From an uncultured Elusimicrobia bacterium (GTDB lineage: Bacteria > Elusimicrobiota > Elusimicrobia > Elusimicrobiales > Elusimicrobiaceae), in the NCBI GenBank assembly GCA_947306425.1, contig CAMZGO010000001.1:62001-126000 (forward strand): a stretch of DNA of 64,000 nucleotides, read 5' to 3'. Made by a program: the position numbers and the translations under genes. Below, one piece after another: positions 1 to 64,000 of the stretch. The notes under the pieces were generated by a model that made no database searches, was not told the origin of the DNA, and worked only from the letters and a program-made list of their open reading frames with translations. How positions within the stretch are numbered: the stretch's first letter is position 1; every line of letters begins with the position of its first letter.

Positions 1-47
1 TGTCCAAATACTGTTGCATTAGGGGGGTCATAATTAAATTATAACAT

Positions 48-1280
48 TTAAATACCAAACTTATAGAAGAAATTTGCTTGAATCTTTTTTACCTTTTGCT
101 TATCTGTTGAAGTTTCCCCTAAGAAAAAGGCTTCACCGTCAAATAAGCCGCCACTTAACACAAAACCACAGTTATCAAATTTAAGACCTGTATTTAAATT
201 AATTTCCTTTGCATAATAGGTTTGGTTGGATGCAACATCTTCTTTTTTGGAAACATACATAAAAATACCGGCACCGGCAAATAAAAAAGGATATTTCTTA
301 AAGTTAAAATCAAAATCAGCATAAATAATTTTTGGGATTTTCGGGAAACTTCCCGCATAATTCATACCGCCGAAAATTATACCTGTGTTTAATTTGTTCG
401 GGAAAGAATAAAAATCATCTTTATCAGAAAATAAATAAAAGCCAATTTTATTTTTTAAATTCCCTGCTTTATATGATTTTTGAAAATATATCTCCCCGTT
501 AAATGCATAACCTTTGTATTCTTCCGTTTGGGAACCGGAAGGACGTGTTATCTTTTGCCTGCCGCCGTTCTTGGCAAAGTAGAAATTAATGCCTGCATCT
601 TCCTGAAAAAATAAATCAAGTCCCGCCCCGTAAACGGAAAGATTTATTTCGGTATTTTTACGGGTTTCACTATATTTTTTATTCTGTAAAAAATAAAAAC
701 CGGAAAAATTAATCCAAGAAAACGGCTTTACTGTTATTTTTGAACCTGCAAGGTCGGCTTTTTTATAGTCATCAATTTGTGCTTCTCTTGCTGCGAGTAA
801 TGTGTAGTCAAAATATTTACTTATAAAACTGTGTTTTAAACCGTCAAGGGATGTAGGCAGAGATAAATCCCTGTTCAAATTATCCCCATAATATATGTAC
901 GGGGCCAAAGCCCTATCTGTGAAATCAAAACGGCCGAAAGTAAAATTAAAATCTTCCGAATCATAAGAGAAATAGGCCTGCCAAATTCTTGCCTTGGTTT
1001 GGGTTTTATCTTGATTAGTAATATCATAAGAATGCTGAATGTAGGACAGAAAATTAAAGTAAAATTTGTCAATTAACCTATATGTAAAATCAATATCAAA
1101 TTTTAGAGATGAATTTTTATATTTATTTAAAAAATGTTTAGGTGTTTTTGCCGAAGAAGCAAATAAATCTAATTTTGCACCTATTTCAGTATTATCATGC
1201 AAAGTTCCCGCTGACAAAGACATTGTAATAAACAATAGCATTACAGCATAAAATTTAGCAAAGATATGCTTTTTTAACAT
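48..1280 (-). CDS. Porin-like outer-membrane beta-barrel protein
   Basis: Exported 410-residue protein, probably an outer-membrane beta-barrel. The first ~24 residues form a signal peptide (basic MLKKH start, hydrophobic core, cleavage near LSAG). The rest alternates short amphipathic strands rich in Tyr/Phe/Asn with turns (for example FNFTFGRFDF), and the C-terminus ends in an aromatic strand (FFYKFGI), as in Gram-negative barrels. I recognise no specific substrate family; the look resembles alginate-export or carbohydrate porins, but that is inference. It is transcribed divergently from the neighbouring pilin gene across a 262-bp gap. The start was chosen because the signal peptide begins there. 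Confidence 0.7.
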   Translation of the reverse strand: MLKKHIFAKFYAVMLLFITMSLSAGTLHDNTEIGAKLDLFASSAKTPKHFLNKYKNSSLKFDIDFTYRLIDKFYFNFLSYIQHSYDITNQDKTQTKARIWQAYFSYDSEDFNFTFGRFDFTDRALAPYIYYGDNLNRDLSLPTSLDGLKHSFISKYFDYTLLAAREAQIDDYKKADLAGSKITVKPFSWINFSGFYFLQNKKYSETRKNTEINLSVYGAGLDLFFQEDAGINFYFAKNGGRQKITRPSGSQTEEYKGYAFNGEIYFQKSYKAGNLKNKIGFYLFSDKDDFYSFPNKLNTGIIFGGMNYAGSFPKIPKIIYADFDFNFKKYPFLFAGAGIFMYVSKKEDVASNQTYYAKEINLNTGLKFDNCGFVLSGGLFDGEAFFLGETSTDKQKVKKIQANFFYKFGI

Positions 1281-1459
1281 GTTAACTACACCAATTTTAG
1301 ATAAGTAAATTTTAGCATTTAAATTGTACCGATGTACACATTTTCGTACTAAGTTATGAACTTTGGGTGGAATTAACGTAATGGCTGGTTAGTGTCCTTT
1401 TATAAAACAAAAAACTCTTTATATATCGGTATTATATTCTTATTTTCACGACGATGAAC
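1281..1459. other. Divergent intergenic region
   Basis: AT-rich gap between the porin-like gene (minus) and pilin gene (plus). A possible minus-strand extended -10 (TGCTAAAAT) lies near 1311-1319 for the porin gene but has no good -35. The right side holds a conserved block just before the pilin -35 (ATTTTCACGACGATG) that recurs, reverse-complemented, upstream of the pilin at 8738-9220. No gene is seen here. Confidence 0.4.
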
Positions 1460-1491
1460 TTGACAACGTTTTTTTTTTTTTTTTGTACAAT
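1460..1491 (+). promoter_or_regulatory. Pilin promoter with T16 spacer (candidate phase-variable)
   Basis: A consensus -35 TTGACA (1460-1465) and a -10 TACAAT (1486-1491) are separated by 20 bp. The spacer is ACG, sixteen T, then G. The spacing is longer than the sigma70 optimum of about 17, and the spacer is almost wholly one homopolymer. Two other pilin promoters here have the same design with T17 and T15. The leader then carries AGGAGA just before the ATG at 1543. Confidence 0.75.
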
Positions 1492-1542
1492 TTTAGTGTA
1501 AACATATTTAAAAACGCTTTATAAAGCGAATTAGGAGAGTTT

Positions 1543-2001
1543 ATGAAAGAAATAAAAAATAGTAAACAAGGTTTTACTTTAATTGAACTTTTGGTAGTTG
1601 TGTTAATTATCGGCATACTTGCCGCTGTTGCTTTACCGCAATATAAAGCATCCGTCGGAAGGGCAAAATTTGCTAAATTAAAAATTAACGCAAAAGCTGT
1701 TAATGAAGCCGCACAACGCTATTTTTTAGTACGAGGGGAATATCCATCAAAATTAAGTGATTTAGATGTTGATATTTCAATAAGCTGTTCTATTATGCCT
1801 TCAGTTACTTATATGAATTGCTCAACAATCATTTTTGGAGTTCAAGTGGCTTATTATATTCAAAAAGAAGGAAATAAACCCCATTTATGTTATGTATACA
1901 ATCCAAATCTTTCTCATCCTGCAAACAGATTGTGCGCCCAAGAAGCTCACAGAATAAGCCCCAATTGTTATAATGATCATCATTGCGTACATTACTATTA
2001 G
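1543..2001 (+). CDS. Type IV pilin-like protein (PilE/pseudopilin family)
   Basis: A 152-residue prepilin. A short charged leader (MKEIKNSKQG) precedes the class III cleavage/methylation site, G then FTLIE with the Glu at mature position 5. A hydrophobic helix (LLVVVLIIGILAAVALPQY) follows, which anchors the subunit in the membrane and builds the pilus core. The C-terminal part has at least four Cys, so disulfide-stabilised loops are likely, and it ends in His/Tyr-rich sequence. The prepilin peptidase and assembly ATPase are not in this window. The stop codon directly abuts the stop of murD on the other strand. Expression should depend on the T16-spaced promoter. Major pilin, minor pilin or competence pseudopilin cannot be told apart from sequence alone. 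Confidence 0.9.
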   Translation: MKEIKNSKQGFTLIELLVVVLIIGILAAVALPQYKASVGRAKFAKLKINAKAVNEAAQRYFLVRGEYPSKLSDLDVDISISCSIMPSVTYMNCSTIIFGVQVAYYIQKEGNKPHLCYVYNPNLSHPANRLCAQEAHRISPNCYNDHHCVHYY

Positions 2002-3378
2002 TTATTTCTTTTTATTTTTAATATAATCTAGTACGATTTTTTTGAATTTTCTGCCGCGGTCCTCAAAGTCGGTAAACTGGTCAAAAGATGAACATGCAGG
2101 CGAAAGTAATAAAACATCACCGCGCTTTGCTTGGCTGAAAATATATTCTACGGCTGCCTTTAAATTGCCTTTTTCAACTACGGGGAAATAGGGCCCTATG
2201 TCTTGTTTAATAATGGGGCTTGATTCACCTATCAAAACAGCCTGTTTACAATATTTTTGCAAATAAGGTAAAAGCGGTGTATAGGGTGAACCTTTATGCC
2301 TGCCTCCTAAAATAAGCCAAATTTTATTTGCACTGCTGAAAGATTTAAGGGCCGGAATAGTGCTTTCAATATTTGTGGCTTTTGAGTCGTTATAGCATTT
2401 AATTCCTTTAAACTCGGCAAAATATTCAATACGGTGTTCAAGGCAGTTAAAAATATCAAAACCCTTTTGTACCGCTTTTTGACTGACACCGCCGGCAAAA
2501 GCCATTAAAGCGGCTGCCATGGCATTTTCAATATTATGAAGCCCGACAAGCAACTTCGGCGGTTTTAAATGAGCACCGGAGGAAAATATAAGTTCATCCC
2601 CGTCATAAAAAACATCAACCCTGACACTATGTTTAACTTCCGAAGAGAACGTCAAAACACGGCTTTTGGCCTTTTTAAGCAAACCGACGCAAACACTATC
2701 CCCCCCGTTAGTTATAAAAAAATCATCTTTGTTTTGCTGTTTAAAAATTTTACTTTTGGCAAAAATATAATTATCAATACCGCCATGATGGTCAAGATGG
2801 TCAGGCGTAATATTTAAAATAGCAGAGCAAAAGGGTTTGAAATAGGTACTGTCCTCCAACTGATAACTTGAAACTTCCAAAACTATTAAAGAATTTTCTT
2901 CAATCTTGTCAGCATAACTTGTAAGAGGTGTACCTATATTCCCGGCAACATAAACTTCTTGTTTGGTCTTAATCTCCTTAATATGCTCTTTCAAAATTTC
3001 GCCCAGCATAACTGTTGTGGTACTTTTGCCGTTTGTTCCGCTGACAGCAAAAACTTTGACGCTTTTAGGAATGAAAGCCAAAGCAATTTCAATTTCACTG
3101 AAAACCGGTTTCTGTAAAGCCTTAATTTTCTTGATAACCGGTTCAAAATTACTGATACCGGGGCTTTTAATAAAAAAATCGCAATCAAAAAACTGTTTAG
3201 GGAACCCGCCGGTAAAAACCTCTATGCTTTCTAATCCTATCGGAAGAGGCAGGGAACGGGAATCCGCTAAAATTACATTAAAACCTTGTTTATATAAAAA
3301 TTTTGCGGCAGCCTGCCCGCTTTTACCAAGCCCGATAACACCGGCAGTTTTACCTTTAAATTTTTTGAAACTAAACAT
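2002..3378 (-). CDS. murD: UDP-N-acetylmuramoylalanine--D-glutamate ligase MurD
   Basis: Cytoplasmic Mur ligase that adds D-glutamate to UDP-MurNAc-L-Ala in peptidoglycan precursor synthesis. The 458-residue length is normal. The N-terminal Rossmann-like domain starts GVIGLGKSGQAAA. The ATP P-loop GTNGKST is at about residues 114-120. The central domain has the NITPDHLDHH segment, and the C-terminal domain carries NDSKATN and the LLSPACSSFDQF signature. It overlaps murE by 8 bp, so the two are translationally coupled in the order murE-murD. Its stop touches the stop of a convergent pilin gene, leaving no room for a private terminator. Confidence 0.97.
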   Translation of the reverse strand: MFSFKKFKGKTAGVIGLGKSGQAAAKFLYKQGFNVILADSRSLPLPIGLESIEVFTGGFPKQFFDCDFFIKSPGISNFEPVIKKIKALQKPVFSEIEIALAFIPKSVKVFAVSGTNGKSTTTVMLGEILKEHIKEIKTKQEVYVAGNIGTPLTSYADKIEENSLIVLEVSSYQLEDSTYFKPFCSAILNITPDHLDHHGGIDNYIFAKSKIFKQQNKDDFFITNGGDSVCVGLLKKAKSRVLTFSSEVKHSVRVDVFYDGDELIFSSGAHLKPPKLLVGLHNIENAMAAALMAFAGGVSQKAVQKGFDIFNCLEHRIEYFAEFKGIKCYNDSKATNIESTIPALKSFSSANKIWLILGGRHKGSPYTPLLPYLQKYCKQAVLIGESSPIIKQDIGPYFPVVEKGNLKAAVEYIFSQAKRGDVLLLSPACSSFDQFTDFEDRGRKFKKIVLDYIKNKKK

Positions 3379-4810
3379 AATTTTTAAGGGCTTTTAGGGC
3401 CTCTTCCTCATCAGAAAAATGTATTTTGCCCGTGGGTAAAATTTGGTAATCTTCATGGCCTTTGCCGGCAATTAAAACTATATCCCCGGCTTGGGCCTGC
3501 GATATTGCTTTGTTTATCGCTTTACGCCTGTCAAGTTCCACCTCATAATTCTTATTTTCGCCGACACCGGCTAAAATATCTTTCAAAATATTTTGAGGGT
3601 CCTCGCGGCGCGGATTATCGTTGGTAATTATGACAAAATCACTGTTTTCTACCGTACAAGCACCCATTAAAGGGCGCTTGGTTGTATCACGTTCACCGCC
3701 GCAACCGAAAACAGTGATAATTTTACCTTTTTTGTAAGGTTTAACTGTATCAAAAGCACGCAGCAAAGCCTCTTGCGTATAAGCGAAATCTACAAAAACA
3801 TAAAAGGGTTGGCCTGCTTTTATCGCCTGCATACGCCCTGCCACCCCTTGCAAAATTTCAATACCTTTGAGGGATGTTTCCAAATCAATCCCGTAAATAC
3901 TTGCCGCCGCAATTGCCGCCAAAGCATTGTAAACATTGTGTGCACCAAGCAAATTTATTTTGGCATTTTGACCGTTTACTTTAAAAGTAACACCTTCTAA
4001 AGACGGACAAATATCAGTTGCCGCAAAATCTGCCTTACCCTTAATTGAATAAGTCAAAGTTTTAATTTTACCTTCAAGCATTTTATAAAGTTTTTGGCCG
4101 TATTCGTCGTCTATATTTATAATTGCTGTTTTGTTTTGCTTTGGGTTTTGCGGATTTATTAAAGAATCAAAAAGTTTATATTTCGCCTTAAAATAATTTT
4201 CAAAAGTATGGTGAAAATCCAAGTGGTCGCGCTGTAAATTGGTAAAAATTGCCGTATCAAAATTAACACCTTCTACACGCTTTAATTCCAAAGCGTGGGA
4301 AGAAACTTCCATAATGCAACTGTCCGCATTCTTATTTACAGCGGTTGCTAAAATATTTTGCAAAGTCAAAGCGGCGGGTGTGGTGTTTGGCGCTTTACTT
4401 AAAACCTCTCGGTTAATTCTATAATTTATCGTACCAAGAACGGCAGGGATTTTACCTGCATTAATTAAAATACTTTCAAGCAAATAAGAGATACTTGTCT
4501 TACCTTTAGTACCTGTTATAGCAAACATCTTTAATTTGTTTGAGGGATTATCATAAAATTTAAGTGCGGCAGCGGCCATGGCGGCCTCAATATCTTTTAC
4601 CAAAACAGCCTGCTTATAATTTAGTTTTTCTTGACTGATTACGGCACAAGCGCCGTTTTCCAAAGCGGCGGGTATGAATTTATGCCCGTCAACGGTATGC
4701 CCTTTAATCGCAAAAAACACAAAGCCTTTTTGCACTTTTTGTGAATCTTGCGTTAAGCCCAAAACTTCACAATCAAAATTTGCTGTTGGAAAAAGTTCTC
4801 TAAGTTTCAT
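3371..4810 (-). CDS. murE: UDP-N-acetylmuramoyl-tripeptide synthetase MurE, meso-DAP type
   Basis: Cytoplasmic Mur ligase adding the third amino acid to the peptidoglycan stem peptide. It is 479 residues long. The P-loop GTKGKTS lies at residues 100-106, NLQRDHLDFH marks the Mur ligase core, and KGHEDYQ is near the C-terminus. The amino-acid-binding motif reads DNPR (398-401); DNPR is the known determinant for meso-diaminopimelate rather than lysine, which fits a Gram-negative wall. A usually conserved DYAHTPD segment reads DFAYTQE, a mild departure. It lies upstream of and overlaps murD. The divergent DUF2400 gene begins only 10 bp away, so promoters must overlap the coding ends. Confidence 0.96.
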   Translation of the reverse strand: MKLRELFPTANFDCEVLGLTQDSQKVQKGFVFFAIKGHTVDGHKFIPAALENGACAVISQEKLNYKQAVLVKDIEAAMAAAALKFYDNPSNKLKMFAITGTKGKTSISYLLESILINAGKIPAVLGTINYRINREVLSKAPNTTPAALTLQNILATAVNKNADSCIMEVSSHALELKRVEGVNFDTAIFTNLQRDHLDFHHTFENYFKAKYKLFDSLINPQNPKQNKTAIINIDDEYGQKLYKMLEGKIKTLTYSIKGKADFAATDICPSLEGVTFKVNGQNAKINLLGAHNVYNALAAIAAASIYGIDLETSLKGIEILQGVAGRMQAIKAGQPFYVFVDFAYTQEALLRAFDTVKPYKKGKIITVFGCGGERDTTKRPLMGACTVENSDFVIITNDNPRREDPQNILKDILAGVGENKNYEVELDRRKAINKAISQAQAGDIVLIAGKGHEDYQILPTGKIHFSDEEEALKALKNYV

Positions 4811-4820
4811 AAAATATATT

Positions 4821-5603
4821 ATGCTTAAAAAATCCTTACTAGAAAAATTATATGCGAAATATAACCACTTATGCTATGTTTCGCCTGACCCTTTACAATT
4901 CTGCCGCCCTTATAAGTACAAAGAACAGCAGGAAATTGTTTGCCTTATTGCTGCTTCCTTTGCCTATGGTAATGTAAAGCAAATAATAAAGGCCGTTGAT
5001 AATATTTTACTTAATTTAGGGCCTAGACCGAAAGAGTTTCTTTTAAGCACTTCTAAACCGGAACTTAAAAAAATGTTTAAAAACTTTAAATACCGCTTTA
5101 CAACAGGGGCAGAAACGGCTGATTTTTTGTGGGCAATTTCCCAAGTTTTGAAAGAATACGGCAGTTTGGAAAATTTATTCTTAAAGTTTTACAAACCGAA
5201 TAAAGATTTTGTTTTTGCTCTTAAAAGTTTTGCCGCACATTTGAGAAGTTACGGCTGTATACAAACTTTGATACCGGACCCTAGCAAAAACAGCGCGCTA
5301 AAACGCTTGAATTTATTTTTACGTTGGTGTGTTAGGTGTGATGAAGTGGACCTTGGCTGTTGGCGCGGGGTAGATTGTGCCGATTTACTTATTCCTTTAG
5401 ATGTACACATGCACCGTGCGGCAAAAAGTTTGGGGCTTACAAAACGCAATCAGGCGGACTTAAAAACCGCACTTGAAATTTCCGCAAATCTTGCAAAAAT
5501 CAACCCTGCTGACCCGATAAAATATGATTTTTGCTTAACGCGCTTTGGCATCCGCCCCGACATGAGTGAAAAAGATTTAGAAGAAATGGCAAGGAAGTTG
5601 TAA
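4821..5603 (+). CDS. DUF2400 / TIGR02757 family protein
   Basis: A 260-residue protein of the DUF2400 (TIGR02757) family, whose biochemical role is not established. Typical features are the N-terminal PDPLQFCRPYK segment, FAYGNVKQI, the PLDVHMHR block and the C-terminal RFGIRPDM. The ATG at 4821 is preferred because the reading frame further upstream runs inside murE and does not resemble the family. The last 93 bp of this gene are copied at 6801-6893, and the last ~56 bp again at 8681-8736, which makes the gene the anchor of a local rearrangement. Confidence 0.85.
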   Translation: MLKKSLLEKLYAKYNHLCYVSPDPLQFCRPYKYKEQQEIVCLIAASFAYGNVKQIIKAVDNILLNLGPRPKEFLLSTSKPELKKMFKNFKYRFTTGAETADFLWAISQVLKEYGSLENLFLKFYKPNKDFVFALKSFAAHLRSYGCIQTLIPDPSKNSALKRLNLFLRWCVRCDEVDLGCWRGVDCADLLIPLDVHMHRAAKSLGLTKRNQADLKTALEISANLAKINPADPIKYDFCLTRFGIRPDMSEKDLEEMARKL

Positions 5604-5611
5604 CTCAACAA

Positions 5612-6760
5612 TCACATTTGTAAAAACAAATTATGTGCAATATATGCAAATGATGACAAAATTAAAATAGAACCAAAAATTACCAAATAGTATATCTTAA
5701 AACCTACTTTATTATAAAAATTATTAGTGGGTTTCTCTATAAAATGATATGTAATAATACCAAAACCAATTATTACCAAGTACAGTAAGATAATAAACAA
5801 AAGAGCATGATTAAAAACAAGAGGATTATTTAAGTCCACAAGATATACCGTCAAAAATATAATCAAGATATGAGTTAAAAATATGGAATAAGAATACTTC
5901 CCTAGCGCAACTGAAAAATTATTATCTAATAACCTCGATAAAAAACCTTTGTTAAGTAGGAAAACATACAATAACAGTAAATAGCATATGATAACTATGT
6001 TATCATTATCCCATTTGGCAAATGTCACTAGGTAAATACTATATAATAATAGAAAAATTTCCGCAAAACCGTATAGTAAAATGTCTTGATTATTTTGCTT
6101 CCTAATATTAGTCTTATTAAAGTAAGAATAAGTATAAAACAAGAATACACCTAATCCCATCCCCCCCACACCCCTTAATATGGGAATAGGGAAAACTTTG
6201 TACAACACAGTATAATGCAGGGAAGGTATATCTCCAGCATTAGCTAAAATGATAAAACAAAATAATACTATAATACCAAGCACAAAATTAGCAATTTTAT
6301 TTGAAAAGGATTTATATAAGTAAAAAATAAACAAAGAAGAAAAAAATAAAGCCGACACAAACCAAGAAACTCCGTCATTTAGATTTGTTAACCCTATTCC
6401 GTTTAAAAGAAATAAACTGTAAATCCTGTGGTAACAATCGCCTTCCGCAATCGGCATATGCCAATTATCCATACATATCATACATACTGTATAAAAAGCA
6501 ACCACAGGCCATAATCTAGCTAATCTTTTCTTTATATAAACAAAAGTATCTTGACTGATATCCAAGGTATAAGCAAAGAAAAATCCACTCAATATGAAGA
6601 AAAAATTTACTGCATAACCTGCAGCTCTTCTATGTAAATCTATGAAATCAAAGATCGGATTTGAATATACACTAGTAATAATAAAAAGATGACAAAAAAC
6701 TATAAGCAGCGCAAAAATAAAGCGTAAGCAATAGACACTTTTATATTGATATCTTTCCAT
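5612..6760 (-). CDS. Acyltransferase family 3 (OafA/YrhL-like) membrane protein
   Basis: A 382-residue integral membrane O-acyltransferase, probably acetylating a surface polysaccharide or lipid sugar. It starts RYQYKSVYCLRFIFALLIVF, has the early His of the family (FCHLF) and the diagnostic NFFFILSGFFFAY, followed by about nine further hydrophobic segments. No SGNH domain is present. The gene is flanked by a 93-bp direct repeat (3' end of the DUF2400 gene at 5511-5603 and 6801-6893). Its base composition is visibly more AT-rich than its neighbours, suggesting acquisition. A run of seven G (coding strand, 6161-6167) lies inside the reading frame. A TGATATAAT extended -10 lies just upstream of the start. 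Confidence 0.85.
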   Translation of the reverse strand: MERYQYKSVYCLRFIFALLIVFCHLFIITSVYSNPIFDFIDLHRRAAGYAVNFFFILSGFFFAYTLDISQDTFVYIKKRLARLWPVVAFYTVCMICMDNWHMPIAEGDCYHRIYSLFLLNGIGLTNLNDGVSWFVSALFFSSLFIFYLYKSFSNKIANFVLGIIVLFCFIILANAGDIPSLHYTVLYKVFPIPILRGVGGMGLGVFLFYTYSYFNKTNIRKQNNQDILLYGFAEIFLLLYSIYLVTFAKWDNDNIVIICYLLLLYVFLLNKGFLSRLLDNNFSVALGKYSYSIFLTHILIIFLTVYLVDLNNPLVFNHALLFIILLYLVIIGFGIITYHFIEKPTNNFYNKVGFKIYYLVIFGSILILSSFAYIAHNLFLQM

Positions 6761-6800
6761 ATAACAATTATATCAAAATTCAAAAACTCATAATACGACT

Positions 6801-6893
6801 AACCCGATAAAATATGATTTTTGCTTAACGCGCTTTGGCATCCGCCCAGATATGCGTGAAAAAGATTTAGAAGAAATGGCGCGGAAGTTGTAA
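6801..6893 (+). pseudogene. Copy 1 of the DUF2400 gene 3' end
   Basis: A 93-bp near-copy of 5511-5603, differing at about six positions by eye. It still encodes the last residues of the DUF2400 protein (KYDFCLTRFGIRPDM, then R in place of S, EKDLEEMARKL) and the stop codon, but has no start. With the intact gene it forms a direct repeat bracketing the acyltransferase gene. It ends 5 bp before the stop of the convergent pilin gene. Confidence 0.85.
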
Positions 6894-6898
6894 GGAAA

Positions 6899-7441
6899 CT
6901 AGCAACAATAACACCCGTAATCTTCATTGTCATCCGTAACATCAGGTATACCTAGTATTTCGGAGTATTTTTTACTTGGTGTATCAGAACATTCCCCCTG
7001 TGACAAAACAAATTTATAATTTTTTGTGATACAGAGACAAACATCTTCTTTAACATAATTCGCACTTGCTAACATTTTATCTGAAGACATTTGACCTCCT
7101 AAAAAAACAAAAAATTTTTCCTTAGATATATCTTCTACATCAAGACACCAACCTGTCCTTTGGTCAATACGACGACAACCATTGACTTCAGTATTAACTT
7201 CTGCGAGATAACCAATATAATTATTAGTTCCATTACATTGTTTAGCTCCAGTCTGCAACCTGCACATCTCTTCAATTTGCGCAGCAGCTTTAAGCTTAGT
7301 ATAAGCCTCGGCAAACTCTGCTTTTATTTTTGCCTTTTGATATTGCGGCATAGCAATAGCGGCAAGTATACCGATAATTAAAACTACTACTAATAACTCA
7401 AGCAAAGTAAAACCTTTGGTTGCGTTTTTTATCTTGTTCAT
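6899..7441 (-). CDS. Type IV pilin-like protein (PilE/pseudopilin family)
   Basis: A 180-residue prepilin with leader MNKIKNATKG, cleavage before FTLLELL, and the conserved core VVVLIIGILAAIAMPQYQKA. The mature domain is Cys-rich (about 11 Cys, including a C-terminal YGCYCC), unlike the other pilins here. RBS AGGAGA lies 6 bp before the ATG. Its leader RNA matches that of the 1543 pilin almost base for base, but its promoter has an ordinary 17-bp spacer instead of a T-run. It belongs to a tandemly duplicated DUF2400 tail-pilin-comEC unit. Confidence 0.9.
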   Translation of the reverse strand: MNKIKNATKGFTLLELLVVVLIIGILAAIAMPQYQKAKIKAEFAEAYTKLKAAAQIEEMCRLQTGAKQCNGTNNYIGYLAEVNTEVNGCRRIDQRTGWCLDVEDISKEKFFVFLGGQMSSDKMLASANYVKEDVCLCITKNYKFVLSQGECSDTPSKKYSEILGIPDVTDDNEDYGCYCC

Positions 7442-7479
7442 AAATTCTCCTAATTCGCTTGATAAAGCGTTTTTAAATA

Positions 7480-7508
7480 ATTTTACCCTAAAGTAAAAAG
7501 CCTGTCAA
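7480..7508 (-). promoter_or_regulatory. Pilin promoter with normal 17-bp mixed spacer
   Basis: On the minus strand TTGACA (7503-7508) and TAAAAT (7480-7485) are separated by exactly 17 bp of mixed sequence (GGCTTTTTACTTTAGGG). The sequence upstream of the -35 is recognisably related to that of the 8738-9220 pilin, so this is the duplicated promoter without the homopolymer. It is a natural comparator for the poly-T promoters. Confidence 0.75.
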
Positions 7509-7563
7509 GATCTTTGTTATAAAAACAAATGTAGTTCATTATGCATTAGGCAACAAATTGTAA

Positions 7564-8692
7564 TTAAAACGTTATTATAGTGTCATCAATTTCAGCAGCT
7601 TTTAAGGTACTTGCAGTAGTAATTTCTGGAGTTTGAAAAGATAAATTATTATTTGTGCTTAATTCTTTTTTACCGTCAATTAAAACCCAGCCGCTTTCTA
7701 CTGTAACACCGCAGTAATTTTGATTCGGAAATATTTGGGTAATTTGCGCTTTAGTGTTTCTCAAAAGCGGTTCTATTTCAGTTGGAATTTCGCCATAAGG
7801 CAAGTAAATATTTTTGATTTTCAAATTAAAATCTTTAAGCATATAAAAATAACTTCGCGATAGGGAATTTACAAATAAACAGTCAATTTCCTTAGTGCCG
7901 AGCGCAAGCAAAGCCTTCTTAGCAACACTGCCGCTAATGCTTGCACCAAGCATTTTAGTTTGATTATTTTCCCGCAAAATAACATTTAAATTGTATCGGC
8001 CTTTTAATACGGTAACTTCGCGCGGTTTAATAAAAATACCGCCGCTAAATACCAAAGCCGATAAGAAAAAAGCAACACAAAAAATTTTTAATTTCTTTTT
8101 AAACAATGGTAAATTAAGCAGGGAAAAAAGCAAAATATAATAAGCAATTATTGTTGTTGGTTTCAATGCCGGCATAGTTATATTTGAAAACGGCAAAGCG
8201 GCAAAAAAGTTTACTAAATACTCAAAACAAAAAAGCAAAAATTTAATAGTAAACAAAACCGGCCCAAAAATAAATTTAACAAAAGATGCAAGCCAAAGCA
8301 AAAACCCGCCGCCCATCAAAACCGCACTCAAAGGCACCAAGAGCAAATTGGATAAAACTGCGCTAAATGAAATTTTATAGAAGTAATTTGTAAACACAGG
8401 TAACAAAGCAAGCTGCGCACATAATGAAATAAAAAATAATTCCAAACACCATCTAGCTAACGGGTGAATTTTATAACTTAATTTAAAATTTGAAGTAAAC
8501 AAAATTATTGCGCAAGTTGCAAGAAAAGACATCTGAAATCCGGCTTCAAATAAACTTTGCGGATTTACAATTAAAATAAAGAAAGCGGCAAGTAATAATC
8601 CTTGCATTATTCCGCTTTTACGGCCCAAAATGAAACCCAAAATTCCGGCAACAGTCATCAAATATGCCCGCAGCAAAGGTGCATCCGCACCG
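7564..8692 (-). pseudogene. Truncated duplicate of comEC (C-terminal part)
   Basis: The region 7678-8692 appears identical by eye to 9458-10472 inside the intact comEC, at an offset of 1780 bp. An open frame of 370 residues starts at an internal Met (MLRAYLMTV, 8676) and lacks the N-terminal OB-like region and half of the competence membrane domain. The last ~25 codons differ from those of the full gene. At 8681-8692 the comEC sequence runs directly into the DUF2400 3' end. It is probably non-functional; whether a shortened membrane protein is made is unknown. Confidence 0.85.
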
Positions 8693-8736
8693 ACATGAGT
8701 GAAAAAGATTTAGAAGAAACGGCAAGGAAATTATAG
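8681..8736 (+). pseudogene. Copy 2 of the DUF2400 gene 3' end, fused to comEC
   Basis: The sequence from the shared block GCATCCGCACCG onward reads as the last residues of the DUF2400 protein (DMSEKDLEETARKL, stop TAG 8734-8736). The left side is comEC sequence on the other strand. The junction lies within a 12-bp block that matches 11/12 between DUF2400 (5548-5559) and comEC (10461-10472), which points to a microhomology-mediated tandem duplication. Confidence 0.85.
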
Positions 8737-8737
8737 T

Positions 8738-9220
8738 TTAATATCTATAAGTATTTTCTCCTATAGTTGCATTTTTCTTTCCCGTTTCCAATTTACATAA
8801 ACGATGAGATTTGTCATTAGAATCATTGCTTAATGTAGTGCATCTGCGGTCATTGATAGAGTTAAGTTTAATGTCATAAGACATAGTTACCCCAAAAATT
8901 TTTCTTTTACAATATATAAAAGCGGTTGAAATCTGGCACCTAGACCCGTCTTTTATCTCCATCTTATCATGCTGTACTAAATCACCTTGTAAGTCAATAT
9001 CTAGTCCCTCAAAAGAACCCCAAAACCTATCACTGACCATGTATAACCTATCCACGGCACTTTTGATTGTATGGGCATTTTCTTTTAAAGTCGCAAATTT
9101 TGCTTTTCCCGCTACCATTTGATATTGCGGCAAAGAAATAGCGGCAAGTATGCCGATAATTAAAACAACTACCAATAATTCAATTAAAGTAAAGCCCTTA
9201 ACGTTTTTTATTTTCTTCAT
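8738..9220 (-). CDS. Type IV pilin-like protein (PilE/pseudopilin family)
   Basis: A 160-residue prepilin: leader MKKIKNVKG, cleavage before FTLIELL, hydrophobic core VVVLIIGILAAISLPQYQ, then a variable domain with four Cys. RBS AGGAGG precedes the ATG. Its stop lies 1 bp from the stop of DUF2400 tail copy 2 on the opposite strand. It is the second pilin of the duplicated unit, yet its mature domain has little in common with the 6899-7441 pilin. Expression should depend on the T17-spaced promoter at 9269-9301. Confidence 0.9.
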   Translation of the reverse strand: MKKIKNVKGFTLIELLVVVLIIGILAAISLPQYQMVAGKAKFATLKENAHTIKSAVDRLYMVSDRFWGSFEGLDIDLQGDLVQHDKMEIKDGSRCQISTAFIYCKRKIFGVTMSYDIKLNSINDRRCTTLSNDSNDKSHRLCKLETGKKNATIGENTYRY

Positions 9221-9268
9221 AGATCCTCCTAAAATTACTTATACAGCATTTTTAATTAAAGATACTTA

Positions 9269-9301
9269 TATTGTAGAAAAAAAAAAAAAAAACGTTGTCA
9301 A
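9269..9301 (-). promoter_or_regulatory. Pilin promoter with T17 spacer (candidate phase-variable)
   Basis: On the minus strand TTGACA (9296-9301) is followed by ACG, seventeen T, C and TACAAT (9269-9274), a 21-bp spacer. The upstream block ACGACGATGGAC is shared with the 1460 promoter. The tract is one T longer than at 1469-1484 and two longer than at 18323-18337. Confidence 0.75.
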
Positions 9302-9343
9302 GTCCATCGTCGTAAAAATAAATATAGTTTATGATATGTAGAA

Positions 9344-11188
9344 TTAGAAATTTATAATATTACCGTCGGTTTTAATTGTTTTTAAATTGGCGGAAGAAGA
9401 AACTTTGTCGGCTTTAAAAGATAAATTATTATTCACTCTCGGCTCTTTTTTACCGCTAATTAAAACCCAGCCGCTTTCTACTGTAACACCGCAGTAATTT
9501 TGATTCGGAAATATTTGGGTAATTTGCGCTTTAGTGTTTCTCAAAAGCGGTTCTATTTCAGTTGGAATTTCGCCATAAGGCAAGTAAATATTTTTGATTT
9601 TCAAATTAAAATCTTTAAGCATATAAAAATAACTTCGCGATAGGGAATTTACAAATAAACAGTCAATTTCCTTAGTGCCGAGCGCAAGCAAAGCCTTCTT
9701 AGCAACACTGCCGCTAATGCTTGCACCAAGCATTTTAGTTTGATTATTTTCCCGCAAAATAACATTTAAATTGTATCGGCCTTTTAATACGGTAACTTCG
9801 CGCGGTTTAATAAAAATACCGCCGCTAAATACCAAAGCCGATAAGAAAAAAGCAACACAAAAAATTTTTAATTTCTTTTTAAACAATGGTAAATTAAGCA
9901 GGGAAAAAAGCAAAATATAATAAGCAATTATTGTTGTTGGTTTCAATGCCGGCATAGTTATATTTGAAAACGGCAAAGCGGCAAAAAAGTTTACTAAATA
10001 CTCAAAACAAAAAAGCAAAAATTTAATAGTAAACAAAACCGGCCCAAAAATAAATTTAACAAAAGATGCAAGCCAAAGCAAAAACCCGCCGCCCATCAAA
10101 ACCGCACTCAAAGGCACCAAGAGCAAATTGGATAAAACTGCGCTAAATGAAATTTTATAGAAGTAATTTGTAAACACAGGTAACAAAGCAAGCTGCGCAC
10201 ATAATGAAATAAAAAATAATTCCAAACACCATCTAGCTAACGGGTGAATTTTATAACTTAATTTAAAATTTGAAGTAAACAAAATTATTGCGCAAGTTGC
10301 AAGAAAAGACATCTGAAATCCGGCTTCAAATAAACTTTGCGGATTTACAATTAAAATAAAGAAAGCGGCAAGTAATAATCCTTGCATTATTCCGCTTTTA
10401 CGGCCCAAAATGAAACCCAAAATTCCGGCAACAGTCATCAAATATGCCCGCAGCAAAGGTGCATCCGCACCGGCAATTAAAGTATAAAGTAAAGCAGCGG
10501 TTAAAGCAATAAATGCAGTCCTTTTACGCCCGCCGAAAAATAAAGAACATAAAAAATAAACAATCAAAGTAACAAAACCGACATTCCCTCCGGATGCAAC
10601 AAGCAAGTGCATGGCACCGCTGTCTTGAAAAGCGGTGTATAAAGTATCAGGTATATCGCCCTTTTCACCAAGTGTAATACCGCTTAAAATAGCAGCGGAA
10701 CTAGAAGGTAAATTCTCCCGAAACACATTTAAAATGCTTGTACGGATTTGGGCAAGATAAAACCAAAGCCCTTTAGAATTTTCAACTTTTTCAATTTTAA
10801 CTACATTACCTTGCGTGAAAATATGTTTACGCGCAAGATATTTGCCCCATTCAAAAGAACCGTAATTTTCGCTGTTACCTGGAATAAAGAAATCGCCTTC
10901 AAAAGCAATAATTTGCCCGCGTTGCAATTCTACACAATCTTGGCAGGACAAATACACCTTACCCTTTTGTTCCTTACCGTTTAAAGTTAGAATATCAGCG
11001 TTAAAAAACTGCTTATTTGACTTTAAGCGCGGGTAAGAATTTATATAGGCGCTGACTTTAGCCCTTATCGGGAGTTTATAAAAAATATCATCTTGCTTTG
11101 GTTTTGGAACTTTCAAAAACAAGGAAAGAAAAAGAGTATAAAGTACAAATATCAGAAAAAAGGGCCTTTTGTAAAAAGACGGGTGCAT
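9344..11188 (-). CDS. comEC: ComEC/Rec2-family DNA-uptake channel protein
   Basis: Inner-membrane protein that passes transforming single-stranded DNA into the cytoplasm. It has 614 residues. Residues ~10-30 are a membrane segment, ~40-130 an OB-like exported region (DUF4131-type), and ~190-470 the polytopic competence domain (SGITLGEKGDIP, HLLVASGGNVGF, RAYLMTVAGILGFI). The C-terminal ~130 residues occupy the place of the metallo-beta-lactamase-like domain, but I see no HxHxDH ligand set, so that domain is degenerate or lost. The start overlaps the recR stop by 1 bp (TAATG). About 1 kb of this gene is duplicated at 7564-8692. Confidence 0.88.
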   Translation of the reverse strand: MHPSFYKRPFFLIFVLYTLFLSLFLKVPKPKQDDIFYKLPIRAKVSAYINSYPRLKSNKQFFNADILTLNGKEQKGKVYLSCQDCVELQRGQIIAFEGDFFIPGNSENYGSFEWGKYLARKHIFTQGNVVKIEKVENSKGLWFYLAQIRTSILNVFRENLPSSSAAILSGITLGEKGDIPDTLYTAFQDSGAMHLLVASGGNVGFVTLIVYFLCSLFFGGRKRTAFIALTAALLYTLIAGADAPLLRAYLMTVAGILGFILGRKSGIMQGLLLAAFFILIVNPQSLFEAGFQMSFLATCAIILFTSNFKLSYKIHPLARWCLELFFISLCAQLALLPVFTNYFYKISFSAVLSNLLLVPLSAVLMGGGFLLWLASFVKFIFGPVLFTIKFLLFCFEYLVNFFAALPFSNITMPALKPTTIIAYYILLFSLLNLPLFKKKLKIFCVAFFLSALVFSGGIFIKPREVTVLKGRYNLNVILRENNQTKMLGASISGSVAKKALLALGTKEIDCLFVNSLSRSYFYMLKDFNLKIKNIYLPYGEIPTEIEPLLRNTKAQITQIFPNQNYCGVTVESGWVLISGKKEPRVNNNLSFKADKVSSSANLKTIKTDGNIINF

Positions 11189-11781
11189 TATAGGTCCGTC
11201 CGCCCTTTAAGAGAATGAGTCAAAGTCATTTCATCAATATAATCAAGTTGTGCGCCAAGCGGCACACCATAACCAAGGCGCGAAATTTTACCAACCAGCC
11301 CGCGGAGTAAATCAGCCAGATATAAGGCAGTCATTTCGCCTTCACTGTCGGGGTTAGTGGCCAAGATGATTTCCTTAATTTCTATAGGGGAATTTTGCAC
11401 CCGTTCTAAAAGTTCGCGCACTTTTAAGTTGTCAATATTTTTACCTTCCAAAGGGGAAACAGCACCGTGCAAAACATGGTAAACACCTTTAAAAACTTTT
11501 GTTTTTTCAAGTGCTTCAATATCTTTTGCTTCTTGCACAACGCATAAAATTGATTTATCACGGCTTTTATCGGCACAAATAGGGCAGAGATCTGCTTCCG
11601 AATAATTAAAACATTCTGTACAATATTTAACATTTTTACGGGCTTCAAGTAAGGCCTCAATCAAGGCGGCAACTTCCGCCTCCGGCGCACGTAAATAATG
11701 CAAAGTAAAACGCTCCGCTTGGCGCGGACCTACGCCTTGTAACTTACGAAAACAGTTTTTTAAATTTTCAAGCGTTTTCAT
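11188..11781 (-). CDS. recR: Recombination mediator protein RecR
   Basis: Cytoplasmic RecFOR-pathway protein that helps load RecA at gapped DNA. It is 197 residues, the standard length. The N-terminal helix-hairpin-helix is LQGVGPRQAERFTLHYL. The C4 zinc finger uses C54, C57, C66 and C69. A Toprim domain follows (ILCVVQEAKDIEALEKT, ATNPDSEGEMTALYL), with the C-terminal GVPLGAQLDYIDEMTL. It sits between dnaX (14-bp overlap) and comEC (1-bp overlap). A dnaX-recR pair is common in bacteria. Confidence 0.97.
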   Translation of the reverse strand: MKTLENLKNCFRKLQGVGPRQAERFTLHYLRAPEAEVAALIEALLEARKNVKYCTECFNYSEADLCPICADKSRDKSILCVVQEAKDIEALEKTKVFKGVYHVLHGAVSPLEGKNIDNLKVRELLERVQNSPIEIKEIILATNPDSEGEMTALYLADLLRGLVGKISRLGYGVPLGAQLDYIDEMTLTHSLKGRTDL

Positions 11782-13486
11782 CTTTTGTGCTTATAATTTG
11801 GCCGTCAAAAATACTTAAAATATTTTGGGTTACCGCCCCTGCTTTGACCTTTTCTTTAGGGGAAAAATCCTGCATTGAAAAGGGTTCTTCTTTGCTTATA
11901 AGTTCTTCTTGTACTATAGGTTTTACAGGTTCGGTATTTTGCTTTAAAACATCAACGTATCTTGGATTTTGCGGTACGGATTCTTTTGCAGCTATATCAA
12001 ATTTAAAAGTGATTTTGCGTTTAAATAACTTCAGGGCAATACCTTCAATATCTTTTTTACGCCTATCGCAGGCTTCTTTGGAAAAGGAATCCTTAACCCC
12101 AAAAACCCAATTTTCAGGTGTAAGAAATTGTACTTTAGCCCCTTGTAAACTATCAGCCAAAAAAGGTGAATTTTCCGCCAAAGCATTTTTAAAAACAGAT
12201 ATCGCAGTTATCGGATTGAAAGGGGAAGCTTCTTCTTTCAAGGAAGTTTCTTGTTCCAATATTTTTGTTTCTTGCTTTACTTCTATTTTCTTTATTTCCC
12301 GGTTTGGTTTTGTTTCAATTTTTTCTTCTTGAATATTATTTGAAGGGGTATCATCAGAAGGCCCTCCGCCCTTTTCAAGTGCTTCAAGGCGGGAAATTAA
12401 ACTTTCAATATCAAGCGTTGACTGCATTAAAGTAAATAATCCGACTTCAGCCGCCAAAGCCGGGGTATCGGAATAACGAACTTCGTCATAAAGTTTTGAA
12501 AGTTTCCTTGTTATTGCGGCAACAAAACTTGGTGATGTCTCTTTAATGATATCTTCAGCACCTTCAAAGGGTGCTGCGCCCGAACCAAGTGTAAAATAAA
12601 ATATTTCGCCAAATGCGGTCTTTAGGTCCTTTAACAAAGAAATGGCATCAAAACCCTCTTTCTTAACCATTTCAAAGACCTGATGTAATTTTTGCTCATC
12701 TTTGCGCACTAAAGCAAAAGCGGTTTCTTTTATTACATCACAAGGCATAAGGCCAAGCATTTTGGAAATTAACTCTTCATCCACACGCCCGTTTGAGAAA
12801 GATAAAGCCCTGTCTAAAATAGTTAAAGCATCACGTAAAGCACCGCCGGCATTCTTAGCAATTTGTTTGGCGGCACCGTCGGTAAGTTCAAAATTTTCCG
12901 CACCGGCAAGGTCCAAAAGATGTGTTATTATTTCCTTTTCCTCAATAGGTTTAAACCTAAAAGTTTGGCAACGGGAAGTAATTGTTAAAGGTACTTTATT
13001 AAATTCAGTAGTAGCTAAAATAAAGACAACATGGCTTGGCGGTTCCTCTAATGTTTTAAGCAAAGCATTAAAAGAGGATTTGGAGAGCATATGTACTTCA
13101 TCCAAAATAAAAATTTTATATCTGTCACGCCCTGCCGCTAAACCTACGGAATCAATTATAACTTCCCTAATTTTGTCAACTTGTGTATTGCTTGCAGCAT
13201 CAAGTTCCAAGACGTCAAGGTCTGATGAGGCAGCAATCTCTCTGCATTGCGGGCATTCGCCGCAAGGTTCATCGGTAGGTCCGTGCTGGCAATTCAAGGC
13301 CTTAGCAAGCAAGCGGGCTGTTGTAGTTTTACCGCAGCCGCGCGGACCGTAAAACAAATAGGCAGGTGCAACGCGCCCGCTCTTTACGGCATTCATTAAA
13401 GTGGTTTCAATGCTTTCTTGCCCGACGACCTCTTTGAAGGTTTGCGGGCGGTATTTGTTGGCTAGGGAGATATAGGTCATATACAT
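11768..13486 (-). CDS. dnaX: DNA polymerase III subunit gamma/tau
   Basis: Clamp-loader ATPase of the replicative polymerase, 572 residues. Walker A is GPRGCGKTT (47-55). Four zinc-binding Cys (66, 75, 78, 81) form the usual insert. Walker B is ILDEVHML, and the SRC sensor lies in TITSRCQTFRF. A charged, low-complexity linker (about 375-425) leads to a C-terminal tau-like domain, so this is a full tau form. The start may be the third codon (MTYISLANKYRP at 13480), which matches the family better; neither start has a clear RBS. A 180-bp gap to the upstream pilin holds no gene that I can see. Confidence 0.95.
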   Translation of the reverse strand: MYMTYISLANKYRPQTFKEVVGQESIETTLMNAVKSGRVAPAYLFYGPRGCGKTTTARLLAKALNCQHGPTDEPCGECPQCREIAASSDLDVLELDAASNTQVDKIREVIIDSVGLAAGRDRYKIFILDEVHMLSKSSFNALLKTLEEPPSHVVFILATTEFNKVPLTITSRCQTFRFKPIEEKEIITHLLDLAGAENFELTDGAAKQIAKNAGGALRDALTILDRALSFSNGRVDEELISKMLGLMPCDVIKETAFALVRKDEQKLHQVFEMVKKEGFDAISLLKDLKTAFGEIFYFTLGSGAAPFEGAEDIIKETSPSFVAAITRKLSKLYDEVRYSDTPALAAEVGLFTLMQSTLDIESLISRLEALEKGGGPSDDTPSNNIQEEKIETKPNREIKKIEVKQETKILEQETSLKEEASPFNPITAISVFKNALAENSPFLADSLQGAKVQFLTPENWVFGVKDSFSKEACDRRKKDIEGIALKLFKRKITFKFDIAAKESVPQNPRYVDVLKQNTEPVKPIVQEELISKEEPFSMQDFSPKEKVKAGAVTQNILSIFDGQIISTKDENA

Positions 13487-13666
13487 ACATAATATAAATT
13501 TAAGCGCAATTTAGCAAATAGGGTGTTATGGTTTAACGAATTGTATTAATCAATATGGGCATTCTTACAAATTTAAGAGTTTAGCTCGCTACAGTTTTTA
13601 TTTTAATGCGCTCGTGAAATGTCTACAAAAATACTTATGGGTGTTGATATACGGTTTGGTTTTGTT

Positions 13667-14167
13667 TTACAAATGCCCTTGTTCATTTATTTTATCACAA
13701 TGCTTTTTTTCAATACTAGATATGTTTTCATTAGGAGAACAATGCAACATATTTTCTCTGTCTAAATATAAAGAATAACTATATTTGGGTAATTTATTGG
13801 CAAGAGCTTTATATCCAGAACTTTGTGAGTTACTCAGTTTCCCATCCGGAGAATATAGAAAAAATTTTCCCTTTACTCTTTTTGAATACCAACCGCTCTC
13901 AATAATTTCTCCAAAAATTTCCACATCTAATTTATCCATTTCGTCAACGTTAGCATACCTACCGTTAATTAAATAAAAAGAATCTTGGGCTTTAGCAATA
14001 GCATTCAAATTCACTACAGCTTCTGTTATACGTATTTTTTCCACCGCTAAACGATACTGCGGCAGGGCAATAGCGGCCAAGATACCTATAATAAGCACCA
14101 CAACTAAAAGTTCTAACAGGGTAAAACCTTTAGTGAATCTTTTTGTTTGCATTCTTTTGTCTTTCAT
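13667..14167 (-). CDS. Type IV pilin-like protein (PilE/pseudopilin family)
   Basis: A 166-residue prepilin. The ATG at 14167 is chosen because AAGGAGAAATT precedes it; the frame remains open upstream to 14284, but that part lies inside a structured RNA region. The leader MKDKRMQTKRFTKG is longer than in the sister proteins, then FTLLELL and VVVLIIGILAAIALPQYRLA. The variable domain has only two Cys, towards the C-terminus (LHCSPN, KKHCDK). No TTGACA/poly-T promoter is present; instead the gene follows the candidate structured RNA at 14205-14405. It is the only pilin in the window that is not tail-to-tail with another gene. Confidence 0.88.
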   Translation of the reverse strand: MKDKRMQTKRFTKGFTLLELLVVVLIIGILAAIALPQYRLAVEKIRITEAVVNLNAIAKAQDSFYLINGRYANVDEMDKLDVEIFGEIIESGWYSKRVKGKFFLYSPDGKLSNSQSSGYKALANKLPKYSYSLYLDRENMLHCSPNENISSIEKKHCDKINEQGHL

Positions 14168-14204
14168 AATTTCTCCTTTTCCGTTAATGGTAGGCGGGGC
14201 ATAA

Positions 14205-14405
14205 TTAAAAAACACAAACAAAAAGGCCGTCTTTTGTGGGACTACAATCGCACAAAAAACAGCCGCCCGCCCGTGTGTAAACACGGGCAGATGTCATAAA
14301 TAGTTTATGGCATATAACGACTGCTTTTGGTTTGTAGTCCTTTCCTCTCGGAAACGAGGCCTTACGGCCGCCAAAAACAGAAATTCTTACCGCCCTAAAG
14401 CGGCT
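14205..14405 (-). ncRNA. Candidate structured RNA upstream of a pilin gene
   Basis: On the minus strand a TATAAT (14412-14417) precedes about 200 nt dense in base-paired arms. A 9-bp stem GGACTACAA/TTGTAGTCC (plus coordinates 14331-14339 with 14238-14246) encloses an 8-bp hairpin with a four-base loop (14268-14287). A GGCC-GTAA-GGCC hairpin (14357-14368) can alternatively give its GGCCGT arm to ACGGCC at 14224-14229, immediately before a T-rich tract. It could be a free-standing small RNA (6S-like size and rod shape) or a leader with a terminator switch for the pilin at 14167. No known family was recognised. Confidence 0.45.
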
Positions 14406-14466
14406 TAAATTCATTATATCAAAAAAACACACTTATAAAAAGTTATAATAATAAAAAGGAGATTTT

Positions 14467-16194
14467 ATGAAAAAATATATTTTACCTCTATTTATAATTT
14501 GCGTTTTGCTAATGCCGGCACAAGCAAAACAAAATATCAAACAAAACCCCGTATTAAATGTTATGGAGCAGGAATTAAACCGCGAATTTAAACAGTTAAA
14601 AAAAGTAAAACCGCCTGTGTACTTTTTATCTTATCAAATAACGGAGCGCGATAATTTCTATTTAAGTGCAACACTTGGTACAATTAACTATGAAAAAATC
14701 ATAAAAGAGGCATATTTGGACACTGATGTCCGCGTTGGTACACCGGAACTTGATAATACCCACAAAATCAAACTTGTTGATGCAGACAAATTAAATAATT
14801 CATCTAATAAAAATCTTTTTTTAATCAAAGTTTCTTTAACTGATGAAAACGCATTAAAAAACGCACTTTGGCTTAATACAGACCTTGCCGCAAAAGCCGC
14901 ACAAGAACAATATCAAAAAGTCTTGAACAATAACAAAACCGCCTCAACAAGAAATGATACTTCGGCAGACTTTTCAAAAGCACCGAAAACACCTTCAAAA
15001 TATATCGCCGATATGCCGGAAATAACTATAAATATTCCCGAGCTTAAAACAGAAATGGAAAACCTTTCCGCTTTAATGAAAGGAAAAAAATTTATATTTT
15101 CCTCCGGTGTAGATTTTTATTTGGTACGGGAAACAAATTATTTTGTAAATTCCGAAGGCACAAAAATAAAAGAACCGCGTGTTTTAATTAGGCTTTCTTA
15201 CCAAATAAATTCCAGAAATAAAGACGGCATGCAACTTTCCCGCACTAATTCCTACGACGCTATAACTATGGCAGATTTACCAAGCCAAGAGAAAATAAAG
15301 CAAGATATTTTGAAATCTATTGAAGAACTTAAAGAATTGCAAAATGCACCAAGTGCGGATACTTTTCACGGCCCTGTTATTTTGAAAAACAGGGCGGCAG
15401 GGGTTTTCTTCCACGAAATTTTGGGGCACCGCGTTGAAGGCCACAGGCAAAAAGATGATGATTTTGGGCAAACATTTACCCAAAAAGTGGGCGAGCAAAT
15501 TGTTGCCCCAATCATTACAGTTTACGACAACCCGACAATGACACACTTTAAAGGTATTCCCCTCCGCGGGCATTATTTATATGATGATGAAGGCACACCA
15601 GCCCAAAAAGCGATGATGATTGAAAACGGCATTTTAAAAGGCTTTTTGATGGGGCGATCGCCGATAAAAAACTTCCCAAACTCTAATGGCCACGGGCGCA
15701 AAAGTTACGGAAGGAAAGTCGTTTCCCGCATGGGTGTAACTGTTGTTGAGGCAAAAAATCAAATACCTTACGAAGAACTTGTGCAAAAACTTAAGGCAGA
15801 AATCAAACGCCAAAATAAACCTTATGGTTTGATTATTGACGATATTTCCGGAGGTTTTACCAATATAGATACCTATTCCCCGCAAAGTTTCAAAGTGCAG
15901 CCTTTGCTTGTTTACAAAGTTTTCCCGGACGATAGACCAAATGAACTCATCCGCGGGGCTGATATTGTAGGCACACCTTTAACAAGTTTCAATAAAATTA
16001 TTGCTGCGGCAAACGATGATACTTTATTTAACGGGACTTGTGGGGCAGAATCGGGCTGGGTGCCGGTTTCAGCTATTGCACCTAGTTTGTTAATCAGCGA
16101 ACTTGAAGTGGAAAAGGTAAATAAAACCTATGATAATTTACCCATTTTACCGCCGCCAAGTGCGGAAAATAATTCCAAGCAGGAGGTTAAATAA
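14467..16194 (+). CDS. Exported TldD/PmbA-family metalloprotease
   Basis: A 575-residue TldD-like peptidase. The HExxxH zinc site is HEILGH (H316, E317, H321) within FFHEILGHRVEGHRQ, and the C-terminus has the family's GTCGAESGW and APSLLISELE. Unlike the cytoplasmic E. coli TldD, it starts with a clear signal peptide (MKKYILPLFIICVLLMPAQA), so it should act in the periplasm or outside. RBS AAAGGAG precedes the ATG. The next gene, 1 bp away, is a paralogue without the zinc motif; TldD-TldE works as an active/inactive heterodimer, so this pair probably does too. The substrate is unknown. Confidence 0.88.
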   Translation: MKKYILPLFIICVLLMPAQAKQNIKQNPVLNVMEQELNREFKQLKKVKPPVYFLSYQITERDNFYLSATLGTINYEKIIKEAYLDTDVRVGTPELDNTHKIKLVDADKLNNSSNKNLFLIKVSLTDENALKNALWLNTDLAAKAAQEQYQKVLNNNKTASTRNDTSADFSKAPKTPSKYIADMPEITINIPELKTEMENLSALMKGKKFIFSSGVDFYLVRETNYFVNSEGTKIKEPRVLIRLSYQINSRNKDGMQLSRTNSYDAITMADLPSQEKIKQDILKSIEELKELQNAPSADTFHGPVILKNRAAGVFFHEILGHRVEGHRQKDDDFGQTFTQKVGEQIVAPIITVYDNPTMTHFKGIPLRGHYLYDDEGTPAQKAMMIENGILKGFLMGRSPIKNFPNSNGHGRKSYGRKVVSRMGVTVVEAKNQIPYEELVQKLKAEIKRQNKPYGLIIDDISGGFTNIDTYSPQSFKVQPLLVYKVFPDDRPNELIRGADIVGTPLTSFNKIIAAANDDTLFNGTCGAESGWVPVSAIAPSLLISELEVEKVNKTYDNLPILPPPSAENNSKQEVK

Positions 16195-16195
16195 T

Positions 16196-17836
16196 ATGAA
16201 ACGATTTTTAACTTTTACTTTTATCTTTTCCTTTTTAATCTTGGGTGCAAAAGCAAACGACGCTGGTATAAAAACCGCTGCCGTTTTTGATGCTATGCAA
16301 AAAGAAATGGAACGCACTCTTTCCCTTTCAAAAACTGCACCAAAAATCCATTTTGCTGCTTTCCAAGTTAAAGATATTCAAAACCTTTCAATTATTGCCG
16401 CACGTGGAGGGCTCGTGCAAGAAATAAAAACAAATTGGGTTGACACTGATGTTTCTTTAAGAGTCGGCGATAAAAAAGAAGATAACAGTTTCTTTCAAGC
16501 ATATATTTTTTCGCAAGAAGAAAGGCAGGAAGGCGCCCTTTCCCCAGACGGCATACGCGCAGGGCTCTGGGCTGCAAGTGATAAAAGTTATAAAGTAGCA
16601 CTTGACATTTATTCACGCAAACAGGGCTATAAAAACAAAAAAAACACGGAAGAAGTTTATGATGATTTTTCCCCAATAACACCGGCGCAAGATATTATAC
16701 CTTATGAAAATTCAATTTTTCCTACGGAAGAATTAAAAGAAATTGCCCAAAAAACTTCCGCTGCAGGTGCCTTAAAAAAACTTGAAAAATTTAATACACA
16801 TGTTTCTGCAAAGGAAATAATTTCTTATTATTTATCAAGTGAAGGTGCAAAATTTACAAAGAAAAATATATATGTTCAAATAAGTTTTTATGCCAAAGCA
16901 AGAACAAAAACCGGGTTTGAGTTTGATGACACAAAAACCCTTTCATATGCCGCTTTTGAAGATATGCCTTCTCTTGAAGAATTTGAAAAAATTGCCCTAA
17001 ATTTTGCCGAACAAATATCTCTGTTTGTTGAAGCAAAAAAAGGGGAAGCCTTTATCGGACCAATTTGGCTTGAAGGAGAAGCAAGTGCACAAATGTTTGA
17101 AAGGACCTTCATAAATAATATACATAATACCCGCAAAATTACCTATGACGCAGGTGGCGGAAATTTTCAATATTTTTTGAGGGAATTTGCCTTGAAAGAA
17201 AATCTTAAAGTTTTGCCTGTCAATTTTGAAGTTATTGATGACCCTTTACAAAAGACCTTTAACGGTAAAAAAATGAGCGGTGCTTACAATATTGACGAAG
17301 AAGGTTCCCCAGCCCAAACTTTGTACTTAGTAAAAAACGGAATTTTGAAAGATTTACCCAAGACGCGTTCATTAATTAAAGGCCAAAGACAAACAAACGG
17401 CCATGCTTTTGTAAATTGGGGAGTACAATTATATGCCACGGCAAGGGCCCTCAACTTGTTTTTCTTCCCGCACGATACAACACCTAAAGAAGAATTTAAA
17501 CAGAAATTTATGGATTTTTGTAAAGCTGAAGGTTTGGAATATTGCTATAAAATAACCTCAAAAAATATTATTGAAGAAGGTGATATATTGGCAATAAAAA
17601 TTAATGCCGAAACAGGAGAGGAAACCCCTGTTTACGGCTTAAAAGCACCGGCATTAAATACGCGTACTTTGCGTGATATTAAATTTGCAGCAGACGATTT
17701 GACTTTGTATAATGGCATGGGAGGTACCTTAGGTAATTCTTTGGTAGCACCATCTGTGATTTTAAGTGAAGCAGAATTGACACCAAGCCAAACGGCACCG
17801 TCAGCAAAAATGCTGGTAACAAGGCCAAATATTTAA
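16196..17836 (+). CDS. Exported TldD/PmbA-like paralogue lacking the zinc motif
   Basis: A 546-residue protein related to its upstream neighbour. The ATG at 16196 follows AGGAGG (16181-16186) and begins a signal peptide (MKRFLTFTFIFSFLILGAKA). Where the active paralogue has HEILGH, this one has FERTFINNIH, so it should not bind catalytic zinc. The fold is otherwise kept: DEEGSPAQTLYLVKNGILK and GTLGNSLVAPSVILSEAEL match the partner's DDEGTPAQ and C-terminal APSLLISELE blocks. It is most likely the non-catalytic subunit of a secreted TldD/TldE-type complex. The stop is followed directly by the 5' flank of a MITE-like element. Confidence 0.82.
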   Translation: MKRFLTFTFIFSFLILGAKANDAGIKTAAVFDAMQKEMERTLSLSKTAPKIHFAAFQVKDIQNLSIIAARGGLVQEIKTNWVDTDVSLRVGDKKEDNSFFQAYIFSQEERQEGALSPDGIRAGLWAASDKSYKVALDIYSRKQGYKNKKNTEEVYDDFSPITPAQDIIPYENSIFPTEELKEIAQKTSAAGALKKLEKFNTHVSAKEIISYYLSSEGAKFTKKNIYVQISFYAKARTKTGFEFDDTKTLSYAAFEDMPSLEEFEKIALNFAEQISLFVEAKKGEAFIGPIWLEGEASAQMFERTFINNIHNTRKITYDAGGGNFQYFLREFALKENLKVLPVNFEVIDDPLQKTFNGKKMSGAYNIDEEGSPAQTLYLVKNGILKDLPKTRSLIKGQRQTNGHAFVNWGVQLYATARALNLFFFPHDTTPKEEFKQKFMDFCKAEGLEYCYKITSKNIIEEGDILAIKINAETGEETPVYGLKAPALNTRTLRDIKFAADDLTLYNGMGGTLGNSLVAPSVILSEAELTPSQTAPSAKMLVTRPNI

Positions 17837-17840
17837 AATC

Positions 17841-18187
17841 TTGGCCTAATGGTCAAAAATGTTGCTAATACCGTATCAAAAATGATGGAATGTTATTTTT
17901 TTGCTTTCTCTTTTATTTTCGCCACCCATTTTTTACGGTCTTTATCTATGTAAAAAATGGGCGGGAGAAAGCCGAGCAAATTTTATTTGCGAGGCAAGAG
18001 GGGGGTACCTTATTAGTAAACTTCAGAGACGTAAAATGTATTAATGGGCAACCCCCACCCCTAACCCCTCCGCCCTTTCTTATTTTTGCTAAGGCAAAAA
18101 TAAAACGGCAAAGGGGGAGGAAAATAAAAGAGCAACAATTTTAAGGAAAAGATACTTAATCAGCAACATTTTTGACCATTAGACCAA
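17841..18187. mobile_element. MITE-like element with 26-bp terminal inverted repeats
   Basis: The terminal inverted repeats 17841-17866 and 18162-18187 match at 25/26 positions (TTGGYCTAATGGTCAAAAAT, then GTTGCT). They are bracketed by AATC on both sides (17837-17840 and 18188-18191), consistent with a 4-bp target duplication. Inside are a 12-bp perfect hairpin (CCCATTTTTTAC/GTAAAAAATGGG, within 17925-17961), a 10-bp hairpin (TTATTTTTGC/GCAAAAATAA, within 18080-18103) and C-rich/G-rich arms pairing around the latter. It is 347 bp with no credible gene. It would need a transposase in trans; none is in the window. Confidence 0.6.
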
Positions 18188-18231
18188 AATCTTTCTTATT
18201 TTTCCACTAAACATAGTTTTTTAATCATATC

Positions 18232-18259
18232 CCGCCCGTGCGACAAAACGCACGGGTGG
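18232..18259. repeat. GC-rich hairpin before the pilin promoter
   Basis: An 8-bp perfect stem CCCGTGCG/CGCACGGG (18235-18242 with 18249-18256), extendable to 11 pairs with one G-T, around a six-base loop. There is no T-tract on either side, so it is not a normal intrinsic terminator. The arm resembles the CCCGCCCGTG hairpin inside the structured RNA at 14268-14287. It might be a transcript-end or protein-binding element; its function is unknown. Confidence 0.45.
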
Positions 18260-18313
18260 CGCTTATAGTGAATTTAAAACTTTATTTTTTACGTCAGGGC
18301 GCTTAAATACCTC

Positions 18314-18344
18314 TTGACAACGTTTTTTTTTTTTTTTCTACAAT
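18314..18344 (+). promoter_or_regulatory. Pilin promoter with T15 spacer (candidate phase-variable)
   Basis: TTGACA (18314-18319), then ACG, fifteen T, C and TACAAT (18339-18344): a 19-bp spacer. It is the shortest of the three homopolymer promoters and so closest to the 17-bp optimum, which predicts the highest basal activity of the three. The downstream leader ends in TTAGGAG before the ATG at 18397. Confidence 0.75.
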
Positions 18345-18396
18345 ATATACATAGGCAAAAAATAAAAGCCCTGTATAAATAAAATTAGGAGTATTT

Positions 18397-18939
18397 ATGG
18401 AAAAGAATAAAAAAGGTTTTACTTTAATTGAACTTTTGGTAGTTGTGTTAATTATCGGCATAATTGCCGCTGTTGCTTTGCCGCAGTATAAAATGGCAGT
18501 AGCAAAAAGCAGATATTCAACAATAATGAATCTTGCTAAATCTATTGCCCTCGCACAGGATAGATATTTTATGGTTCATGGCGCTTATGCAAATAGATTC
18601 GTTGATCTAGATATAGATATGCCAGCTGACTATATCTCTAATTCAAAGGAAAATGAATATTGTTATAATTGGGGCGGATGCAAAATAACAATGACAGGTG
18701 CTTTATATTGTTATGAAAGAACTCATAAAAATACATTAAATATATATTTTCACCACAGCATTGCTTTTAACACATTTGCAGGAAAGTTTTTTTGTGGAGC
18801 ACAAGGTACTAACGAAAATAATTTTTCTAACAAACTATGTAAACAGATAACCAATAATGCCAATATAGATAGAAATCATGATTATACAGTTTGTGATCAA
18901 AAATTTAATGGTAATTCCTATCTCTTTAGTTCTTACTAA
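18397..18939 (+). CDS. Type IV pilin-like protein (PilE/pseudopilin family)
   Basis: A 180-residue prepilin with the shortest leader of the set (MEKNKKG), cleavage before FTLIELL, and core VVVLIIGIIAAVALPQYKMA. The first ~80 bp of coding DNA after the leader are almost identical to the 1543 pilin gene, while the C-terminal domain (six Cys) is different. The 3' end overlaps the convergent CofE-like gene by 14 bp. The T15-spaced promoter drives it. Confidence 0.9.
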   Translation: MEKNKKGFTLIELLVVVLIIGIIAAVALPQYKMAVAKSRYSTIMNLAKSIALAQDRYFMVHGAYANRFVDLDIDMPADYISNSKENEYCYNWGGCKITMTGALYCYERTHKNTLNIYFHHSIAFNTFAGKFFCGAQGTNENNFSNKLCKQITNNANIDRNHDYTVCDQKFNGNSYLFSSY

Positions 18940-19621
18940 TTTCCTTCAAAAACGGGTAGTAAAAATCTTTTTTGAAAGGATAGCGCATTTCTTTTGCGCG
19001 GCTGCTTGAGGTAAATTTTACGCCGGTACCGCGTATTAAACAAAGCGGGGTTCGGTAGTTCGATTCCCCCATACAGAATCCGGCTGCAGTGGCAAGAGCA
19101 TCTGCCTTATTAACTAAAGTCATTTTAAGCGGGCGGCGGCACAAATCTTTTTTATTTATTAAATTTTCCACACCGTAAAAACCGCTGTACGCGACTGCAA
19201 TATTTATTACACCGGAGCGTAAGGGCAAAATAAAACTGTCCGTCAAAATTACGCCCAAATTTTTGATTTTATAATGTTTAATTAAAGTATGGCGTAAAGT
19301 TTCCGCCGTCTTATACGGAGCTTTTGGGAGTAAAATTATCTTGTCAAAAGCATTACTTTCGTCAATACCGGCATTGGCACAAATAAGGCCTTGCCTGACG
19401 GTAAAATAGCATAAAGCGGTTTTTTTAATATAAGAACTTTCTTGTTTTATTAACTTTAATTTTTCGGTTTTCGGGTAAATCCTGCCTTCCGCAAGCCCTG
19501 CAACTTTTGACGATAAACAAATAATATCACCGTTTTTCAATTTCGGCAAATGGGCAAATAAAAATTTGTTTAAATCATTCCCTTGCTTAAAAAGTTTTGT
19601 TTTTATAGGTGTAATTTCCAT
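18926..19621 (-). CDS. CofE-like protein (F420:gamma-glutamyl ligase family)
   Basis: A 231-residue protein resembling coenzyme F420-0:gamma-glutamyl ligase (CofE). Recognisable blocks are the N-terminal DIICLSSKVAGLAEGRI, the ANAGIDESN motif, and VILTDSFILPLRSG, which corresponds to the family's TDTFGRPWR-type block with changes. True CofE adds glutamates to F420; no other F420 gene is in this window, so a different glutamyl-ligase-like role is possible. It is the last gene of a minus-strand run; its start overlaps the hemW stop by 1 bp. Confidence 0.7.
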   Translation of the reverse strand: MEITPIKTKLFKQGNDLNKFLFAHLPKLKNGDIICLSSKVAGLAEGRIYPKTEKLKLIKQESSYIKKTALCYFTVRQGLICANAGIDESNAFDKIILLPKAPYKTAETLRHTLIKHYKIKNLGVILTDSFILPLRSGVINIAVAYSGFYGVENLINKKDLCRRPLKMTLVNKADALATAAGFCMGESNYRTPLCLIRGTGVKFTSSSRAKEMRYPFKKDFYYPFLKEISKN

Positions 19622-20712
19622 TAAAAAGGCTCCACAAAATATCTAGAAACTTCATTTGCGAAATACTTACCTTCTTCCGATAATTTCCAAATTTTACCGT
19701 CTTGAACTATCAATTTTTTATTAACTAAAATCTTAAATTCTTTACCGAAATATTTAAGCATTTTTTGAGTAGGTTTGAAACCGTTTAATAAGCGGAAACG
19801 CAAAAGTATTTCTTCCCCCGCTTTGGCTTTGCCTTGTAATTTTTCTTCAAATACCGTTGGTATTTTATTTTGCGCTAAACTTTTTATATACTCTTTAACA
19901 TCAGCGGTATTTTGAAAACGTACACCGCGCATATATGACGCCGCCGCCGAACCGCAACCCAAATATTCGCCGTTAAACCAATAATTTACATTGTGTTTGC
20001 TTTCAAATTTCGGCAAAGAAAAATTGGAAATTTCATAATGAACAAAACTGCTTTGGCACAAAATATTTTCTGCACTTTCAAGCATTTTACGTGTTAAATT
20101 ATCATCGCAAACATAACCGTTTTTATAAAGAGAAGTACCTTCTTCCACCTGCAAACCATAGACGGAAATATGCTGTGGTTTTAACCCAATTAACATTTTC
20201 ACACTTTGCTCAAATTCTGCTAAAGTTTGATTGGGAAGCCCGGCAATTAAATCAATATTAATATTATCAAAATATTTTTTTGCCTGTGTGTAGGTGTGTA
20301 AAAAAGTTTCAAAATTATGTGCGCGGCTAAGTGTTTTCAAGTGCCTATCAAAAGTGCTTTGCAAACCTAAACTAAGACGTGTAACACCCAATTTTTTTAG
20401 TAATTTGATTTTAGCTAAAGTTAAACTTTCCGGGTTTGCTTCAAAAGTAATTTCTTTGAAATTGTTAAAGCAAGAATAAATGTTTTCAAATAAAAATTTA
20501 ATTTGTGCGGCAGTTAAAAAACTTGGTGTTCCGCCGCCGATATATAGGGTTTTGGGCGCGAAGTTTTTATAATGTTTTTTTTGTAAAGAGAGTTCCGTTT
20601 TTAAGGCTTTTAAGTAAGGCAAGCGCAAATTTTTAATATTGGCAAAAGAGGCAAAATCACAATAAACACATTTGGAAATACAAAAAGGAATATGTATATA
20701 AAGCCCTTGCAT
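19621..20712 (-). CDS. hemW: Radical SAM protein HemW (oxygen-independent coproporphyrinogen III oxidase-like)
   Basis: A 363-residue radical SAM enzyme. The cluster motif CISKCVYC lies at residues ~11-18, followed by YIGGGTPSFL and the SAM-binding EANPESL and GVTRLSLGLQS segments. The C-terminal HemN-type domain ends KLSEEGKYFANEVS. The length and the CxxxCxxC without the extra HemN cysteine fit HemW, a haem chaperone, rather than a true HemN oxidase; I cannot confirm haem binding. It overlaps prfB and the CofE-like gene by 1 bp each, so all are probably one transcript. Confidence 0.9.
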   Translation of the reverse strand: MQGLYIHIPFCISKCVYCDFASFANIKNLRLPYLKALKTELSLQKKHYKNFAPKTLYIGGGTPSFLTAAQIKFLFENIYSCFNNFKEITFEANPESLTLAKIKLLKKLGVTRLSLGLQSTFDRHLKTLSRAHNFETFLHTYTQAKKYFDNINIDLIAGLPNQTLAEFEQSVKMLIGLKPQHISVYGLQVEEGTSLYKNGYVCDDNLTRKMLESAENILCQSSFVHYEISNFSLPKFESKHNVNYWFNGEYLGCGSAAASYMRGVRFQNTADVKEYIKSLAQNKIPTVFEEKLQGKAKAGEEILLRFRLLNGFKPTQKMLKYFGKEFKILVNKKLIVQDGKIWKLSEEGKYFANEVSRYFVEPF

Positions 20713-21815
20713 TATTTACCCGCTTTGAAGTTGAGGTATGCTTCAATAAAACCGTCAATATTTCCGTCCATAACGCCTTGAATATCAGAGGTTTCAAAGC
20801 CACTTCTTAAATCTTTAACAAGTTGATACGGCATAAAAACATAGGAGCGTATTTGATGCCCCCAAGCAATATCACCCTTTTCGCTGTAATGCTTTTCCAT
20901 TTCAGAACGTTTTTTATCAAGTTCCATTTCATATAATTTGGCTTTAAGCATTTTTAAAGCGCGTTGCTTATTTTGCAGTTGCGAACGTTCCACTTGACAA
21001 GCAACTACAATACCCGTAGGTTTATGCAATATGCGGACTGCCGTTTCCACTTTGTTAACATTTTGACCGCCGGCACCGCCTGAACGGCAAGTGGTAACCT
21101 CTATATCACTGTCTAAAACTTCAATATTTATTTCATCCTCAATATCGGGTAAAACATCCAAAGATGCAAAAGAAGTATGACGGCGCGCATTAGCATCAAA
21201 AGGTGAAATTCTAACTAAGCGATGAACACCGTTTTCACTTTTCATCATACCGTAAGCATAAGGGCCTTCAATAAAAAGGGTAACGTTTTTAACTCCTGCT
21301 TCTTCACCTGCAAGATAATCGGTAACGGACACTTTGAAATTATGATTTTGCGCCCAACGGGTATATAAACGAAGGAGCATATCGGCCCAATCGCAGCTTT
21401 CCGTTCCGCCTGCACCTGCGTGAATGCTAACGATGGCATTTAATTTATCATTTGGGCTGGACATTTTTGTTTTAAATTCAAGACGGGAGAATTCTTCTTT
21501 CAAAATATTTAAATTGTTCTCCAAATTTTTTAGTTCTTTCTCGTCCTGTAATTCCTGAATTAACTCAAAAAGTGCTTTATTATCTTCTAAATTTTTGGCC
21601 AAATTTTGATATGCAGTAATATCAGTTTTAAGCAAATCAATTTCTTTTGATATTTTTTTTGCACGTTCCGTATCATTCCAAAAATCAGGAGCAAGGGATA
21701 ATTTTTCTTTTTCTTCCAAAATTTTTCGTTTTTCATCAAGGTGTAAAATCCTATGCAAATTAGCCAAACTTGCAGTTAAATTTTCCAAAACAGAAATTAT
21801 TTCTTTACTTTCCAT
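20712..21815 (-). CDS. prfB: Peptide chain release factor 2
   Basis: Class I release factor reading UAA/UGA on the ribosome, 367 residues from the ATG at 21815, which follows GCAGGAGACCT. The GGQ loop is within [17 protein letters not shown], and the stop-codon tripeptide is SPF (RISPFD), diagnostic of RF2. The N-terminal region is continuous ([13 protein letters not shown]), so the programmed frameshift found in many prfB genes is absent. The start lies inside the end of lnt (11-bp overlap). Confidence 0.96.
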
Positions 21816-23472
21816 AGGTCTCCTGCACATAAAAGGCCATTGCTACTCCCCAAAAAGAAACAGTAAAAAATACACAAATTAAAGCAAAAATATCACCGAA
21901 AACAGTATAAAATGTTTTTTTACCACGGGTTTGAAATTTAAAATTAAAGATGTCCGTTTCTTGCTCAAATAAATTTTCAGACCTAAAACGAATATTACCC
22001 AGACTGTCAATCCATGCATTATAACCGGTAGTGGTTGCACGCAAAATAGGACGGCGGTTTTCAATAGACCTAAAAACATTTATCCTTAAATGCTGTAAAG
22101 GGGCGGCAGTATCCAAAAACCAACCGTCATTTGAAATATTAACAAAAAATTGGGCACCTGCAGCTGCTTGGGAACGCCAAATCTTTGGAAAAAGTGCTTC
22201 AAAACAAATATTTACACCGAAAGGAAAAGCAGCTTTATTTATACTTAAGTTTAATATCTTATCAAGATTTTTTCCTGGGTTGAAATCCCCTGTCATAGAT
22301 GTAATGCCGCTATTCTCATAAAACCTGCCCAAGATATTCTGAAAAGGCAAAAATTCCCCGAAGGGAACAAGTTTATTTTTTTGATAACTGTCAACTATAC
22401 CCTCTTTCGTAAACAAAGCCGCACCTACATACAACTTACCTTCTTTTACTTGCGAACCTCCAAAAAGCTGCGGCGCTTGATATGCCTCAGATATACTTTT
22501 TAAAAATTCTTTATTTTCTTTAGAAGTAAAAGTGCCTTCAAGAGAGGTCTCAGGCCAAACAATAAATTCTACTCCCTTTCCTTTTAGTGCGAGTAATTGT
22601 TTACGTAATACGGAATAGGCTTGCTCACCTTTGCCTAAAAGCAATAAACCGTGGGTATTGGGTTGCATTAAAGCAACTTTTATTTGATTTGGAGTAGTAT
22701 TGATTAAATCCGTCTGCTTTTTAATTTCGCTTTTACCGAATAAAAAATTAAATCCTAATAACAATACCGATAAAAAAGTAAAAAGTATTTTTTGCTTTGC
22801 TTTATAAGAGCCAAATAACATAGCTATAGAAAAACATACGAATACTATTATAAAACTAACACCATAGGCACCGGTTATAGATGAAATTTGTATAAAGGCC
22901 AAGTTTTCAAATTGGCTATAACCAAGTACAAACCACGGAAAAGCAAAAAAATTAAATGCTATTACTTGATGTAAAAATTCTATACTAACCCATAAACAAG
23001 ATGCCGCGGCAGGTAAAACCCAAGTTAAATTTTTAATGTAAAAATATAATAGTCCGAACAAAACAAATTGTAATGCCATTAAAGCACTAAGCCCGAAAAG
23101 AGACAAAAAAGACATTACCTGATCTTGCGTACCGAATTGTACTGTAGGGTAAATCCAGTAAAGTAATATTAAATTAAAGGTAAAACCAACTACAAAACAA
23201 TACAATAAACTAATGCTCAATTTCCTAAAATTATTTAGTACAATAGCAAATAAAAGTATGCCTATCCACGCACCGAGATATTCATTATTTGCTAAGAAAG
23301 CAGAACCCAAACTAATTGCTGATGCCAAGGCAGACAAAGCAATAATTACACTTTTAAATAAGGTAGACAAAATAACAAAAACAATATTCTTTTGTTTTTT
23401 TGTACCCTTGTTACCAAAAATTATTGGCAAAGATTCTTCAGTTTCTTTTATCTCTTTACTTTTTTTAAACAC
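21805..23472 (-). CDS. lnt: Apolipoprotein N-acyltransferase
   Basis: Inner-membrane enzyme that adds the third acyl chain to lipoproteins, a Gram-negative envelope function. It is 555 residues: about eight N-terminal membrane segments, then a periplasmic nitrilase-like domain from ~264 and one C-terminal membrane helix. The catalytic triad is visible as E308 (WPETS), K367 ([10 protein letters not shown]) and C423 (NICFEALFP). The N-terminal ~28 residues are a charged extension. It abuts secA with no gap and overlaps prfB. Confidence 0.94.
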
Positions 23473-26070
23473 TTATTTACCACAACATTTTTTATATTTC
23501 TTACCGCTGCCGCAAGGGCATAAATCATTGCGGCCGATTTTATTTGGTTGTTTATTCCCTTGATTTACCTGTGTTTGGTCCCCAGAATCGGAGTTTCCTT
23601 CCTGCATTTTTTGCGGTGCACGCGCTTTTGGCGGTAATTTTATGCGGAAAATATAATCAACAAAGAAATCGCGTATACGGTTCATCATATTTTCGTACAG
23701 GACATAAGACTCTTTCTGATATTCAATCAAAGGATCCTTTTGAGCATAACCGCGTAAACTGACGCTTTTTTGAAGTTGGTCAAGTTCATATAAATTTTGT
23801 TTCCAACTTTGATCTAAAAGTTGTAAAAGGAGCATTCTTTCAACTTCGGCGAAAGAGAAGCCCTGCTCCTCAAAATATGATGCACGCTCTTTATAAATTT
23901 CTTTAATTTTAGGCATTAATTCCGCCAAAATATTTTCCGGTTTTTTATTAAGTATATCATCTTCGGAAAGTGCTTCATCTATACCGAAAATACGTTTATA
24001 GATAGTGTTTATGCTTGTTAAATCCGTAAGTTTAGGATGACGTTCATTATAGAACTTGTAGAAAATATCAGCAGTGGTTTCATCTATCATTTCCGAAATT
24101 CTTTCACTGAAATTTTTGCCGTCTAAAATAGCATTTCTTAAATTATACACCGCCGTTCTTTGCTGGTTCATAACTTTATCATAATCAAGCAAATACTTGC
24201 GAATATCAAAGTTATGCCCTTCCACGCGTTTTTGCGCACTTTCAATTTGCTTTGAAATTATGCGTGATTCTATGGCTTCCCCGTCTTTCATACCGAGTGT
24301 AGTCATTATACTGGCTATACGTTCACTTCCAAATAAACGCATAAGTTCATCATCAAGGGCTACATAAAAGCAACTTGAACCTTTATCCCCTTGCCTTGCA
24401 CAACGCCCACGTAATTGATTATCAATACGCCTGCTCTCATGCCGTTCAGTACCGATAACGGTTAAACCGCCGTTTTCTTGTACAAATTTTTGTTCTGTCT
24501 CATCACAAGGATTACCGCCCAAAACAATATCTGTTCCGCGCCCAGCCATATTGGTGGCTATTGTAACCGCGCCTTTTTTTCCTGCTTGGCTGATAATTTG
24601 GGCTTCCATCTCATGATATTTAGCATTTAAGACCTTGTGAGGTATGCCCATTTGGCGTAACATTTGGGAAATTTGCTCTGATTTTTCTATAGAACGAGTA
24701 CCTACAAGTACAGGCATACCTTTACGCCACAATTCCTCAACCCGTTGAACAACTGCCTTGAACTTTTCCCTTTCCGTTTTGTAAATTATATCCGGATAAT
24801 CAATACGACGGCAAGGTTTATTAGAAGGTATTTCCACGATATCAAGTTTATATATGGTCCAAAATTCATTTGCCTCTGTCATAGCCGTACCGGTCATACC
24901 GGAAAGTTTTGCATAAAGTTTAAAGAAATTTTGAAAAGTAATTGTTGCAAGTGTTTGATTTTCTTCTTTTATAGGCATATGCTCTTTAGCTTCAACTGCT
25001 TGGTGCAAACCGTCAGACCACCTGCGCCCCGGCATTAAACGGCCGGTAAATTCATCAACGATTACTACTTCCCCATCTTTAACTACGTAATGGACATCAC
25101 GTTCATACAAGTGATGAGCACGAAGCGCTTGGTTTATATGATGTACCCACTCGGAATCAACATCACCATATAAATTATCAACACCAAGTAATTTTTCTGC
25201 TTTGGCTATACCTTGCTCGGTTAAAGTAACATTATGATTTTTTTCGTCTATTAAAGCATCATATCCGATGGAAAGGTCTTGCCCGGCATATTTAGCATTA
25301 ACCTCATCACGTTCCGTAATTTTGCGGATTTTTAAAGAAGGAATCAAACGATTGACTATATAATATTTATCAGTTTTTTCATCTGAAGGACCGGAAATAA
25401 TTAAAGGAGTTCTTGCTTCATCAATTAAAATAGAGTCTACTTCGTCAACAATACAATAGTTTAATTTGCGTTGCACCCTATGCTCTGCGCGGACAACCAT
25501 ATTATCACGTAAATAATCAAAACCAAGTTCATTATTTGTAACATAGGTTATATCTTTTTTATACATTTCACGGCGTTCTTCATTAGACATATCGTGGCTG
25601 ATATATCCCACAGTTAAACCCAAAAATTCATGTATCGGGCCCATCCACTCCCGGTCACGTTTGGCAAGATAATCATTAACCGTAACTACATGTACCCCCA
25701 ATCCTGTTAAAGCATTTAGGTAAGAAGGCAAAGTAGCAACAAGGGTTTTACCTTCACCGGTACGCATTTCAGCGATTTTGCCTTGGTGCAAAACAATACC
25801 GCCAAGCAATTGTACATCATAAGGACGCATACCTAAGACACGTTTAGATGCTTCCCTTACAGTTGCAAATGCCTCAGGCAAAATAGTATCTAAGGTCTCC
25901 CCTTTGGCTAAACGTTCTTTAAAAATAACGGTTTGATGTTTTAATTCTTCATCAGTTAACTTGGAAATCTGCGGCTCCAAGGCATTTATTTTATCTACTG
26001 TAGGTTTAATTTTTTTAATTTGCCTTTCTGACTTTGTTCCAATAATTTTATCAATCAAATAATTTATCAT
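23473..26070 (-). CDS. secA: Preprotein translocase ATPase SecA
   Basis: Motor ATPase of Sec export, 865 residues. Walker A is MRTGEGKT, the DEVDSILIDEARTPLIISG block is intact, and the second nucleotide fold has TNMAGRGTDIVLGG. A linker leads to the C-terminal zinc/SecB-binding tail CPCGSGKKYKKCC. It lies 15 bp after nifS and directly before lnt, placing protein export and lipoprotein maturation in one transcript. Its partner secY is at 60963-62297. Confidence 0.98.
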   Translation of the reverse strand: MINYLIDKIIGTKSERQIKKIKPTVDKINALEPQISKLTDEELKHQTVIFKERLAKGETLDTILPEAFATVREASKRVLGMRPYDVQLLGGIVLHQGKIAEMRTGEGKTLVATLPSYLNALTGLGVHVVTVNDYLAKRDREWMGPIHEFLGLTVGYISHDMSNEERREMYKKDITYVTNNELGFDYLRDNMVVRAEHRVQRKLNYCIVDEVDSILIDEARTPLIISGPSDEKTDKYYIVNRLIPSLKIRKITERDEVNAKYAGQDLSIGYDALIDEKNHNVTLTEQGIAKAEKLLGVDNLYGDVDSEWVHHINQALRAHHLYERDVHYVVKDGEVVIVDEFTGRLMPGRRWSDGLHQAVEAKEHMPIKEENQTLATITFQNFFKLYAKLSGMTGTAMTEANEFWTIYKLDIVEIPSNKPCRRIDYPDIIYKTEREKFKAVVQRVEELWRKGMPVLVGTRSIEKSEQISQMLRQMGIPHKVLNAKYHEMEAQIISQAGKKGAVTIATNMAGRGTDIVLGGNPCDETEQKFVQENGGLTVIGTERHESRRIDNQLRGRCARQGDKGSSCFYVALDDELMRLFGSERIASIMTTLGMKDGEAIESRIISKQIESAQKRVEGHNFDIRKYLLDYDKVMNQQRTAVYNLRNAILDGKNFSERISEMIDETTADIFYKFYNERHPKLTDLTSINTIYKRIFGIDEALSEDDILNKKPENILAELMPKIKEIYKERASYFEEQGFSFAEVERMLLLQLLDQSWKQNLYELDQLQKSVSLRGYAQKDPLIEYQKESYVLYENMMNRIRDFFVDYIFRIKLPPKARAPQKMQEGNSDSGDQTQVNQGNKQPNKIGRNDLCPCGSGKKYKKCCGK

Positions 26071-26085
26071 AAAATACCTCTGTTA

Positions 26086-27246
26086 TCATAAACCTTTTTT
26101 AAATGGGGAAATTGCACGTAAACGGGCAATAATATCGGGCAATATTTTAATAACCGTTTGTATTTCTTCTAAAGTAGTAAAACGGCTTAAAGAAAATCTT
26201 ATTGAACCATGGGCAAACTGGAACGGCACACCCATTGCTCTTAAAACATGTGAAGGTTCCAAAGAACCGGTCGTACAAGCAGAACCGGATGAAGCACAAA
26301 CACCTTCTTCATCCAAAAACATTAAAATGCTTTCCCCTTCAATATAGCCAAAACTCATGTTCAAAGTATTTGGCAAACGGTTTTTTACATCACCATTAAT
26401 TTTTACATCGGGAATTTCTTTAAGTAACTCCTTTTCAAGCAAATCCCGCAACGGTTTAACATGGGTTTGATACTCCGGCAAATGCTGTAAAGCAATCTCA
26501 GCGGCATAACCAAAACCAACAATATTTGGTACATTTTCCGTACCGGCACGGCGTAAATTTTCCTGGTGCCCACCACGCATAAAGGGCATAAAACGAGTTC
26601 CTTGCTTAATATACAAAGCACCCATACCTTTCGGGCCATGTATTTTATGGGAAGAAATTGATACAAAGTCAGCATTAATGTCTTTAACATCAGTTGGAAT
26701 TTTACCTGCTGCCTGCACTGCATCAGTATGAAATAAAGCCCCTTTTGCATGGGCAAGTTCTGCAATTTCTTTGATGGGAAAAATTGTACCTGTTTCACTA
26801 TTTGCCCACATAGTAGTAACAATGGCAGTATCTTCATCTAATGCCTTTTTATATTGCTCCATGTTAAAACGGCCGAATTCATCCACCCCTATAATATCAA
26901 GCCGATAACCATGTGAAGCCAAAAATCTGCAAACCTCTAGAACAGCCGGATGTTCAACTGCAGAAGTTATAATATGCTTCTTTTGCGGGTAAGAATTTAC
27001 GGCAGAAAATATTGCCGTACTATCCCCTTCAGTACCGCCGGAAGTAAAAATAATTTCCTCCGCATCTGAATTTAACAAAGCAGCCACTTGTGCGCGGGCT
27101 TTTTCTATAACGTGCTTATTTGAACCACCGAAAGTATGAATACTGCTGGCATTACCATAAAAATCAGTAAAATAAGGTCCCATCTTTTGCAAAACTTCCG
27201 GCAAAGTGCGGGTGGTGGCATTATTATCTAAATAAATTACTTTCAC
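26086..27246 (-). CDS. nifS: Cysteine desulfurase (NifS/IscS class)
   Basis: PLP enzyme taking sulfur from cysteine for Fe-S cluster assembly, 386 residues. It starts YLDNNATTRTLPEV. The PLP lysine is in SISSHKIHGPKG, and the active Cys loop is GVCASSGSACTTG. It overlaps nifU by 4 bp (ATGA), so sulfur donor and scaffold are coupled. No nitrogenase genes are nearby, so this pair probably serves general Fe-S needs. Confidence 0.95.
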   Translation of the reverse strand: MKVIYLDNNATTRTLPEVLQKMGPYFTDFYGNASSIHTFGGSNKHVIEKARAQVAALLNSDAEEIIFTSGGTEGDSTAIFSAVNSYPQKKHIITSAVEHPAVLEVCRFLASHGYRLDIIGVDEFGRFNMEQYKKALDEDTAIVTTMWANSETGTIFPIKEIAELAHAKGALFHTDAVQAAGKIPTDVKDINADFVSISSHKIHGPKGMGALYIKQGTRFMPFMRGGHQENLRRAGTENVPNIVGFGYAAEIALQHLPEYQTHVKPLRDLLEKELLKEIPDVKINGDVKNRLPNTLNMSFGYIEGESILMFLDEEGVCASSGSACTTGSLEPSHVLRAMGVPFQFAHGSIRFSLSRFTTLEEIQTVIKILPDIIARLRAISPFKKGL

Positions 27247-28100
27247 GCTTGTTTGACCTCAAGGTTTTTATCAAGTTTTTCTTGTAAAGTCTTACCTACA
27301 AAATTTTTAAGTGTCATTTGGCTTGCAATACAAGCGGCGCAACCCCCAAGCAAACGAACTGTAACAATATTGCCGTTTAAATCCACAAGTTCTATACTGC
27401 CGCCGTCCCGATTAAGCTGCGGTTTAATTTCGGTATTTAAAACATTTTCAATAGCTTTAATTTTTTCAACAATAGTTAAAGCGGAAAAGGGTTTCTTTTC
27501 CTCTTGCTTTTTTTGCGGAATTTCGCAAGCCAAAACTTTATTCAAAATTTCCTGTATTGCACCCTTACATTTACCGCAGGCACCGCCGGCTTTTGTAAAG
27601 TGCGTAACATCTTCTACAGTTTTCAAGTTATTAGCATGTATTGCCTTTAAAATCGTTTCTTCAGTAACATTGAAACACTGACAAATTAACTTTGACTCCT
27701 GCGCCTGCTCAAAGACTACCGGTTTGCCCCCTTGACGATAACTTTTAATTGCGGCCTCTAAGGCTTCCATACCCATTACGGAACAGTGCATTTTAGCTTC
27801 AGGCAGAGAACCCAGCGCATTGGCGATATCTTGGTTTGTGATTTTTGAGGCCTCAGTCAACGTTTTACCTTTAGCCATTTCTGTCAATACAGACGAGGAC
27901 GCTATAGCCGAAGCGCAACCAAATGTTTGAAATTTAATATCTTCAATAACTTCCGTTTCTTTGTTAACTTTTATTGTTAATTTTAAAGCATCCCCACAAA
28001 TTAAACTACCGACTTGGCCTGTGCCGTCAGCATTTTCAATAATACCTACATTGCGCGGATTTTTAAAATGGTCTAAAACTTTATCCGTATAATCCCACAT
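27243..28100 (-). CDS. nifU: NifU-type Fe-S cluster scaffold
   Basis: A 285-residue three-domain NifU. An N-terminal IscU-like scaffold has three Cys (LICGDALKL, FGCASAIASS, MHCSVMG). A central BFD-type [2Fe-2S] domain has CQCFNV and CGKC. A C-terminal Nfu domain has the CxxC in GGCAACIASQMTL. RBS AGGAG precedes the ATG. The first gene of a long minus-strand run through secA to the CofE-like gene. Confidence 0.95.
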   Translation of the reverse strand: MWDYTDKVLDHFKNPRNVGIIENADGTGQVGSLICGDALKLTIKVNKETEVIEDIKFQTFGCASAIASSSVLTEMAKGKTLTEASKITNQDIANALGSLPEAKMHCSVMGMEALEAAIKSYRQGGKPVVFEQAQESKLICQCFNVTEETILKAIHANNLKTVEDVTHFTKAGGACGKCKGAIQEILNKVLACEIPQKKQEEKKPFSALTIVEKIKAIENVLNTEIKPQLNRDGGSIELVDLNGNIVTVRLLGGCAACIASQMTLKNFVGKTLQEKLDKNLEVKQA

Positions 28101-28126
28101 AATAAACTCCTGTACTGCTAATATAT

Positions 28127-28132
28127 ATTATA
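28127..28132 (-). promoter_or_regulatory. Extended -10 promoter for nifU run
   Basis: On the minus strand TATAAT is preceded by TGC (ATGCTATAAT), an extended -10; no good -35 is seen. It lies 27 bp upstream of the nifU ATG and divergent from a similar element for glf at 28168-28176. Confidence 0.5.
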
Positions 28133-28167
28133 GCATTTATATGTAAGCACCGTTGGTCCGCCACATT

Positions 28168-28176
28168 TGCTATAAT
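28168..28176 (+). promoter_or_regulatory. Extended -10 promoter for glf
   Basis: TGCTATAAT with no convincing -35. The predicted transcript start (about 28183) is only a few bases before the glf ATG at 28186, so the mRNA may be nearly leaderless; no Shine-Dalgarno sequence is present between them. Confidence 0.45.
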
Positions 28177-28185
28177 AGTGCTGTA

Positions 28186-29319
28186 ATGGAAGATAGAAAC
28201 AATAACAATAACGAAATATATGCACTAATCATTGGCGCAGGTATCAGCGGTATTGTTTTGGCGCGGCTTTTGGCAGAAAAAAACCAAAAAGTACTCATTA
28301 TTGAAAAGCGCAACAATATCGGCGGAAATTGCTATGATTATATAGATAAAAACGGTATAAATATTCATAAATACGGCCCGCATATTTTCAGAACAGATAA
28401 CGGGAAAATTTGGCAGTTTTTATCACGCTTTACCGCTTGGCATGAATACAAACATAAAGTGCGCGCAATTATTGAGGGGAAGGAAATACCTATCCCTGTT
28501 AATTTTACTTCTATAGATACTTTATTTGACACAACAAAAGCAAAAGTTTTTAAAGAAAAATTAATTTCAAAATACGGTAAAAATGAAAAAGTACCTATTT
28601 TAGAACTTAAAAAAACTGATGATAAAGATTTACGAGAACTCGCCGCTTTTATTTATGAAAAAGTTTTTTATCACTATACATTAAAACAATGGGATTTAAA
28701 ACCGGAAGAATTAGCAGGTGATGCCCTTGCCAGAGTTCCTGTTTATACAAGTTATTATGACGGCTATTTTACAGAAAAATATCAGGCAATACCACAAAAT
28801 GGTTACACAAAAATGTTTGAAAATATTTTAAACCATCCAAATATTAAAGTGCAACTAAATACTGATTTCAAAGATTTAAAAAATACTAAATACAAATATT
28901 TATTTTACAGCGGCCCGATTGATGAATATTTTAATTATAGACTAGGTGCGTTGCCTTACCGCAGTTTGAATTTTGAATTTAAAACTTTACCGCAAAAACA
29001 ATTTCAAAGCGTTGCCGTAGTTAATTATACAAGCAAAGAACCTTTTACGAGAATAACCGAATTTAAACATTTTTTTAATCAAAAGATAGGACAAACAACC
29101 GTCGCTTATGAATACCCCGCCGCTTTTGAATTAAACAAAAACGAAAGATACTACCCCATACCTAAACAGGAAAATGAGCAACTTTATAAAAAATATTTGC
29201 AACTTGCCGAAAAAGAAAAAAATATTTATTTTATCGGCCGTCTGGGCGAATATAAATATTACAGCATGCAAAGTGCTATTGCGGCAATTTTTGAGTTGGT
29301 TAAAAAAATCGCTACTTGA
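28186..29319 (+). CDS. glf: UDP-galactopyranose mutase
   Basis: FAD enzyme converting UDP-galactopyranose to UDP-galactofuranose, the donor for Galf-containing surface glycans. The protein from the ATG at 28186 is 377 residues. The FAD fold is IIGAGISGIVLARLLAE, followed by EKRNNIGGNCYDY and NIHKYGPHIFRT. QWDLKPEEL and the C-terminal GRLGEYKYYSMQSAI are family blocks. The N-terminus holds a short Asn run (NNNNN). The frame is open 33 bp further upstream (TTG), but the extended -10 overlaps it. It opens the polysaccharide region and predicts Galf in the surface polymer. Confidence 0.95.
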   Translation: MEDRNNNNNEIYALIIGAGISGIVLARLLAEKNQKVLIIEKRNNIGGNCYDYIDKNGINIHKYGPHIFRTDNGKIWQFLSRFTAWHEYKHKVRAIIEGKEIPIPVNFTSIDTLFDTTKAKVFKEKLISKYGKNEKVPILELKKTDDKDLRELAAFIYEKVFYHYTLKQWDLKPEELAGDALARVPVYTSYYDGYFTEKYQAIPQNGYTKMFENILNHPNIKVQLNTDFKDLKNTKYKYLFYSGPIDEYFNYRLGALPYRSLNFEFKTLPQKQFQSVAVVNYTSKEPFTRITEFKHFFNQKIGQTTVAYEYPAAFELNKNERYYPIPKQENEQLYKKYLQLAEKEKNIYFIGRLGEYKYYSMQSAIAAIFELVKKIAT

Positions 29320-29345
29320 TATTTCAGTTAAAATTTTGCTATATT
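29316..29345 (+). promoter_or_regulatory. Sigma70-like promoter for the phage-like islet
   Basis: TTGATA (29316-29321), an 18-bp spacer and TATATT (29340-29345) with a TG extension. The -35 overlaps the glf stop codon. The predicted start, about 29352, makes the whole leader coincide with the hairpin described next. Confidence 0.5.
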
Positions 29346-29354
29346 GATGACGGG

Positions 29355-29393
29355 AGAGCTGCCTAAAACTCATAAAACAGGAGCTCTTTTTTT
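29355..29393 (+). terminator. Terminator-like hairpin containing the Shine-Dalgarno site
   Basis: The arm AGAGCT-G-CCT (29355-29364) pairs with AGGAGCTCT (29379-29387), followed by six T, the form of an intrinsic terminator. The ATG of the next gene follows immediately at 29394, and its likely Shine-Dalgarno AGGAG (29379-29383) lies inside the 3' arm. It can end glf transcription, and in a transcript from the 29316 promoter it could also block translation. Confidence 0.6.
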
Positions 29394-29693
29394 ATGATTA
29401 TTACTGATTTATCACTTGAAACCCCCTTAAATAAAGCTGTAAATTTAAAAGATATTGCTTTACATACCGGTATTGCAAATTGTTATAGCATAATTGCAAC
29501 CGGTACTTTTACCGGAACACCCACATTAACGATTTCACACGACGGTACGAACTTTTACCCGCTTTATAATAATGATGGCGAACAAACAGGACTTGAAGCA
29601 AACAAAGCATTATTTTTAAATTTTGCAAATGTATATCTTAAAGTTGATTTAACCGGTGTAACTTCCGAAGATTTAAAGGTTTCCATTCAATAG
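29394..29693 (+). CDS. Small phage-structural-like protein
   Basis: A 99-residue beta-rich protein without signal peptide or membrane segment. The pattern ATGTFTGTPTLTISHDGTNFYPL resembles short beta-sandwich proteins of phage tails, but I do not recognise a family. It is followed 9 bp later by an LRR-type protein of tail-fibre style, so both are probably one operon. The start is fixed by the upstream AGGAG although the spacing of 10 bases is long. Confidence 0.6.
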   Translation: MIITDLSLETPLNKAVNLKDIALHTGIANCYSIIATGTFTGTPTLTISHDGTNFYPLYNNDGEQTGLEANKALFLNFANVYLKVDLTGVTSEDLKVSIQ

Positions 29694-29702
29694 GGGGTAT
29701 TT

Positions 29703-30878
29703 ATGCAATTAACTTTGCAAAACTCTCTTTTAACTGATTTGGAAATTAAACAAAAAAGCAGCACTTTTAAAAAACCAAACAGTTGGCCTGATATCCGCAA
29801 AAACACATCCGATAATTGTATACGGCTTCTTGTTGATGAACGTTACCCTATCGGTTTTGTAGTCTCTGTTACCGGCGGTTATTCCGTTGATATAGATGGC
29901 GAACATTATGATGATTATACAAGCGGCGCACAGTTTTCTATGGCGGATTGGAGCGAATATTCCGCTACCGACGGCCACACTATTGACTACCCTACCGGAG
30001 CAAACAAAGCGCATATTATTGATATTTACCCGCAAACCGAAAGCGAAAATATCACGCAATTTAAATGTTCAAGGGTTGCTGCAAGCGGTACGGAAGCACA
30101 AGGTGTTTTATGGGCACATTTCAATTTAACCAACGCAATCATGCTTGACGAAATGCTTTACAATGATGTTACAAATACGCTATGTGCCGCTATAACCGCA
30201 AAAAGCGATAAGATAACCTTAACATCAATATACGGTTGGTCTAGTGGCATTAATAGAACATTTGCAAACTGTTCTTCGCTAGAATATATTCCTTCTTTAA
30301 TTACAAGAAGCGGACAAAAAACATATTGGGAAGCCTTTAAAGGAACACAAATTAAAAAAGTTAAACTATCTCAAGGAAAAACAAGTACAGATTCTTACGG
30401 CTTATTTCAAAGTTGTCAACAACTTGAAAAAATAGAAGGAGACTTTACTATTGTTCCTACAGAAAGAACTTTCTTAAATTGTCAAAGTTTAAAACAACTT
30501 CCTACTTTAGATTCTATAAGTTCTACTAATATGACTGATTTTATAGTAAATGCTGTTGCACTTAAAGATACTGTTTTAGATGTAAGAGATGCTACAGGTG
30601 CCACAAGAATAGATTGTTTTGCTCAAAGTTCTGATTATTTTATGAGCGGTTTTAAAGGTTTAAGAGTTTCTAATTCCGCACCCTTCAGCGGAACATCACC
30701 ACAAATAAATGTATCTTACACAGGATTGGACAGAGATGCTTTAGTACAGTTATTTAATGATTTGCCTACCGTAAATGAAGGCCAAATTATAAATATAGTC
30801 GGTTGCTCAGGAACTGCTAATTTAAGTGACGATGACAAGACGCTGGCGACAGACAAAGGTTGGACTATAGCAGAATAG
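29703..30878 (+). CDS. LRR/BspA-like protein, phage tail-fibre style
   Basis: A 391-residue protein without signal peptide. The N-terminal ~150 residues are unrecognised. Residues ~185-300 contain irregular leucine-rich units of the BspA kind (FANCSSLEYIPSL, FQSCQQLEKIEG, FLNCQSLKQLPTL). The C-terminus, with LVQLFNDLPTVNEGQIINI and LATDKGWTIAE, is a block often seen at the end of gut-phage receptor-binding or surface LRR proteins. Its role is probably surface recognition, by inference. RBS AGGGGG is 6 bp upstream. No other phage genes accompany it. Confidence 0.65.
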   Translation: MQLTLQNSLLTDLEIKQKSSTFKKPNSWPDIRKNTSDNCIRLLVDERYPIGFVVSVTGGYSVDIDGEHYDDYTSGAQFSMADWSEYSATDGHTIDYPTGANKAHIIDIYPQTESENITQFKCSRVAASGTEAQGVLWAHFNLTNAIMLDEMLYNDVTNTLCAAITAKSDKITLTSIYGWSSGINRTFANCSSLEYIPSLITRSGQKTYWEAFKGTQIKKVKLSQGKTSTDSYGLFQSCQQLEKIEGDFTIVPTERTFLNCQSLKQLPTLDSISSTNMTDFIVNAVALKDTVLDVRDATGATRIDCFAQSSDYFMSGFKGLRVSNSAPFSGTSPQINVSYTGLDRDALVQLFNDLPTVNEGQIINIVGCSGTANLSDDDKTLATDKGWTIAE

Positions 30879-30886
30879 GAGCATAT

Positions 30887-31057
30887 ATGAAATACCTTCT
30901 GATTGAAAATGACAAAGGCACATATACAAAAAACGGTAAAAATTATGATATCTTGGAATGTAATAATGCCGTTGGTCCTAAGTCAAATGATTTTAAGGAA
31001 TACAAAAACTTAAATAATGCAATAAGATATTTCGGCCTTAAAAGAATTGAGGACTAA
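30887..31057 (+). CDS. Small hypothetical protein of the phage-like islet
   Basis: A 56-residue charged protein (MKYLLIENDKGTYTKNGKNY...) with no membrane segment. The start at 30887 is preceded by AGGAG. It lies 8 bp after the LRR gene and is followed by a strong terminator, so it closes the three-gene islet. The function is unknown. Confidence 0.6.
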   Translation: MKYLLIENDKGTYTKNGKNYDILECNNAVGPKSNDFKEYKNLNNAIRYFGLKRIED

Positions 31058-31089
31058 AAATAAACCCCGTTTTATACGGGGTTTATTTT
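31057..31089. terminator. Bidirectional intrinsic terminator
   Basis: A stem TAAACCCCGT/ACGGGGTTTA (31061-31070 with 31076-31085), loop TTTAT, with A-rich sequence before and T-rich after. It separates the plus-strand islet from the minus-strand flippase gene and can serve both. Confidence 0.85.
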
Positions 31090-31133
31090 AAAACAATTCA
31101 AAAACACTAAAATAGCACTTTGTCTTATAAAAC

Positions 31134-32672
31134 TTAATGAAACCGTCTAAGTATTTTGAACCGAGAAATATGACTCAAAAAATCAGCTAATACTTTTGAA
31201 CGTAAAACATACAAAACAAATAAGTAAATGACAATAATCTCAACAGCAATTATCATGAATCTAATATAAGAATTTTCAATAAGAAAGAACTGTAAAATAT
31301 AACTGCCACTAGCAGCCGCTAACGCGGCAATTATTCCTTTAATATATTCTGATTTATCTTTTAAAAGAGAGAACCCGGGCAAATATACCTTTACTTTTAT
31401 CAGTAACAATAAAGTCGCAATCCCTAGAGATAAACTAGTTGCTAAAGCAATTCCACCAATTCCTAAAAAGTGAGATAGTAAAATACTTAAACTGATATTA
31501 CACAATACCGTAATAATTCCATTGGCCATGGGGAAAGAGGTGTTTTGAAACGCATAAAATACTCTCACTAAATTACTGCGCGCCATATTAAAGATGAATC
31601 CTACTGAATAACCCATTACAACCGCTACTGTTTGCTCTACCGCAAATGTTCCAAAAGCGCCACGTCCATATAAACAATAAACTAGTTCCCGGCCAATTGT
31701 TAAACAAATTATCATAAACGGCAGTACAGACAAGGAAAGTGCAACTACAGCCTTTGAAAGAATTTCCCCTATTTTCTCCCGTTGGTTCTCAGCAGCCAAT
31801 GTGGAAAAATGAGCAAATAAAACTGTAGAAACTGATGATATAATAAGCGTAGTAATAATTTCATTAATACTTCCGCCATAAGTTAGAAATGAAACATTAC
31901 CCGTTCCCAACATTGTAGCCAATTTTTTGTCAACGATATCATTTATTTCAAACATTGCATTCCCCAACATAAGCGGGAATGCAAGACGTAATAATAGCCA
32001 TACGGGTTTATAAGAAGTTATTTTTCCCCATACTATAAAAAAATACTTTCGCACACAATATGTTACTAGTATACACTCAATCAATCCGGAAAGTAAAAAA
32101 GCATATACTAAAGATACCACTCCTTTCGCCCGAAAGAAAAAGACTAATGCAACTATTAAAAATAAATTTTGAAAAAAACCCTGACTACGGCCAGGGATAA
32201 AAATTTTCTCTGCTTCCAAAATAACATTGACTGTTAAGAAGTACCCCCACAACAAAAAAGCCACTGACATTAAACGCAAGTAATAGGTAAGCGAAACAAC
32301 ATAATCGGCCTCTGCCCCTCTCGGGGAAAAAAATTCTGATACAAAAGGAGCAAATATATAACACACAATTGCTAACAACAAAGCCAACGGTAAACAAACA
32401 CGTAATACAGCATTAATAAGTTGATTGGCAGCCCCCCTCCCATTTTGGACCAACTTTTGTGTGTAAATAGGAAGTAAAGAAACGGACAAAGCCGAAAACA
32501 ATATCATACACAATTGCTCTACCACACCACATGCCACAAAAAAAGTGTCCGTTTGCGCAGAAGCCCCGCCGATAGCAGCAAAGGAGATCTGTTTTACCAA
32601 ACCTAAACCTTTGGTAAAAAACATAAATCCGGACAGTAATATCGCAGAGCGAAAAATAGATTTTTGTGTCAT
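31134..32672 (-). CDS. MurJ/MviN-family lipid-linked oligosaccharide flippase
   Basis: A polytopic membrane protein of 512 residues from the ATG at 32672; a TTG at 32699 in the same frame is an alternative but would give an atypical N-terminus. About 13-14 membrane helices. MviN-type signatures are TDTFFVACGVVEQL, LYGRGAFG and RVFYAFQNTSFP. MurJ flips lipid II; here the gene is embedded among glycosyltransferases and a polymerase, so it may act as the Wzx-type flippase of the polysaccharide locus. Which is true cannot be decided from sequence. Confidence 0.85.
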   Translation of the reverse strand: MTQKSIFRSAILLSGFMFFTKGLGLVKQISFAAIGGASAQTDTFFVACGVVEQLCMILFSALSVSLLPIYTQKLVQNGRGAANQLINAVLRVCLPLALLLAIVCYIFAPFVSEFFSPRGAEADYVVSLTYYLRLMSVAFLLWGYFLTVNVILEAEKIFIPGRSQGFFQNLFLIVALVFFFRAKGVVSLVYAFLLSGLIECILVTYCVRKYFFIVWGKITSYKPVWLLLRLAFPLMLGNAMFEINDIVDKKLATMLGTGNVSFLTYGGSINEIITTLIISSVSTVLFAHFSTLAAENQREKIGEILSKAVVALSLSVLPFMIICLTIGRELVYCLYGRGAFGTFAVEQTVAVVMGYSVGFIFNMARSNLVRVFYAFQNTSFPMANGIITVLCNISLSILLSHFLGIGGIALATSLSLGIATLLLLIKVKVYLPGFSLLKDKSEYIKGIIAALAAASGSYILQFFLIENSYIRFMIIAVEIIVIYLFVLYVLRSKVLADFLSHISRFKILRRFH

Positions 32673-32705
32673 AAAAACTGTTATTCCCCTTAAATACAAA
32701 TAGTT

Positions 32706-33791
32706 TTAAGGGTTTTTTTGTATAAAACTTTTGCTGTTTTTAATCTTCCCATAAAAATGCTCTTCTATTTTTGAAACAAAAGATTGAACAGATAACTTTT
32801 TTTCAATTTTTCTTCTAATCAAATCAAATAAAACAGCCGCCGTAAAAAATAATATACTAAAACCTAAAATATAGCATACTAGTATATACCAATCGGATTT
32901 GAATAAAAAAGAAAAATGCTCCGATATAAAATACTTTCTAATCAAATAATGGTCATTAAGTAAATATACGCTAAAAATACTCGGCGTAATTGCAGAAATT
33001 AAAAATATATTTGATGGTTTAAAACGGGAAAAGAGCATAAGCAAACATAAACTTACAATAATAATTGTCGGCGAATCATTCCGCAACCACAAAATGCCCA
33101 AAAACGGTTTCACAGGTTCCAAATATATGCGCCAAACCCAAGTAAAAAAAATCAAACAGGCAATAAGCGCAATATATACAGCATTGTTAAGTTTAATTTC
33201 CCCTTGATACTTGCTTAAAAAGGCACCTATAAAATACATGTAGATTAGTAATATCGGGCCTAACACCACCGGTAATAAATGTGATAAATACAGCACCGCA
33301 CCACCCATAATTGCATAATAAATCAAATATTTTTTACTGTATTTTAAAACGATATTATTAAGCAAAGGTGCAAATAAAATAACAAAAAAATAGGCCGTAA
33401 AATACCAATAAGCCTTTGTGGTAAGCGGGGCAAAAGATTTTAATAATTCTTTTCCACTTATACTACCGGGGTATAAAAAATAAAACAACAAACTGATACC
33501 GGCACTATAAAACAAAACTTGCAACCATAATCTCAAAAAGCCACTTACACGATGTCTTTTCTGATGCTGAAACCCCACAAAACCGCTGATAAGGGCAAAC
33601 ACATCAACCCCACACCATACCACCGTTTGGAAAAAAGTGCTTATATAATAATTAGCAGTTCCTATTTGGGAGTTTGATATAATATTACCGTGTAAAATGG
33701 AATGTCCCGTTACGATAAACAACATAGCAACTATTCTTAGCACATCAATACCGTAATTACGGCTGTTTTTATTAAAAGAAACGGATTGCAT
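32706..33791 (-). CDS. Acyltransferase family 3 membrane protein
   Basis: A 361-residue O-acyltransferase with about ten membrane helices. The N-terminus NYGIDVLRIVAMLFIVTGHS contains the characteristic R and the conserved His, and is of the WecH/YiaH style. It overlaps the upstream polymerase-like gene by 20 bp. It probably acetylates the polymer made by the neighbouring genes. It is distinct in sequence from the acyltransferase at 5612-6760. Confidence 0.85.
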   Translation of the reverse strand: MQSVSFNKNSRNYGIDVLRIVAMLFIVTGHSILHGNIISNSQIGTANYYISTFFQTVVWCGVDVFALISGFVGFQHQKRHRVSGFLRLWLQVLFYSAGISLLFYFLYPGSISGKELLKSFAPLTTKAYWYFTAYFFVILFAPLLNNIVLKYSKKYLIYYAIMGGAVLYLSHLLPVVLGPILLIYMYFIGAFLSKYQGEIKLNNAVYIALIACLIFFTWVWRIYLEPVKPFLGILWLRNDSPTIIIVSLCLLMLFSRFKPSNIFLISAITPSIFSVYLLNDHYLIRKYFISEHFSFLFKSDWYILVCYILGFSILFFTAAVLFDLIRRKIEKKLSVQSFVSKIEEHFYGKIKNSKSFIQKNP

Positions 33792-34881
33792 TTAAATCTC
33801 CCCTAAGGCCACAAATAAACATAATGAAAATAGAAATAACCATTAAAATACCATAGCGGTAACGGCGTTTTCTTACCCACTCGTCATTTAAAACTTCCAT
33901 TAAAGCGGGCATTACGATAAAACTTGCAAAGTTGATATATCTGTCATAAATTGAGAAAGTAAAAAACAATGCGATACAAATAAGAAATATACTGCCTACA
34001 ATTTTACGCATTTTATGAAATTCTAAAGAATACCGCGGATTATGGTAAGGATAATATAATAACCAAACACATACTAACATATAACAAGTGCTTAACGCAT
34101 ATTCCCAAACATAAGAGAATATATTACTATTTATATAAATATTGGCTTTAGTAATTGTATCGGTAATATTATTCCTAAAGTATACTGCAAAAAGGGCAGA
34201 TACGCTCGCCAAAACAATTAAATAAAGCACACGTCCTAAACCGCGTTTTTCATAAATAATATAAAATGCAAAACGTATAGCAACTAATACTAATGCCGCC
34301 TGATGGAAAAAAGAGGCAAGCAAATAAATAGGAATATTTTTGATAATACTTGTCTTATTATAGACTTCATTATACACACATCTGGCAACAAAAGAAAAGG
34401 CCAACATGCTTCTTATTCCGCTTATTACTTCGCCATAAATACCTCTGCTCATAAAGAGAAACACAACTAAAGCAATAACGGCGTGGTTTATTTTCTTTTT
34501 AGCTGCATAATCGCCGACAATATAAAAGATATTCCAACAAAAAAGGAAAGCGGTAACGGCTGGTATTAAATGCTTATCAATGTTGTATAAAAATGCCAAG
34601 TATAAGTGGCTTAAGGGGGAACCAGTCCAATATGCAAACACTTCAGAAACCATATCTAACAAAGGTAATCCGCGATACCATTCAGATACTTGCCACAAAC
34701 GATATAAATCCAATGATTCAGAAGGTATAAAGAAATATGCCAGTACCGTTAAAATTATTGTATATATCCAAAGTGTAAGTTTTATATTACATTTTTTGCG
34801 CTGTAATAAAAAAAACATCCATATTACTAAAATCGCATAGATGATAATTGAATAAGCGCGTTCTAAAAAATAATGTTCCAT
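33772..34881 (-). CDS. EpsG/Wzy-like polysaccharide polymerase
   Basis: A 369-residue protein with about ten membrane helices and a periplasmic-style loop containing SLDLYRLWQVSEWYRGLP. The arrangement, with DLYRLY-like residues after the third helix and many aromatic helices, fits the EpsG family of polysaccharide polymerases. The assignment rests on topology and context among glycosyltransferases and a flippase. It overlaps the acyltransferase gene. Confidence 0.7.
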   Translation of the reverse strand: MEHYFLERAYSIIIYAILVIWMFFLLQRKKCNIKLTLWIYTIILTVLAYFFIPSESLDLYRLWQVSEWYRGLPLLDMVSEVFAYWTGSPLSHLYLAFLYNIDKHLIPAVTAFLFCWNIFYIVGDYAAKKKINHAVIALVVFLFMSRGIYGEVISGIRSMLAFSFVARCVYNEVYNKTSIIKNIPIYLLASFFHQAALVLVAIRFAFYIIYEKRGLGRVLYLIVLASVSALFAVYFRNNITDTITKANIYINSNIFSYVWEYALSTCYMLVCVWLLYYPYHNPRYSLEFHKMRKIVGSIFLICIALFFTFSIYDRYINFASFIVMPALMEVLNDEWVRKRRYRYGILMVISIFIMFICGLRGDLNAIRFF

Positions 34882-34900
34882 AGAAATAATTTATATTCTA

Positions 34901-36052
34901 TCAATGTTTAACAATACTATCTAAAAGTTCCTGAAACTTCTGTAATTGATTAACCATTTTAAAATGTTCACAAGCATATTGATATCCTGCTTGTCCAAAC
35001 TTGCTGGCAAGTTTAGGGTCTTCAACCAGCAAATCAATCATAACTGCCATATCATCTGGTGAAAAGGACATCATTCCCCCAGGCAATGCACGAACACATC
35101 CTACATCCGTAGAAATAAAAGGGATTTTACTGGTCATAGCTTCAATTATAGATATAGGATATACTTCATGAAAACTAGAAAAAAGATATAAATAAGCATG
35201 TTTGATAAGTGTCACGGTTTCCTGTCTAGAAACTTGATAGCGGAAATGCACTTTACGTTTACCATATATTTTTTGCAACTTTTTTTCATATTCTAATAAT
35301 TGGCTGTAATATTTTGTAGGTTTGCCCCCAACCAAAATCAATTCATGATTTTTACTAGCTTTAGATTTATAAAACCCCTCTAATAAGAACTTCTGATTTT
35401 TATCTACGAAATAATTAGCGACGCAAATAAAATAAGAGTTTTTAACTTCGGATTCAATTCCTTCCCAAAATCTATCATCCACTGCATTTTCTAAAATAAA
35501 TCCATCTAATCCAAAATGTTTTTTAAAAAAATTATAAGCATAATCTAAAGAATGCAAATGAACAATAGTATCATACTGGAAAAAATTATTCTTATTTCTA
35601 AAATATAGCCAACCCCATTTAATGTCTTTCCACACCTTATTGACAAAAGCCCGTAGTGATTGTAATTGAAATGTTTTCCATCTAAAATCATGCATACCAT
35701 GCATATAAAGAATTTTTTTACATGGCAATTTATGTAAATGAGGCAAAAGCAAATCGGTAAAAGCATTTTGTGTACATACGTTAACCATAACATCTATCTG
35801 CTGACAAAATTCTTGTACAATAGAAAAATAATTTCCTTTATTTCCCCAATACATACTATATCTAGTATGCAAATCAATGCGTTGAACATGAACGCCGTTT
35901 ATAATTTCTTGCTTTTTAACCCCTGATGAAATACTGGTAAGAACAATAATTTCATGCCCTGCCGCTGCTAATCGTTCAGCAAGTGATTGTGTAGCCATTT
36001 GTACCCCATCTTGATTGGGATAATATGAATGAACCGTAAATAATATCTTCAT
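34901..36052 (-). CDS. Glycosyltransferase family 4
   Basis: A 383-residue GT-B glycosyltransferase. N-terminal acceptor-side fold HSYYPNQDGVQMATQSLAERL; C-terminal donor-binding fold with ILVGGKPTKYY and FSSFHEVYPISIIEAMTSKIPFI, containing the E-x7-E motif. Retaining mechanism and NDP-sugar donor are expected for the family. It overlaps the upstream gene by 4 bp (ATGA). Confidence 0.9.
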   Translation of the reverse strand: MKILFTVHSYYPNQDGVQMATQSLAERLAAAGHEIIVLTSISSGVKKQEIINGVHVQRIDLHTRYSMYWGNKGNYFSIVQEFCQQIDVMVNVCTQNAFTDLLLPHLHKLPCKKILYMHGMHDFRWKTFQLQSLRAFVNKVWKDIKWGWLYFRNKNNFFQYDTIVHLHSLDYAYNFFKKHFGLDGFILENAVDDRFWEGIESEVKNSYFICVANYFVDKNQKFLLEGFYKSKASKNHELILVGGKPTKYYSQLLEYEKKLQKIYGKRKVHFRYQVSRQETVTLIKHAYLYLFSSFHEVYPISIIEAMTSKIPFISTDVGCVRALPGGMMSFSPDDMAVMIDLLVEDPKLASKFGQAGYQYACEHFKMVNQLQKFQELLDSIVKH

Positions 36053-37047
36053 AAATGTTTTCCCCTCTTAAATCTATTAAGAAGTATTATTTTTATGATA
36101 GCTAACTTACGACGCAAAGCCCGCGGTGAACTTTTCTTTTTAATTGATGACACTTTTGTTAATTTAGCCCAAACAGACGGTTTAATTTGCCTTTTAATAA
36201 TAAAATCCGCGTTTATTTCCTGCCAAGATTCAAAGGCACGGGGCGTGATTAAATAATTTTTCGGCGAACCGTTAAACAAACGCGTCAAACAGCGTTTTTG
36301 TATATGAACATAAGCATATTCCTTTTTTTTAATACCGGCAGATGTAACTAGGGCGCCGTAAACTTTGCATTTATTTATATCAAAGACTCTAGCGCCGTAT
36401 TCTAATTTAAAACCCGGGTTTTTATAATGCGATAAATAAAAATTATGGTTTAAACAATTTACGTCCGCGACATAATTATCAAACAGATATACGGAAAGAT
36501 TTTGCTTCTTAAAAATTACATTTATGCCGAAATTATCATCCTCATCAAAACCGAAATGTACACCTGAGGAAAAAACATTTTTATAATTAACTTCTGAACC
36601 GGAAGAAAGCATAAATGCTTTTAAGATTTTAGGACTATTTTTGTAGAGGCAAAAATGGCCCATATTGGAAATTTTATCATAATCTTTTTGCGGCAAAAAT
36701 TTAGCCATATCTCCAAAAATTAAATCCATATCACAATGTCCCCAATAGGTGCAATCCTGTAAATATTCTTGGAAAATATAACCAAAAGCAGGCTTATAAT
36801 CGCATAATTTATACGGTGTTTTTAAGGAAACAGGAAAATCAAATTTTGATTGTACTAAAGATTGAAGTTCTGCAAATTTCATTTGCTTTATTTGCACATT
36901 TTCCGGCAGCGGTTTTTTATAAACATCATCGGTAAAAACTAAAAACAAAAACTGTGAATTGTTCCCGCACGATTGGGCCCATAAATCAAACATGGCAGGC
37001 AGTTTCCCAAAATAAGGTGAAAAAATAATATATCTATATTTATTCAT
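36049..37047 (-). CDS. Glycosyltransferase-like protein (DUF6625-type)
   Basis: A 332-residue soluble protein. The stretch PYKLCDYKPAFGYIF followed by WGHCDMDLIFGDM is typical of a family found in capsule and O-antigen clusters; the D-x-D pair (CDMDL) suggests GT-A type nucleotide-sugar binding. The C-terminal ~70 residues are very basic. The gene is coupled by ATGA overlaps to the glycosyltransferases on both sides. Donor and linkage are unknown. Confidence 0.65.
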   Translation of the reverse strand: MNKYRYIIFSPYFGKLPAMFDLWAQSCGNNSQFLFLVFTDDVYKKPLPENVQIKQMKFAELQSLVQSKFDFPVSLKTPYKLCDYKPAFGYIFQEYLQDCTYWGHCDMDLIFGDMAKFLPQKDYDKISNMGHFCLYKNSPKILKAFMLSSGSEVNYKNVFSSGVHFGFDEDDNFGINVIFKKQNLSVYLFDNYVADVNCLNHNFYLSHYKNPGFKLEYGARVFDINKCKVYGALVTSAGIKKKEYAYVHIQKRCLTRLFNGSPKNYLITPRAFESWQEINADFIIKRQIKPSVWAKLTKVSSIKKKSSPRALRRKLAIIKIILLNRFKRGKHL

Positions 37048-37850
37048 CTTAAAACCTTCCTATAAAAATAACCGCGTACACAGTTAGGCATTAAAACTTG
37101 CACACAAAAACGCACTGCCGTATTAAATAAAAATGTCGGCAAAGAAATCAAACCAAGTTCGCGCAATTTCTTACTCATAGCATAATTGCTTTTGAAATAC
37201 TTATAACCGCCGCGGCGGCCATACATTGCTGCATCAACGCGTGCATTAAGTAAAATATCGGACAAATTTGCCATTTCATAGCCTTTTGCAGCCATACGCG
37301 CCCACAAATAATAATCTTCCATTAAATGAAAGGGTTGATAGTTCCCCGCCTCTAAAACGGCACTTTTTTTATACATAACCGTCATATGATTAAACGGGCT
37401 GCGGGTTCTAATAAATCGTTTTATTTCCTTATCTGTTATAGGAACTTTGCGAATAGCAACAGGGGTGTGGGTTTGGCTGTCAATTTCCCGAATCCAACTG
37501 CTTAAAATGGCAGTATTTGGGTGCTTTTCAAAATAGGAAAGTTGTTTTTCAAAACGGTCCGGCAAAGATACATCATCTGCATCCATACGGGCAATTATCG
37601 GATAAGAACATTTTTCTACACCTTGCCTTAAAGCCTCGCCAAGCCCGCTATTTTTAGCCAAACGATGCAAAGTTATTCTACCGCTGTATTGTGCCAAGAT
37701 ATCTTCCAACTCTTTAGTTAAAGGACCATCGCAAACAACAACTATTTCATCAGGTTTTTTTGTTTGGGTAAAAATACTATCCAATGCCTCTTTTAACCAA
37801 ATTGCATTATCTTTTTGATAAACTGACATTAAGACACTAAAATCTGCCAT
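37044..37850 (-). CDS. Glycosyltransferase family 2
   Basis: A 268-residue GT-A enzyme: VLMSVYQKDNAIWLKEALDS at the N-terminus, VVCDGPLT, then the DxD motif in ARMDADDVSLPDRF and LMEDYYLWARM. Inverting transfer of a sugar to the growing lipid-linked unit is expected. First gene of the minus-strand polysaccharide run, divergent from the sugar transferase gene over a ~100-bp AT-rich gap. Confidence 0.92.
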   Translation of the reverse strand: MADFSVLMSVYQKDNAIWLKEALDSIFTQTKKPDEIVVVCDGPLTKELEDILAQYSGRITLHRLAKNSGLGEALRQGVEKCSYPIIARMDADDVSLPDRFEKQLSYFEKHPNTAILSSWIREIDSQTHTPVAIRKVPITDKEIKRFIRTRSPFNHMTVMYKKSAVLEAGNYQPFHLMEDYYLWARMAAKGYEMANLSDILLNARVDAAMYGRRGGYKYFKSNYAMSKKLRELGLISLPTFLFNTAVRFCVQVLMPNCVRGYFYRKVLR

Positions 37851-37949
37851 ATATAAATTATATCATTTAACAAAATGCTAAAATATATATGTGGGGATAG
37901 TAGGGGAAAATCTTTGACTTATAATTGTATTGTAAAGTAGGGGAATTTT

Positions 37950-39269
37950 ATGACACGTTTTTTATTTTTTTGTATTGATTTTTTTGTTTATTTAGCTATA
38001 ATTTCTGCAGTATTAATTTTAAGACACGGCATTTTTAACCTATTATTTTTCTACTATAATTGTGAAATACTTGTACCTGTATTTTTCCTAATATCTGCTT
38101 TGCTCTGGATTTTTTCTTTTTATGATTTACACCTTCTTAAAAAATGGCAAATCACTTACAAAAATCTATTTGTTGCTTTTTTTATTTCTTTTATAAGTGC
38201 AGCTGCATTTATTTACTTCATGGCACCTATTCTAAATATAGCAACACCGAAAACAATATTATTCACTGTCTTTCTTTTGTATTATTGTTATATTTATTTA
38301 TCCCGCAAATTATATTCAAATATCACTTTTCATAAAACAAATGTTTTGGTTTTTGGTAAAAGTAATACTCTAAATAAACTTTTAAAAGAATTAAAAAATT
38401 CCAAACATTACAATATTATAGGGCATCACGATAAAGTAGAAGATATACCTTACCCTAAGGATATGGATTTGATATTAGTATCAAGTAAATTATTCAGCCA
38501 AAACAAAGAGGCATGGAATATAATTGCACAAAAATTTCTACTAAAAGGTTATTTGCTTACTACAGATTTAATAATATTTGAAGATATTTTTAAACGTATT
38601 TCCAAAGAAGGTATTAAAGATAATATGTGGCTGTTGCGCGGTGTTGGGGCAAGGCGCGGTAAAAATATATATCCTATAATAAAACGTCTTATAGATATGG
38701 CTTTTTCTTTATGCTTGCTGCCAATATTTATTTTACCGATGATTTTTGTTTATTTATTAATCAAATTTATTGATGGTTTTGACCCCATTTTTTTACAAGA
38801 AAGAGTGGGCAAATTAGAAAAGAAAATTTATATCTATAAATTTAGAACAATGATACCGAATACCGAAAACATAACGAAACTGGGCGAAATTTTAAGGCGC
38901 TTTCGTTTAGATGAAATACCGCAAATAATAAATATCTTGAAAGGCGATATTTCTTTCGTAGGTCCGCGCCCTTTATATCAAGATGAATATGTGTTTTTAA
39001 ATAAATATGTACCAAGCCATGCTGTACGCAGTATCGTTAAACCGGGTTTAACGGGTTGGGCACAACTTAACTTTAAAGCACCACCCACTTACTGCGTTCA
39101 AAATATTGATTTAGAAGGAAAGCCAACAGATAAAGTTTTTGACGCCGCTTTTAACCGTCTTGCTTATGATGTTTGGTATATCAAAAACAGGTCTTTTGCT
39201 CTTGATATTGAAATACTTCTTAAAACGGCAAAACGTGCCTTTATTAAAGATAATATGATGAAAGAATAA
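37950..39269 (+). CDS. WcaJ-type undecaprenyl-phosphate sugar phosphotransferase
   Basis: A 439-residue initiating enzyme that moves sugar-1-phosphate onto undecaprenyl phosphate. Four N-terminal membrane helices (residues ~1-115), a CoA-binding-like central domain, then the catalytic bacterial sugar transferase domain from ~240 (RVGKLEKKIYIYKFRTMI, LRRFRLDEIPQIINIL, SFVGPRPL, KPGLTGWAQ). It starts the polysaccharide made by the neighbouring genes. RBS AGGGGA precedes the ATG. A TATAAT lies at 37920-37925 without a clear -35. Confidence 0.92.
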   Translation: MTRFLFFCIDFFVYLAIISAVLILRHGIFNLLFFYYNCEILVPVFFLISALLWIFSFYDLHLLKKWQITYKNLFVAFFISFISAAAFIYFMAPILNIATPKTILFTVFLLYYCYIYLSRKLYSNITFHKTNVLVFGKSNTLNKLLKELKNSKHYNIIGHHDKVEDIPYPKDMDLILVSSKLFSQNKEAWNIIAQKFLLKGYLLTTDLIIFEDIFKRISKEGIKDNMWLLRGVGARRGKNIYPIIKRLIDMAFSLCLLPIFILPMIFVYLLIKFIDGFDPIFLQERVGKLEKKIYIYKFRTMIPNTENITKLGEILRRFRLDEIPQIINILKGDISFVGPRPLYQDEYVFLNKYVPSHAVRSIVKPGLTGWAQLNFKAPPTYCVQNIDLEGKPTDKVFDAAFNRLAYDVWYIKNRSFALDIEILLKTAKRAFIKDNMMKE

Positions 39270-39325
39270 ATGCTTTATTTAGCAATCCCGCACGCATTAC
39301 GCATTGTGTTTATTTCTTTAATATA

Positions 39326-39353
39326 AAAACCCCGTCATCGTGACGGGGTTTTT
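39326..39353. terminator. Intrinsic terminator
   Basis: AAAACCCCGTCA/TGACGGGGTTTT with a three-base loop and T-tract. It separates the convergent sugar transferase and outer-membrane barrel genes and is symmetric enough to work both ways. Confidence 0.88.
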
Positions 39354-39372
39354 ATGCGATAAAATAATTACA

Positions 39373-40503
39373 TTAGAAAATGGCTTTTACAAAAGCACCA
39401 ACCCTGTTATTAAAGTAAACATTATCCGCACCTGCGTTTGAAGCACGGCGGCGATATTGATACCAAACGCCTGCGCTTAACCATTCTTTAAACTGATAAT
39501 TTACTTCAGGACGGAGTGTAAAAACATCATCAGATCTTTTAACACCGGCAACTGCTTTGGCATAGTAAAGATTCTCATAGCCTAAAGTTAGACCTGCGGT
39601 AAATTTTTCCAAAATCTTTTGAGAACCATATAATTTAACACCTGTAGAAACGAAGTAACGGTTATTAGTAGTTACAGTTTCTTCAAAAGTTCTCTCTCCC
39701 GATAAACGAATAAGATTTTGAGTGGTCGGTTCCCAAGATACAGAAACATTATAACCAAGCAAATTAGCATAATTATCACAACCATCCTTATCGTGATTGT
39801 AATTCCTGTAATTGTAAGTAAGTTTTGCTTCGCCCAATACTTTCGGAGCAATTTGCCCTTCCATACCCAAAGCAATTATACCACCTGTAGAATTGTTATC
39901 TTGGTTACTGTTGTAAGACAAAGCCGTAAAAGTATATTCAGCTAGAAAGTTAGTTTTTTCAGAAACATTATAATATACACCTGCACCGACATTAACACGG
40001 TTTCTATCTAACTCTTGGATTTGCCCCCCGACAGTATATTTATTTATTTCGTCAGAAATATTTAAACCCAAACTTAATTTCTTATAAGCGCTAGTTCTGT
40101 AAGAAGCATAAATATTATTATTGATTCTTTGTTTGCGCTCGGTAAGTGATGAGTTTGCCGGGTCAGATGTAAGTAAAAACCTATTACCCGCTTTAAAGAC
40201 ATCATTACCAATTTCTGCATTAACCAAAGTATCCCAATAACCATTTTTGCCATTGTGTTTAGAATAAGCATTATAACCGCCCACAGCACTGAAATTGCCT
40301 TTTAAGGAAGTATTGGGTATCACTAACTCATACAAAGCACCAATCTTTGTAGAGCTTATACCAGCACCTATTCTATTGCCATTAGTCAAATAAATATTGT
40401 CATCATAACTGAGTTCTTCGGAAGCCATAAATTTAAGGTCCGAAGCACTAACTGCCAATGTAGCAAAAACAAAAACAAAAGTTAAAAAAATTGACCTTTT
40501 CAT
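39373..40503 (-). CDS. Outer-membrane beta-barrel protein, exopolysaccharide-associated style
   Basis: A 376-residue protein with signal peptide (MKRSIFLTFVFVFATLAVSA) and repeated amphipathic strands ending in a Phe (FVKAIF), a typical outer-membrane end. The opening ASEELSYDDNIYLT resembles barrels linked to polysaccharide secretion systems. With the gene upstream (9-bp gap) it forms a two-gene exported unit. The specific role is inferred from its position next to the polysaccharide cluster. Confidence 0.72.
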   Translation of the reverse strand: MKRSIFLTFVFVFATLAVSASDLKFMASEELSYDDNIYLTNGNRIGAGISSTKIGALYELVIPNTSLKGNFSAVGGYNAYSKHNGKNGYWDTLVNAEIGNDVFKAGNRFLLTSDPANSSLTERKQRINNNIYASYRTSAYKKLSLGLNISDEINKYTVGGQIQELDRNRVNVGAGVYYNVSEKTNFLAEYTFTALSYNSNQDNNSTGGIIALGMEGQIAPKVLGEAKLTYNYRNYNHDKDGCDNYANLLGYNVSVSWEPTTQNLIRLSGERTFEETVTTNNRYFVSTGVKLYGSQKILEKFTAGLTLGYENLYYAKAVAGVKRSDDVFTLRPEVNYQFKEWLSAGVWYQYRRRASNAGADNVYFNNRVGAFVKAIF

Positions 40504-40512
40504 ATTTATTGA

Positions 40513-41043
40513 TTACCTCGGTGAAGACGGACTCATAACATCCATAGTTGCTTGTTGTGTAACAACTTCATTTACATATTCCGATACCGTAGGAAATTCT
40601 ACGGTTGTAGGAGCAGATGCTACAGGTTTGGCTTCAGAATTTTTTTGAGAAACTACCTTAGTCGGCTTATTCTCTTTTTGTTTAGCAGGTGCTGCTGCTT
40701 CAGAATATTTTATTTTAGAAACTTTGTAGTTATTCGGTGATACAGAAAATGTTGCTTGACCTTTGGAAAAAATCTTTTCCCCTCCTACTTCAACTCCGCT
40801 TATATTATCTCCCGCAATCAAAATACTACCGTCTTTTGCTTTGGAAATTTGTACTTCTTGCCCCTGTGGAATGACGATTAAAACCCCATCATAAAGTACA
40901 CGAGCAGGTGTTTTTCCTGATATAGTAACCGGTGTCCCCTGTTCATAAGAAGTTGTTTGTCCATTTTGTAAAACAACAACTTCAGCTAAAGCCGTTGCGG
41001 AAACAAATACTCCGATAACGGCTGATAATATTAATTTTTTCAC
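40513..41043 (-). CDS. Exported hypothetical protein
   Basis: A 176-residue protein with a GTG start preceded by AAGGAGG. The signal peptide (MKKLILSAVIGVFVSATALA) is followed by a beta-rich region of FecR-like appearance (VPVTISGK-style strands, residues ~20-105), then a Lys/Ala/Pro-rich linker and a Ser/Pro tail. It is likely periplasmic, and coupled to the following outer-membrane barrel. I do not recognise a defined family. Confidence 0.65.
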   Translation of the reverse strand: MKKLILSAVIGVFVSATALAEVVVLQNGQTTSYEQGTPVTISGKTPARVLYDGVLIVIPQGQEVQISKAKDGSILIAGDNISGVEVGGEKIFSKGQATFSVSPNNYKVSKIKYSEAAAPAKQKENKPTKVVSQKNSEAKPVASAPTTVEFPTVSEYVNEVVTQQATMDVMSPSSPR

Positions 41044-41177
41044 TTTTCCTCCTTAATAATTTAACAAAAATTGACATCTTTTCCTTACTAATACATATAT
41101 TTTACTACTTTTCAGATATACAAATCAAGTAAAATAATGAATTTACATTATAAAAATTGTTAATAATTGCAAATATT

Positions 41178-42341
41178 CTAACGGCTCTCTATGAATGTAC
41201 GGAAATCTAAAGTATTATTTATTTTTTTGAAAAGCCACCCTTTTTTTGAATCATCATATAAAGCAGTAGTATCTTTAAAATTGGCTTTTAGGGCTTTATC
41301 TAAATACTTATACATATTTTTTTTATCGCGTTTGACAGTCCAAAAGTAGCCGGCATAATTGATTGCAGCAGGTGCAAGACCAGGGGCATATTTTAGTGCA
41401 AGTTCAAAATCTTGTTTTGCCTCGTCATAATGTCCCATTTTCATATTTACATAACCGCGGTTGTTATAAGAAATTGCCCAAGATGGATTAAGTTCTAAAG
41501 AGGAAGTATAGTCCTTTTGGGCAGATTGCCAATCTTCAAATTCCTCAAAAATTAAACCGCGCCTGTTATAATAGATTGCTTGTGGGTTTAAAGCAATCAA
41601 AGCCGTATAATCTTCAATAGCTTGTTCAAAAAGGGATATTTCTTTTAAGGCAGCCGCACGCAACATAAGTGCCGTTTCATTTTTGGGATTCTTATTTATT
41701 ACTTGGCTTAAAAGAGAGATTGCTTCGTCATACATTTCATTATTAATTTGAATGCGGGCAAGGTATAAAATAACTTCGTCATTATCTGGATCTTTTTGAA
41801 GCAACTCATTAAAAATATCACCAGCTATATCATAATTATACAGTTTATAATTTGCACGCCCTTGCAAAAATAAAGCCTTATTCTTTAAAGATTTATCTTT
41901 AATTTTATTTAAATCGGACAGAGCATTTTTAATTTGCCCTAACTCTATTAAACAAATAGCACGATTATAATAAAATCCACTGTAATCTGTTTTCAATTTA
42001 ATGGCAATATCAAAATTCTTTTTAGCTGAAATATAATCTTTAATATCCAAATACGCAAGCCCAAGGGCATAATATTTAAAAGGGTCTTTTGGCGAGAGTT
42101 CTATTATTTTATTATAATCGGCAATAGCTTTTTTTATTTTGCCCTGCTCCCGGTAAGCATCACCGCGGCGATGAAGGGCAGAAATATATTGGGGAGCTTG
42201 ATTTATTGCTTTTGTGTAAAGATCTATTTGTTTATTTAGATCTTTTTCCCTTAAAGCAGCTTGATAATATTGCTTTGCTGTTACCCCCCAGCAAGGGGAT
42301 ATTAAAACCGCTACAAGAAGAGAAAAGAAAAAATATCTCAT
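41178..42341 (-). CDS. Exported TPR-repeat protein
   Basis: A 387-residue protein. The ATG at 42341 gives a signal peptide (MRYFFFSLLVAVLISPCWG) and a 4-bp ATGA overlap with the preceding gene; an upstream TTG is less likely. Eight or more TPR units follow, seen as repeated A-x3-Y-x11-P spacing (KAIADYNKIIELSPKDP, SAQKDYTSSLELNPSW, EAKQDFELALKYAPG). TPRs usually hold protein partners. A periplasmic assembly role is possible. Confidence 0.85.
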   Translation of the reverse strand: MRYFFFSLLVAVLISPCWGVTAKQYYQAALREKDLNKQIDLYTKAINQAPQYISALHRRGDAYREQGKIKKAIADYNKIIELSPKDPFKYYALGLAYLDIKDYISAKKNFDIAIKLKTDYSGFYYNRAICLIELGQIKNALSDLNKIKDKSLKNKALFLQGRANYKLYNYDIAGDIFNELLQKDPDNDEVILYLARIQINNEMYDEAISLLSQVINKNPKNETALMLRAAALKEISLFEQAIEDYTALIALNPQAIYYNRRGLIFEEFEDWQSAQKDYTSSLELNPSWAISYNNRGYVNMKMGHYDEAKQDFELALKYAPGLAPAAINYAGYFWTVKRDKKNMYKYLDKALKANFKDTTALYDDSKKGWLFKKINNTLDFRTFIESR

Positions 42342-43162
42342 TGCATTATGTACCAAAGTAATACTTGGCTTAGAATAAGTAATATGCCTACCAAATAACC
42401 AAGCACCAAGGCAATTTTTGTAAAAAACCTTAAATTTAGAAGTACGGCAGCAAGCAGGGTAAAGCGGATGGACATTTTAGTAAAAAATTCCGCTTTATTT
42501 TGTACTTTTTTGAAACTTCTCACAACAATATTTTTAATTAAAAACAATATTCCTCCCAAAAAAGCAATTACTAAGACACCGACTGCCGTTTTTGCAGCAT
42601 ATTGACGAATATTTCGGGAAATATCTTCAAATGTTTTTTTGATAATATCAAGCAAGTTTTTTTGTTCTAAACTATCGGCGAATTTATCTACTTTACTTTC
42701 AAGGGAATTTTTTATCCTCAACACAGTTTTACGTATAATTTCACCTAAAGTTGACGAAACCGATAAAACAGTATGCAACAATGCCATAGTGAGCCCATAA
42801 ACAAGGCCTGCGCATCCATAAATACCAAAAAGCAGAATAAAAACAAGTGCGAGATACCAAAACGGGTAAGCCATACCTATAAAATACTCTTTAAAAATAA
42901 TGTAACTTCCCGCAATTAATATGCCGCTGGATAAAATCACCCAAGGTATTAACAAAAATATACTTTTCTTGATTAATTTATGACAAATATCAACCAAAAC
43001 CTCTGCTACAGGAGTATTATGGGGGTGATATTTACGATTATGTATTTTTTGAGACTGCTTTGCAACAGGTGCAATACTTCCTGCTTCCGCTTTCACGGGT
43101 AAAGTATTTTTTTGCCTTTTCGTATTTTCTTCTTTTTTTGTTTTTTGCGTTCTTTTTAACAT
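42338..43162 (-). CDS. Membrane protein of unknown function
   Basis: A 274-residue protein. A very basic Lys/Gln-rich N-terminus (~60 residues) is followed by about five hydrophobic segments, two near 70-135 and three near 190-274, with an amphipathic stretch (residues ~145-185) between them. No family recognised. Coupled downstream to the TPR gene (ATGA) and preceded by the 42-residue Cys/His-rich peptide gene. Confidence 0.65.
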   Translation of the reverse strand: MLKRTQKTKKEENTKRQKNTLPVKAEAGSIAPVAKQSQKIHNRKYHPHNTPVAEVLVDICHKLIKKSIFLLIPWVILSSGILIAGSYIIFKEYFIGMAYPFWYLALVFILLFGIYGCAGLVYGLTMALLHTVLSVSSTLGEIIRKTVLRIKNSLESKVDKFADSLEQKNLLDIIKKTFEDISRNIRQYAAKTAVGVLVIAFLGGILFLIKNIVVRSFKKVQNKAEFFTKMSIRFTLLAAVLLNLRFFTKIALVLGYLVGILLILSQVLLWYIMQ

Positions 43163-43171
43163 AATGCCCCT

Positions 43172-43300
43172 TTAATGATTATGGCAGCAACAGCCATCGC
43201 AACAAGTATGCCCATGTTTTTTGACGGAAGAAGCCCGCTCTGAAATTTTAATCAATTTACCTGTTTTCTTATCTATTATGTAAGTTCCCGTATTTGACAT
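43172..43300 (-). CDS. 42-aa Cys/His-rich peptide
   Basis: A small gene that automatic callers may miss. ATG at 43300, stop at 43172-43174, with AGGAAG 9 bases before the start. The product begins MSNTGTYIIDKKTGKLIKIS and ends HGHTCCDGCCCHNH: five Cys and four His in its last 14 residues, a probable metal-binding tail. It sits 1 bp after the CorA-like gene, in the same direction, suggesting cotranscription. The function is unknown; zinc or another metal is inferred from composition. Confidence 0.7.
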   Translation of the reverse strand: MSNTGTYIIDKKTGKLIKISERASSVKKHGHTCCDGCCCHNH

Positions 43301-43301
43301 T

Positions 43302-44225
43302 TTACCACTTCCTATATTTCCAATACATCACTGCACACCACACTGATAATACCGCAAGGCCCATAATAATCCAAAAAGCACGAGGGTGGCCTGACAAAGG
43401 TATGGCGACGTTCATGGAAAAGGCACTAACAACGAAAGTCGGCACCATAATCCAAATAGTGATAGTATTCAATTTTTTAACTAAAACGTTTAAATTATTA
43501 TTCACTATTGAAGCCCTTGCATCCATTAAACTGGCCAAAATATTTGAATAAATTTCTGCCTGCTTTTGAGATTGGGTATTTTCAACTATAATATCGTCCA
43601 ACATTTCCCGGTTTTGCTCGTTTAGACCTATTCTTATGCTGAAATTGCGGAGTTTTTCAAAAACGAAACCGTTAGCAGTAATTGCGCTAGCATAATAAAC
43701 CAAACTTTTCTCCAAACTAAAAAGATTTAACAGATATTTATTATCCATTGATTGAGTCATTTTATCTTCAATTTCTTCGGTAATCATATTTATGATGCGT
43801 AAATGTTCAAGATAATGTGAAATTGAATTATAGATTATTTTTAAAAAGACATCATTTAAACCTGCTACCGAATTAAACCGCTTGCCGATAAAAAGAGGAA
43901 TATCTTCCGGCAAAACAATAACAAGTTGGTTTTTATATAAAAATAAACCCATGGAAGCTACCCTGAAAACAAGCTGCTCTTTACCAGAATAATTGCGGGG
44001 GCGGTTCAAAATCAAAGCAGTATGTTCCGGCTCTGTTTCAAGACGGGGAAGTTCTTCCGGGTCCATAGCGGAAGCAAGGGTATGTTCATCTATTTTGAGT
44101 ACATCAACAAGATATTTTTGCTCTTCTACCGAAGGATTAACAAAAAGCAAAATACCCGCCTTATCCGGAGAAATAGTATTTTCTTCTTCTATTTTACTGT
44201 TTTTTATAATATACTTTTTAAGCAT
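43302..44225 (-). CDS. corA: CorA-like divalent cation transporter
   Basis: A 307-residue CorA superfamily membrane protein. The N-terminal cytoplasmic domain contains DPEELPRLE, and the long helices (residues ~150-240) lead to two C-terminal membrane segments ending in a basic tail (MYWKYRKW). The pore signature normally GMN reads SMN (AFSMNV). The DNA (TCC ATG AAC) confirms the change. Mg2+ is the usual CorA substrate, but the altered motif makes specificity uncertain. Confidence 0.85.
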   Translation of the reverse strand: MLKKYIIKNSKIEEENTISPDKAGILLFVNPSVEEQKYLVDVLKIDEHTLASAMDPEELPRLETEPEHTALILNRPRNYSGKEQLVFRVASMGLFLYKNQLVIVLPEDIPLFIGKRFNSVAGLNDVFLKIIYNSISHYLEHLRIINMITEEIEDKMTQSMDNKYLLNLFSLEKSLVYYASAITANGFVFEKLRNFSIRIGLNEQNREMLDDIIVENTQSQKQAEIYSNILASLMDARASIVNNNLNVLVKKLNTITIWIMVPTFVVSAFSMNVAIPLSGHPRAFWIIMGLAVLSVWCAVMYWKYRKW

Positions 44226-44340
44226 AAAAACTCCAAACCCTAATTGCCCGTATCAAAAAATTTCATTATACTCCACCCTTGTATTTTATATAATTTATAG
44301 AGCATTGTACACAAAAATTTTATCATTTTAAGAGGTCAAA

Positions 44341-45057
44341 ATGTTATATTCTAAAAAAAATAAGTTAAAGTTAAAACCATTTTTTACAGCAAAGGAATTC
44401 TTAGACGGAAAAAATATTTATTTTAAACTTCCTAAAACCGCAATTATAATGCCTTCCGCAGAAATGGGAAAATTCCTAAAAGGCCATGTAAAAAAACATT
44501 ATGAACTGTTTTCAAGTATTGATATTATAAATAATAATGTTTCTGTGGTTCATAATTTCTCCATAGGTGCCCCTTTATGTGTGTTTATTGCCGAACAATT
44601 AGCTGAACTCGGTGTTGAAAATTTTATTTTAATCGGTGTTGCCGGCGGTATTGGCAAAGAGTTAAAACTTCATCAAAAAGTGCTTTGTACGGGTGCATTC
44701 GCAGATGAAGGAACAAGCCGTCATTATGTAAATGAAACTCTAATAAAACCTTCTCCCTGTATTACAAAAGCACTTTCCACTTTAAGTGATTATTCCGGTT
44801 ATACTTGGACAATGGACGCTATGTTCCGGGAAACAAAACAAGAAGTTAATTTTTATGAAAAACAAGGTGCAAAAACCGTGGAAATGGAAGCAGCCGGCCT
44901 CTTTGCTTTTGCGAAAAAACGCGGTTTTAAAACAGGCGGCGTTTTTGTAATAAGTGATTTACTGAATTCTACTAAATGGGATGCTATTCCAAACCGCAAA
45001 AAAAGTGCTGAAACGCTGGCTAAACTAATGTTTGACATAGCAAAAATGTTTGCTTAA
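44341..45057 (+). CDS. Nucleoside phosphorylase (PNP/UDP family)
   Basis: A 238-residue enzyme of the purine nucleoside/uridine phosphorylase family. IGAPLCVFIAEQLAELGVENFI and IGVAGGIGKELK form the phosphate/nucleoside site, and VEMEAAGLFAFAKKRG is the characteristic ribose-binding MEA block. Which base it prefers is not evident. It stands alone on the plus strand and overlaps the convergent kinase gene by 4 bp. Confidence 0.85.
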   Translation: MLYSKKNKLKLKPFFTAKEFLDGKNIYFKLPKTAIIMPSAEMGKFLKGHVKKHYELFSSIDIINNNVSVVHNFSIGAPLCVFIAEQLAELGVENFILIGVAGGIGKELKLHQKVLCTGAFADEGTSRHYVNETLIKPSPCITKALSTLSDYSGYTWTMDAMFRETKQEVNFYEKQGAKTVEMEAAGLFAFAKKRGFKTGGVFVISDLLNSTKWDAIPNRKKSAETLAKLMFDIAKMFA

Positions 45058-46511
45058 TTTTCTTGTAATTCACAAGCATCCAAAAGTTCCCAAAATTCTT
45101 CAACCGTTTGAATGCGTTCCTCGGTATTTTGTGCTAAGGATTTAATAAGCAGCGTATCTAAATTTGAAGGAAAGAGCGGGTTTATTTGTGAAGGTTTAAC
45201 AATTCTCTTTGTATTTAAATCATACCCTTTTACACCCCAAGGAACAACGCCTATTAAGGCTTCATATAAACAAACACCCAATGAGTAAATATCTGATTGC
45301 TTTGTGGTATATCCCTTTTGTTGTTCAGGGGACATATATGCCGGCGTTCCGGCAACGGAAAAATTATCTTTATCCCTCTTACCTTTAACAACTTTTTGTG
45401 CAACACCAAAATCCATTACCTTAGCCGGGCCGAAATCAGAAATCATAATATTGCCCGGTTTTAAATCACAATGCACGATATCCGAAGCATGTGCATAAGC
45501 AAGACCGGCACAAACAGAGCGGAAAATTTCTTTAATCTCATTAAACGGAATATAGTTATCAATATCCAAACGTGTTTCAAGTGTTTGCCCCTCTACATAT
45601 TCAAAAACCAAATATAAACTTGTGGTTGTTTCTATAACCGTATAAATTTCAACTATTGACGGGTGGCGAAGCATTGCTACTGTCCGTGCTTCAGCCAAAA
45701 ATTGCTCTCTGAAAGTACCATTTTTTAAAAGTTCAGGCCTAATACGCTTTATTGCAACTTTACGTTTCAAAGCATTGTCATAAGCCTCATAAACCTTACC
45801 CATACCGCCTTCCCCTATTAGACGGATAAAATTATATTGTTCCTTTATGTTATATTCTTTTAAACGGCGTCCTCGGCTGTCAACATATTCAGGATTACGA
45901 TAGCGCAAATATATTAATATCCCAAACACAGCTATTATACCGATTAAATATTTAATAAACCAATTAGGAACTTTACTGTCTTTATTTTTTTTGTTGTTTA
46001 AGTTTTTGGTAGGATTGGTATAAATAATATCTCTAACTTGCTTGGCCCTTTCTGATTTGGGATTTAAAAACAGAGCAGTTTCTATATCTTTAGTAGCAAA
46101 AGATATTTTTTTATCCTTAAAGTAACAATTCGCACGGGTTATATAAGGTTCTACAGCAGAAGGGGCTACAGTAATTGCTTTGGAAGCAAAATAAATAGCA
46201 TTATTACAGTCATTTAATTTGTCATAAGCATATGCCTGAGTGTTATACAAGCGGTAATCAGTAAACCCCTCTTTAATCAAAACGTCGGCAGTGCTTATGG
46301 CTTTATCATAATTTTTATTCTGAAGTGCTAATTCTATTTCGGTTAAACTGTTTTCAAGTAAATCCGCTTTTTGACGTTCCATTACCCCTGAAACGGGTGC
46401 ACTTTGCAAGTAAGCACCATCAGCAAAAATAGGTGCTTTTTGTGCAAAAGCGAAACAAGAAAAAAAACAAAAAATTATACTTAAATAAAAAGCAGACCCA
46501 TTTGTTCTCAT
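45054..46511 (-). CDS. TPR-TM-Ser/Thr protein kinase
   Basis: A 485-residue Hanks-type kinase with unusual order: signal peptide (~1-23), TPR region (~50-165), one membrane helix (~184-202), then a C-terminal kinase domain. The kinase is complete: Gly loop GEGGMGKV (233-240), Lys255 (AIKRI), catalytic HCDLKPGN with Asp349 (Cys replaces the usual Arg) and DFG 367-369. The topology predicts external TPRs and a cytoplasmic kinase, a receptor-like design. The HCD variant may change activation-loop control. No phosphatase is nearby. Confidence 0.9.
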   Translation of the reverse strand: MRTNGSAFYLSIIFCFFSCFAFAQKAPIFADGAYLQSAPVSGVMERQKADLLENSLTEIELALQNKNYDKAISTADVLIKEGFTDYRLYNTQAYAYDKLNDCNNAIYFASKAITVAPSAVEPYITRANCYFKDKKISFATKDIETALFLNPKSERAKQVRDIIYTNPTKNLNNKKNKDSKVPNWFIKYLIGIIAVFGILIYLRYRNPEYVDSRGRRLKEYNIKEQYNFIRLIGEGGMGKVYEAYDNALKRKVAIKRIRPELLKNGTFREQFLAEARTVAMLRHPSIVEIYTVIETTTSLYLVFEYVEGQTLETRLDIDNYIPFNEIKEIFRSVCAGLAYAHASDIVHCDLKPGNIMISDFGPAKVMDFGVAQKVVKGKRDKDNFSVAGTPAYMSPEQQKGYTTKQSDIYSLGVCLYEALIGVVPWGVKGYDLNTKRIVKPSQINPLFPSNLDTLLIKSLAQNTEERIQTVEEFWELLDACELQEN

Positions 46512-46564
46512 ATAAATATAATAATATAAATATCTCCCAAATACAAGTTTTTAGTTGACCTAAA

Positions 46565-47080
46565 TTAAAATAATTCAAGCTGGACAGGTTTTTCTCCTTG
46601 CTTTTTTAACGACGGTTTTTTCCTACAAGCTTCAATATCGGAGAATAAATTATACAGATGTCCGTTTGTAAATTTGTATTTTTTGCCGGCGTCCATAGTT
46701 AAATTACAAATTTCATCTGCTTCCACGTTACCGGCGCGCAAAGTATGCCCCAAAGTTACAGCCTTAAAATTTTTAATTAAAGTTTTAATTTCTTCCATTA
46801 TAATTTTTAAATCTGGGTTTTTAATTTTATATTCACCGTTAAATTGTTTTACCAAAAGTTCTGAATCAGAAGTAATTTTTAAAATATTCCCGCCTATTTC
46901 CCTCGCGGAAATCAATGCAAGTTTTAAAGCATTATATTCCGCTTGATTATTTGTACATTTTGTAAAAAATAAACCCTGCTTTAATAATACTTTCCCCTTT
47001 TCATTTTTTATTATAACACCGCTTGCCCCTATACCCGGATTCCCGCGGCTTCCGCCGTCAATATTTATTAGTAAAAGCAT
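46565..47080 (-). CDS. Ribonuclease H family protein
   Basis: A 171-residue RNase HI-like enzyme. The catalytic acidic set is visible: D at LINIDGGSRGNPG, E at NQAEYNALKLAL, D at ITSDSELLVKQ and the late D/E region (NVEADEICN). The form with GGSRGNPGIGASG is typical of the stand-alone reverse-transcriptase-like RNase H clade. A ~35-residue basic tail follows. It is 1 bp downstream of the DEAD-box helicase, suggesting RNA metabolism. Confidence 0.88.
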   Translation of the reverse strand: MLLLINIDGGSRGNPGIGASGVIIKNEKGKVLLKQGLFFTKCTNNQAEYNALKLALISAREIGGNILKITSDSELLVKQFNGEYKIKNPDLKIIMEEIKTLIKNFKAVTLGHTLRAGNVEADEICNLTMDAGKKYKFTNGHLYNLFSDIEACRKKPSLKKQGEKPVQLELF

Positions 47081-47081
47081 A

Positions 47082-48176
47082 TCAGTTATTTAAAAACTCC
47101 TTAATCTTTTTCCAATCAGCTTTATCAGACCTCGCAAGTAAGGTATAAGAAATACCTTTATTTTTGTAACGGCCGCTGCGGCCTATTCTATGAATATATT
47201 CTTCCGGATTTTGAGGAAGTTCATAATTTACTACACAATGTATTGCAGGAATATCAAGGCCGCGGGCGGCAAGGTCCGTTGCAATTAAAATTTGTAATTC
47301 TTTATTTCTGAAATCAAGCAAAGTTTTGTCGCGCAGTTTTTGCTGGAGTCCGCCATGCATCGCACCTGCTAAAAAGCCACGCCTTTTAAGGTATACAGAT
47401 ATTTCATTTGTAGCACGTTGTGTTTTTACAAACACTAAAATTTGTCTTCCTGTTTTGCTTTGTTCTTGCAAAAGTTCCGTCAACTTTTTTAACTTTTCAT
47501 TACCTTCTATTTTAATAATTTTCTGGGTAATGTTTTTATTGGGTTTATTTGTTTCTTCGGTAAAAAACTTAACGGGATTATTTAAATATTTTTCTGCCAA
47601 TTTTAAAACGCGTTTTGGATATGTGGCGGAAAACATCATACTTTGTTTTTTAGCCGGCAAACGATTGAAGATATCTTCTATTTGCTCTCTAAAACCAAGT
47701 TCCAGCATTTTGTCCATTTCGTCCCAAACGACGAAAGAAAAATCTTCTACACCAAATGTTCTGCGTTTGATATGGTCATTTAAACGCCCGGGGGTTGCAA
47801 TAACAAATTGAGGCCTTTGTTTAAGTTTGCGTAGTTGCCCTTGCATATTTTTCCCACCCACAATTAAAGCACTTTGCATAAAAGTGTCTTGCATAACACT
47901 TTTAATTACCGTTTGTATTTGCTGGGCGAGTTCGCGCGTTGGGGCGATAATTAGAGCGCGTGCAGTATCTATTTTAGCAAGCAAATCAACTAAAGGTAAA
48001 GAATAAGCGGCTGTCTTGCCGCTGCCTGTAGGAGAAGATGCCATAATATCTTTACCATTTAAAATATGCGGAATAACTTCGGCTTGTATTTCCGTAGGTG
48101 TTATAAAATTTAATTTTTTGATTATTTTTAAACGGGCAGCACTAAGCCCAAGGGCAAAGAAAGTATTATTAGTCAT
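47082..48176 (-). CDS. DEAD-box RNA helicase
   Basis: An ATP-dependent RNA helicase, 364 residues from the ATG at 48176, which begins MTNNTFFALGLSAARL like other family members; an upstream Met in the same frame would overlap the 48184-48471 gene. Motifs: Q motif TPTEIQ, Walker A ASPTGSGKT, PTRELAQQ, TPGR, DEMD (in place of DEAD), SAT, and HRIGRSGR. The DEMD variant is conservative. It lacks an extended C-terminal domain. Confidence 0.9.
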   Translation of the reverse strand: MTNNTFFALGLSAARLKIIKKLNFITPTEIQAEVIPHILNGKDIMASSPTGSGKTAAYSLPLVDLLAKIDTARALIIAPTRELAQQIQTVIKSVMQDTFMQSALIVGGKNMQGQLRKLKQRPQFVIATPGRLNDHIKRRTFGVEDFSFVVWDEMDKMLELGFREQIEDIFNRLPAKKQSMMFSATYPKRVLKLAEKYLNNPVKFFTEETNKPNKNITQKIIKIEGNEKLKKLTELLQEQSKTGRQILVFVKTQRATNEISVYLKRRGFLAGAMHGGLQQKLRDKTLLDFRNKELQILIATDLAARGLDIPAIHCVVNYELPQNPEEYIHRIGRSGRYKNKGISYTLLARSDKADWKKIKEFLNN

Positions 48177-48183
48177 TTTAAAT

Positions 48184-48471
48184 TTATCTTTCTCTAGGAG
48201 GATAAAAATATATATCAAGTTTAGTAAAAACAATTCCTGCTTTAGCTAATTTTTCTTGCGTAATATCCCAATATTTACATTTTAAAAAATTAGCCAAATT
48301 TTCTTCTGAAACCCTTAATGTTTGGCAAACTATTGTGGGAGTATAATCCCTGCCTATTACTACTTTGGGGTTTGCAGTATCCCCTAAATAAAAGCCGCAG
48401 GCCATGTAGCGGATACCTACATAGGTAAACTCAAAATTACAAAGTATCTTTTTTAACCGTCCTACGCTCAT
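48184..48471 (-). CDS. Hypothetical protein
   Basis: A 95-residue protein without signal or membrane segments, rich in Tyr/Lys (TYVGIRYMACGFYLGD and FTKLDIYFYPPRER). No family was recognised. It ends 7 bp before the helicase start, so it may be its transcriptional neighbour. Kept as a gene because it fills its gap and reads in the operon direction. Confidence 0.5.
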   Translation of the reverse strand: MSVGRLKKILCNFEFTYVGIRYMACGFYLGDTANPKVVIGRDYTPTIVCQTLRVSEENLANFLKCKYWDITQEKLAKAGIVFTKLDIYFYPPRER

Positions 48472-48539
48472 TAAAATTCCCCAAGGATTTGTAAATTTAA
48501 TTATAGTATAACATTTTTATACTAGAATGGGAAATTATT

Positions 48540-51500
48540 TTATTCTTCAAAATCTCTTTGAATCATATCACGGAAATAATTCTTTTCCTTAAGACCGTAT
48601 TTAGTTAAAGTATTACCTAACTGCCGCAAATCATGAATCATATTAGAGGAGTTTTCATTTTCAAAATCTACCATTGTGATTTTAAGCTTACCTTCCCTGT
48701 CACGTTTAAAAAACAAATTGTTGTATATGTCGTCATAACTAAAATTATTTATTTCCAATTTTTCAAAAAAACTAAAAATTGTTTCCCATTCTTCAGAGGT
48801 TATAGGTTTGTTATTCAGTTTTACGTGGGCAAATAAAATGTGTTCTCTGTCTATTCCGATATTCCCCCAACAAACCCCTCCTTCGTCTACGGGTGAAACA
48901 ACAAACATTTTTTTTGCCCTGACATCAGGATCACGAATAAACATTTTGATTTTGTCATACTCTTCATACACTTTGTTCAAAATATCTTTGGGCAAATCGT
49001 CCGCATTCTCAGACAAAATTTCCGAATATGTTATTTCAATATTATTGATGTTATCAAGCAAATTACTTTTGGTAATTATATTATGCAATTTTTTAGTATT
49101 TATAATTTCGTCTTCGGTACCATATTTTAAATAACCGACTATTTTGTTATTATTGTCAAATAATCTCCATACAGCATGCGTTACAATACCTTCCCCTTTG
49201 TCCGTTATTACAAGATCTGCTCTTACTACATTTCTTAAGACACTTGGTGTATTTTCAGGATTAATTCGGGGTTTTTTAATTATTCCCTCCCGCCCGAATT
49301 TCAAACCCAAAGATTCAAATTTTTTACCTATCGCAATAACATCTGTATAATTACTGTTTAATAAAGGAGAATATTTAAAATTTGAAAAGACTATTATCAG
49401 CTTTCCTTGAGTGTTTCTTTTGAAATGAATGCTTTTTTCCAAATCATCAAAAATAAAATCATTATTTATCTCTTGAAATAAATCCAAGACCTCATCCCAT
49501 TCTTCTTGCGTTATAGGTTTATTTGTGAAATCTGATGCCTCTGTGAACTTAGCATTTAGGGAAGCATCGTTTTCTATCCAAATTGCCCCGTTTATTTTTA
49601 TGGGTGTTGTCATATAGGGCATTAAAATAGCATTGGAAGGATATTTTACATTTTCTTTAATTGCAGTAATATCTCGCAAAACATTATCGGGGAGGCCGTC
49701 TTCTATAACAGATATAAATTCCGGATATTCTATGTTAATTAACTCATATTTCCCGTCTAAATTGTTTTCTTTGATGATTTTACTAAACAAATGCATAAAA
49801 CGGATATCAGTTTCCGTTCCGTACATTAAAAATTTATTGATATTTCCTCTAAAATCATAAATTCCCCAAATAGGATTTGCTTTCTTGGCTATATTTCCCA
49901 TAGGAAACAAGGCCGCATTTTCATAATCGTTAAAATTTGAAAGCGGTAAATAAGGCTTATCAAAGGCAAAGGGGGTATTATTAGAAGATAAAGCCCCCAT
50001 ATCAGCATCCACGGAAGATTTCGGCATAGACGTATTAAATACTGAAATTTCAGGAAAAGAACCAAACTCCGAAGAAGAAAAATTAATAACATCGGGCAGG
50101 CCTGAAATATTAATAGGTTTTCCATAGCCTTTAATATATTTATGATTTGACATTATTGTCTTTACCGGCGGAAAAATAGGATTCCTAAAGTTAGCCCTAA
50201 AAGGTGTACCATTGATAAAATTCTGTAACCAATCAATTTTATTAACAAGGGTATAATTATGTGTTTCATCTTTTAAGTGGGCAACGGCATTGCCCAAAAC
50301 CTCAAATTCATTGGGGGCAGTTTCAACCGCGACAAGACCACCGCTTGAACCAGGAATATTTCTCCCTTTCAAATACTCTACACCGCGGAAAGGAAAGTAA
50401 AAATACGGTTCAATAGTAGGTCTTTTAATTTGAAGCCTAAAATCACCCATAGGGTAAGAAACCTGTATTGCTTCACTAAAATCTGCTATTTGCCTGTTAA
50501 AACCAAGTTTTAAAGGCTGAACAGATAAATTATTTTGTGGTAAAAGTAAGGCATAATCTGTATAAAATTTAAGGTTCTCGTCTTCAAAATAATTAAAAAG
50601 TAAAACATTTGCTTTTGTCTGAAAATTATTAAACCGGTCATAAACATCTATTGAAGCCCCAGGCGCGTTAGAAACCGCGTGGCCTGCCGTAACAATTACT
50701 TGCCTGTTTACGCCAAAAACAGGTATTTCCGTTAAAAAACCGCTAAATTCGCCGATTATATTTTCTAATTTAAAAACCGATTTTGTTAAATCATCCAAAT
50801 ATTTAGCTGTTTTATTTAAATTCGTCTGAACATTAATACTGTTTATAGATGAAGCAGAGGTAGGTGTTATAGTTATTCCGTTATCAAAAGGTCCTTCCGG
50901 TAAGGTTCCCGGCATTTTTGGTTTTATAAAAGATTCACGGAAATTAGGTGCCCATAATTTGGAAACATCCAATTGTCCTTTTATAAATTTTTCAAGCCAA
51001 GAAAAATTATGGACGGCAGTAAAATTTAAAGTACCTCTTTGAATTGTCGCAATAGTCGTACCGATAGCAGAAAATTTACCTTGTTCTGTCTCTGCTACGA
51101 CAACCCCACCGCTTACACCGGGGATAGCCCTTCCCTCAAACAAGTTTACATTTTTTGTATAGAATTGTTTTCCCCAATGCTCATTACGAGTTAAGTTCCG
51201 TATGATAAAATTTCCATTTGGGTATCCAATGGAAAATACTTTACTATACTTTTCTAATTCAGGATAAAAAACAAGATCTAAAGGTGTTTGAGTTAACCTC
51301 TCACGCGGCAAAAGAAGTGCAAAATCTTGTTTAATTCTGCCGGTTATTTTATCAGTAATTAAGTTATAAAAAACAGTATGCGCCGTGGTTAGTAACTTGC
51401 CTGAACTATCAAAAACCGAAATAGGGTCCTCCGGAAAAGATTCTACTCCATGACCTACGGAAACTATAACCTGCCTGTTTACACCGTATACAGGTATTTC

Positions 51501-53291
51501 CGTTAAAAAACCGCTAAACTGTCCATCATAGTTTTGCAATTTAAAAACTGATTCATAAAGCAACCCTCTGCTGGCGGCCTTAATTGTTTTTGAAACAGCA
51601 GGATTATTGTTAGAGGTTAAAGTTAATTGGAATTTTTCAGGATTAAAAACATTTGCGGTTTTTGAGTTGTTTAAAACATTTCTGATTTTTAAAAGTGCAT
51701 TTGACGCAGCCGAGGAATTAATCACAGGGACATGTGCTTTTACCGCCGCATTAACCAATTGCGGTGAAGGTAATGCCGTTGCGGCATTTTTTACCATGGC
51801 AATATTTGCTGTATTTATATTATTTTTTACTGAGGTAATACCAACTTGTGCCGTTCTTCTAAAACGGAGCAAATCAGATAATCTTTTAACTTGGGTAACT
51901 ATATTAGGTATCTCTGCTGCCAGGGCTATAGTTGAAATAAATATGAGGAACATATCACCCCAAAAAAGGGATTGCCTCGTTTGGATTGTTCTTAAAAATT
52001 CTTTTTCACTTTTAACATTTTGATGAAGAGGGTTTAAATTTGAACCCTTTAATGCGGACTTTTCCGCTACATATTTTCCTGTACCTTCGTTTAAATCATA
52101 ATAGAAATTTTCATTGATTATTTTTGCGACAGGAAAACTTTCCTCAATCTCCAAATTTTGTATTAAACCCAAAATCAAAGGTGTGTGCATTAAACGGCGG
52201 TCTTTTGGACTGCTTGCTAAGTACTTACTAATAATTTTCTTGGACAAAGTCCGGCCGCGGCCTTCTTGATTAGATAAAAATTCCCCGATATCTGTCAAAA
52301 GATTCCTATATACTACACGATAACTTGCTTTATGAAAACTTTCATCAGCAAAAATACTTTTTGCCAAAATATTCATATTTGAATAAATGGAAACATCTAC
52401 TCCGGCTTTTTCCGTTGCTTCTTTATCTATATACTGCCAAATGATATTACGGCGGTTAAAATAAGAAACAGATTTTTTAAACTCCTCTGCTATATATTTT
52501 GACCAAATATCATATTCACCTTGCAGGGAAAATAAACCCAAGGCATCTCTTGTTCTGTTTCCTATATGGGTTGGGGTGATATCTTGGGTTAAAAATTTTT
52601 CTATAAGTTCATAACTATAGTCAGTATCTATAAAAGCCAAGGCAGAAATACCTTCCATTAAAACTATAGAACCATAAACAGCATCGTAATACTTATTGAT
52701 AATCCGATAAATTAAATTTGCGGTTTCATTTGAATCTTCCTGACTTTCCCAAGCAACTGATAAAATTAAAAGACCTGTCATAGCCTTAGAGCAATCTTCT
52801 TGGGCTTTATAATTTGGTTTAGCATTACAGGCCTTTAACTTTTCTTTGCTGCCTGCAATTAAAAGTTCGCGTAAAAGGGGGACATCTTCGCCGGAGAAAG
52901 CACCAAGAAAAACTGCATCACGTATTTCTTTGGCATATTCTATTAAAATATTTCCGTTATTATCAGCAAATTCAAGTAACGCGCTTATTGCCCCGCGCAT
53001 AAAAGTGTGATAGGGGGCACATATATCTCCATCGCATACTTCACCGTAATTATTGGCAAAACCCTGACGGTTTAAAGTATCAAATAATGTCCTAAAATTA
53101 GTTTCCCTTTTATATTCCTTTTTTATGTCTTTTTCACTAATTATATGAAGATTATCAGCAATTTCTGCACGAAGAACTGATATCTCGCTTTGTATATCTA
53201 TTTTTTGGGAAAAAGCGGGAATATTGGCATTTACAAGAATAATTAAGGTTAACAATATGCTTAGAAATTTTTTGTATAAAATATTTCTCAT
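48540..53291 (-). CDS. Large exported protein with two trypsin-like protease domains
   Basis: A 1583-residue protein. Signal peptide (~1-28); a helical HEAT-like region (~30-430); a hydrophobic segment (~446-460) that may be a membrane anchor; two chymotrypsin-fold domains (~575-770 and ~835-1030); then two related C-terminal repeats (~1100-1330 and ~1345-1583, sharing PIT-EEW-x7-8-F patterns). Both proteases keep the triad: H614, D656, S727 (GVSGG) and H871, D912, S983 (GSSGG). They share short near-identical motifs (GFLTEIPV, GVNRQVIV), so they arose by internal duplication. The substrate is unknown. It could act on surface proteins or host targets. Confidence 0.75.
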   Translation of the reverse strand: MRNILYKKFLSILLTLIILVNANIPAFSQKIDIQSEISVLRAEIADNLHIISEKDIKKEYKRETNFRTLFDTLNRQGFANNYGEVCDGDICAPYHTFMRGAISALLEFADNNGNILIEYAKEIRDAVFLGAFSGEDVPLLRELLIAGSKEKLKACNAKPNYKAQEDCSKAMTGLLILSVAWESQEDSNETANLIYRIINKYYDAVYGSIVLMEGISALAFIDTDYSYELIEKFLTQDITPTHIGNRTRDALGLFSLQGEYDIWSKYIAEEFKKSVSYFNRRNIIWQYIDKEATEKAGVDVSIYSNMNILAKSIFADESFHKASYRVVYRNLLTDIGEFLSNQEGRGRTLSKKIISKYLASSPKDRRLMHTPLILGLIQNLEIEESFPVAKIINENFYYDLNEGTGKYVAEKSALKGSNLNPLHQNVKSEKEFLRTIQTRQSLFWGDMFLIFISTIALAAEIPNIVTQVKRLSDLLRFRRTAQVGITSVKNNINTANIAMVKNAATALPSPQLVNAAVKAHVPVINSSAASNALLKIRNVLNNSKTANVFNPEKFQLTLTSNNNPAVSKTIKAASRGLLYESVFKLQNYDGQFSGFLTEIPVYGVNRQVIVSVGHGVESFPEDPISVFDSSGKLLTTAHTVFYNLITDKITGRIKQDFALLLPRERLTQTPLDLVFYPELEKYSKVFSIGYPNGNFIIRNLTRNEHWGKQFYTKNVNLFEGRAIPGVSGGVVVAETEQGKFSAIGTTIATIQRGTLNFTAVHNFSWLEKFIKGQLDVSKLWAPNFRESFIKPKMPGTLPEGPFDNGITITPTSASSINSINVQTNLNKTAKYLDDLTKSVFKLENIIGEFSGFLTEIPVFGVNRQVIVTAGHAVSNAPGASIDVYDRFNNFQTKANVLLFNYFEDENLKFYTDYALLLPQNNLSVQPLKLGFNRQIADFSEAIQVSYPMGDFRLQIKRPTIEPYFYFPFRGVEYLKGRNIPGSSGGLVAVETAPNEFEVLGNAVAHLKDETHNYTLVNKIDWLQNFINGTPFRANFRNPIFPPVKTIMSNHKYIKGYGKPINISGLPDVINFSSSEFGSFPEISVFNTSMPKSSVDADMGALSSNNTPFAFDKPYLPLSNFNDYENAALFPMGNIAKKANPIWGIYDFRGNINKFLMYGTETDIRFMHLFSKIIKENNLDGKYELINIEYPEFISVIEDGLPDNVLRDITAIKENVKYPSNAILMPYMTTPIKINGAIWIENDASLNAKFTEASDFTNKPITQEEWDEVLDLFQEINNDFIFDDLEKSIHFKRNTQGKLIIVFSNFKYSPLLNSNYTDVIAIGKKFESLGLKFGREGIIKKPRINPENTPSVLRNVVRADLVITDKGEGIVTHAVWRLFDNNNKIVGYLKYGTEDEIINTKKLHNIITKSNLLDNINNIEITYSEILSENADDLPKDILNKVYEEYDKIKMFIRDPDVRAKKMFVVSPVDEGGVCWGNIGIDREHILFAHVKLNNKPITSEEWETIFSFFEKLEINNFSYDDIYNNLFFKRDREGKLKITMVDFENENSSNMIHDLRQLGNTLTKYGLKEKNYFRDMIQRDFEE

Positions 53292-53416
53292 TAAATATAT
53301 TATACGGCTTTAGAATATAACATACAAGGGAAAAAAGACCTAATACGCATTACCCAAAAGTCCTATCGTTTGCACATAAACAATGAACTACCCTTAAAAA
53401 AAGGTAAAATATTATT

Positions 53417-53968
53417 ATGTTAGATATAAATAAAATCCTTAACCTTGGGGAAATAGCTTCAACGCAAACACTTGCTAAAGAAATTGCCCCAATATTTCCT
53501 AAAGAAAATATTTTAATTACTGCCTCCAGCCAAACTCAAGGCAAGGGACAATATGAAAGGAAGTGGTCCTCAAATATCGGCGGTTTATATTTTACTTTAC
53601 TTTTAAGGCCTAAAAAAATGGCAGATTTAAGCGTTTTACCTTATCAGACCGGCAAAGCCTTGGCAAAAACTTTGGAAATTAATTACGGCTTACAAACAAA
53701 AATAAAACTACCTAATGACGTTCTTACTTTATACGGAAAAACTTATAAAAAAATTGCCGGTATTTTGATTGAAAGCCAAAGTACGGAAGATAATTTGAAT
53801 TTACTTTTAATAGGCGTAGGAATAAATGTAAATAATGCTTTGCCGGAAGATTTAAATGCTACTTCAATTAAACAAATAAAAAAGAGCGCCCAAAATATTG
53901 ACGCTCTTTTAGAAAACTTTCTTAAAGAATTTGCCGAAGAATATCTGCTTTGGCAAAATTCAATTTAG
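53417..53968 (+). CDS. birA: Biotin--protein ligase (BirA family), catalytic core only
   Basis: A 183-residue biotin ligase that attaches biotin to carboxylase carrier domains. Motifs: SSQTQGKGQYERKW (adenylate loop, usually GRGR), KLPNDV (usual KWPND), KKIAGILIE. It is shorter than E. coli BirA (~320) and has neither the N-terminal HTH repressor domain nor a full C-terminal SH3-like domain, so it should not repress transcription. The 3' end overlaps the convergent fadL gene by 4 bp. Confidence 0.9.
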   Translation: MLDINKILNLGEIASTQTLAKEIAPIFPKENILITASSQTQGKGQYERKWSSNIGGLYFTLLLRPKKMADLSVLPYQTGKALAKTLEINYGLQTKIKLPNDVLTLYGKTYKKIAGILIESQSTEDNLNLLLIGVGINVNNALPEDLNATSIKQIKKSAQNIDALLENFLKEFAEEYLLWQNSI

Positions 53969-55242
53969 AATTTATACCTGATACTTAAACCCATTAAATG
54001 GCTGGTAGAACTACCATAGTGGACTTTTGTTGTATGGTCTGCCGCAACACCGTCCAAGTGGGTTGCAAAAAGTAGGTTATAACTTAAATCCAAAACAGTA
54101 TTTTCACTGAGTTTAAAACCGGCACCGGTGCCGATAATATAGCGGTCATCAACAGGTAACATAACATCCATAAATTCCTGATTAAGCGGGGATTTATCAA
54201 ATATAAAACTGCCGCGGAGTTTGACCTTGTCACTTAAAGTGTATTCCGCACCAACACCTATTCTGTAAGCATCTTGATATTGTTTGGAGTTACCTTCATG
54301 GGTACCCATTAAGCCATAGGTACCATAAATTGGCTTGTGGTCAAAATAAATATCAACTGCCCTAAAACAACTCCAGAAGACATTGGTCCAGTTTGCTTCA
54401 ATTAACAATTTCTCAAAAGGCCTGTAAGAAACACCTAAAGCAAGTTGTGCCGGGAAGGTTATATCTCCCCAAAAATTACCAGCCGGATTAAATACAGGAG
54501 TAAACGGCGGTGTAGTAGGAAGCGGAGACGGCGAATCATTTTTGTAGTCATATTTATTTGGCCCTTTTACGCTGTGGTCATTCCTCATGCGGAAACTTGC
54601 ACCGAAATTAACCTTGTCGTTCGCTTTATAAAATAAAGCGATAATGCCGGAAACAGCAACACTGTCACCATCAAGATTTAAGTCAGCATCTATTTCTGAA
54701 GCATTGCCGAAACGAATTTTTTCAGTAAAGTTTAAATATTGAACTTCAGCACCTAATGATACTGATAATTTATCCGTTGCCTTAAAAGCTACCGTCGGTT
54801 GAACGGAAAAAGTTGTAACACCGACGTGATTTAAACTAGCTCCGATACCAGCAGGTGGTAACATCCAACCTTTATCATCATAGTCATTGCTTAAGCCGAA
54901 ACGGGCCATAGCACCGATACCAGCCCACCACCTGTCATTTATTTGTTGTGTATAATAGAAATTGGGTAAAGGCCACCATTGGCGTTTTGATTCTTGGGAA
55001 TAATTGCCATAAACGACATGACCTGTAGCAGTAACAAGTGTGCCGCCGACTTGTATTTGTTTGCCGGGTAATTCCGTAATAAGGGCAGGATTCATTGCGA
55101 GTGAAGCCGGTTCTGCTTCTCCTGCCATAACAGCGCCGCCCATTGCATTACCGCGTGCGCTAAACTCATAAAGCGCGAAACCCGAAGCCAAAGCCAAATT
55201 TGCTAAAAACAAAAATGGCAAGGTTAATACTAACTTTTTCAT
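53965..55242 (-). CDS. FadL/OmpP1/TodX-family outer-membrane transporter
   Basis: A 425-residue outer-membrane barrel for hydrophobic compounds. After the signal peptide (MKKLVLTLPFLFLANLALAS) comes the FadL signature GFALYEFSARGNAMGGAVMAG and EPASLAMNPALIT, which forms the N-terminal hatch plug. Many aromatic strands end in the C-terminal LGLSIRYKF. Long-chain fatty acids are the classic substrate; others are possible. RBS AGGAGG is immediately upstream. Confidence 0.93.
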   Translation of the reverse strand: MKKLVLTLPFLFLANLALASGFALYEFSARGNAMGGAVMAGEAEPASLAMNPALITELPGKQIQVGGTLVTATGHVVYGNYSQESKRQWWPLPNFYYTQQINDRWWAGIGAMARFGLSNDYDDKGWMLPPAGIGASLNHVGVTTFSVQPTVAFKATDKLSVSLGAEVQYLNFTEKIRFGNASEIDADLNLDGDSVAVSGIIALFYKANDKVNFGASFRMRNDHSVKGPNKYDYKNDSPSPLPTTPPFTPVFNPAGNFWGDITFPAQLALGVSYRPFEKLLIEANWTNVFWSCFRAVDIYFDHKPIYGTYGLMGTHEGNSKQYQDAYRIGVGAEYTLSDKVKLRGSFIFDKSPLNQEFMDVMLPVDDRYIIGTGAGFKLSENTVLDLSYNLLFATHLDGVAADHTTKVHYGSSTSHLMGLSIRYKF

Positions 55243-55338
55243 TTTTTATCCTCCTAAAATATTTACTATTTTAAGTACCTAAATATTATAGCATATTTTT
55301 AGCACAAAGTGTGCCACGACGAAAAATAAACAAAAAAA

Positions 55339-55365
55339 TAACCCTGCAGTTTTTTTGCAGGGTTA
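55339..55365 (-). terminator. Intrinsic terminator of the ribosomal/mreB operon
   Basis: TAACCCTGCA/TGCAGGGTTA (55339-55348 with 55356-55365). On the minus strand it is followed by TTTTTTT, giving a strong rho-independent terminator downstream of mreB. Confidence 0.88.
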
Positions 55366-55391
55366 TAAAAATACTTTTGTAAAAGGAAATT

Positions 55392-56423
55392 TTAGTCTGA
55401 AGAAAAATCCCTAAATTTACCTTCCGCTAAAAATTCCAAACATTTACCTGTACCTAAAGCGACACACTTTAAAGGGTCTGCCGCACGGCGGACAGGTATA
55501 TCTGTTTCCTTATGAATAAGGTCTGTAATACCTCTTAAAAGCGAACCGCCGCCAGCTACCACTAAGCCCCTGTCAACAAGGTCTGCTGCAAGTTCCGGGG
55601 GTGTTTCTTCTAAAGTTCTTTTAACAAGGTCTACAATCGCACGAACAGGTTCCAAAATCGCTTGGCGGATTTCATCTGAAGTAACCGTCATTATACGCGG
55701 TAAGCCCTGTGTTTGGTCGCGCCCTTTAACTTCCATACTCATTTCTTCTTCTAAGGAATAGACGGAACCGATATTTATTTTAACTTCTTCTGCGGTCGTT
55801 TCGCCGATAATTAAATTATATTTCTTTCTAAAATACTGAATAATACAATCGGTTATTTCATCGCCGGCAATATCTATGGAATTTGCAACTACCATACCGC
55901 CAAGAGATATAACTGCGACTTCCGTTGTTCCGCCCCCTATATCAACAATCATGCTTGCATGCGGCTCATTTATCGGTAAGCCCGCACCCATGGCAGAAGC
56001 CATAGGTTCTTCAATTAAAATAACTTCCCTTGCACCTGCCTGTTTTGCAGCATCTTCAACGGCACGGCGCTGTACTTCGGTAGTGGAAGAAGGTATACCT
56101 ATAACAAGGCGGGGCCTAAGTAATGAACGCCTGTTATGCACGCTTCTTATAAAATAACGTATCATTTTTTGAGTTACACCAAAAGAAGCTATAACCCCGT
56201 TCTTCATAGGCCTTTCCGCGACTATATTGGCGGGTGTTCTGCCAAGCATAAGTTTTGCTTGTGAGCCCACGGCTTTTACTTCACCCGTGTCTTTATCTAA
56301 AGCAACTACGGACGGCTCGCTTAACACTATACCCTTGTCTTTAACATATATAAGACAATTGGCAGTGCCAAGGTCCATACCCATATCGTTAGAAAACAAC
56401 CCGCCTAAATAGTCCAGAAACAT
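55392..56423 (-). CDS. mreB: Rod-shape protein MreB
   Basis: Actin-like filament protein that directs side-wall peptidoglycan synthesis, 343 residues. ATP phosphate motifs: [16 protein letters not shown] and [23 protein letters not shown] and the C-terminal [12 protein letters not shown] are also present. It lies 1 bp after rplQ and before a terminator, so it is read with the ribosomal operon, an uncommon but logical link of growth rate and shape. Confidence 0.97.
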
Positions 56424-56424
56424 A

Positions 56425-56769
56425 TTAAGCCACCAATTTTATAATTGCAACTTCAGCATTATCGCCTTTGCGGATACCGGCCCTGTAAATGCGGGTGTAA
56501 CCGCCGTTACGTGTTGCATAGCGTTCTGCCAAAACCTCTACAAGTTTTTTATAAACAGTTTTGTCAGTAACAGCATTTTTTAGGGCCAAATTTTCACCCT
56601 TCTTTGCTAAAGTAATCAGGGCTTCAACTTCGCGTCTGACTTCTTTTGCTTTAGGTAAAGTGGTTTTAACTTCCTCGTGCATAATAATGCTTTGCGCCAT
56701 ATTGCCAAGCATTGCTTTGCGGTGAGAAGTTGTTTTACCAAGTTTGCGAACACCAGTGTTCTTAATCAT
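56425..56769 (-). CDS. rplQ: Ribosomal protein L17
   Basis: 114 residues, normal length. [19 protein letters not shown] is the family N-terminus, and [20 protein letters not shown] the C-terminal block. It follows rpoA by 4 bp, the classic order. Confidence 0.98.
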
Positions 56770-56773
56770 AAAA

Positions 56774-57733
56774 TTACTCCTTATCCTCTGCTAACTTTAA
56801 CTTCATGGCCGCAAGCCGTTCTTGTACTTCTTGTAAAGACCTTGCACCGAAGTTCTTTATCATTTGAAGCTGCCTTTCGGTTTTAGAAGTAAGTTCGCCT
56901 ATGGTTTTAATATTTGCCGCTTTTAAACAATTTATTGAGCGGGGGGAAAGTTCAAGCATCTCAACCGGCTGGGTTAAGACTTCGGAATTAGTCTCCTCTT
57001 GCTTTACGGGTGGTTCTTCTTGCGGGATTTCATCAAAATCCGCTTCTGCACCTTCTACGGTAAAGATATGTAAGGAATGAGATAAGCGTACCGCCGCTTT
57101 ATGTAATGCTACGCGCGGTTCTAAAGTACCATCGGTAGTAATTTCAATAATTAAGCGGTCATAGTCTGTTTTCTGTCCGACACGGGCCGGCTCCACATCA
57201 TAATGCACTTTCAAGATCGGGGAATATATGGAATCAATCGGCATAAAACCTGCAGGGCGGGTAACTTTTAAGTTTTCTTCAGCATAACCGCGCCCTTTGG
57301 TAATTTCAATTTCCATAACAAGTTTTGCCCCTGCATCTAAAGTAGCTATGGCTAAATCCTTATTGATAATTTCAACACCCGTAACCTCTGTAATATCAGC
57401 ACCGGTAACTACACCTTCTTTGGCAACTTCCAAGTGCAAATATTGGCGCGGGGCGGAATCATCCATCTTTACTCTTAATTTCTTTAAGTTTAAGAGGATT
57501 TGTATAACATCTTCCCTGACGTTAGGAATAGTGCTGTATTCGTGTACTACACCCGCAATTTTAACAGCGCTGACTGCAGCACCTTCAAGGCCAGAAAGCA
57601 AAATTCTTCTTAAAGAATTGCCGACAGTATGCCCCAAACCCGGTTCATAGGGTTCAGCAACATACTTTCCATAAGTGGCAGTTTCTTCAACTGTTTTTAC
57701 TGCTTTAGGTAAAACTAAACTTTCAAAAGCCAT
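56774..57733 (-). CDS. rpoA: RNA polymerase alpha subunit
   Basis: 319 residues. N-terminal dimerisation domain with GLGHTVGNSLRRILLSGLEG; a linker rich in Glu/Pro/Gln (~235-260); a C-terminal domain (ELSPRSINCLKAANIKTIGEL) that contacts UP elements and activators. The standard alpha-operon position. Confidence 0.98.
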   Translation of the reverse strand: MAFESLVLPKAVKTVEETATYGKYVAEPYEPGLGHTVGNSLRRILLSGLEGAAVSAVKIAGVVHEYSTIPNVREDVIQILLNLKKLRVKMDDSAPRQYLHLEVAKEGVVTGADITEVTGVEIINKDLAIATLDAGAKLVMEIEITKGRGYAEENLKVTRPAGFMPIDSIYSPILKVHYDVEPARVGQKTDYDRLIIEITTDGTLEPRVALHKAAVRLSHSLHIFTVEGAEADFDEIPQEEPPVKQEETNSEVLTQPVEMLELSPRSINCLKAANIKTIGELTSKTERQLQMIKNFGARSLQEVQERLAAMKLKLAEDKE

Positions 57734-57747
57734 ACAAAAACCTCCAA

Positions 57748-58374
57748 CTATTTAGAATAGTGTTCAACTATTAACTGGTCATTGACAGGATAAGCACTTT
57801 CTTCCCTATCCGGCCAGCGAAGCAAGGTTACTGTTAATTTGCTTGCATCAAATTCAAGGAAACTTGGACGAAGTGTACGCTTTTCAGCATCTTCCAATGC
57901 TTGTTTCACATTAACATTGTTTGCAAGACGGGCATCTAAAGTAACTTTGTCCCCCAATTTTAATTGCAAGGAAGGAACATTTACTGCTTTATCATTTACT
58001 TTGATATGACCATGCAATACTAATTGCCTTGCTAAGCGGAGTGAAGTCGCAAAACCGGCGCGTTTGACGATATTATCAAGACGGGTTTCCAAGTATTTAA
58101 TGAATTGAACACCTGTTTGACCGGTTGCTTTTGTTGCTTTCGTAAAAAGATTAGCAAAGGGAACTTCCGTCATACCGGAAATAAATTTTGCTTTTTGCTT
58201 TTCCTGTAAACGAATTGCATATTCGGATAATTTCGCACGGCGTGGGGCTTTACCCTTTTTGACGGCGGAAAGTTTATCCATTACACAATTTGTGTAGCAT
58301 TTCGTTCCTTTTAAAAATAATTTACATGCTAATTTCCTGCATTTTTTGCAAGAAGGACCTGTGTATCTTGCCAT
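57748..58374 (-). CDS. rpsD: Ribosomal protein S4
   Basis: 208 residues. It has the S4 RNA-binding fold (RLDNIVKRAGFATSLRLARQLVLHGHIKVN). A short N-terminal Cys set (C9, C12, C18, C26, C30) looks like a zinc-binding form (C+ type) found in some bacteria. Ten bp-scale gaps to both neighbours fit the alpha operon. Confidence 0.97.
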   Translation of the reverse strand: MARYTGPSCKKCRKLACKLFLKGTKCYTNCVMDKLSAVKKGKAPRRAKLSEYAIRLQEKQKAKFISGMTEVPFANLFTKATKATGQTGVQFIKYLETRLDNIVKRAGFATSLRLARQLVLHGHIKVNDKAVNVPSLQLKLGDKVTLDARLANNVNVKQALEDAEKRTLRPSFLEFDASKLTVTLLRWPDREESAYPVNDQLIVEHYSK

Positions 58375-58376
58375 AA

Positions 58377-58805
58377 TTACATTCTCCTCGCTTTAGGTGG
58401 CCTGCAGCCATTGTGTGGAATTGGGGTTACATCTTTAATAGACGTAACTGTAAGGCCTGCTTGTTGCAAAGCCCTGACTGCTGTTTCCCTGCCTTGACCG
58501 GGACCGCAAACTTTAACTGCTACTTCTTTCATACCTAATGCAAGGGCCTTTTCTGCGGCTTTATTGCAGGTAATTTGGGCAGCAAAAGGTGTGCCCTTTT
58601 TAGTACCCTTAAAACCGTGTGAACCGGAAGTAGACCATACTATTGTACCGCCTTTATCATCGGTAACAGTAACGATAGTATTGTTAAAAGAGCATTGTAT
58701 ATGTACAACACCATGGGCAGGCGCACGGCCTGCTTTCTTTTTCGCTTTTGCCTCTGCTGCAGGAGCGGGGGCTGCTTGATTTTCTTTTTTAATTTCTTCT
58801 GCCAT
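58377..58805 (-). CDS. rpsK: Ribosomal protein S11
   Basis: 142 residues, with an Ala/Lys-rich N-terminal extension of about 25 residues before the conserved [28 protein letters not shown] and the terminal [12 protein letters not shown] are diagnostic. Adjacent to rpsD by 2 bp. Confidence 0.97.
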
Positions 58806-58823
58806 TTTTGATACCTTTAAATT

Positions 58824-59204
58824 TTAGTCAGCTTTAACTTTGGCACCCACAGTTTTTCTGCGGCCGCGCCTTGTTCTGCTGTTGGTTTTGGTTCTTTGAC
58901 CGCGGCAAGGCAAATTCCTTCTGTGCCTATTGCCGGTATAGGAGCCAATTTCAATAAGACGATGAATATTTTGGGATACTTCCCTTCTCAATTCACCTTC
59001 AACCTTATATTCTTTTTGAAGTAAAGAGTTGAGTAAACCGGCCTGTTGCTCGGTTAAATCCTTAACTCTGGTTTCCGGTTTGATTTTGCCCGCGACTTTT
59101 GCCAAAATATCTTTAGCAATTTTCGGCCCAACACCATAAACATATTGGAGGGCGATATCAATCCTTTTATTTTTAGGTAAATCTATACCTGCGATTCTTG
59201 CCAT
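58824..59204 (-). CDS. rpsM: Ribosomal protein S13
   Basis: 126 residues. [18 protein letters not shown] is the start, [19 protein letters not shown] the C-terminal block, ending in a basic tail. In spc/alpha-operon order after rpmJ. Confidence 0.98.
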
Positions 59205-59221
59205 ATATTTTTAACTCCTGA

Positions 59222-59335
59222 TTAACCTTGGCGTTGTTTGTGCTTTGCCACCGGGCAAATAACGCGCACAACACCATTGCGTTTAACAATTTTACATTTT
59301 TGACATATCTTTTTTACACTTGCTCTGACTTTCAT
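59222..59335 (-). CDS. rpmJ: Ribosomal protein L36
   Basis: A 37-residue gene. It reads [19 protein letters not shown], then [13 protein letters not shown]. Three Cys and a His form the zinc-ribbon type L36 (C-C-C-H), as in the C+ form. It directly follows infA. Confidence 0.97.
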
Positions 59336-59548
59336 TTATTTCTCCCGGTAAGTTATCCTACCTTTGCTCAAGTCATACGGGGAAAGCTCTAATTTGACTT
59401 TGTCTCCCGGTAAAATTCTAATATGAAACATCCTCATTTTACCTGAAATATGTCCAAGAACAATTTTACCGCCGGCAATTTCAATCTTAAACATTGCGTT
59501 TGGTAATGCTTCCAGAACTTTACCTTCAACTTCTATTTTATCGCTCAT
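59336..59548 (-). CDS. infA: Translation initiation factor IF-1
   Basis: 70 residues, a single OB fold ([51 protein letters not shown]). It binds the 30S A site during initiation. Between map and rpmJ, as usual. Confidence 0.98.
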
Positions 59549-59580
59549 TGCTTCTCCGTTTTTAGGGGCTTAAATTACGG

Positions 59581-60327
59581 TTATTCCGTTAAAATAAGCG
59601 CACCGTTTTTCGTTACTGCGACCGTATGTTCAAAGTGTGCCGAATATGCCCGATCGGCAGTAACAACTGTCCATTGGTCTTCTAAAACTTCTACTTCATC
59701 ACAACCCAAGTTAAGCATTGGTTCAATCGCCAAGACCATACCCTCTTTCAAAATTATACCCTTTCCTTTAGGGCCGTAATTTAAGATACAAGGGTCCTCG
59801 TGAAGTTTGCGTCCGACACCGTGACCGCAATAATCACGAACGATGCCCAAGCCACTTGCCGTAGCATGAGTTTCTACCGCATTAGATACATCACCAAGAT
59901 GTATTCCCGGTTTTACAACTTCAATCGCTTTATACAACGCTTTTCTTGTATTAGCAAGAAGCATAGCAACAGAAGAGGAAACCCTACCTACGCTGAATGT
60001 CCGTGCTGAATCTGCATGAAAGCCGTCTTTATATGCGCCTACATCTATTCCGATAATATCGCCTTCGCGCAAAATAACGTCTTTTGAAGGTATTCCATGT
60101 ACCACCTGTTCATTGACCGAGGTACAAATACTGCCAGGAAAACCGCCGTAACCCAAAAAAGAAGGAACGGCGCCTTCAGCCCGAATCATCTCTTCTGCAA
60201 CTTTATCTAATTCCCAAGTACTTATACCCGGAACGACTTCAAGTTGCATTCTTTTCAGAACTTTAGCAATTATTCTGCCTGATTCTTTTATTTTAGCGAT
60301 TTCTTCGCTACTCTTTAATTCTACCAT
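59581..60327 (-). CDS. map: Methionine aminopeptidase, type I
   Basis: 248 residues. It removes the start Met. Metal ligands are visible: D in IGIDVGAYKDGFHADSART (two Asp), H in GHGVGRKLHEDP, E in AIEPML and E in FEHTVAV. Located between adk and infA, the common bacterial order. Confidence 0.97.
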   Translation of the reverse strand: MVELKSSEEIAKIKESGRIIAKVLKRMQLEVVPGISTWELDKVAEEMIRAEGAVPSFLGYGGFPGSICTSVNEQVVHGIPSKDVILREGDIIGIDVGAYKDGFHADSARTFSVGRVSSSVAMLLANTRKALYKAIEVVKPGIHLGDVSNAVETHATASGLGIVRDYCGHGVGRKLHEDPCILNYGPKGKGIILKEGMVLAIEPMLNLGCDEVEVLEDQWTVVTADRAYSAHFEHTVAVTKNGALILTE

Positions 60328-60329
60328 TT

Positions 60330-60953
60330 TTAGAGTTCTAATGCACGTTTTACTGTTAAAGAAACTTCTTCAGCACTTCTTGAAGCATCAACAGTAATAT
60401 AACCTGCTTCTTTTGAGTAATACTCAAGCAGAGGTTCTGTTTCCTTCCTAAAAACATCTAAACGATGTTTTGCACTTTCAAGTGTATCATCAGGGCGTGT
60501 ATAAAGTTCGCCGCCGCATTTTGAACACTTGCCCGTATAAGAAGGCCAATAAATATTTTCAATATGCCCGCAATCTTTACAAAGACGGCGTGAGGTAAGT
60601 CTTTTTAAAACGACTTCCTCACTTGCTTTAAGCAAAATTACTTTTACTCTTTGACCGGCATCTTGCAAATATTTAGTAAGAGTTTGCGCTTGCGCTAAAG
60701 TTCTTGGAAAACCGTCAAATAAAATATTTTCTTTACCTTTAATGTCAGAAAGTAATATTTCCGTAATCAAAGCATCAGGCACTAAATTACCTTTGCTGAT
60801 TAAATCTTTGACTTGTTTACCCAAAGGGCTTTCCTTCTTGATTTCCGCGCGGATTAAATCCCCCGTAGAAACATGAAAGTACCCCTGTTTTTTAAGGTTT
60901 TCTGCTTCTGTACCTTTACCGGCACCAGGATAACCAAGAAGTATAATATTCAT
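60330..60953 (-). CDS. adk: Adenylate kinase (zinc-LID form)
   Basis: 207 residues. P-loop GYPGAGKGT, NMP-binding FDGFPRTLAQA, and a LID with four Cys (CKDC, CSKC) that should bind zinc, the long form typical of Gram-positives and several other phyla. It balances AMP/ADP/ATP. Gaps of 2 bp to map and 9 bp to secY. Confidence 0.97.
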   Translation of the reverse strand: MNIILLGYPGAGKGTEAENLKKQGYFHVSTGDLIRAEIKKESPLGKQVKDLISKGNLVPDALITEILLSDIKGKENILFDGFPRTLAQAQTLTKYLQDAGQRVKVILLKASEEVVLKRLTSRRLCKDCGHIENIYWPSYTGKCSKCGGELYTRPDDTLESAKHRLDVFRKETEPLLEYYSKEAGYITVDASRSAEEVSLTVKRALEL

Positions 60954-60962
60954 AAGCCCAAA

Positions 60963-62297
60963 TTATTCCCCGACATTAAACCAGCGCCCTTTTATCTTGT
61001 TACCTTTCATCAATGGTTGATAATTGTGCGCAAGTAAATGGGCTTGAATTTGGCCCACAGTATCTAAAGCGACACCGACAACAATCAAAAGTGCTGTGCC
61101 GCCGAAATAGAAAGGAACATTAAACTCTGTTCTAAGGAAATCAGGCAAAACCGCAATCGCGGAAACAAATATTGCCCCCCAGAAAGTAATCTTGTTCATA
61201 ATCCCCTCTATATAAACCCTTGTGGAATCACCGGGCCTAATACCGGGTATAAAACCACCCCATTTTTTCATATTTTCCGCAATATCTTTAGGGTTAAAAG
61301 TCATAGAATTATAGAAATAGCAGAAGAAAATAATCAAAGCAATATAAATTAAAGAATAACTGATATTGCCCCTGCCCATCCATTCCATAACTTTTTGAGC
61401 CCAAGGGGAATTAGGCATGAATTGTGCAACAGTAAGCGGCATTGACATTACAGACATAGCAAAAATTACAGCTATAACACCGCTTTGGTCTATTTTCAAA
61501 GGCAAATAACTTGCTTTTCCGCCATACATCTTATTGCCAACCATGCGTTTGGCATAATGTACCGGAATTTGCCTTTGGGCTGTTTCTACCCAAACCACTA
61601 AACCCATAATAACTACAACGATAGCAATAATTATAAGGGCTGTGATAAGTTGCATTTCTTCACTGCTTACTAAGCCGAAAAGCATATAAATAGCGGAAGG
61701 CAACCTGTCAACGATACCGGCAAAAATGATTAAAGAAATACCGTTACCGATACCCTTTTCAGTAATCTGTTCACCAAGCCACATTACAAACATTGTACCT
61801 GTTGCCAAAGTTAAAGTAGTCGTTAAAATGAAAGACCAAGAAGGGTCAATAACAATATTTAACCCGCCCGGTGCTGACATTTTAGTTAGGGCTACAGTCA
61901 AACCAAAACCTTGCAGTAAAGCCAAAACCAAACCAAAAACTCTTGTTATTTGGTTTTCTTTTCTGCGGCCTGCTTCGCCTTCTTTGCTTAATTTATCAAG
62001 CCCCGGTATTATGTGAGCCCCTTTGATAAGGCCCATAATGATTGAAGCATTGATGTAGGGCATTATACCCAAAGCAAGAACAGAAAATCTGCCCAAAGCG
62101 CCGCCGGAAAAAATGTCCAAAAAACCGAGCATACCGCCTTCATGCTGTTTAAAGAACATAGCAAGCGCTTCAGCGTTAATACCCGGTATAGGAACAACTG
62201 CCGCCACCCTGTACACCGCAAGAGCAATCAAAACAAATAAAATTCTCTTGCGGAGTTCAGGTGACTCAAAAAGTGCTGCAATAGGATTATTATCCAT
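60963..62297 (-). CDS. secY: Protein translocase subunit SecY
   Basis: 444 residues, ten membrane helices. Plug helix region FLDIFSGGALGRFSVLALGIMPYI; lateral-gate and cytoplasmic loops with EKGIGNGISLIIFAGI and FNPKDIAENMKKWGGFIPGI. It forms the channel used by SecA (23473-26070). It overlaps rplO by 1 bp. Confidence 0.98.
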   Translation of the reverse strand: MDNNPIAALFESPELRKRILFVLIALAVYRVAAVVPIPGINAEALAMFFKQHEGGMLGFLDIFSGGALGRFSVLALGIMPYINASIIMGLIKGAHIIPGLDKLSKEGEAGRRKENQITRVFGLVLALLQGFGLTVALTKMSAPGGLNIVIDPSWSFILTTTLTLATGTMFVMWLGEQITEKGIGNGISLIIFAGIVDRLPSAIYMLFGLVSSEEMQLITALIIIAIVVVIMGLVVWVETAQRQIPVHYAKRMVGNKMYGGKASYLPLKIDQSGVIAVIFAMSVMSMPLTVAQFMPNSPWAQKVMEWMGRGNISYSLIYIALIIFFCYFYNSMTFNPKDIAENMKKWGGFIPGIRPGDSTRVYIEGIMNKITFWGAIFVSAIAVLPDFLRTEFNVPFYFGGTALLIVVGVALDTVGQIQAHLLAHNYQPLMKGNKIKGRWFNVGE

Positions 62298-62761
62298 TAT
62301 TTTTTAGCCCTTTTTTCAATTAAAGTTACTGTGCCGCCTGCTTTCTCAATAGCCGCTTTTGCGGTTGCTGAAAAACCATGCGCGCTGATTTTTAAAGCAA
62401 CGGTAATTTCGCCGGTACCCAAAATTTTAACTTTATCTGCTTTTTTAATTAAGTTTTTCTTCTTTAAAATTTCGGGGGTAACTTCCTCACCTGCTTTAAA
62501 TACTTTTGCCAAAGAACCGATATTAACAAACTCGCCTTTTTTGGCAAAGGAAACATTAGAGAATCCGCTTTTAGGAATTCTTCTAACTAAAGGCATTTGA
62601 CCGCCTTCTTTACTTTCCTTCCTGGTATTACCGGAGCGGGAAGTCTGGCCTTTCATACCTTTTGTTGAACTTCTGCCCATACCGGAACCGATACCGAGGC
62701 CGATTCTTCTTTTGGCTTTTCTGGAACCATGTTTAGGAAAAAGTGTGCTCAAATGTACCAT
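62297..62761 (-). CDS. rplO: Ribosomal protein L15
   Basis: 154 residues. The N-terminal glycine-rich basic segment (RIGLGIGSGMGRSSTKGMKG) and GGQMPLVRRIPKSGF are diagnostic. The L30 gene that usually sits just upstream is absent; only 5 bp separate it from rpsE. Confidence 0.97.
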   Translation of the reverse strand: MVHLSTLFPKHGSRKAKRRIGLGIGSGMGRSSTKGMKGQTSRSGNTRKESKEGGQMPLVRRIPKSGFSNVSFAKKGEFVNIGSLAKVFKAGEEVTPEILKKKNLIKKADKVKILGTGEITVALKISAHGFSATAKAAIEKAGGTVTLIEKRAKK

Positions 62762-62766
62762 AGTTG

Positions 62767-63372
62767 TTATTCTCCTTTAACTTCTGCAGCTTCTGCCTTT
62801 GGGGCTTCTTCTGCCGGTTTTACTTCTTCGGCAGGAATTTCCGGTTCTACATATTTACCGCGGGCTTGCAATACATCTTTTTTGCTCTTTAAGGCTTTTA
62901 AACATTCCATAGTAGCATAAGCTAAATTGCAAGAATTGGTGCTGCCGATACTCTTTGAAAGAATATTTTTAACACCTGCTGCTTCCAAAATCAAGCGGAC
63001 AGCAGCGCCGGCGATAACACCGGTACCGGGGGCAGCCGGTTTCATCCAAACTTTGGATGAGCCGAAACAACCCATAATTTCGTGGGGAATAGTTCCGTTG
63101 AGGAGAGGAAAAGTAACCATACTTTTCCTTGCTTGGAATTCCGCCTTAGATACGGCAAATTGTACTTGATTTGCCTTACCTATAGCTACGCCGACTTTAC
63201 CATTACCGTCGCCGACGGCAACCAAAGCCCTAAAACCAAACCTTTTACCGCCCTTTACCACTTTTGCGGTTCTCGCAACGTGAATAACGGTTGTGCGGCC
63301 TTCGGGTTTAGCGCGTAACTGAAACTCGGCCTTATGGCCTTTCGCTTCTCTGTTTTCTTTATTATTTAACAT
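62767..63372 (-). CDS. rpsE: Ribosomal protein S5
   Basis: 201 residues, with the S5 core (ARTAKVVKGGKRFGFRALVAVGDG) and GKANQVQFAVSKAE. An acidic Glu/Ala/Pro-rich tail of about 30 residues (PEIPAEEVKPAEEAPKAEAA) extends beyond the usual end. In spc-operon order after rplR. Confidence 0.97.
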   Translation of the reverse strand: MLNNKENREAKGHKAEFQLRAKPEGRTTVIHVARTAKVVKGGKRFGFRALVAVGDGNGKVGVAIGKANQVQFAVSKAEFQARKSMVTFPLLNGTIPHEIMGCFGSSKVWMKPAAPGTGVIAGAAVRLILEAAGVKNILSKSIGSTNSCNLAYATMECLKALKSKKDVLQARGKYVEPEIPAEEVKPAEEAPKAEAAEVKGE

Positions 63373-63380
63373 AGTTCACC

Positions 63381-63746
63381 TTAAAATTTTAAGCCGCCTT
63401 TTCTGGCTGCTTCGGCAAGGGCTTTAACCCTGCCGTGATAAACCCTGGCACCTCTGTCAAAGCAAACTTCTTTGATGCCTTTTTCCAATGCTTTTTTGGC
63501 AATAAGTTCGCCTAAAGCACTTGCTGCTTCAATGCTTTTGCCGGAGGCTTTATACTTTCCAGCAAGTTCCTTACCGCAAGTAGTAGCAGAAACTACTACC
63601 TTACCGTTTAAATCGTCAATTACGCTTGCGTAAAGGTAATTGAGGCTTCTGTAAACGGACAAGCGGGGATGTTTAATACCTGCTGCTTCAAGTTTCTTTT
63701 TGGTTCTTTCTTTTCTGAACTGATATCTTTCTTGTTTAGTTGCCAT
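63381..63746 (-). CDS. rplR: Ribosomal protein L18
   Basis: 121 residues. The basic N-terminus RYQFRKERTKKKLEAAG binds 5S rRNA; LSVYRSLNYLYASVIDD and FDRGARVYHGRVKALAEAAR are conserved. Between rplF and rpsE. Confidence 0.98.
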   Translation of the reverse strand: MATKQERYQFRKERTKKKLEAAGIKHPRLSVYRSLNYLYASVIDDLNGKVVVSATTCGKELAGKYKASGKSIEAASALGELIAKKALEKGIKEVCFDRGARVYHGRVKALAEAARKGGLKF

Positions 63747-63748
63747 AA

Positions 63749-64000
63749 TTATTTAGCGCCTCCAGTCGCAGCTGCTTTACCGGCCTTGCGGACGATATGT
63801 TCGCCTTGATACTTAATACCGCTGCCTTTATAAGGTTCCGGTACTCTTAATTTGCGAATTTTAGCAGCAAAGTCACCGACTAAGACTTTATCCATACCTT
63901 TGATTTGTACTAAAGGTGTTTTTACATCGGCAACAACTGTTATACCTTGAGGTATATCAATAATTACAGGGTGGGAAAACCCAAGTTCTAAATTGAGTTT
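63749..64000 (-). CDS. rplF: Ribosomal protein L6, C-terminal part (runs off the window)
   Basis: The last 83 residues and stop of L6: [30 protein letters not shown], and the classic [19 protein letters not shown] ending. The rest lies beyond 64000. It confirms the spc order rplF-rplR-rpsE-rplO-secY. Confidence 0.97.

What the first reader, a model, noticed from the sequence alone, without database searches (positions are those of the whole stretch)
5511..6893. Acyltransferase gene bracketed by 93-bp direct repeats
Seen directly: the last 93 bp of the DUF2400 gene (5511-5603) recur at 6801-6893 with about six differences, and between them is an AT-rich acyltransferase gene. Inference: the gene arrived by integration at the DUF2400 3' end and can be lost by recombination between the repeats without damaging DUF2400. 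Envelope acylation could thus vary within the population.
Basis: partly seen in the sequence, partly recalled or inferred. Interest (0 to 1): 0.6.

Follow-up and report, generated by a model that had tools for sequence, protein, structure and literature searches.

The report
Exchangeable gene slot holding three versions
Between two conserved genes of a gut bacterium, three versions of one exchangeable gene slot (an acyltransferase and two pilins) lie side by side, and the repeats around the acyltransferase look like scars from adding the other versions next to it.

Summary
The repeat is real: 95 bp of the DUF2400 3' end (5509-5603) recurs at 6799-6893 (89/95 identical), and a third 55-bp copy lies at 8681-8735. 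The order is DUF2400 | acyltransferase | D' | pilin1 | truncated comEC' | D'' | pilin2 | comEC. Near relatives have one occupant in this slot: acyltransferase without repeats (G076), pilin (G073) or nothing (G083). The repeats are therefore not the acyltransferase's landing scar; they are the left ends of two pilin-comEC versions added beside it. comEC' equals comEC exactly over 1015 bp, but their last 150 bp differ as much as between species. Best reading: a slot like a minimal mobile element, its contents exchanged by transformation, here seen after additive, one-sided recombination. Context: G000 has about 100 dispersed pilin genes; 12 of 16 pilin slots compared are empty in at least one congener; 34 of 53 pilins examined have a 14-19 nt poly-T run upstream, mostly in the promoter spacer, suggesting phase-variable expression. 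Variation within a population could not be tested, and a closed relative (G068) showed no tail copies in 31 slots.

The parts
4821..5603 (+). DUF2400 gene (PF09674), left flank of the slot
   Evidence: E 5.9e-75
5509..5603 (+). D: repeat copy 1, true 3' end of DUF2400
5612..6760 (-). acyltransferase gene, PF01757, 382 aa, slot occupant A
   Evidence: homologue in the same slot of G076
6787..6798 (.). junction J1: acyltransferase upstream region meets D'
   Evidence: homology to G076 ends at 6786, repeat starts at 6799
6799..6893 (+). D': repeat copy 2
   Evidence: 89 of 95 identical to D
6899..7441 (-). pilin1, prepilin-type (PF07963), slot occupant B
   Evidence: body best matches are two G073 pilins, one of them in this slot
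7480..7508 (-). pilin1 promoter-like site TTGACA-17-TAAAAT, no poly-T run
   Evidence: consensus match only
7564..8695 (-). comEC', truncated copy of comEC with its own 3' tail (B)
   Evidence: 7678-8692 equals 9458-10472 exactly, 1015 bp; tail 111/149 to comEC
8681..8695 (.). junction J2: comEC' meets D'' at microhomology GCATCCGC
8681..8735 (+). D'': repeat copy 3
   Evidence: 51 of 55 identical to D
8738..9220 (-). pilin2, prepilin-type (PF07963), slot occupant C
9270..9301 (-). pilin2 promoter-like site TTGACA-20-TACAAT with 16 T in the spacer
   Evidence: consensus match only
9344..11188 (-). comEC, full length, right flank of the slot
   Evidence: PF03772 E 1e-56

Best explanation
The DUF2400/comEC interval is a one-gene exchange slot: conserved flanking genes and interchangeable contents (acyltransferase, pilin or nothing), moved between lineages by homologous recombination in the flanks, most likely after natural transformation. 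In this genome two further versions of the slot were added beside the resident one instead of replacing it. Each incoming fragment was anchored in comEC and carried only the last 55-95 bp of DUF2400 at its other end, too short for efficient recombination, so that end was joined elsewhere with little homology. This left the acyltransferase bracketed by D and D', and left the truncated comEC'. Shown: repeats, order, occupants in relatives, junctions, 1015-bp identity, diverged tails. Inferred: transformation as the route, one-sided recombination as the mechanism, order of events, and that the array is a passing state which the repeats can resolve.
For: Relatives show the occupants one at a time: acyltransferase alone in G076, pilin in G073, empty in G083. 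Three DUF2400 tails and two comEC tails. comEC body identical over 1015 bp while the tails agree at only 111/149, within the range between species (99 to 116 of 146-150); tail B is closer to G073 and G083 than to C. D' differs from D by 4 synonymous and 1 other codon, so it evolved inside a working gene. Microhomology at J2. Two more slots have a neighbour-tail copy next to a pilin stop: L090 27/27 and L102 score 29.5; 0 of 1726 mismatched pairs reached 18. comEC and a DprA-family gene are present. One-sided recombination of this kind is known in three transformable species with 3-10 bp microhomology (PMC3240628, Introduction read).
Against: No tail copies in 31 slots of the closed relative G068 nor in 4 congener slots. 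No strain-level data, so exchange within a species is not shown. J1 has no clear microhomology, and the parental sequence left of D' is unknown. DprA is widespread (11 of 14 control genomes), so competence is not proven. Published one-sided events usually delete about as much as they insert; here little was lost.
Confidence: 0.62

Rival explanations
1. In-place tandem duplication of an existing DUF2400 tail-pilin-comEC unit by slippage or unequal crossing-over, followed by divergence or overwriting of pilins and tails.
For: J2 has the form of a tandem-duplication joint with microhomology, and the comEC bodies are identical over 1015 bp. L090 is a tandem of two 77% alike pilin units.
Against: Tails B and C and the two pilins are far apart while the adjacent 1015 bp are identical, so in-place divergence alone cannot explain it; an import is needed as well. 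The acyltransferase/pilin difference also needs an import.
Confidence: 0.2
2. Assembly artefact: a metagenome assembler placed versions of the slot from different strains one after another.
For: The nearest relatives are metagenome assemblies, and versions that differ between relatives appear in tandem. Exact tandem repeats at two contig ends suggest assembly trouble elsewhere.
Against: Joining by overlap would need long exact overlaps, but J1 and J2 share only a few bases. A 1015-bp exact repeat is resolved inside one contig. Tail copies at L090 and L102 are of the same form at other places.
Confidence: 0.13
3. The acyltransferase gene inserted by itself at the DUF2400 3' end (attachment-site-like or transposon insertion), creating D and D' as its boundary repeats.
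For: Gene 3' ends are common integration sites (general knowledge); the gene is AT-rich and patchily present.
Against: The homologous gene sits in the same slot of G076 with homologous upstream DNA and no repeat. No integrase or transposase lies between the repeats. D'' repeats the same tail beside pilin2, where there is no acyltransferase. The copies differ at 6 of 95 positions.
Confidence: 0.05

Closest known systems
Minimal mobile elements of Neisseria (Saunders and Snyder 2002; Snyder et al. 2007; definition seen in passages of PMC3082526; the two original papers not seen)
   Same: Two conserved genes with different whole-gene cassettes between them, no mobile-element genes; incorporation by homologous recombination is the proposed route.
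   Different: Seen here between species, not strains; the cargo is mostly pilins; three versions are stacked in one genome with copies of the flanking gene tails.
Homology-facilitated illegitimate recombination (PMC3240628, Introduction)
   Same: Homology at one end, microhomology join at the other end.
   Different: Here inferred from a product in an uncultured bacterium; the insertion is nearly additive, with little lost.
Phase-variable promoters with homopolymer runs (e.g. nspA poly-A in Neisseria, PMC6389960, title and start of abstract)
   Same: A homopolymer run at the promoter of a surface-protein gene.
   Different: Here poly-T in the spacer at dozens of pilin genes of one genome; switching itself is untested.

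Membership tests
minimal mobile element | conserved flanking genes with different whole-gene cassettes between them | tested here: met
   between species: acyltransferase, pilin or empty
minimal mobile element | no integrase, transposase or other mobile-element gene in the variable part | tested here: met
   ORFs of the slot are acyltransferase, two pilins and truncated comEC
minimal mobile element | cassettes differ between strains of one species | not testable with these tools
   one genome per species held
minimal mobile element | incorporation by homologous recombination in the flanks | tested here: inconclusive
   sharp change from identical comEC body to diverged tail fits; not observed directly
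homology-facilitated illegitimate recombination | microhomology at the illegitimate junction | tested here: inconclusive
   J2: 8 bp exact, GCATCCGC; J1: none clear
homology-facilitated illegitimate recombination | long homology at the other end, RecA-dependent, linear donor DNA | not testable with these tools
   comEC homology present; enzyme dependence needs experiments
attachment-site integrative element | own integrase and near-identical boundary repeats | tested here: not met
   no such gene between the repeats; repeats 6/95 different; G076 homologue has none
phase-variable promoter | homopolymer run in the spacer between the -35 and -10 boxes | tested here: met
   pilin2 and most of the 34 run-bearing pilins of 53; 53 pattern matches in G000, reversed control 0
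phase-variable promoter | run length varies between cells and changes expression | not testable with these tools
   no reads or expression data

The most novel reading that the evidence does not exclude
Elusimicrobiaceae keep a genome-wide surface-variation system: about a hundred one-gene slots with highly divergent pilins, many behind poly-T promoters that switch each pilin on and off by slippage, with slot contents exchanged between lineages by transformation (partly through pili and ComEC themselves). Arrays like this one are merging intermediates, and the acyltransferase is a rare alternative cargo.
Probability: 0.4. Interest if true: 0.82.

Novelty: new variant of a known kind. Interest (0 to 1): 0.6.

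Why it matters
If right, one locus shows how an exchange slot changes hands: versions are first stacked, with short copies of the neighbour's tail as scars, and can later be resolved by recombination. The wider slot and promoter pattern would make uncultured gut Elusimicrobiota a case of massive pilin variation without mobile-element genes, testable from existing metagenome reads.

Tried and rejected
Attachment-site or transposon insertion: rejected, see rivals. Target-site duplication: too long and too diverged. tRNA in the window: none. Known RNA families in 4500-19000: none at gathering score. Search for the acyltransferase in genome contigs: 82 pattern matches, no confirmed relative, so no donor lineage was found. 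Tail copies in G068: none in 31 slots; in 4 congener slots: none. Of the repeats near pilins, L094 3208-3572/6006-6367 is the upstream and 5' part of a gene, not a 3' tail. Synteny at slot L089 9702-10945 could not be resolved: its flanks lie apart in both relatives. PADLOC, PHROGs, structure prediction and fold search were not used: the families were clear from Pfam.

Papers: the genome paper of Elusimicrobium minutum (recalled: Herlemann et al. 2009) is not held, so what it says about pilin numbers is unknown to me; large pilin numbers may already be in print. Library searches: Elusimicrobium + pilin (4 papers), E. minutum + genome + type IV, Elusimicrobiota + pili + genomes, any two of pilin genes / Elusimicrobia / pseudopilin / N-terminal methylation (41 papers, 15 listed), a pilin-expansion query, Elusimicrobi + phase variation. 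By title and start of abstract none of those listed describes this slot system or poly-T pilin promoters. Of them I read passages of two only.

Full report
OBSERVATION. The window is G000:C1:62001-126000 of a 1.44-Mb genome in 21 contigs. The repeat is as described: 5509-5603 against 6799-6893, 89 of 95 identical without gaps, both copies ending on the DUF2400 stop codon. A whole-genome search with the first copy and 11 bases beyond it gave three places: these two and 8681-8735. The gene between the first two is an intact 382-aa Acyl_transf_3 protein, GC 0.281 against 0.355 for the window.

ANATOMY. Left to right: MurE(-), DUF2400(+), acyltransferase(-), D', pilin1(-), comEC'(-), D'', pilin2(-), comEC(-), recR(-), dnaX(-). 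D' ends 5 bp before the stop end of pilin1 and D'' 2 bp before that of pilin2. comEC' is a truncated copy of comEC: 7678-8692 equals 9458-10472 exactly over 1015 bp. Its last 150 bp agree with those of comEC at only 111/149, within the range seen among all five tails (99 to 116 of 146-150); tail B is closer to G073 (116/147) and G083 (115/150) than to C. At J2, comEC and the DUF2400 tail share GCATCCGC. At J1 the acyltransferase upstream region, homologous to that of G076 up to 6786, meets D' at 6799.

RELATIVES. DUF2400 was found in 44 of 90 family genomes. The four nearest are 92-94% identical. G076 has DUF2400-acyltransferase-comEC with no repeat; G073 has DUF2400-pilin-comEC; G083 has DUF2400 directly against comEC; G085 has other genes downstream. 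The acyltransferase has relatives in 3 of 18 genus genomes, own included, and outside G000 only G076 has it at this place. The array thus holds, side by side, what relatives hold one at a time.

MECHANISM. The repeats belong to the pilin-comEC units, not to the acyltransferase. The simplest history is two additive events in which a fragment [DUF2400 tail - pilin - comEC] was anchored in comEC and joined at its tail end without long homology. The tail copies are short (95 and 55 bp; elsewhere about 46 and 27 bp), which I infer is why clean replacement failed. D' differs from D by 4 synonymous codons and one S-to-R, so it evolved inside a working gene before it came here. The 1015-bp identity says that the J2 event is recent or that the copies were homogenised. 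Resolution is possible in silico: D x D' deletes the acyltransferase and keeps DUF2400 full length. By inspection, comEC' x comEC would delete pilin2, and D x D'' would leave pilin2 alone.

WIDER PATTERN. pilin1 as query gives 107 matches at E<=10 in G000, most of them prepilin-type N-termini. I took 18 stretches plus the window (about 0.38 Mb, 27% of the genome), chosen because they are rich in pilins: 53 pilins, 47 slots with both flanks. For five regions (16 slots) I compared near congeners: 12 of 16 slots are empty (70 bp or less between the aligned flanks) in at least one congener; 3 hold other open reading frames or unresolved DNA; 1 could not be placed; in 3 of the 12 another congener has a pilin there. 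Of the places with 250 bp or more that fail to align, 15 of 20 against G076 and 14 of 20 against G073 have a pilin on the G000 side. Since the stretches were chosen for pilins, these shares are not genome-wide rates. Among 59 pilins held, the body of pilin1 matches only two others, both in G073: one in another slot (52%), one in this slot (42%), so pilin types seem to move between slots. Neighbour-tail copies like D' were found at two further slots, L090 (27/27) and L102 (score 29.5), plus a copy of a gene's 5' part at L094; no mismatched pair of 1726 reached 18. Against this, none was found in 31 slots of the one-contig genome G068 or in 4 congener slots.

PROMOTERS. 34 of 53 pilins have a run of 14-19 T upstream, against 7 of 255 other genes of the same stretches (some may share an upstream region with a pilin; not separated); 35 A/T runs of 12 or more exist there in all. 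In most cases the run lies between TTGAC(A) and a -10-like box. A pattern for this promoter gives 53 matches in G000 and 0 for the reversed control; 30 of 90 family genomes have at least one, up to 83 in G027. Of 20 such places fetched from nine other genomes, picked by hand from the listing, 15 are followed by a pilin by my motif, 3 more by the variant AFTLIEL (read from the output), and 2 by other sequence within the 120 bases shown. In the array, pilin2 has such a promoter (T16, spacer 20), while pilin1 has TTGACA-17-TAAAAT without a run. Slippage is the expected behaviour of such runs and was not observed.

COMPARISON. The slot works like a minimal mobile element (definition): two defining features are met, exchange between strains could not be tested. 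The stacking resembles homology-facilitated illegitimate recombination. Competence genes are reported in Endomicrobium of the same phylum (passages of PMC8809381); here comEC and a DprA-family gene are present, which does not prove competence.

VERDICT. Observation confirmed and extended; interpretation partly supported. A new variant of a known kind, with a wider pilin pattern that deserves its own study.

Noticed in passing
window 9270-9301, and upstream of the pilins at 1543 and 18397; G000 genome-wide: Poly-T runs of 14-19 between TTGACA and a -10-like box upstream of 34 of 53 pilins examined; 53 pattern matches in G000, reversed control 0; 30 of 90 family genomes have some.
   Followed up: partly
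G000 and all 90 family genomes: Very many dispersed prepilin-type genes: 107 matches to pilin1 in the 1.44-Mb G000; PF07963 in 90 of 90 family genomes, up to 257 first-look candidates in G020.
   Followed up: partly
window 17827-18201: A non-coding stretch upstream of the pilin at 18397 with imperfect 51-nt inverted ends, reminiscent of a small mobile repeat; not pursued.
   Followed up: no
L088 9500-9840 and 13892-14170: Intergenic stretches that match many places in four congeners, so they look like dispersed repeats.
   Followed up: no
L104 1-492 and L093 10040-10395 (ends of contigs C1 and C14): Exact tandem repeats of about 194 and 140 bp at two contig ends, possibly assembly-related.
   Followed up: no
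L089 9531-11523: The flanks of a two-pilin array lie far apart in both G073 and G076, so a rearrangement breakpoint falls at the array.
   Followed up: no
window 32706-33791: A second Acyl_transf_3 gene (PF01757) near glycosyltransferase-like genes.
   Followed up: no

Follow-up and report, generated by a model that had tools for sequence, protein, structure and literature searches.

A family of putative transcription-attenuating leader RNAs with a copy-specific helix upstream of pilin and other genes in gut-associated Elusimicrobiota

The pilin leader that we describe here, from the genome of an uncultured Elusimicrobia bacterium, belongs to a multicopy RNA family whose members very probably act in cis as transcription attenuators. 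As comparison of the copies indicates, they lie in the leader 5' of a gene on the same strand, end in a predicted intrinsic terminator and can form a putative antiterminator that covaries and is mutually exclusive with it. The family would constitute a novel class of regulatory RNA in a phylum for which, to our knowledge, there is almost no RNA biology; as many as 48 or so copies occupy a 1.4-Mb genome, where they precede roughly one in four of some 108 pilin-like genes as well as nuclease, glycosyltransferase and restriction genes. Its copy-specific pairing and its palindromes pose two questions, namely how dozens of near-identical regulatory RNAs avoid cross-talk in one cell and whether a bacterial leader can function as an RNA dimer.

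The window, that is, the whole stretch of 64,000 nucleotides that was analysed, carries the leader RNA on the minus strand from about 14405 to 14219, with the pilin ATG at 14167 (Table 1). The elements that the initial annotation had described on this strand (a TATAAT, a 9-bp long-range stem, an 8-bp hairpin, GGCC-GTAA-GGCC, an ACGGCC by a T-rich tract and the pilin ATG) can all be read in the sequence, and the 9-bp stem is Q:Q', the copy-specific pairing that is the hallmark of the family. The 206-nt minus strand folds at -82.1 kcal/mol as compared with -54 +/- 4 for dinucleotide shuffles (z = -6.96), none of the 200 shuffles being as stable. In the covariance model the window copy is a divergent family member, with 69.7 bits and rank 44 of 48 in its own genome. 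Boxes resembling TATAAT or TATACT are also found 5' of many other copies, and in many of them a variable hairpin occupies the position of the 5' hairpin.

Table 1. Features of the leader locus and its pilin gene, in coordinates of the window (A1, family alignment of 83 copies)
Feature	Position	Strand	Sequence or remark	Basis
-10 box of leader promoter	14413..14418	-	TATAAT	read from sequence
5' hairpin, likely transcript start	14389..14404	-	GCCGC-TTTAGG-GCGGT	folding, sequence
P1, 5' strand	14371..14380	-	CUGUUUUUGG	near-invariant in A1
P2 hairpin	14358..14369	-	GGCC-GUAA-GGCC (GGCCGTAAGGCC); sequence varies among copies	folding, sequence
P3 hairpin	14341..14354	-	UUUCC-GAGA-GGAAA	folding, sequence
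Q segment	14332..14340	-	GGACUACAA (= GGACTACAA); copy-specific, partner Q'	Q:Q' helix in parsed copies
P1, 3' strand	14321..14330	-	CCAAAAGCAG; final bases shared with antiterminator strand	alignment, covariation
Antiterminator, 5' strand	14317..14325	-	AGCAGUCGU	pairs with terminator 5' strand in 99.3% of A1 cells
P4 hairpin	14291..14313	-	AUGCCAUAAA-CUA-UUUAUGACAU; short variant, no palindromic loop	folding; covaries at each pair in family
P5 hairpin	14267..14289	-	TGCCCGTGTTTACACACGGGCGG; 8-bp hairpin of initial annotation	folding, alignment, sequence
Terminator, 5' strand	14251..14266	-	GCGGCUGUUUUUUGUG; alternative partner is antiterminator strand	folding, A1 pairing, constrained energies
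Q'	14239..14247	-	UUGUAGUCC (= TTGTAGTCC); inside terminator loop	family pairing, sequence
Terminator, 3' strand	14225..14238	-	CACAAAAGACGGCC	folding, alignment, sequence
U-tract of intrinsic terminator	14219..14225	-		sequence; kept across family
Pilin Shine-Dalgarno	14173..14180	-	AAAAGGAG	sequence
Putative controlled gene	13667..14167	-	type IV pilin, 166 aa	ORF; N_methyl domain match G000:C1:76063-76134

About 48 copies are present in the same genome, and the family is not specific to the window pilin. By DNA search we recovered a homologue in a congener as well as a diverged paralogue in this genome, which likewise lies ahead of a pilin. With a pattern of the shared core, CCAAAANCAGTCGTT, there were 9 matches in the own genome and 20 in one relative, and the reversed control gave few per genome. 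The longer pattern TGTTTTTGGN{42,72}CCAAAANCAGTCGT matched 107 stretches in GTDB genomes and none in viral contigs; among the 80 matches listed, nearly all came from Elusimicrobia, Elusimicrobiales or Endomicrobia of rumen or gut and a few from unnamed bacteria, while the two from Saccharibacteria and Enterococcus look like chance. Searched with R1, a covariance model built from 83 copies, the own genome (1.44 Mb) yields 48 matches, of which 47 have E <= 2.4e-15 and one, a short copy, has 8e-9. In other genomes, where at most 20 or 12 candidates were scored and the counts are lower bounds, R1 copies are present in at least 66 of 120 relatives and in at least 61 of 199 genomes sampled across the phylum; these 61 fall almost entirely within the families f1 and f10. 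The family occurs in gut-associated Elusimicrobiota. No match was obtained in the viral contig, phage and plasmid collections, and we discarded a phage-, plasmid- or virus-borne origin on account of this absence. A divergent subtype occurs in MAGs of Ruminimicrobiellum and Endomicrobia (loci L093, L097, L099, L108, L117, L138, L180, L192 and L193), with another P4 loop (AAGCUAUG) and a shorter terminator that has Q' directly within it.

From 5' to 3', the consensus begins with the promoter and continues with the P1 5' strand CUGUUUUUGG, P2, P3, Q (about 10 nt), CCAAAANCAGUCGU, P4, P5 and ACGGCUGUU, followed by Q' in the terminator loop, AACAGCCG-UUUUU, a leader of about 40 nt and the AUG; in many copies there is also an AGGAG and a small hairpin between promoter and P1. 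The segment CCAAAANCAGUCGU comprises the P1 3' strand plus UCGU. Compensatory changes among relatives, which the initial annotation had named as a check, are abundant in the alignment of 83 copies: both sides have changed in 753 cells, as compared with 246 in shuffles, and 90.8% of cells are paired, a share that falls to 75% on shuffling and below 50% with the partner slid. The counts come from related sequences, so that the p-values given below overstate independence. All pairs of P4, P5 and Q:Q' show changes on both sides, and the terminator helix, which precedes the U-tract, is paired in 97.2% of the cells. As P1 is almost invariant, covariation lends little support to its pairs, a few probably related copies excepted.

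The initial proposal of a structured RNA ahead of the pilin, able to adopt mutually exclusive folds of which one is a terminator, is supported by covariation. The switch that had been suggested, GGCCGT pairing with ACGGCC, is nevertheless not conserved outside the window copy and is absent as a feature of the family, GGCC-GTAA-GGCC being simply the P2 of this copy; the conserved competition is among P1, the antiterminator and the terminator. The antiterminator helix, formed by the CCAAAANCAGUCGU strand and the terminator 5' strand, is paired in 99.3% of A1 cells, and it keeps a G.U in 82 of 83 copies where the terminator has a G-C pair in 81 of 83, so that the terminator is the stronger competitor. 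A C to U change in the shared strand accompanies a G to A change in the terminator 5' strand in 6/8 against 2/119 (p = 1.5e-7, uncorrected for relatedness), and three copies have in addition a G to A change in P1; this triad covariation supports both predicted pairings of CCAAAANCAGUCGU, with P1 upstream and with the terminator 5' strand. Classical transcription attenuators and T-box leaders resemble this family in that their terminator and antiterminator have one strand in common; unlike them, it matches no T-box or leader-peptide family of Rfam and does not encode a conserved leader peptide, although some copies have a start-stop.

Constrained folding favoured the antiterminator in the nascent RNA (by a mean of 9.4 kcal/mol, in 99% of 100 copies) and the P1/terminator form in the complete RNA (by a mean of 5.2 kcal/mol, in 92% of copies), with the window copy giving -60.7 for the antiterminator versus -51.8 for the P1/terminator form when nascent and -65.4 versus -71.0 when complete; such energies ignore pseudoknots, kinetics and proteins, and the longer antiterminator helix favours ON by construction. 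This order is the one expected of a transcriptional attenuator. What comparison of the copies shows is the set of covarying helices, the two folds competing for one strand, the genes that follow and the leader complements described below; from these we infer the direction and order of switching. Transcription would start at the TATAAT promoter and the 5' domain, with P1 around P2 and P3, would fold first, followed by P4 and P5. The emerging terminator 5' strand and Q' may then invade P1 by means of toeholds flanking its 3' strand, Q on one side and UCGU on the other, giving a long antiterminator made of Q:Q', CCAAA:UUUGG (in most copies) and AACAGUCGU:ACGGCUGUU, such that the polymerase would enter the pilin gene. 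If P1 holds, the terminator hairpin would form instead and the RNA would end about 40 nt 5' of the gene; a presumed factor, whether ligand, protein or RNA partner, would stabilise P1 and turn the gene off. The terminated leader could additionally persist as an RNA of about 190-210 nt. Processive antitermination of the LoaP/RfaH type was also considered and rejected, as there is no specialised NusG paralogue and a single NusG N-terminal domain in G000.

The mRNA leader beyond the terminator also bears on the two folds. The complement of the P1 5' strand occurs in 20 of 87 leaders as compared with 2.4 in shuffles, and that of the terminator 3' strand in 17 of 87 as compared with 2.1 shuffled and 3.4 swapped; three leaders have both and 53 have no clear capture element. 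Complements of the P1 3' strand, the antiterminator strand and Q' were found in none of the 87 leaders. The complemented strands are exactly those freed when the antiterminator forms, and we take the complements as likely locks of the read-through state: in read-through RNA the freed P1 5' strand and terminator 3' strand would often be captured by them beside the ribosome-binding site, keeping the switch ON. With the leader included, the folding energies shift in favour of ON, and the shift is greater in copies with capture elements (p = 0.004). In leaders L105, L115, L131, L053, L002, L137, L067 and L164, perfect or near-perfect hairpins of 8-10 bp bury the Shine-Dalgarno (e.g., GTTTCCTCC...GGAGGAAAC), which suggests a second, translational layer in some copies.

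What signal would set an attenuator of this kind is a matter over which three explanations compete, a metabolite riboswitch, homotypic RNA and ribosome sensing, all of them compatible with attenuation. The second draws on the copy-specific elements. In the 114 parsed copies, Q:Q' forms a helix of 7-14 bp in every one (mean 10.2 bp, versus 5.8 bp for copies paired at random), although a looser automatic parsing that took in more divergent own-genome copies did not recover it in all; in A1, 10 of 10 aligned columns change on both sides. Between copies that are 75-85% identical elsewhere, Q is 49% and Q' 47% identical, as against 85% for P2, 73-77% for the terminator arms and 74% for P4, with 10-bp blocks replaced whole on both sides; copies otherwise 80-89% identical also differ in Q:Q'. 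Q:Q' evolves faster than the RNA around it. Two further roles for Q found no support. As regards selection for orthogonal codes, the cognate partner ranks strictly first in 27 of the 38 own-genome copies that were parsed, some parses having failed, and the highest non-cognate scores resemble chance maxima; as regards guidance to the neighbouring gene, neither Q nor its complement is in excess within 1.5 kb.

Of the distinct P4 apical loops that are 8-12 nt long, which number 25 and are not fully independent of one another, 20 contain a 6-nt palindrome versus 2.4 in shuffles, whereas none of the 61 P5 loops taken as a control has one. The cores are of at least six different types, among them UAAUUA, UCAUGA, UUAUAA, UUGCAA, UCUAGA, CUCGAG and CACGUG. 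A self-complementary apical loop kept by compensatory change is a property of the family but not of the window copy, which like some others has a non-palindromic P4 loop. The palindromes suggest kissing dimers, loop to loop, of identical RNAs, and one may picture terminated leaders acting on nascent ones of the same gene through such dimers, possibly with Q:Q' swapped; we consider this homotypic control unlikely, and it is similarly improbable that Q:Q' and the palindromes serve as self-recognition codes. In their favour are the palindromes themselves, absent from P5, and the fact that Q:Q' is complementary in 114/114 copies yet divergent among 80-89%-identical ones; however, intramolecular pairing accounts for Q:Q' equally well, and the palindromic loop is missing in some copies. 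More elaborate, and quite unlikely, is that each cell holds about 48 barcoded paralogous leaders, most with a private Q:Q' code and many with a kissing loop, in which a terminated leader would recognise leaders still being made from the same gene or class; if true, it would be an RNA-only, gene-specific feedback across a large pilin repertoire. Natural RNA oligomers are rarely observed (PMC7357161), and OLE, ROOL and GOLLD are large RNAs that form homo-oligomers (PMC12286853). Self-association, here suggested by self-complementary loops alone, would be shared with them, but those RNAs are large and free and the leaders are short, cis-acting and equipped with a terminator.

The metabolite riboswitch, strictly understood, would have its aptamer in the P1-P2-P3 junction (or in P4-P5) and sense a small molecule such as a nucleotide second messenger by which pili are tuned. 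Riboswitches for c-di-GMP (classes I and II) and cGAMP (GEMM) act as terminator/antiterminator devices on surface genes in Geobacter and Clostridioides (PMC6366702, PMC8835794). The leaders resemble them in being multicopy and structured, in combining an intrinsic terminator with a competing fold, which provides the expression platform, and in lying 5' of pilin and other surface genes in numbers that recall their regulons, and the own genome encodes two GGDEF proteins. They differ in their hypervariable complementary segment, in their palindromic loops and, in the searches made, in being confined to Elusimicrobiota; furthermore, no unpaired conserved pocket marking an aptamer was recognised in the family, P2, P3 and J3/1 are highly variable, and Q, the 10 nt 5' of the P1 3' strand, is hypervariable, as one would not expect of a ligand pocket. 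The initial annotation had matched no known riboswitch class, and in agreement with it no Rfam family reached its gathering score in the whole window. A permissive search at the locus returned only P26, preQ1-II and symR, all far below the cut-off, and for eight typical copies the sole matches above threshold were tRNA and 5S, both outside the RNA. No riboswitch class of Rfam 15, including c-di-GMP-I/II, preQ1 and T-box, had a curated-score match in the window or in these eight copies. We consider a riboswitch possible but doubtful. No description of the leaders was found in the open-access literature searched; with neither an Rfam family nor a paper, we file them as an apparently undescribed class that works like known attenuators.

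The region 5' of P1 brings in the ribosome. GGAG occurs in the 60 nt 5' of P1 in 60 of 140 copies versus 14.6 in shuffles, and in 17 of the 48 own-genome copies (L039, L052, L054, L055 and others) a Shine-Dalgarno and, after it, a mini-ORF consisting of a start and a stop (AGGAG-N-AUG-UAA/UAG) lie immediately 5' of the RNA's 5' hairpin. Both features would suit an attenuator in which a ribosome at the 5' hairpin sets the fold, but more than half of the copies, including that of the window, do not have such a Shine-Dalgarno, and the mini-ORF is about 30-40 nt away from P1; we deem it very unlikely.

A same-strand gene follows 107 of the 114 parsed copies, mostly 25-110 nt past the terminator, with a median distance of about 43 nt for the pilins. 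Type IV pilins make up 57 of the genes after these copies, as counted by a strict pattern, AFTL-type N termini and one Pfam-identified case; the others include glycosyltransferases, outer-membrane barrels, SNase nucleases, EcoRI-type and N6/N4 DNA methylases, and TPR proteins. By our count, the 48 own-genome copies precede 25 pilins, 11 small TPR proteins and 4 SNase-like proteins. As this 1.44-Mb genome has 108 matches to the pilin N-methylation domain, a very large repertoire, about a quarter of its pilins bear the leader. A free small RNA, 6S-like or guiding to targets, with the adjoining gene incidental, had also been contemplated; the strong terminator, the own promoter and the high copy number would agree with it, as would, for 6S RNA, the length of about 200 nt. 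We find it highly improbable, and unlikely as the sole function, because nearly every copy has a same-strand gene start at a tight distance of about 40 nt, around half of them pilins. Moreover, the post-terminator leader co-evolves with strands of the RNA, Q matches in the flanks are not in excess, the 6S model of Rfam matched neither the window nor the eight typical copies, and, unlike 6S RNA, the leaders do not fold into one long helix interrupted by a central bubble and stand in about 48 copies each before a gene.

Some observations concern the pilin genes themselves. Pilins are located in the window at 1543, 6899, 8738, 14167 and 18397. The one at 8738-9220 sits between a 370-aa ORF (7564-8676, minus strand) and a 614-aa ComEC-like ORF (9344-11188, minus strand) whose C-terminal part the former repeats almost letter for letter; the pair looks like a partial duplication of an apparent DNA-uptake gene. 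At L052:2230-2320 (G000:C1:206540-206640), the N terminus of the pilin that follows this leader copy is seemingly out of frame beside A runs, as the ATG frame soon stops and GFTLMELLVV is read in a different one, so that a pseudogene or a phase-variable start is possible.
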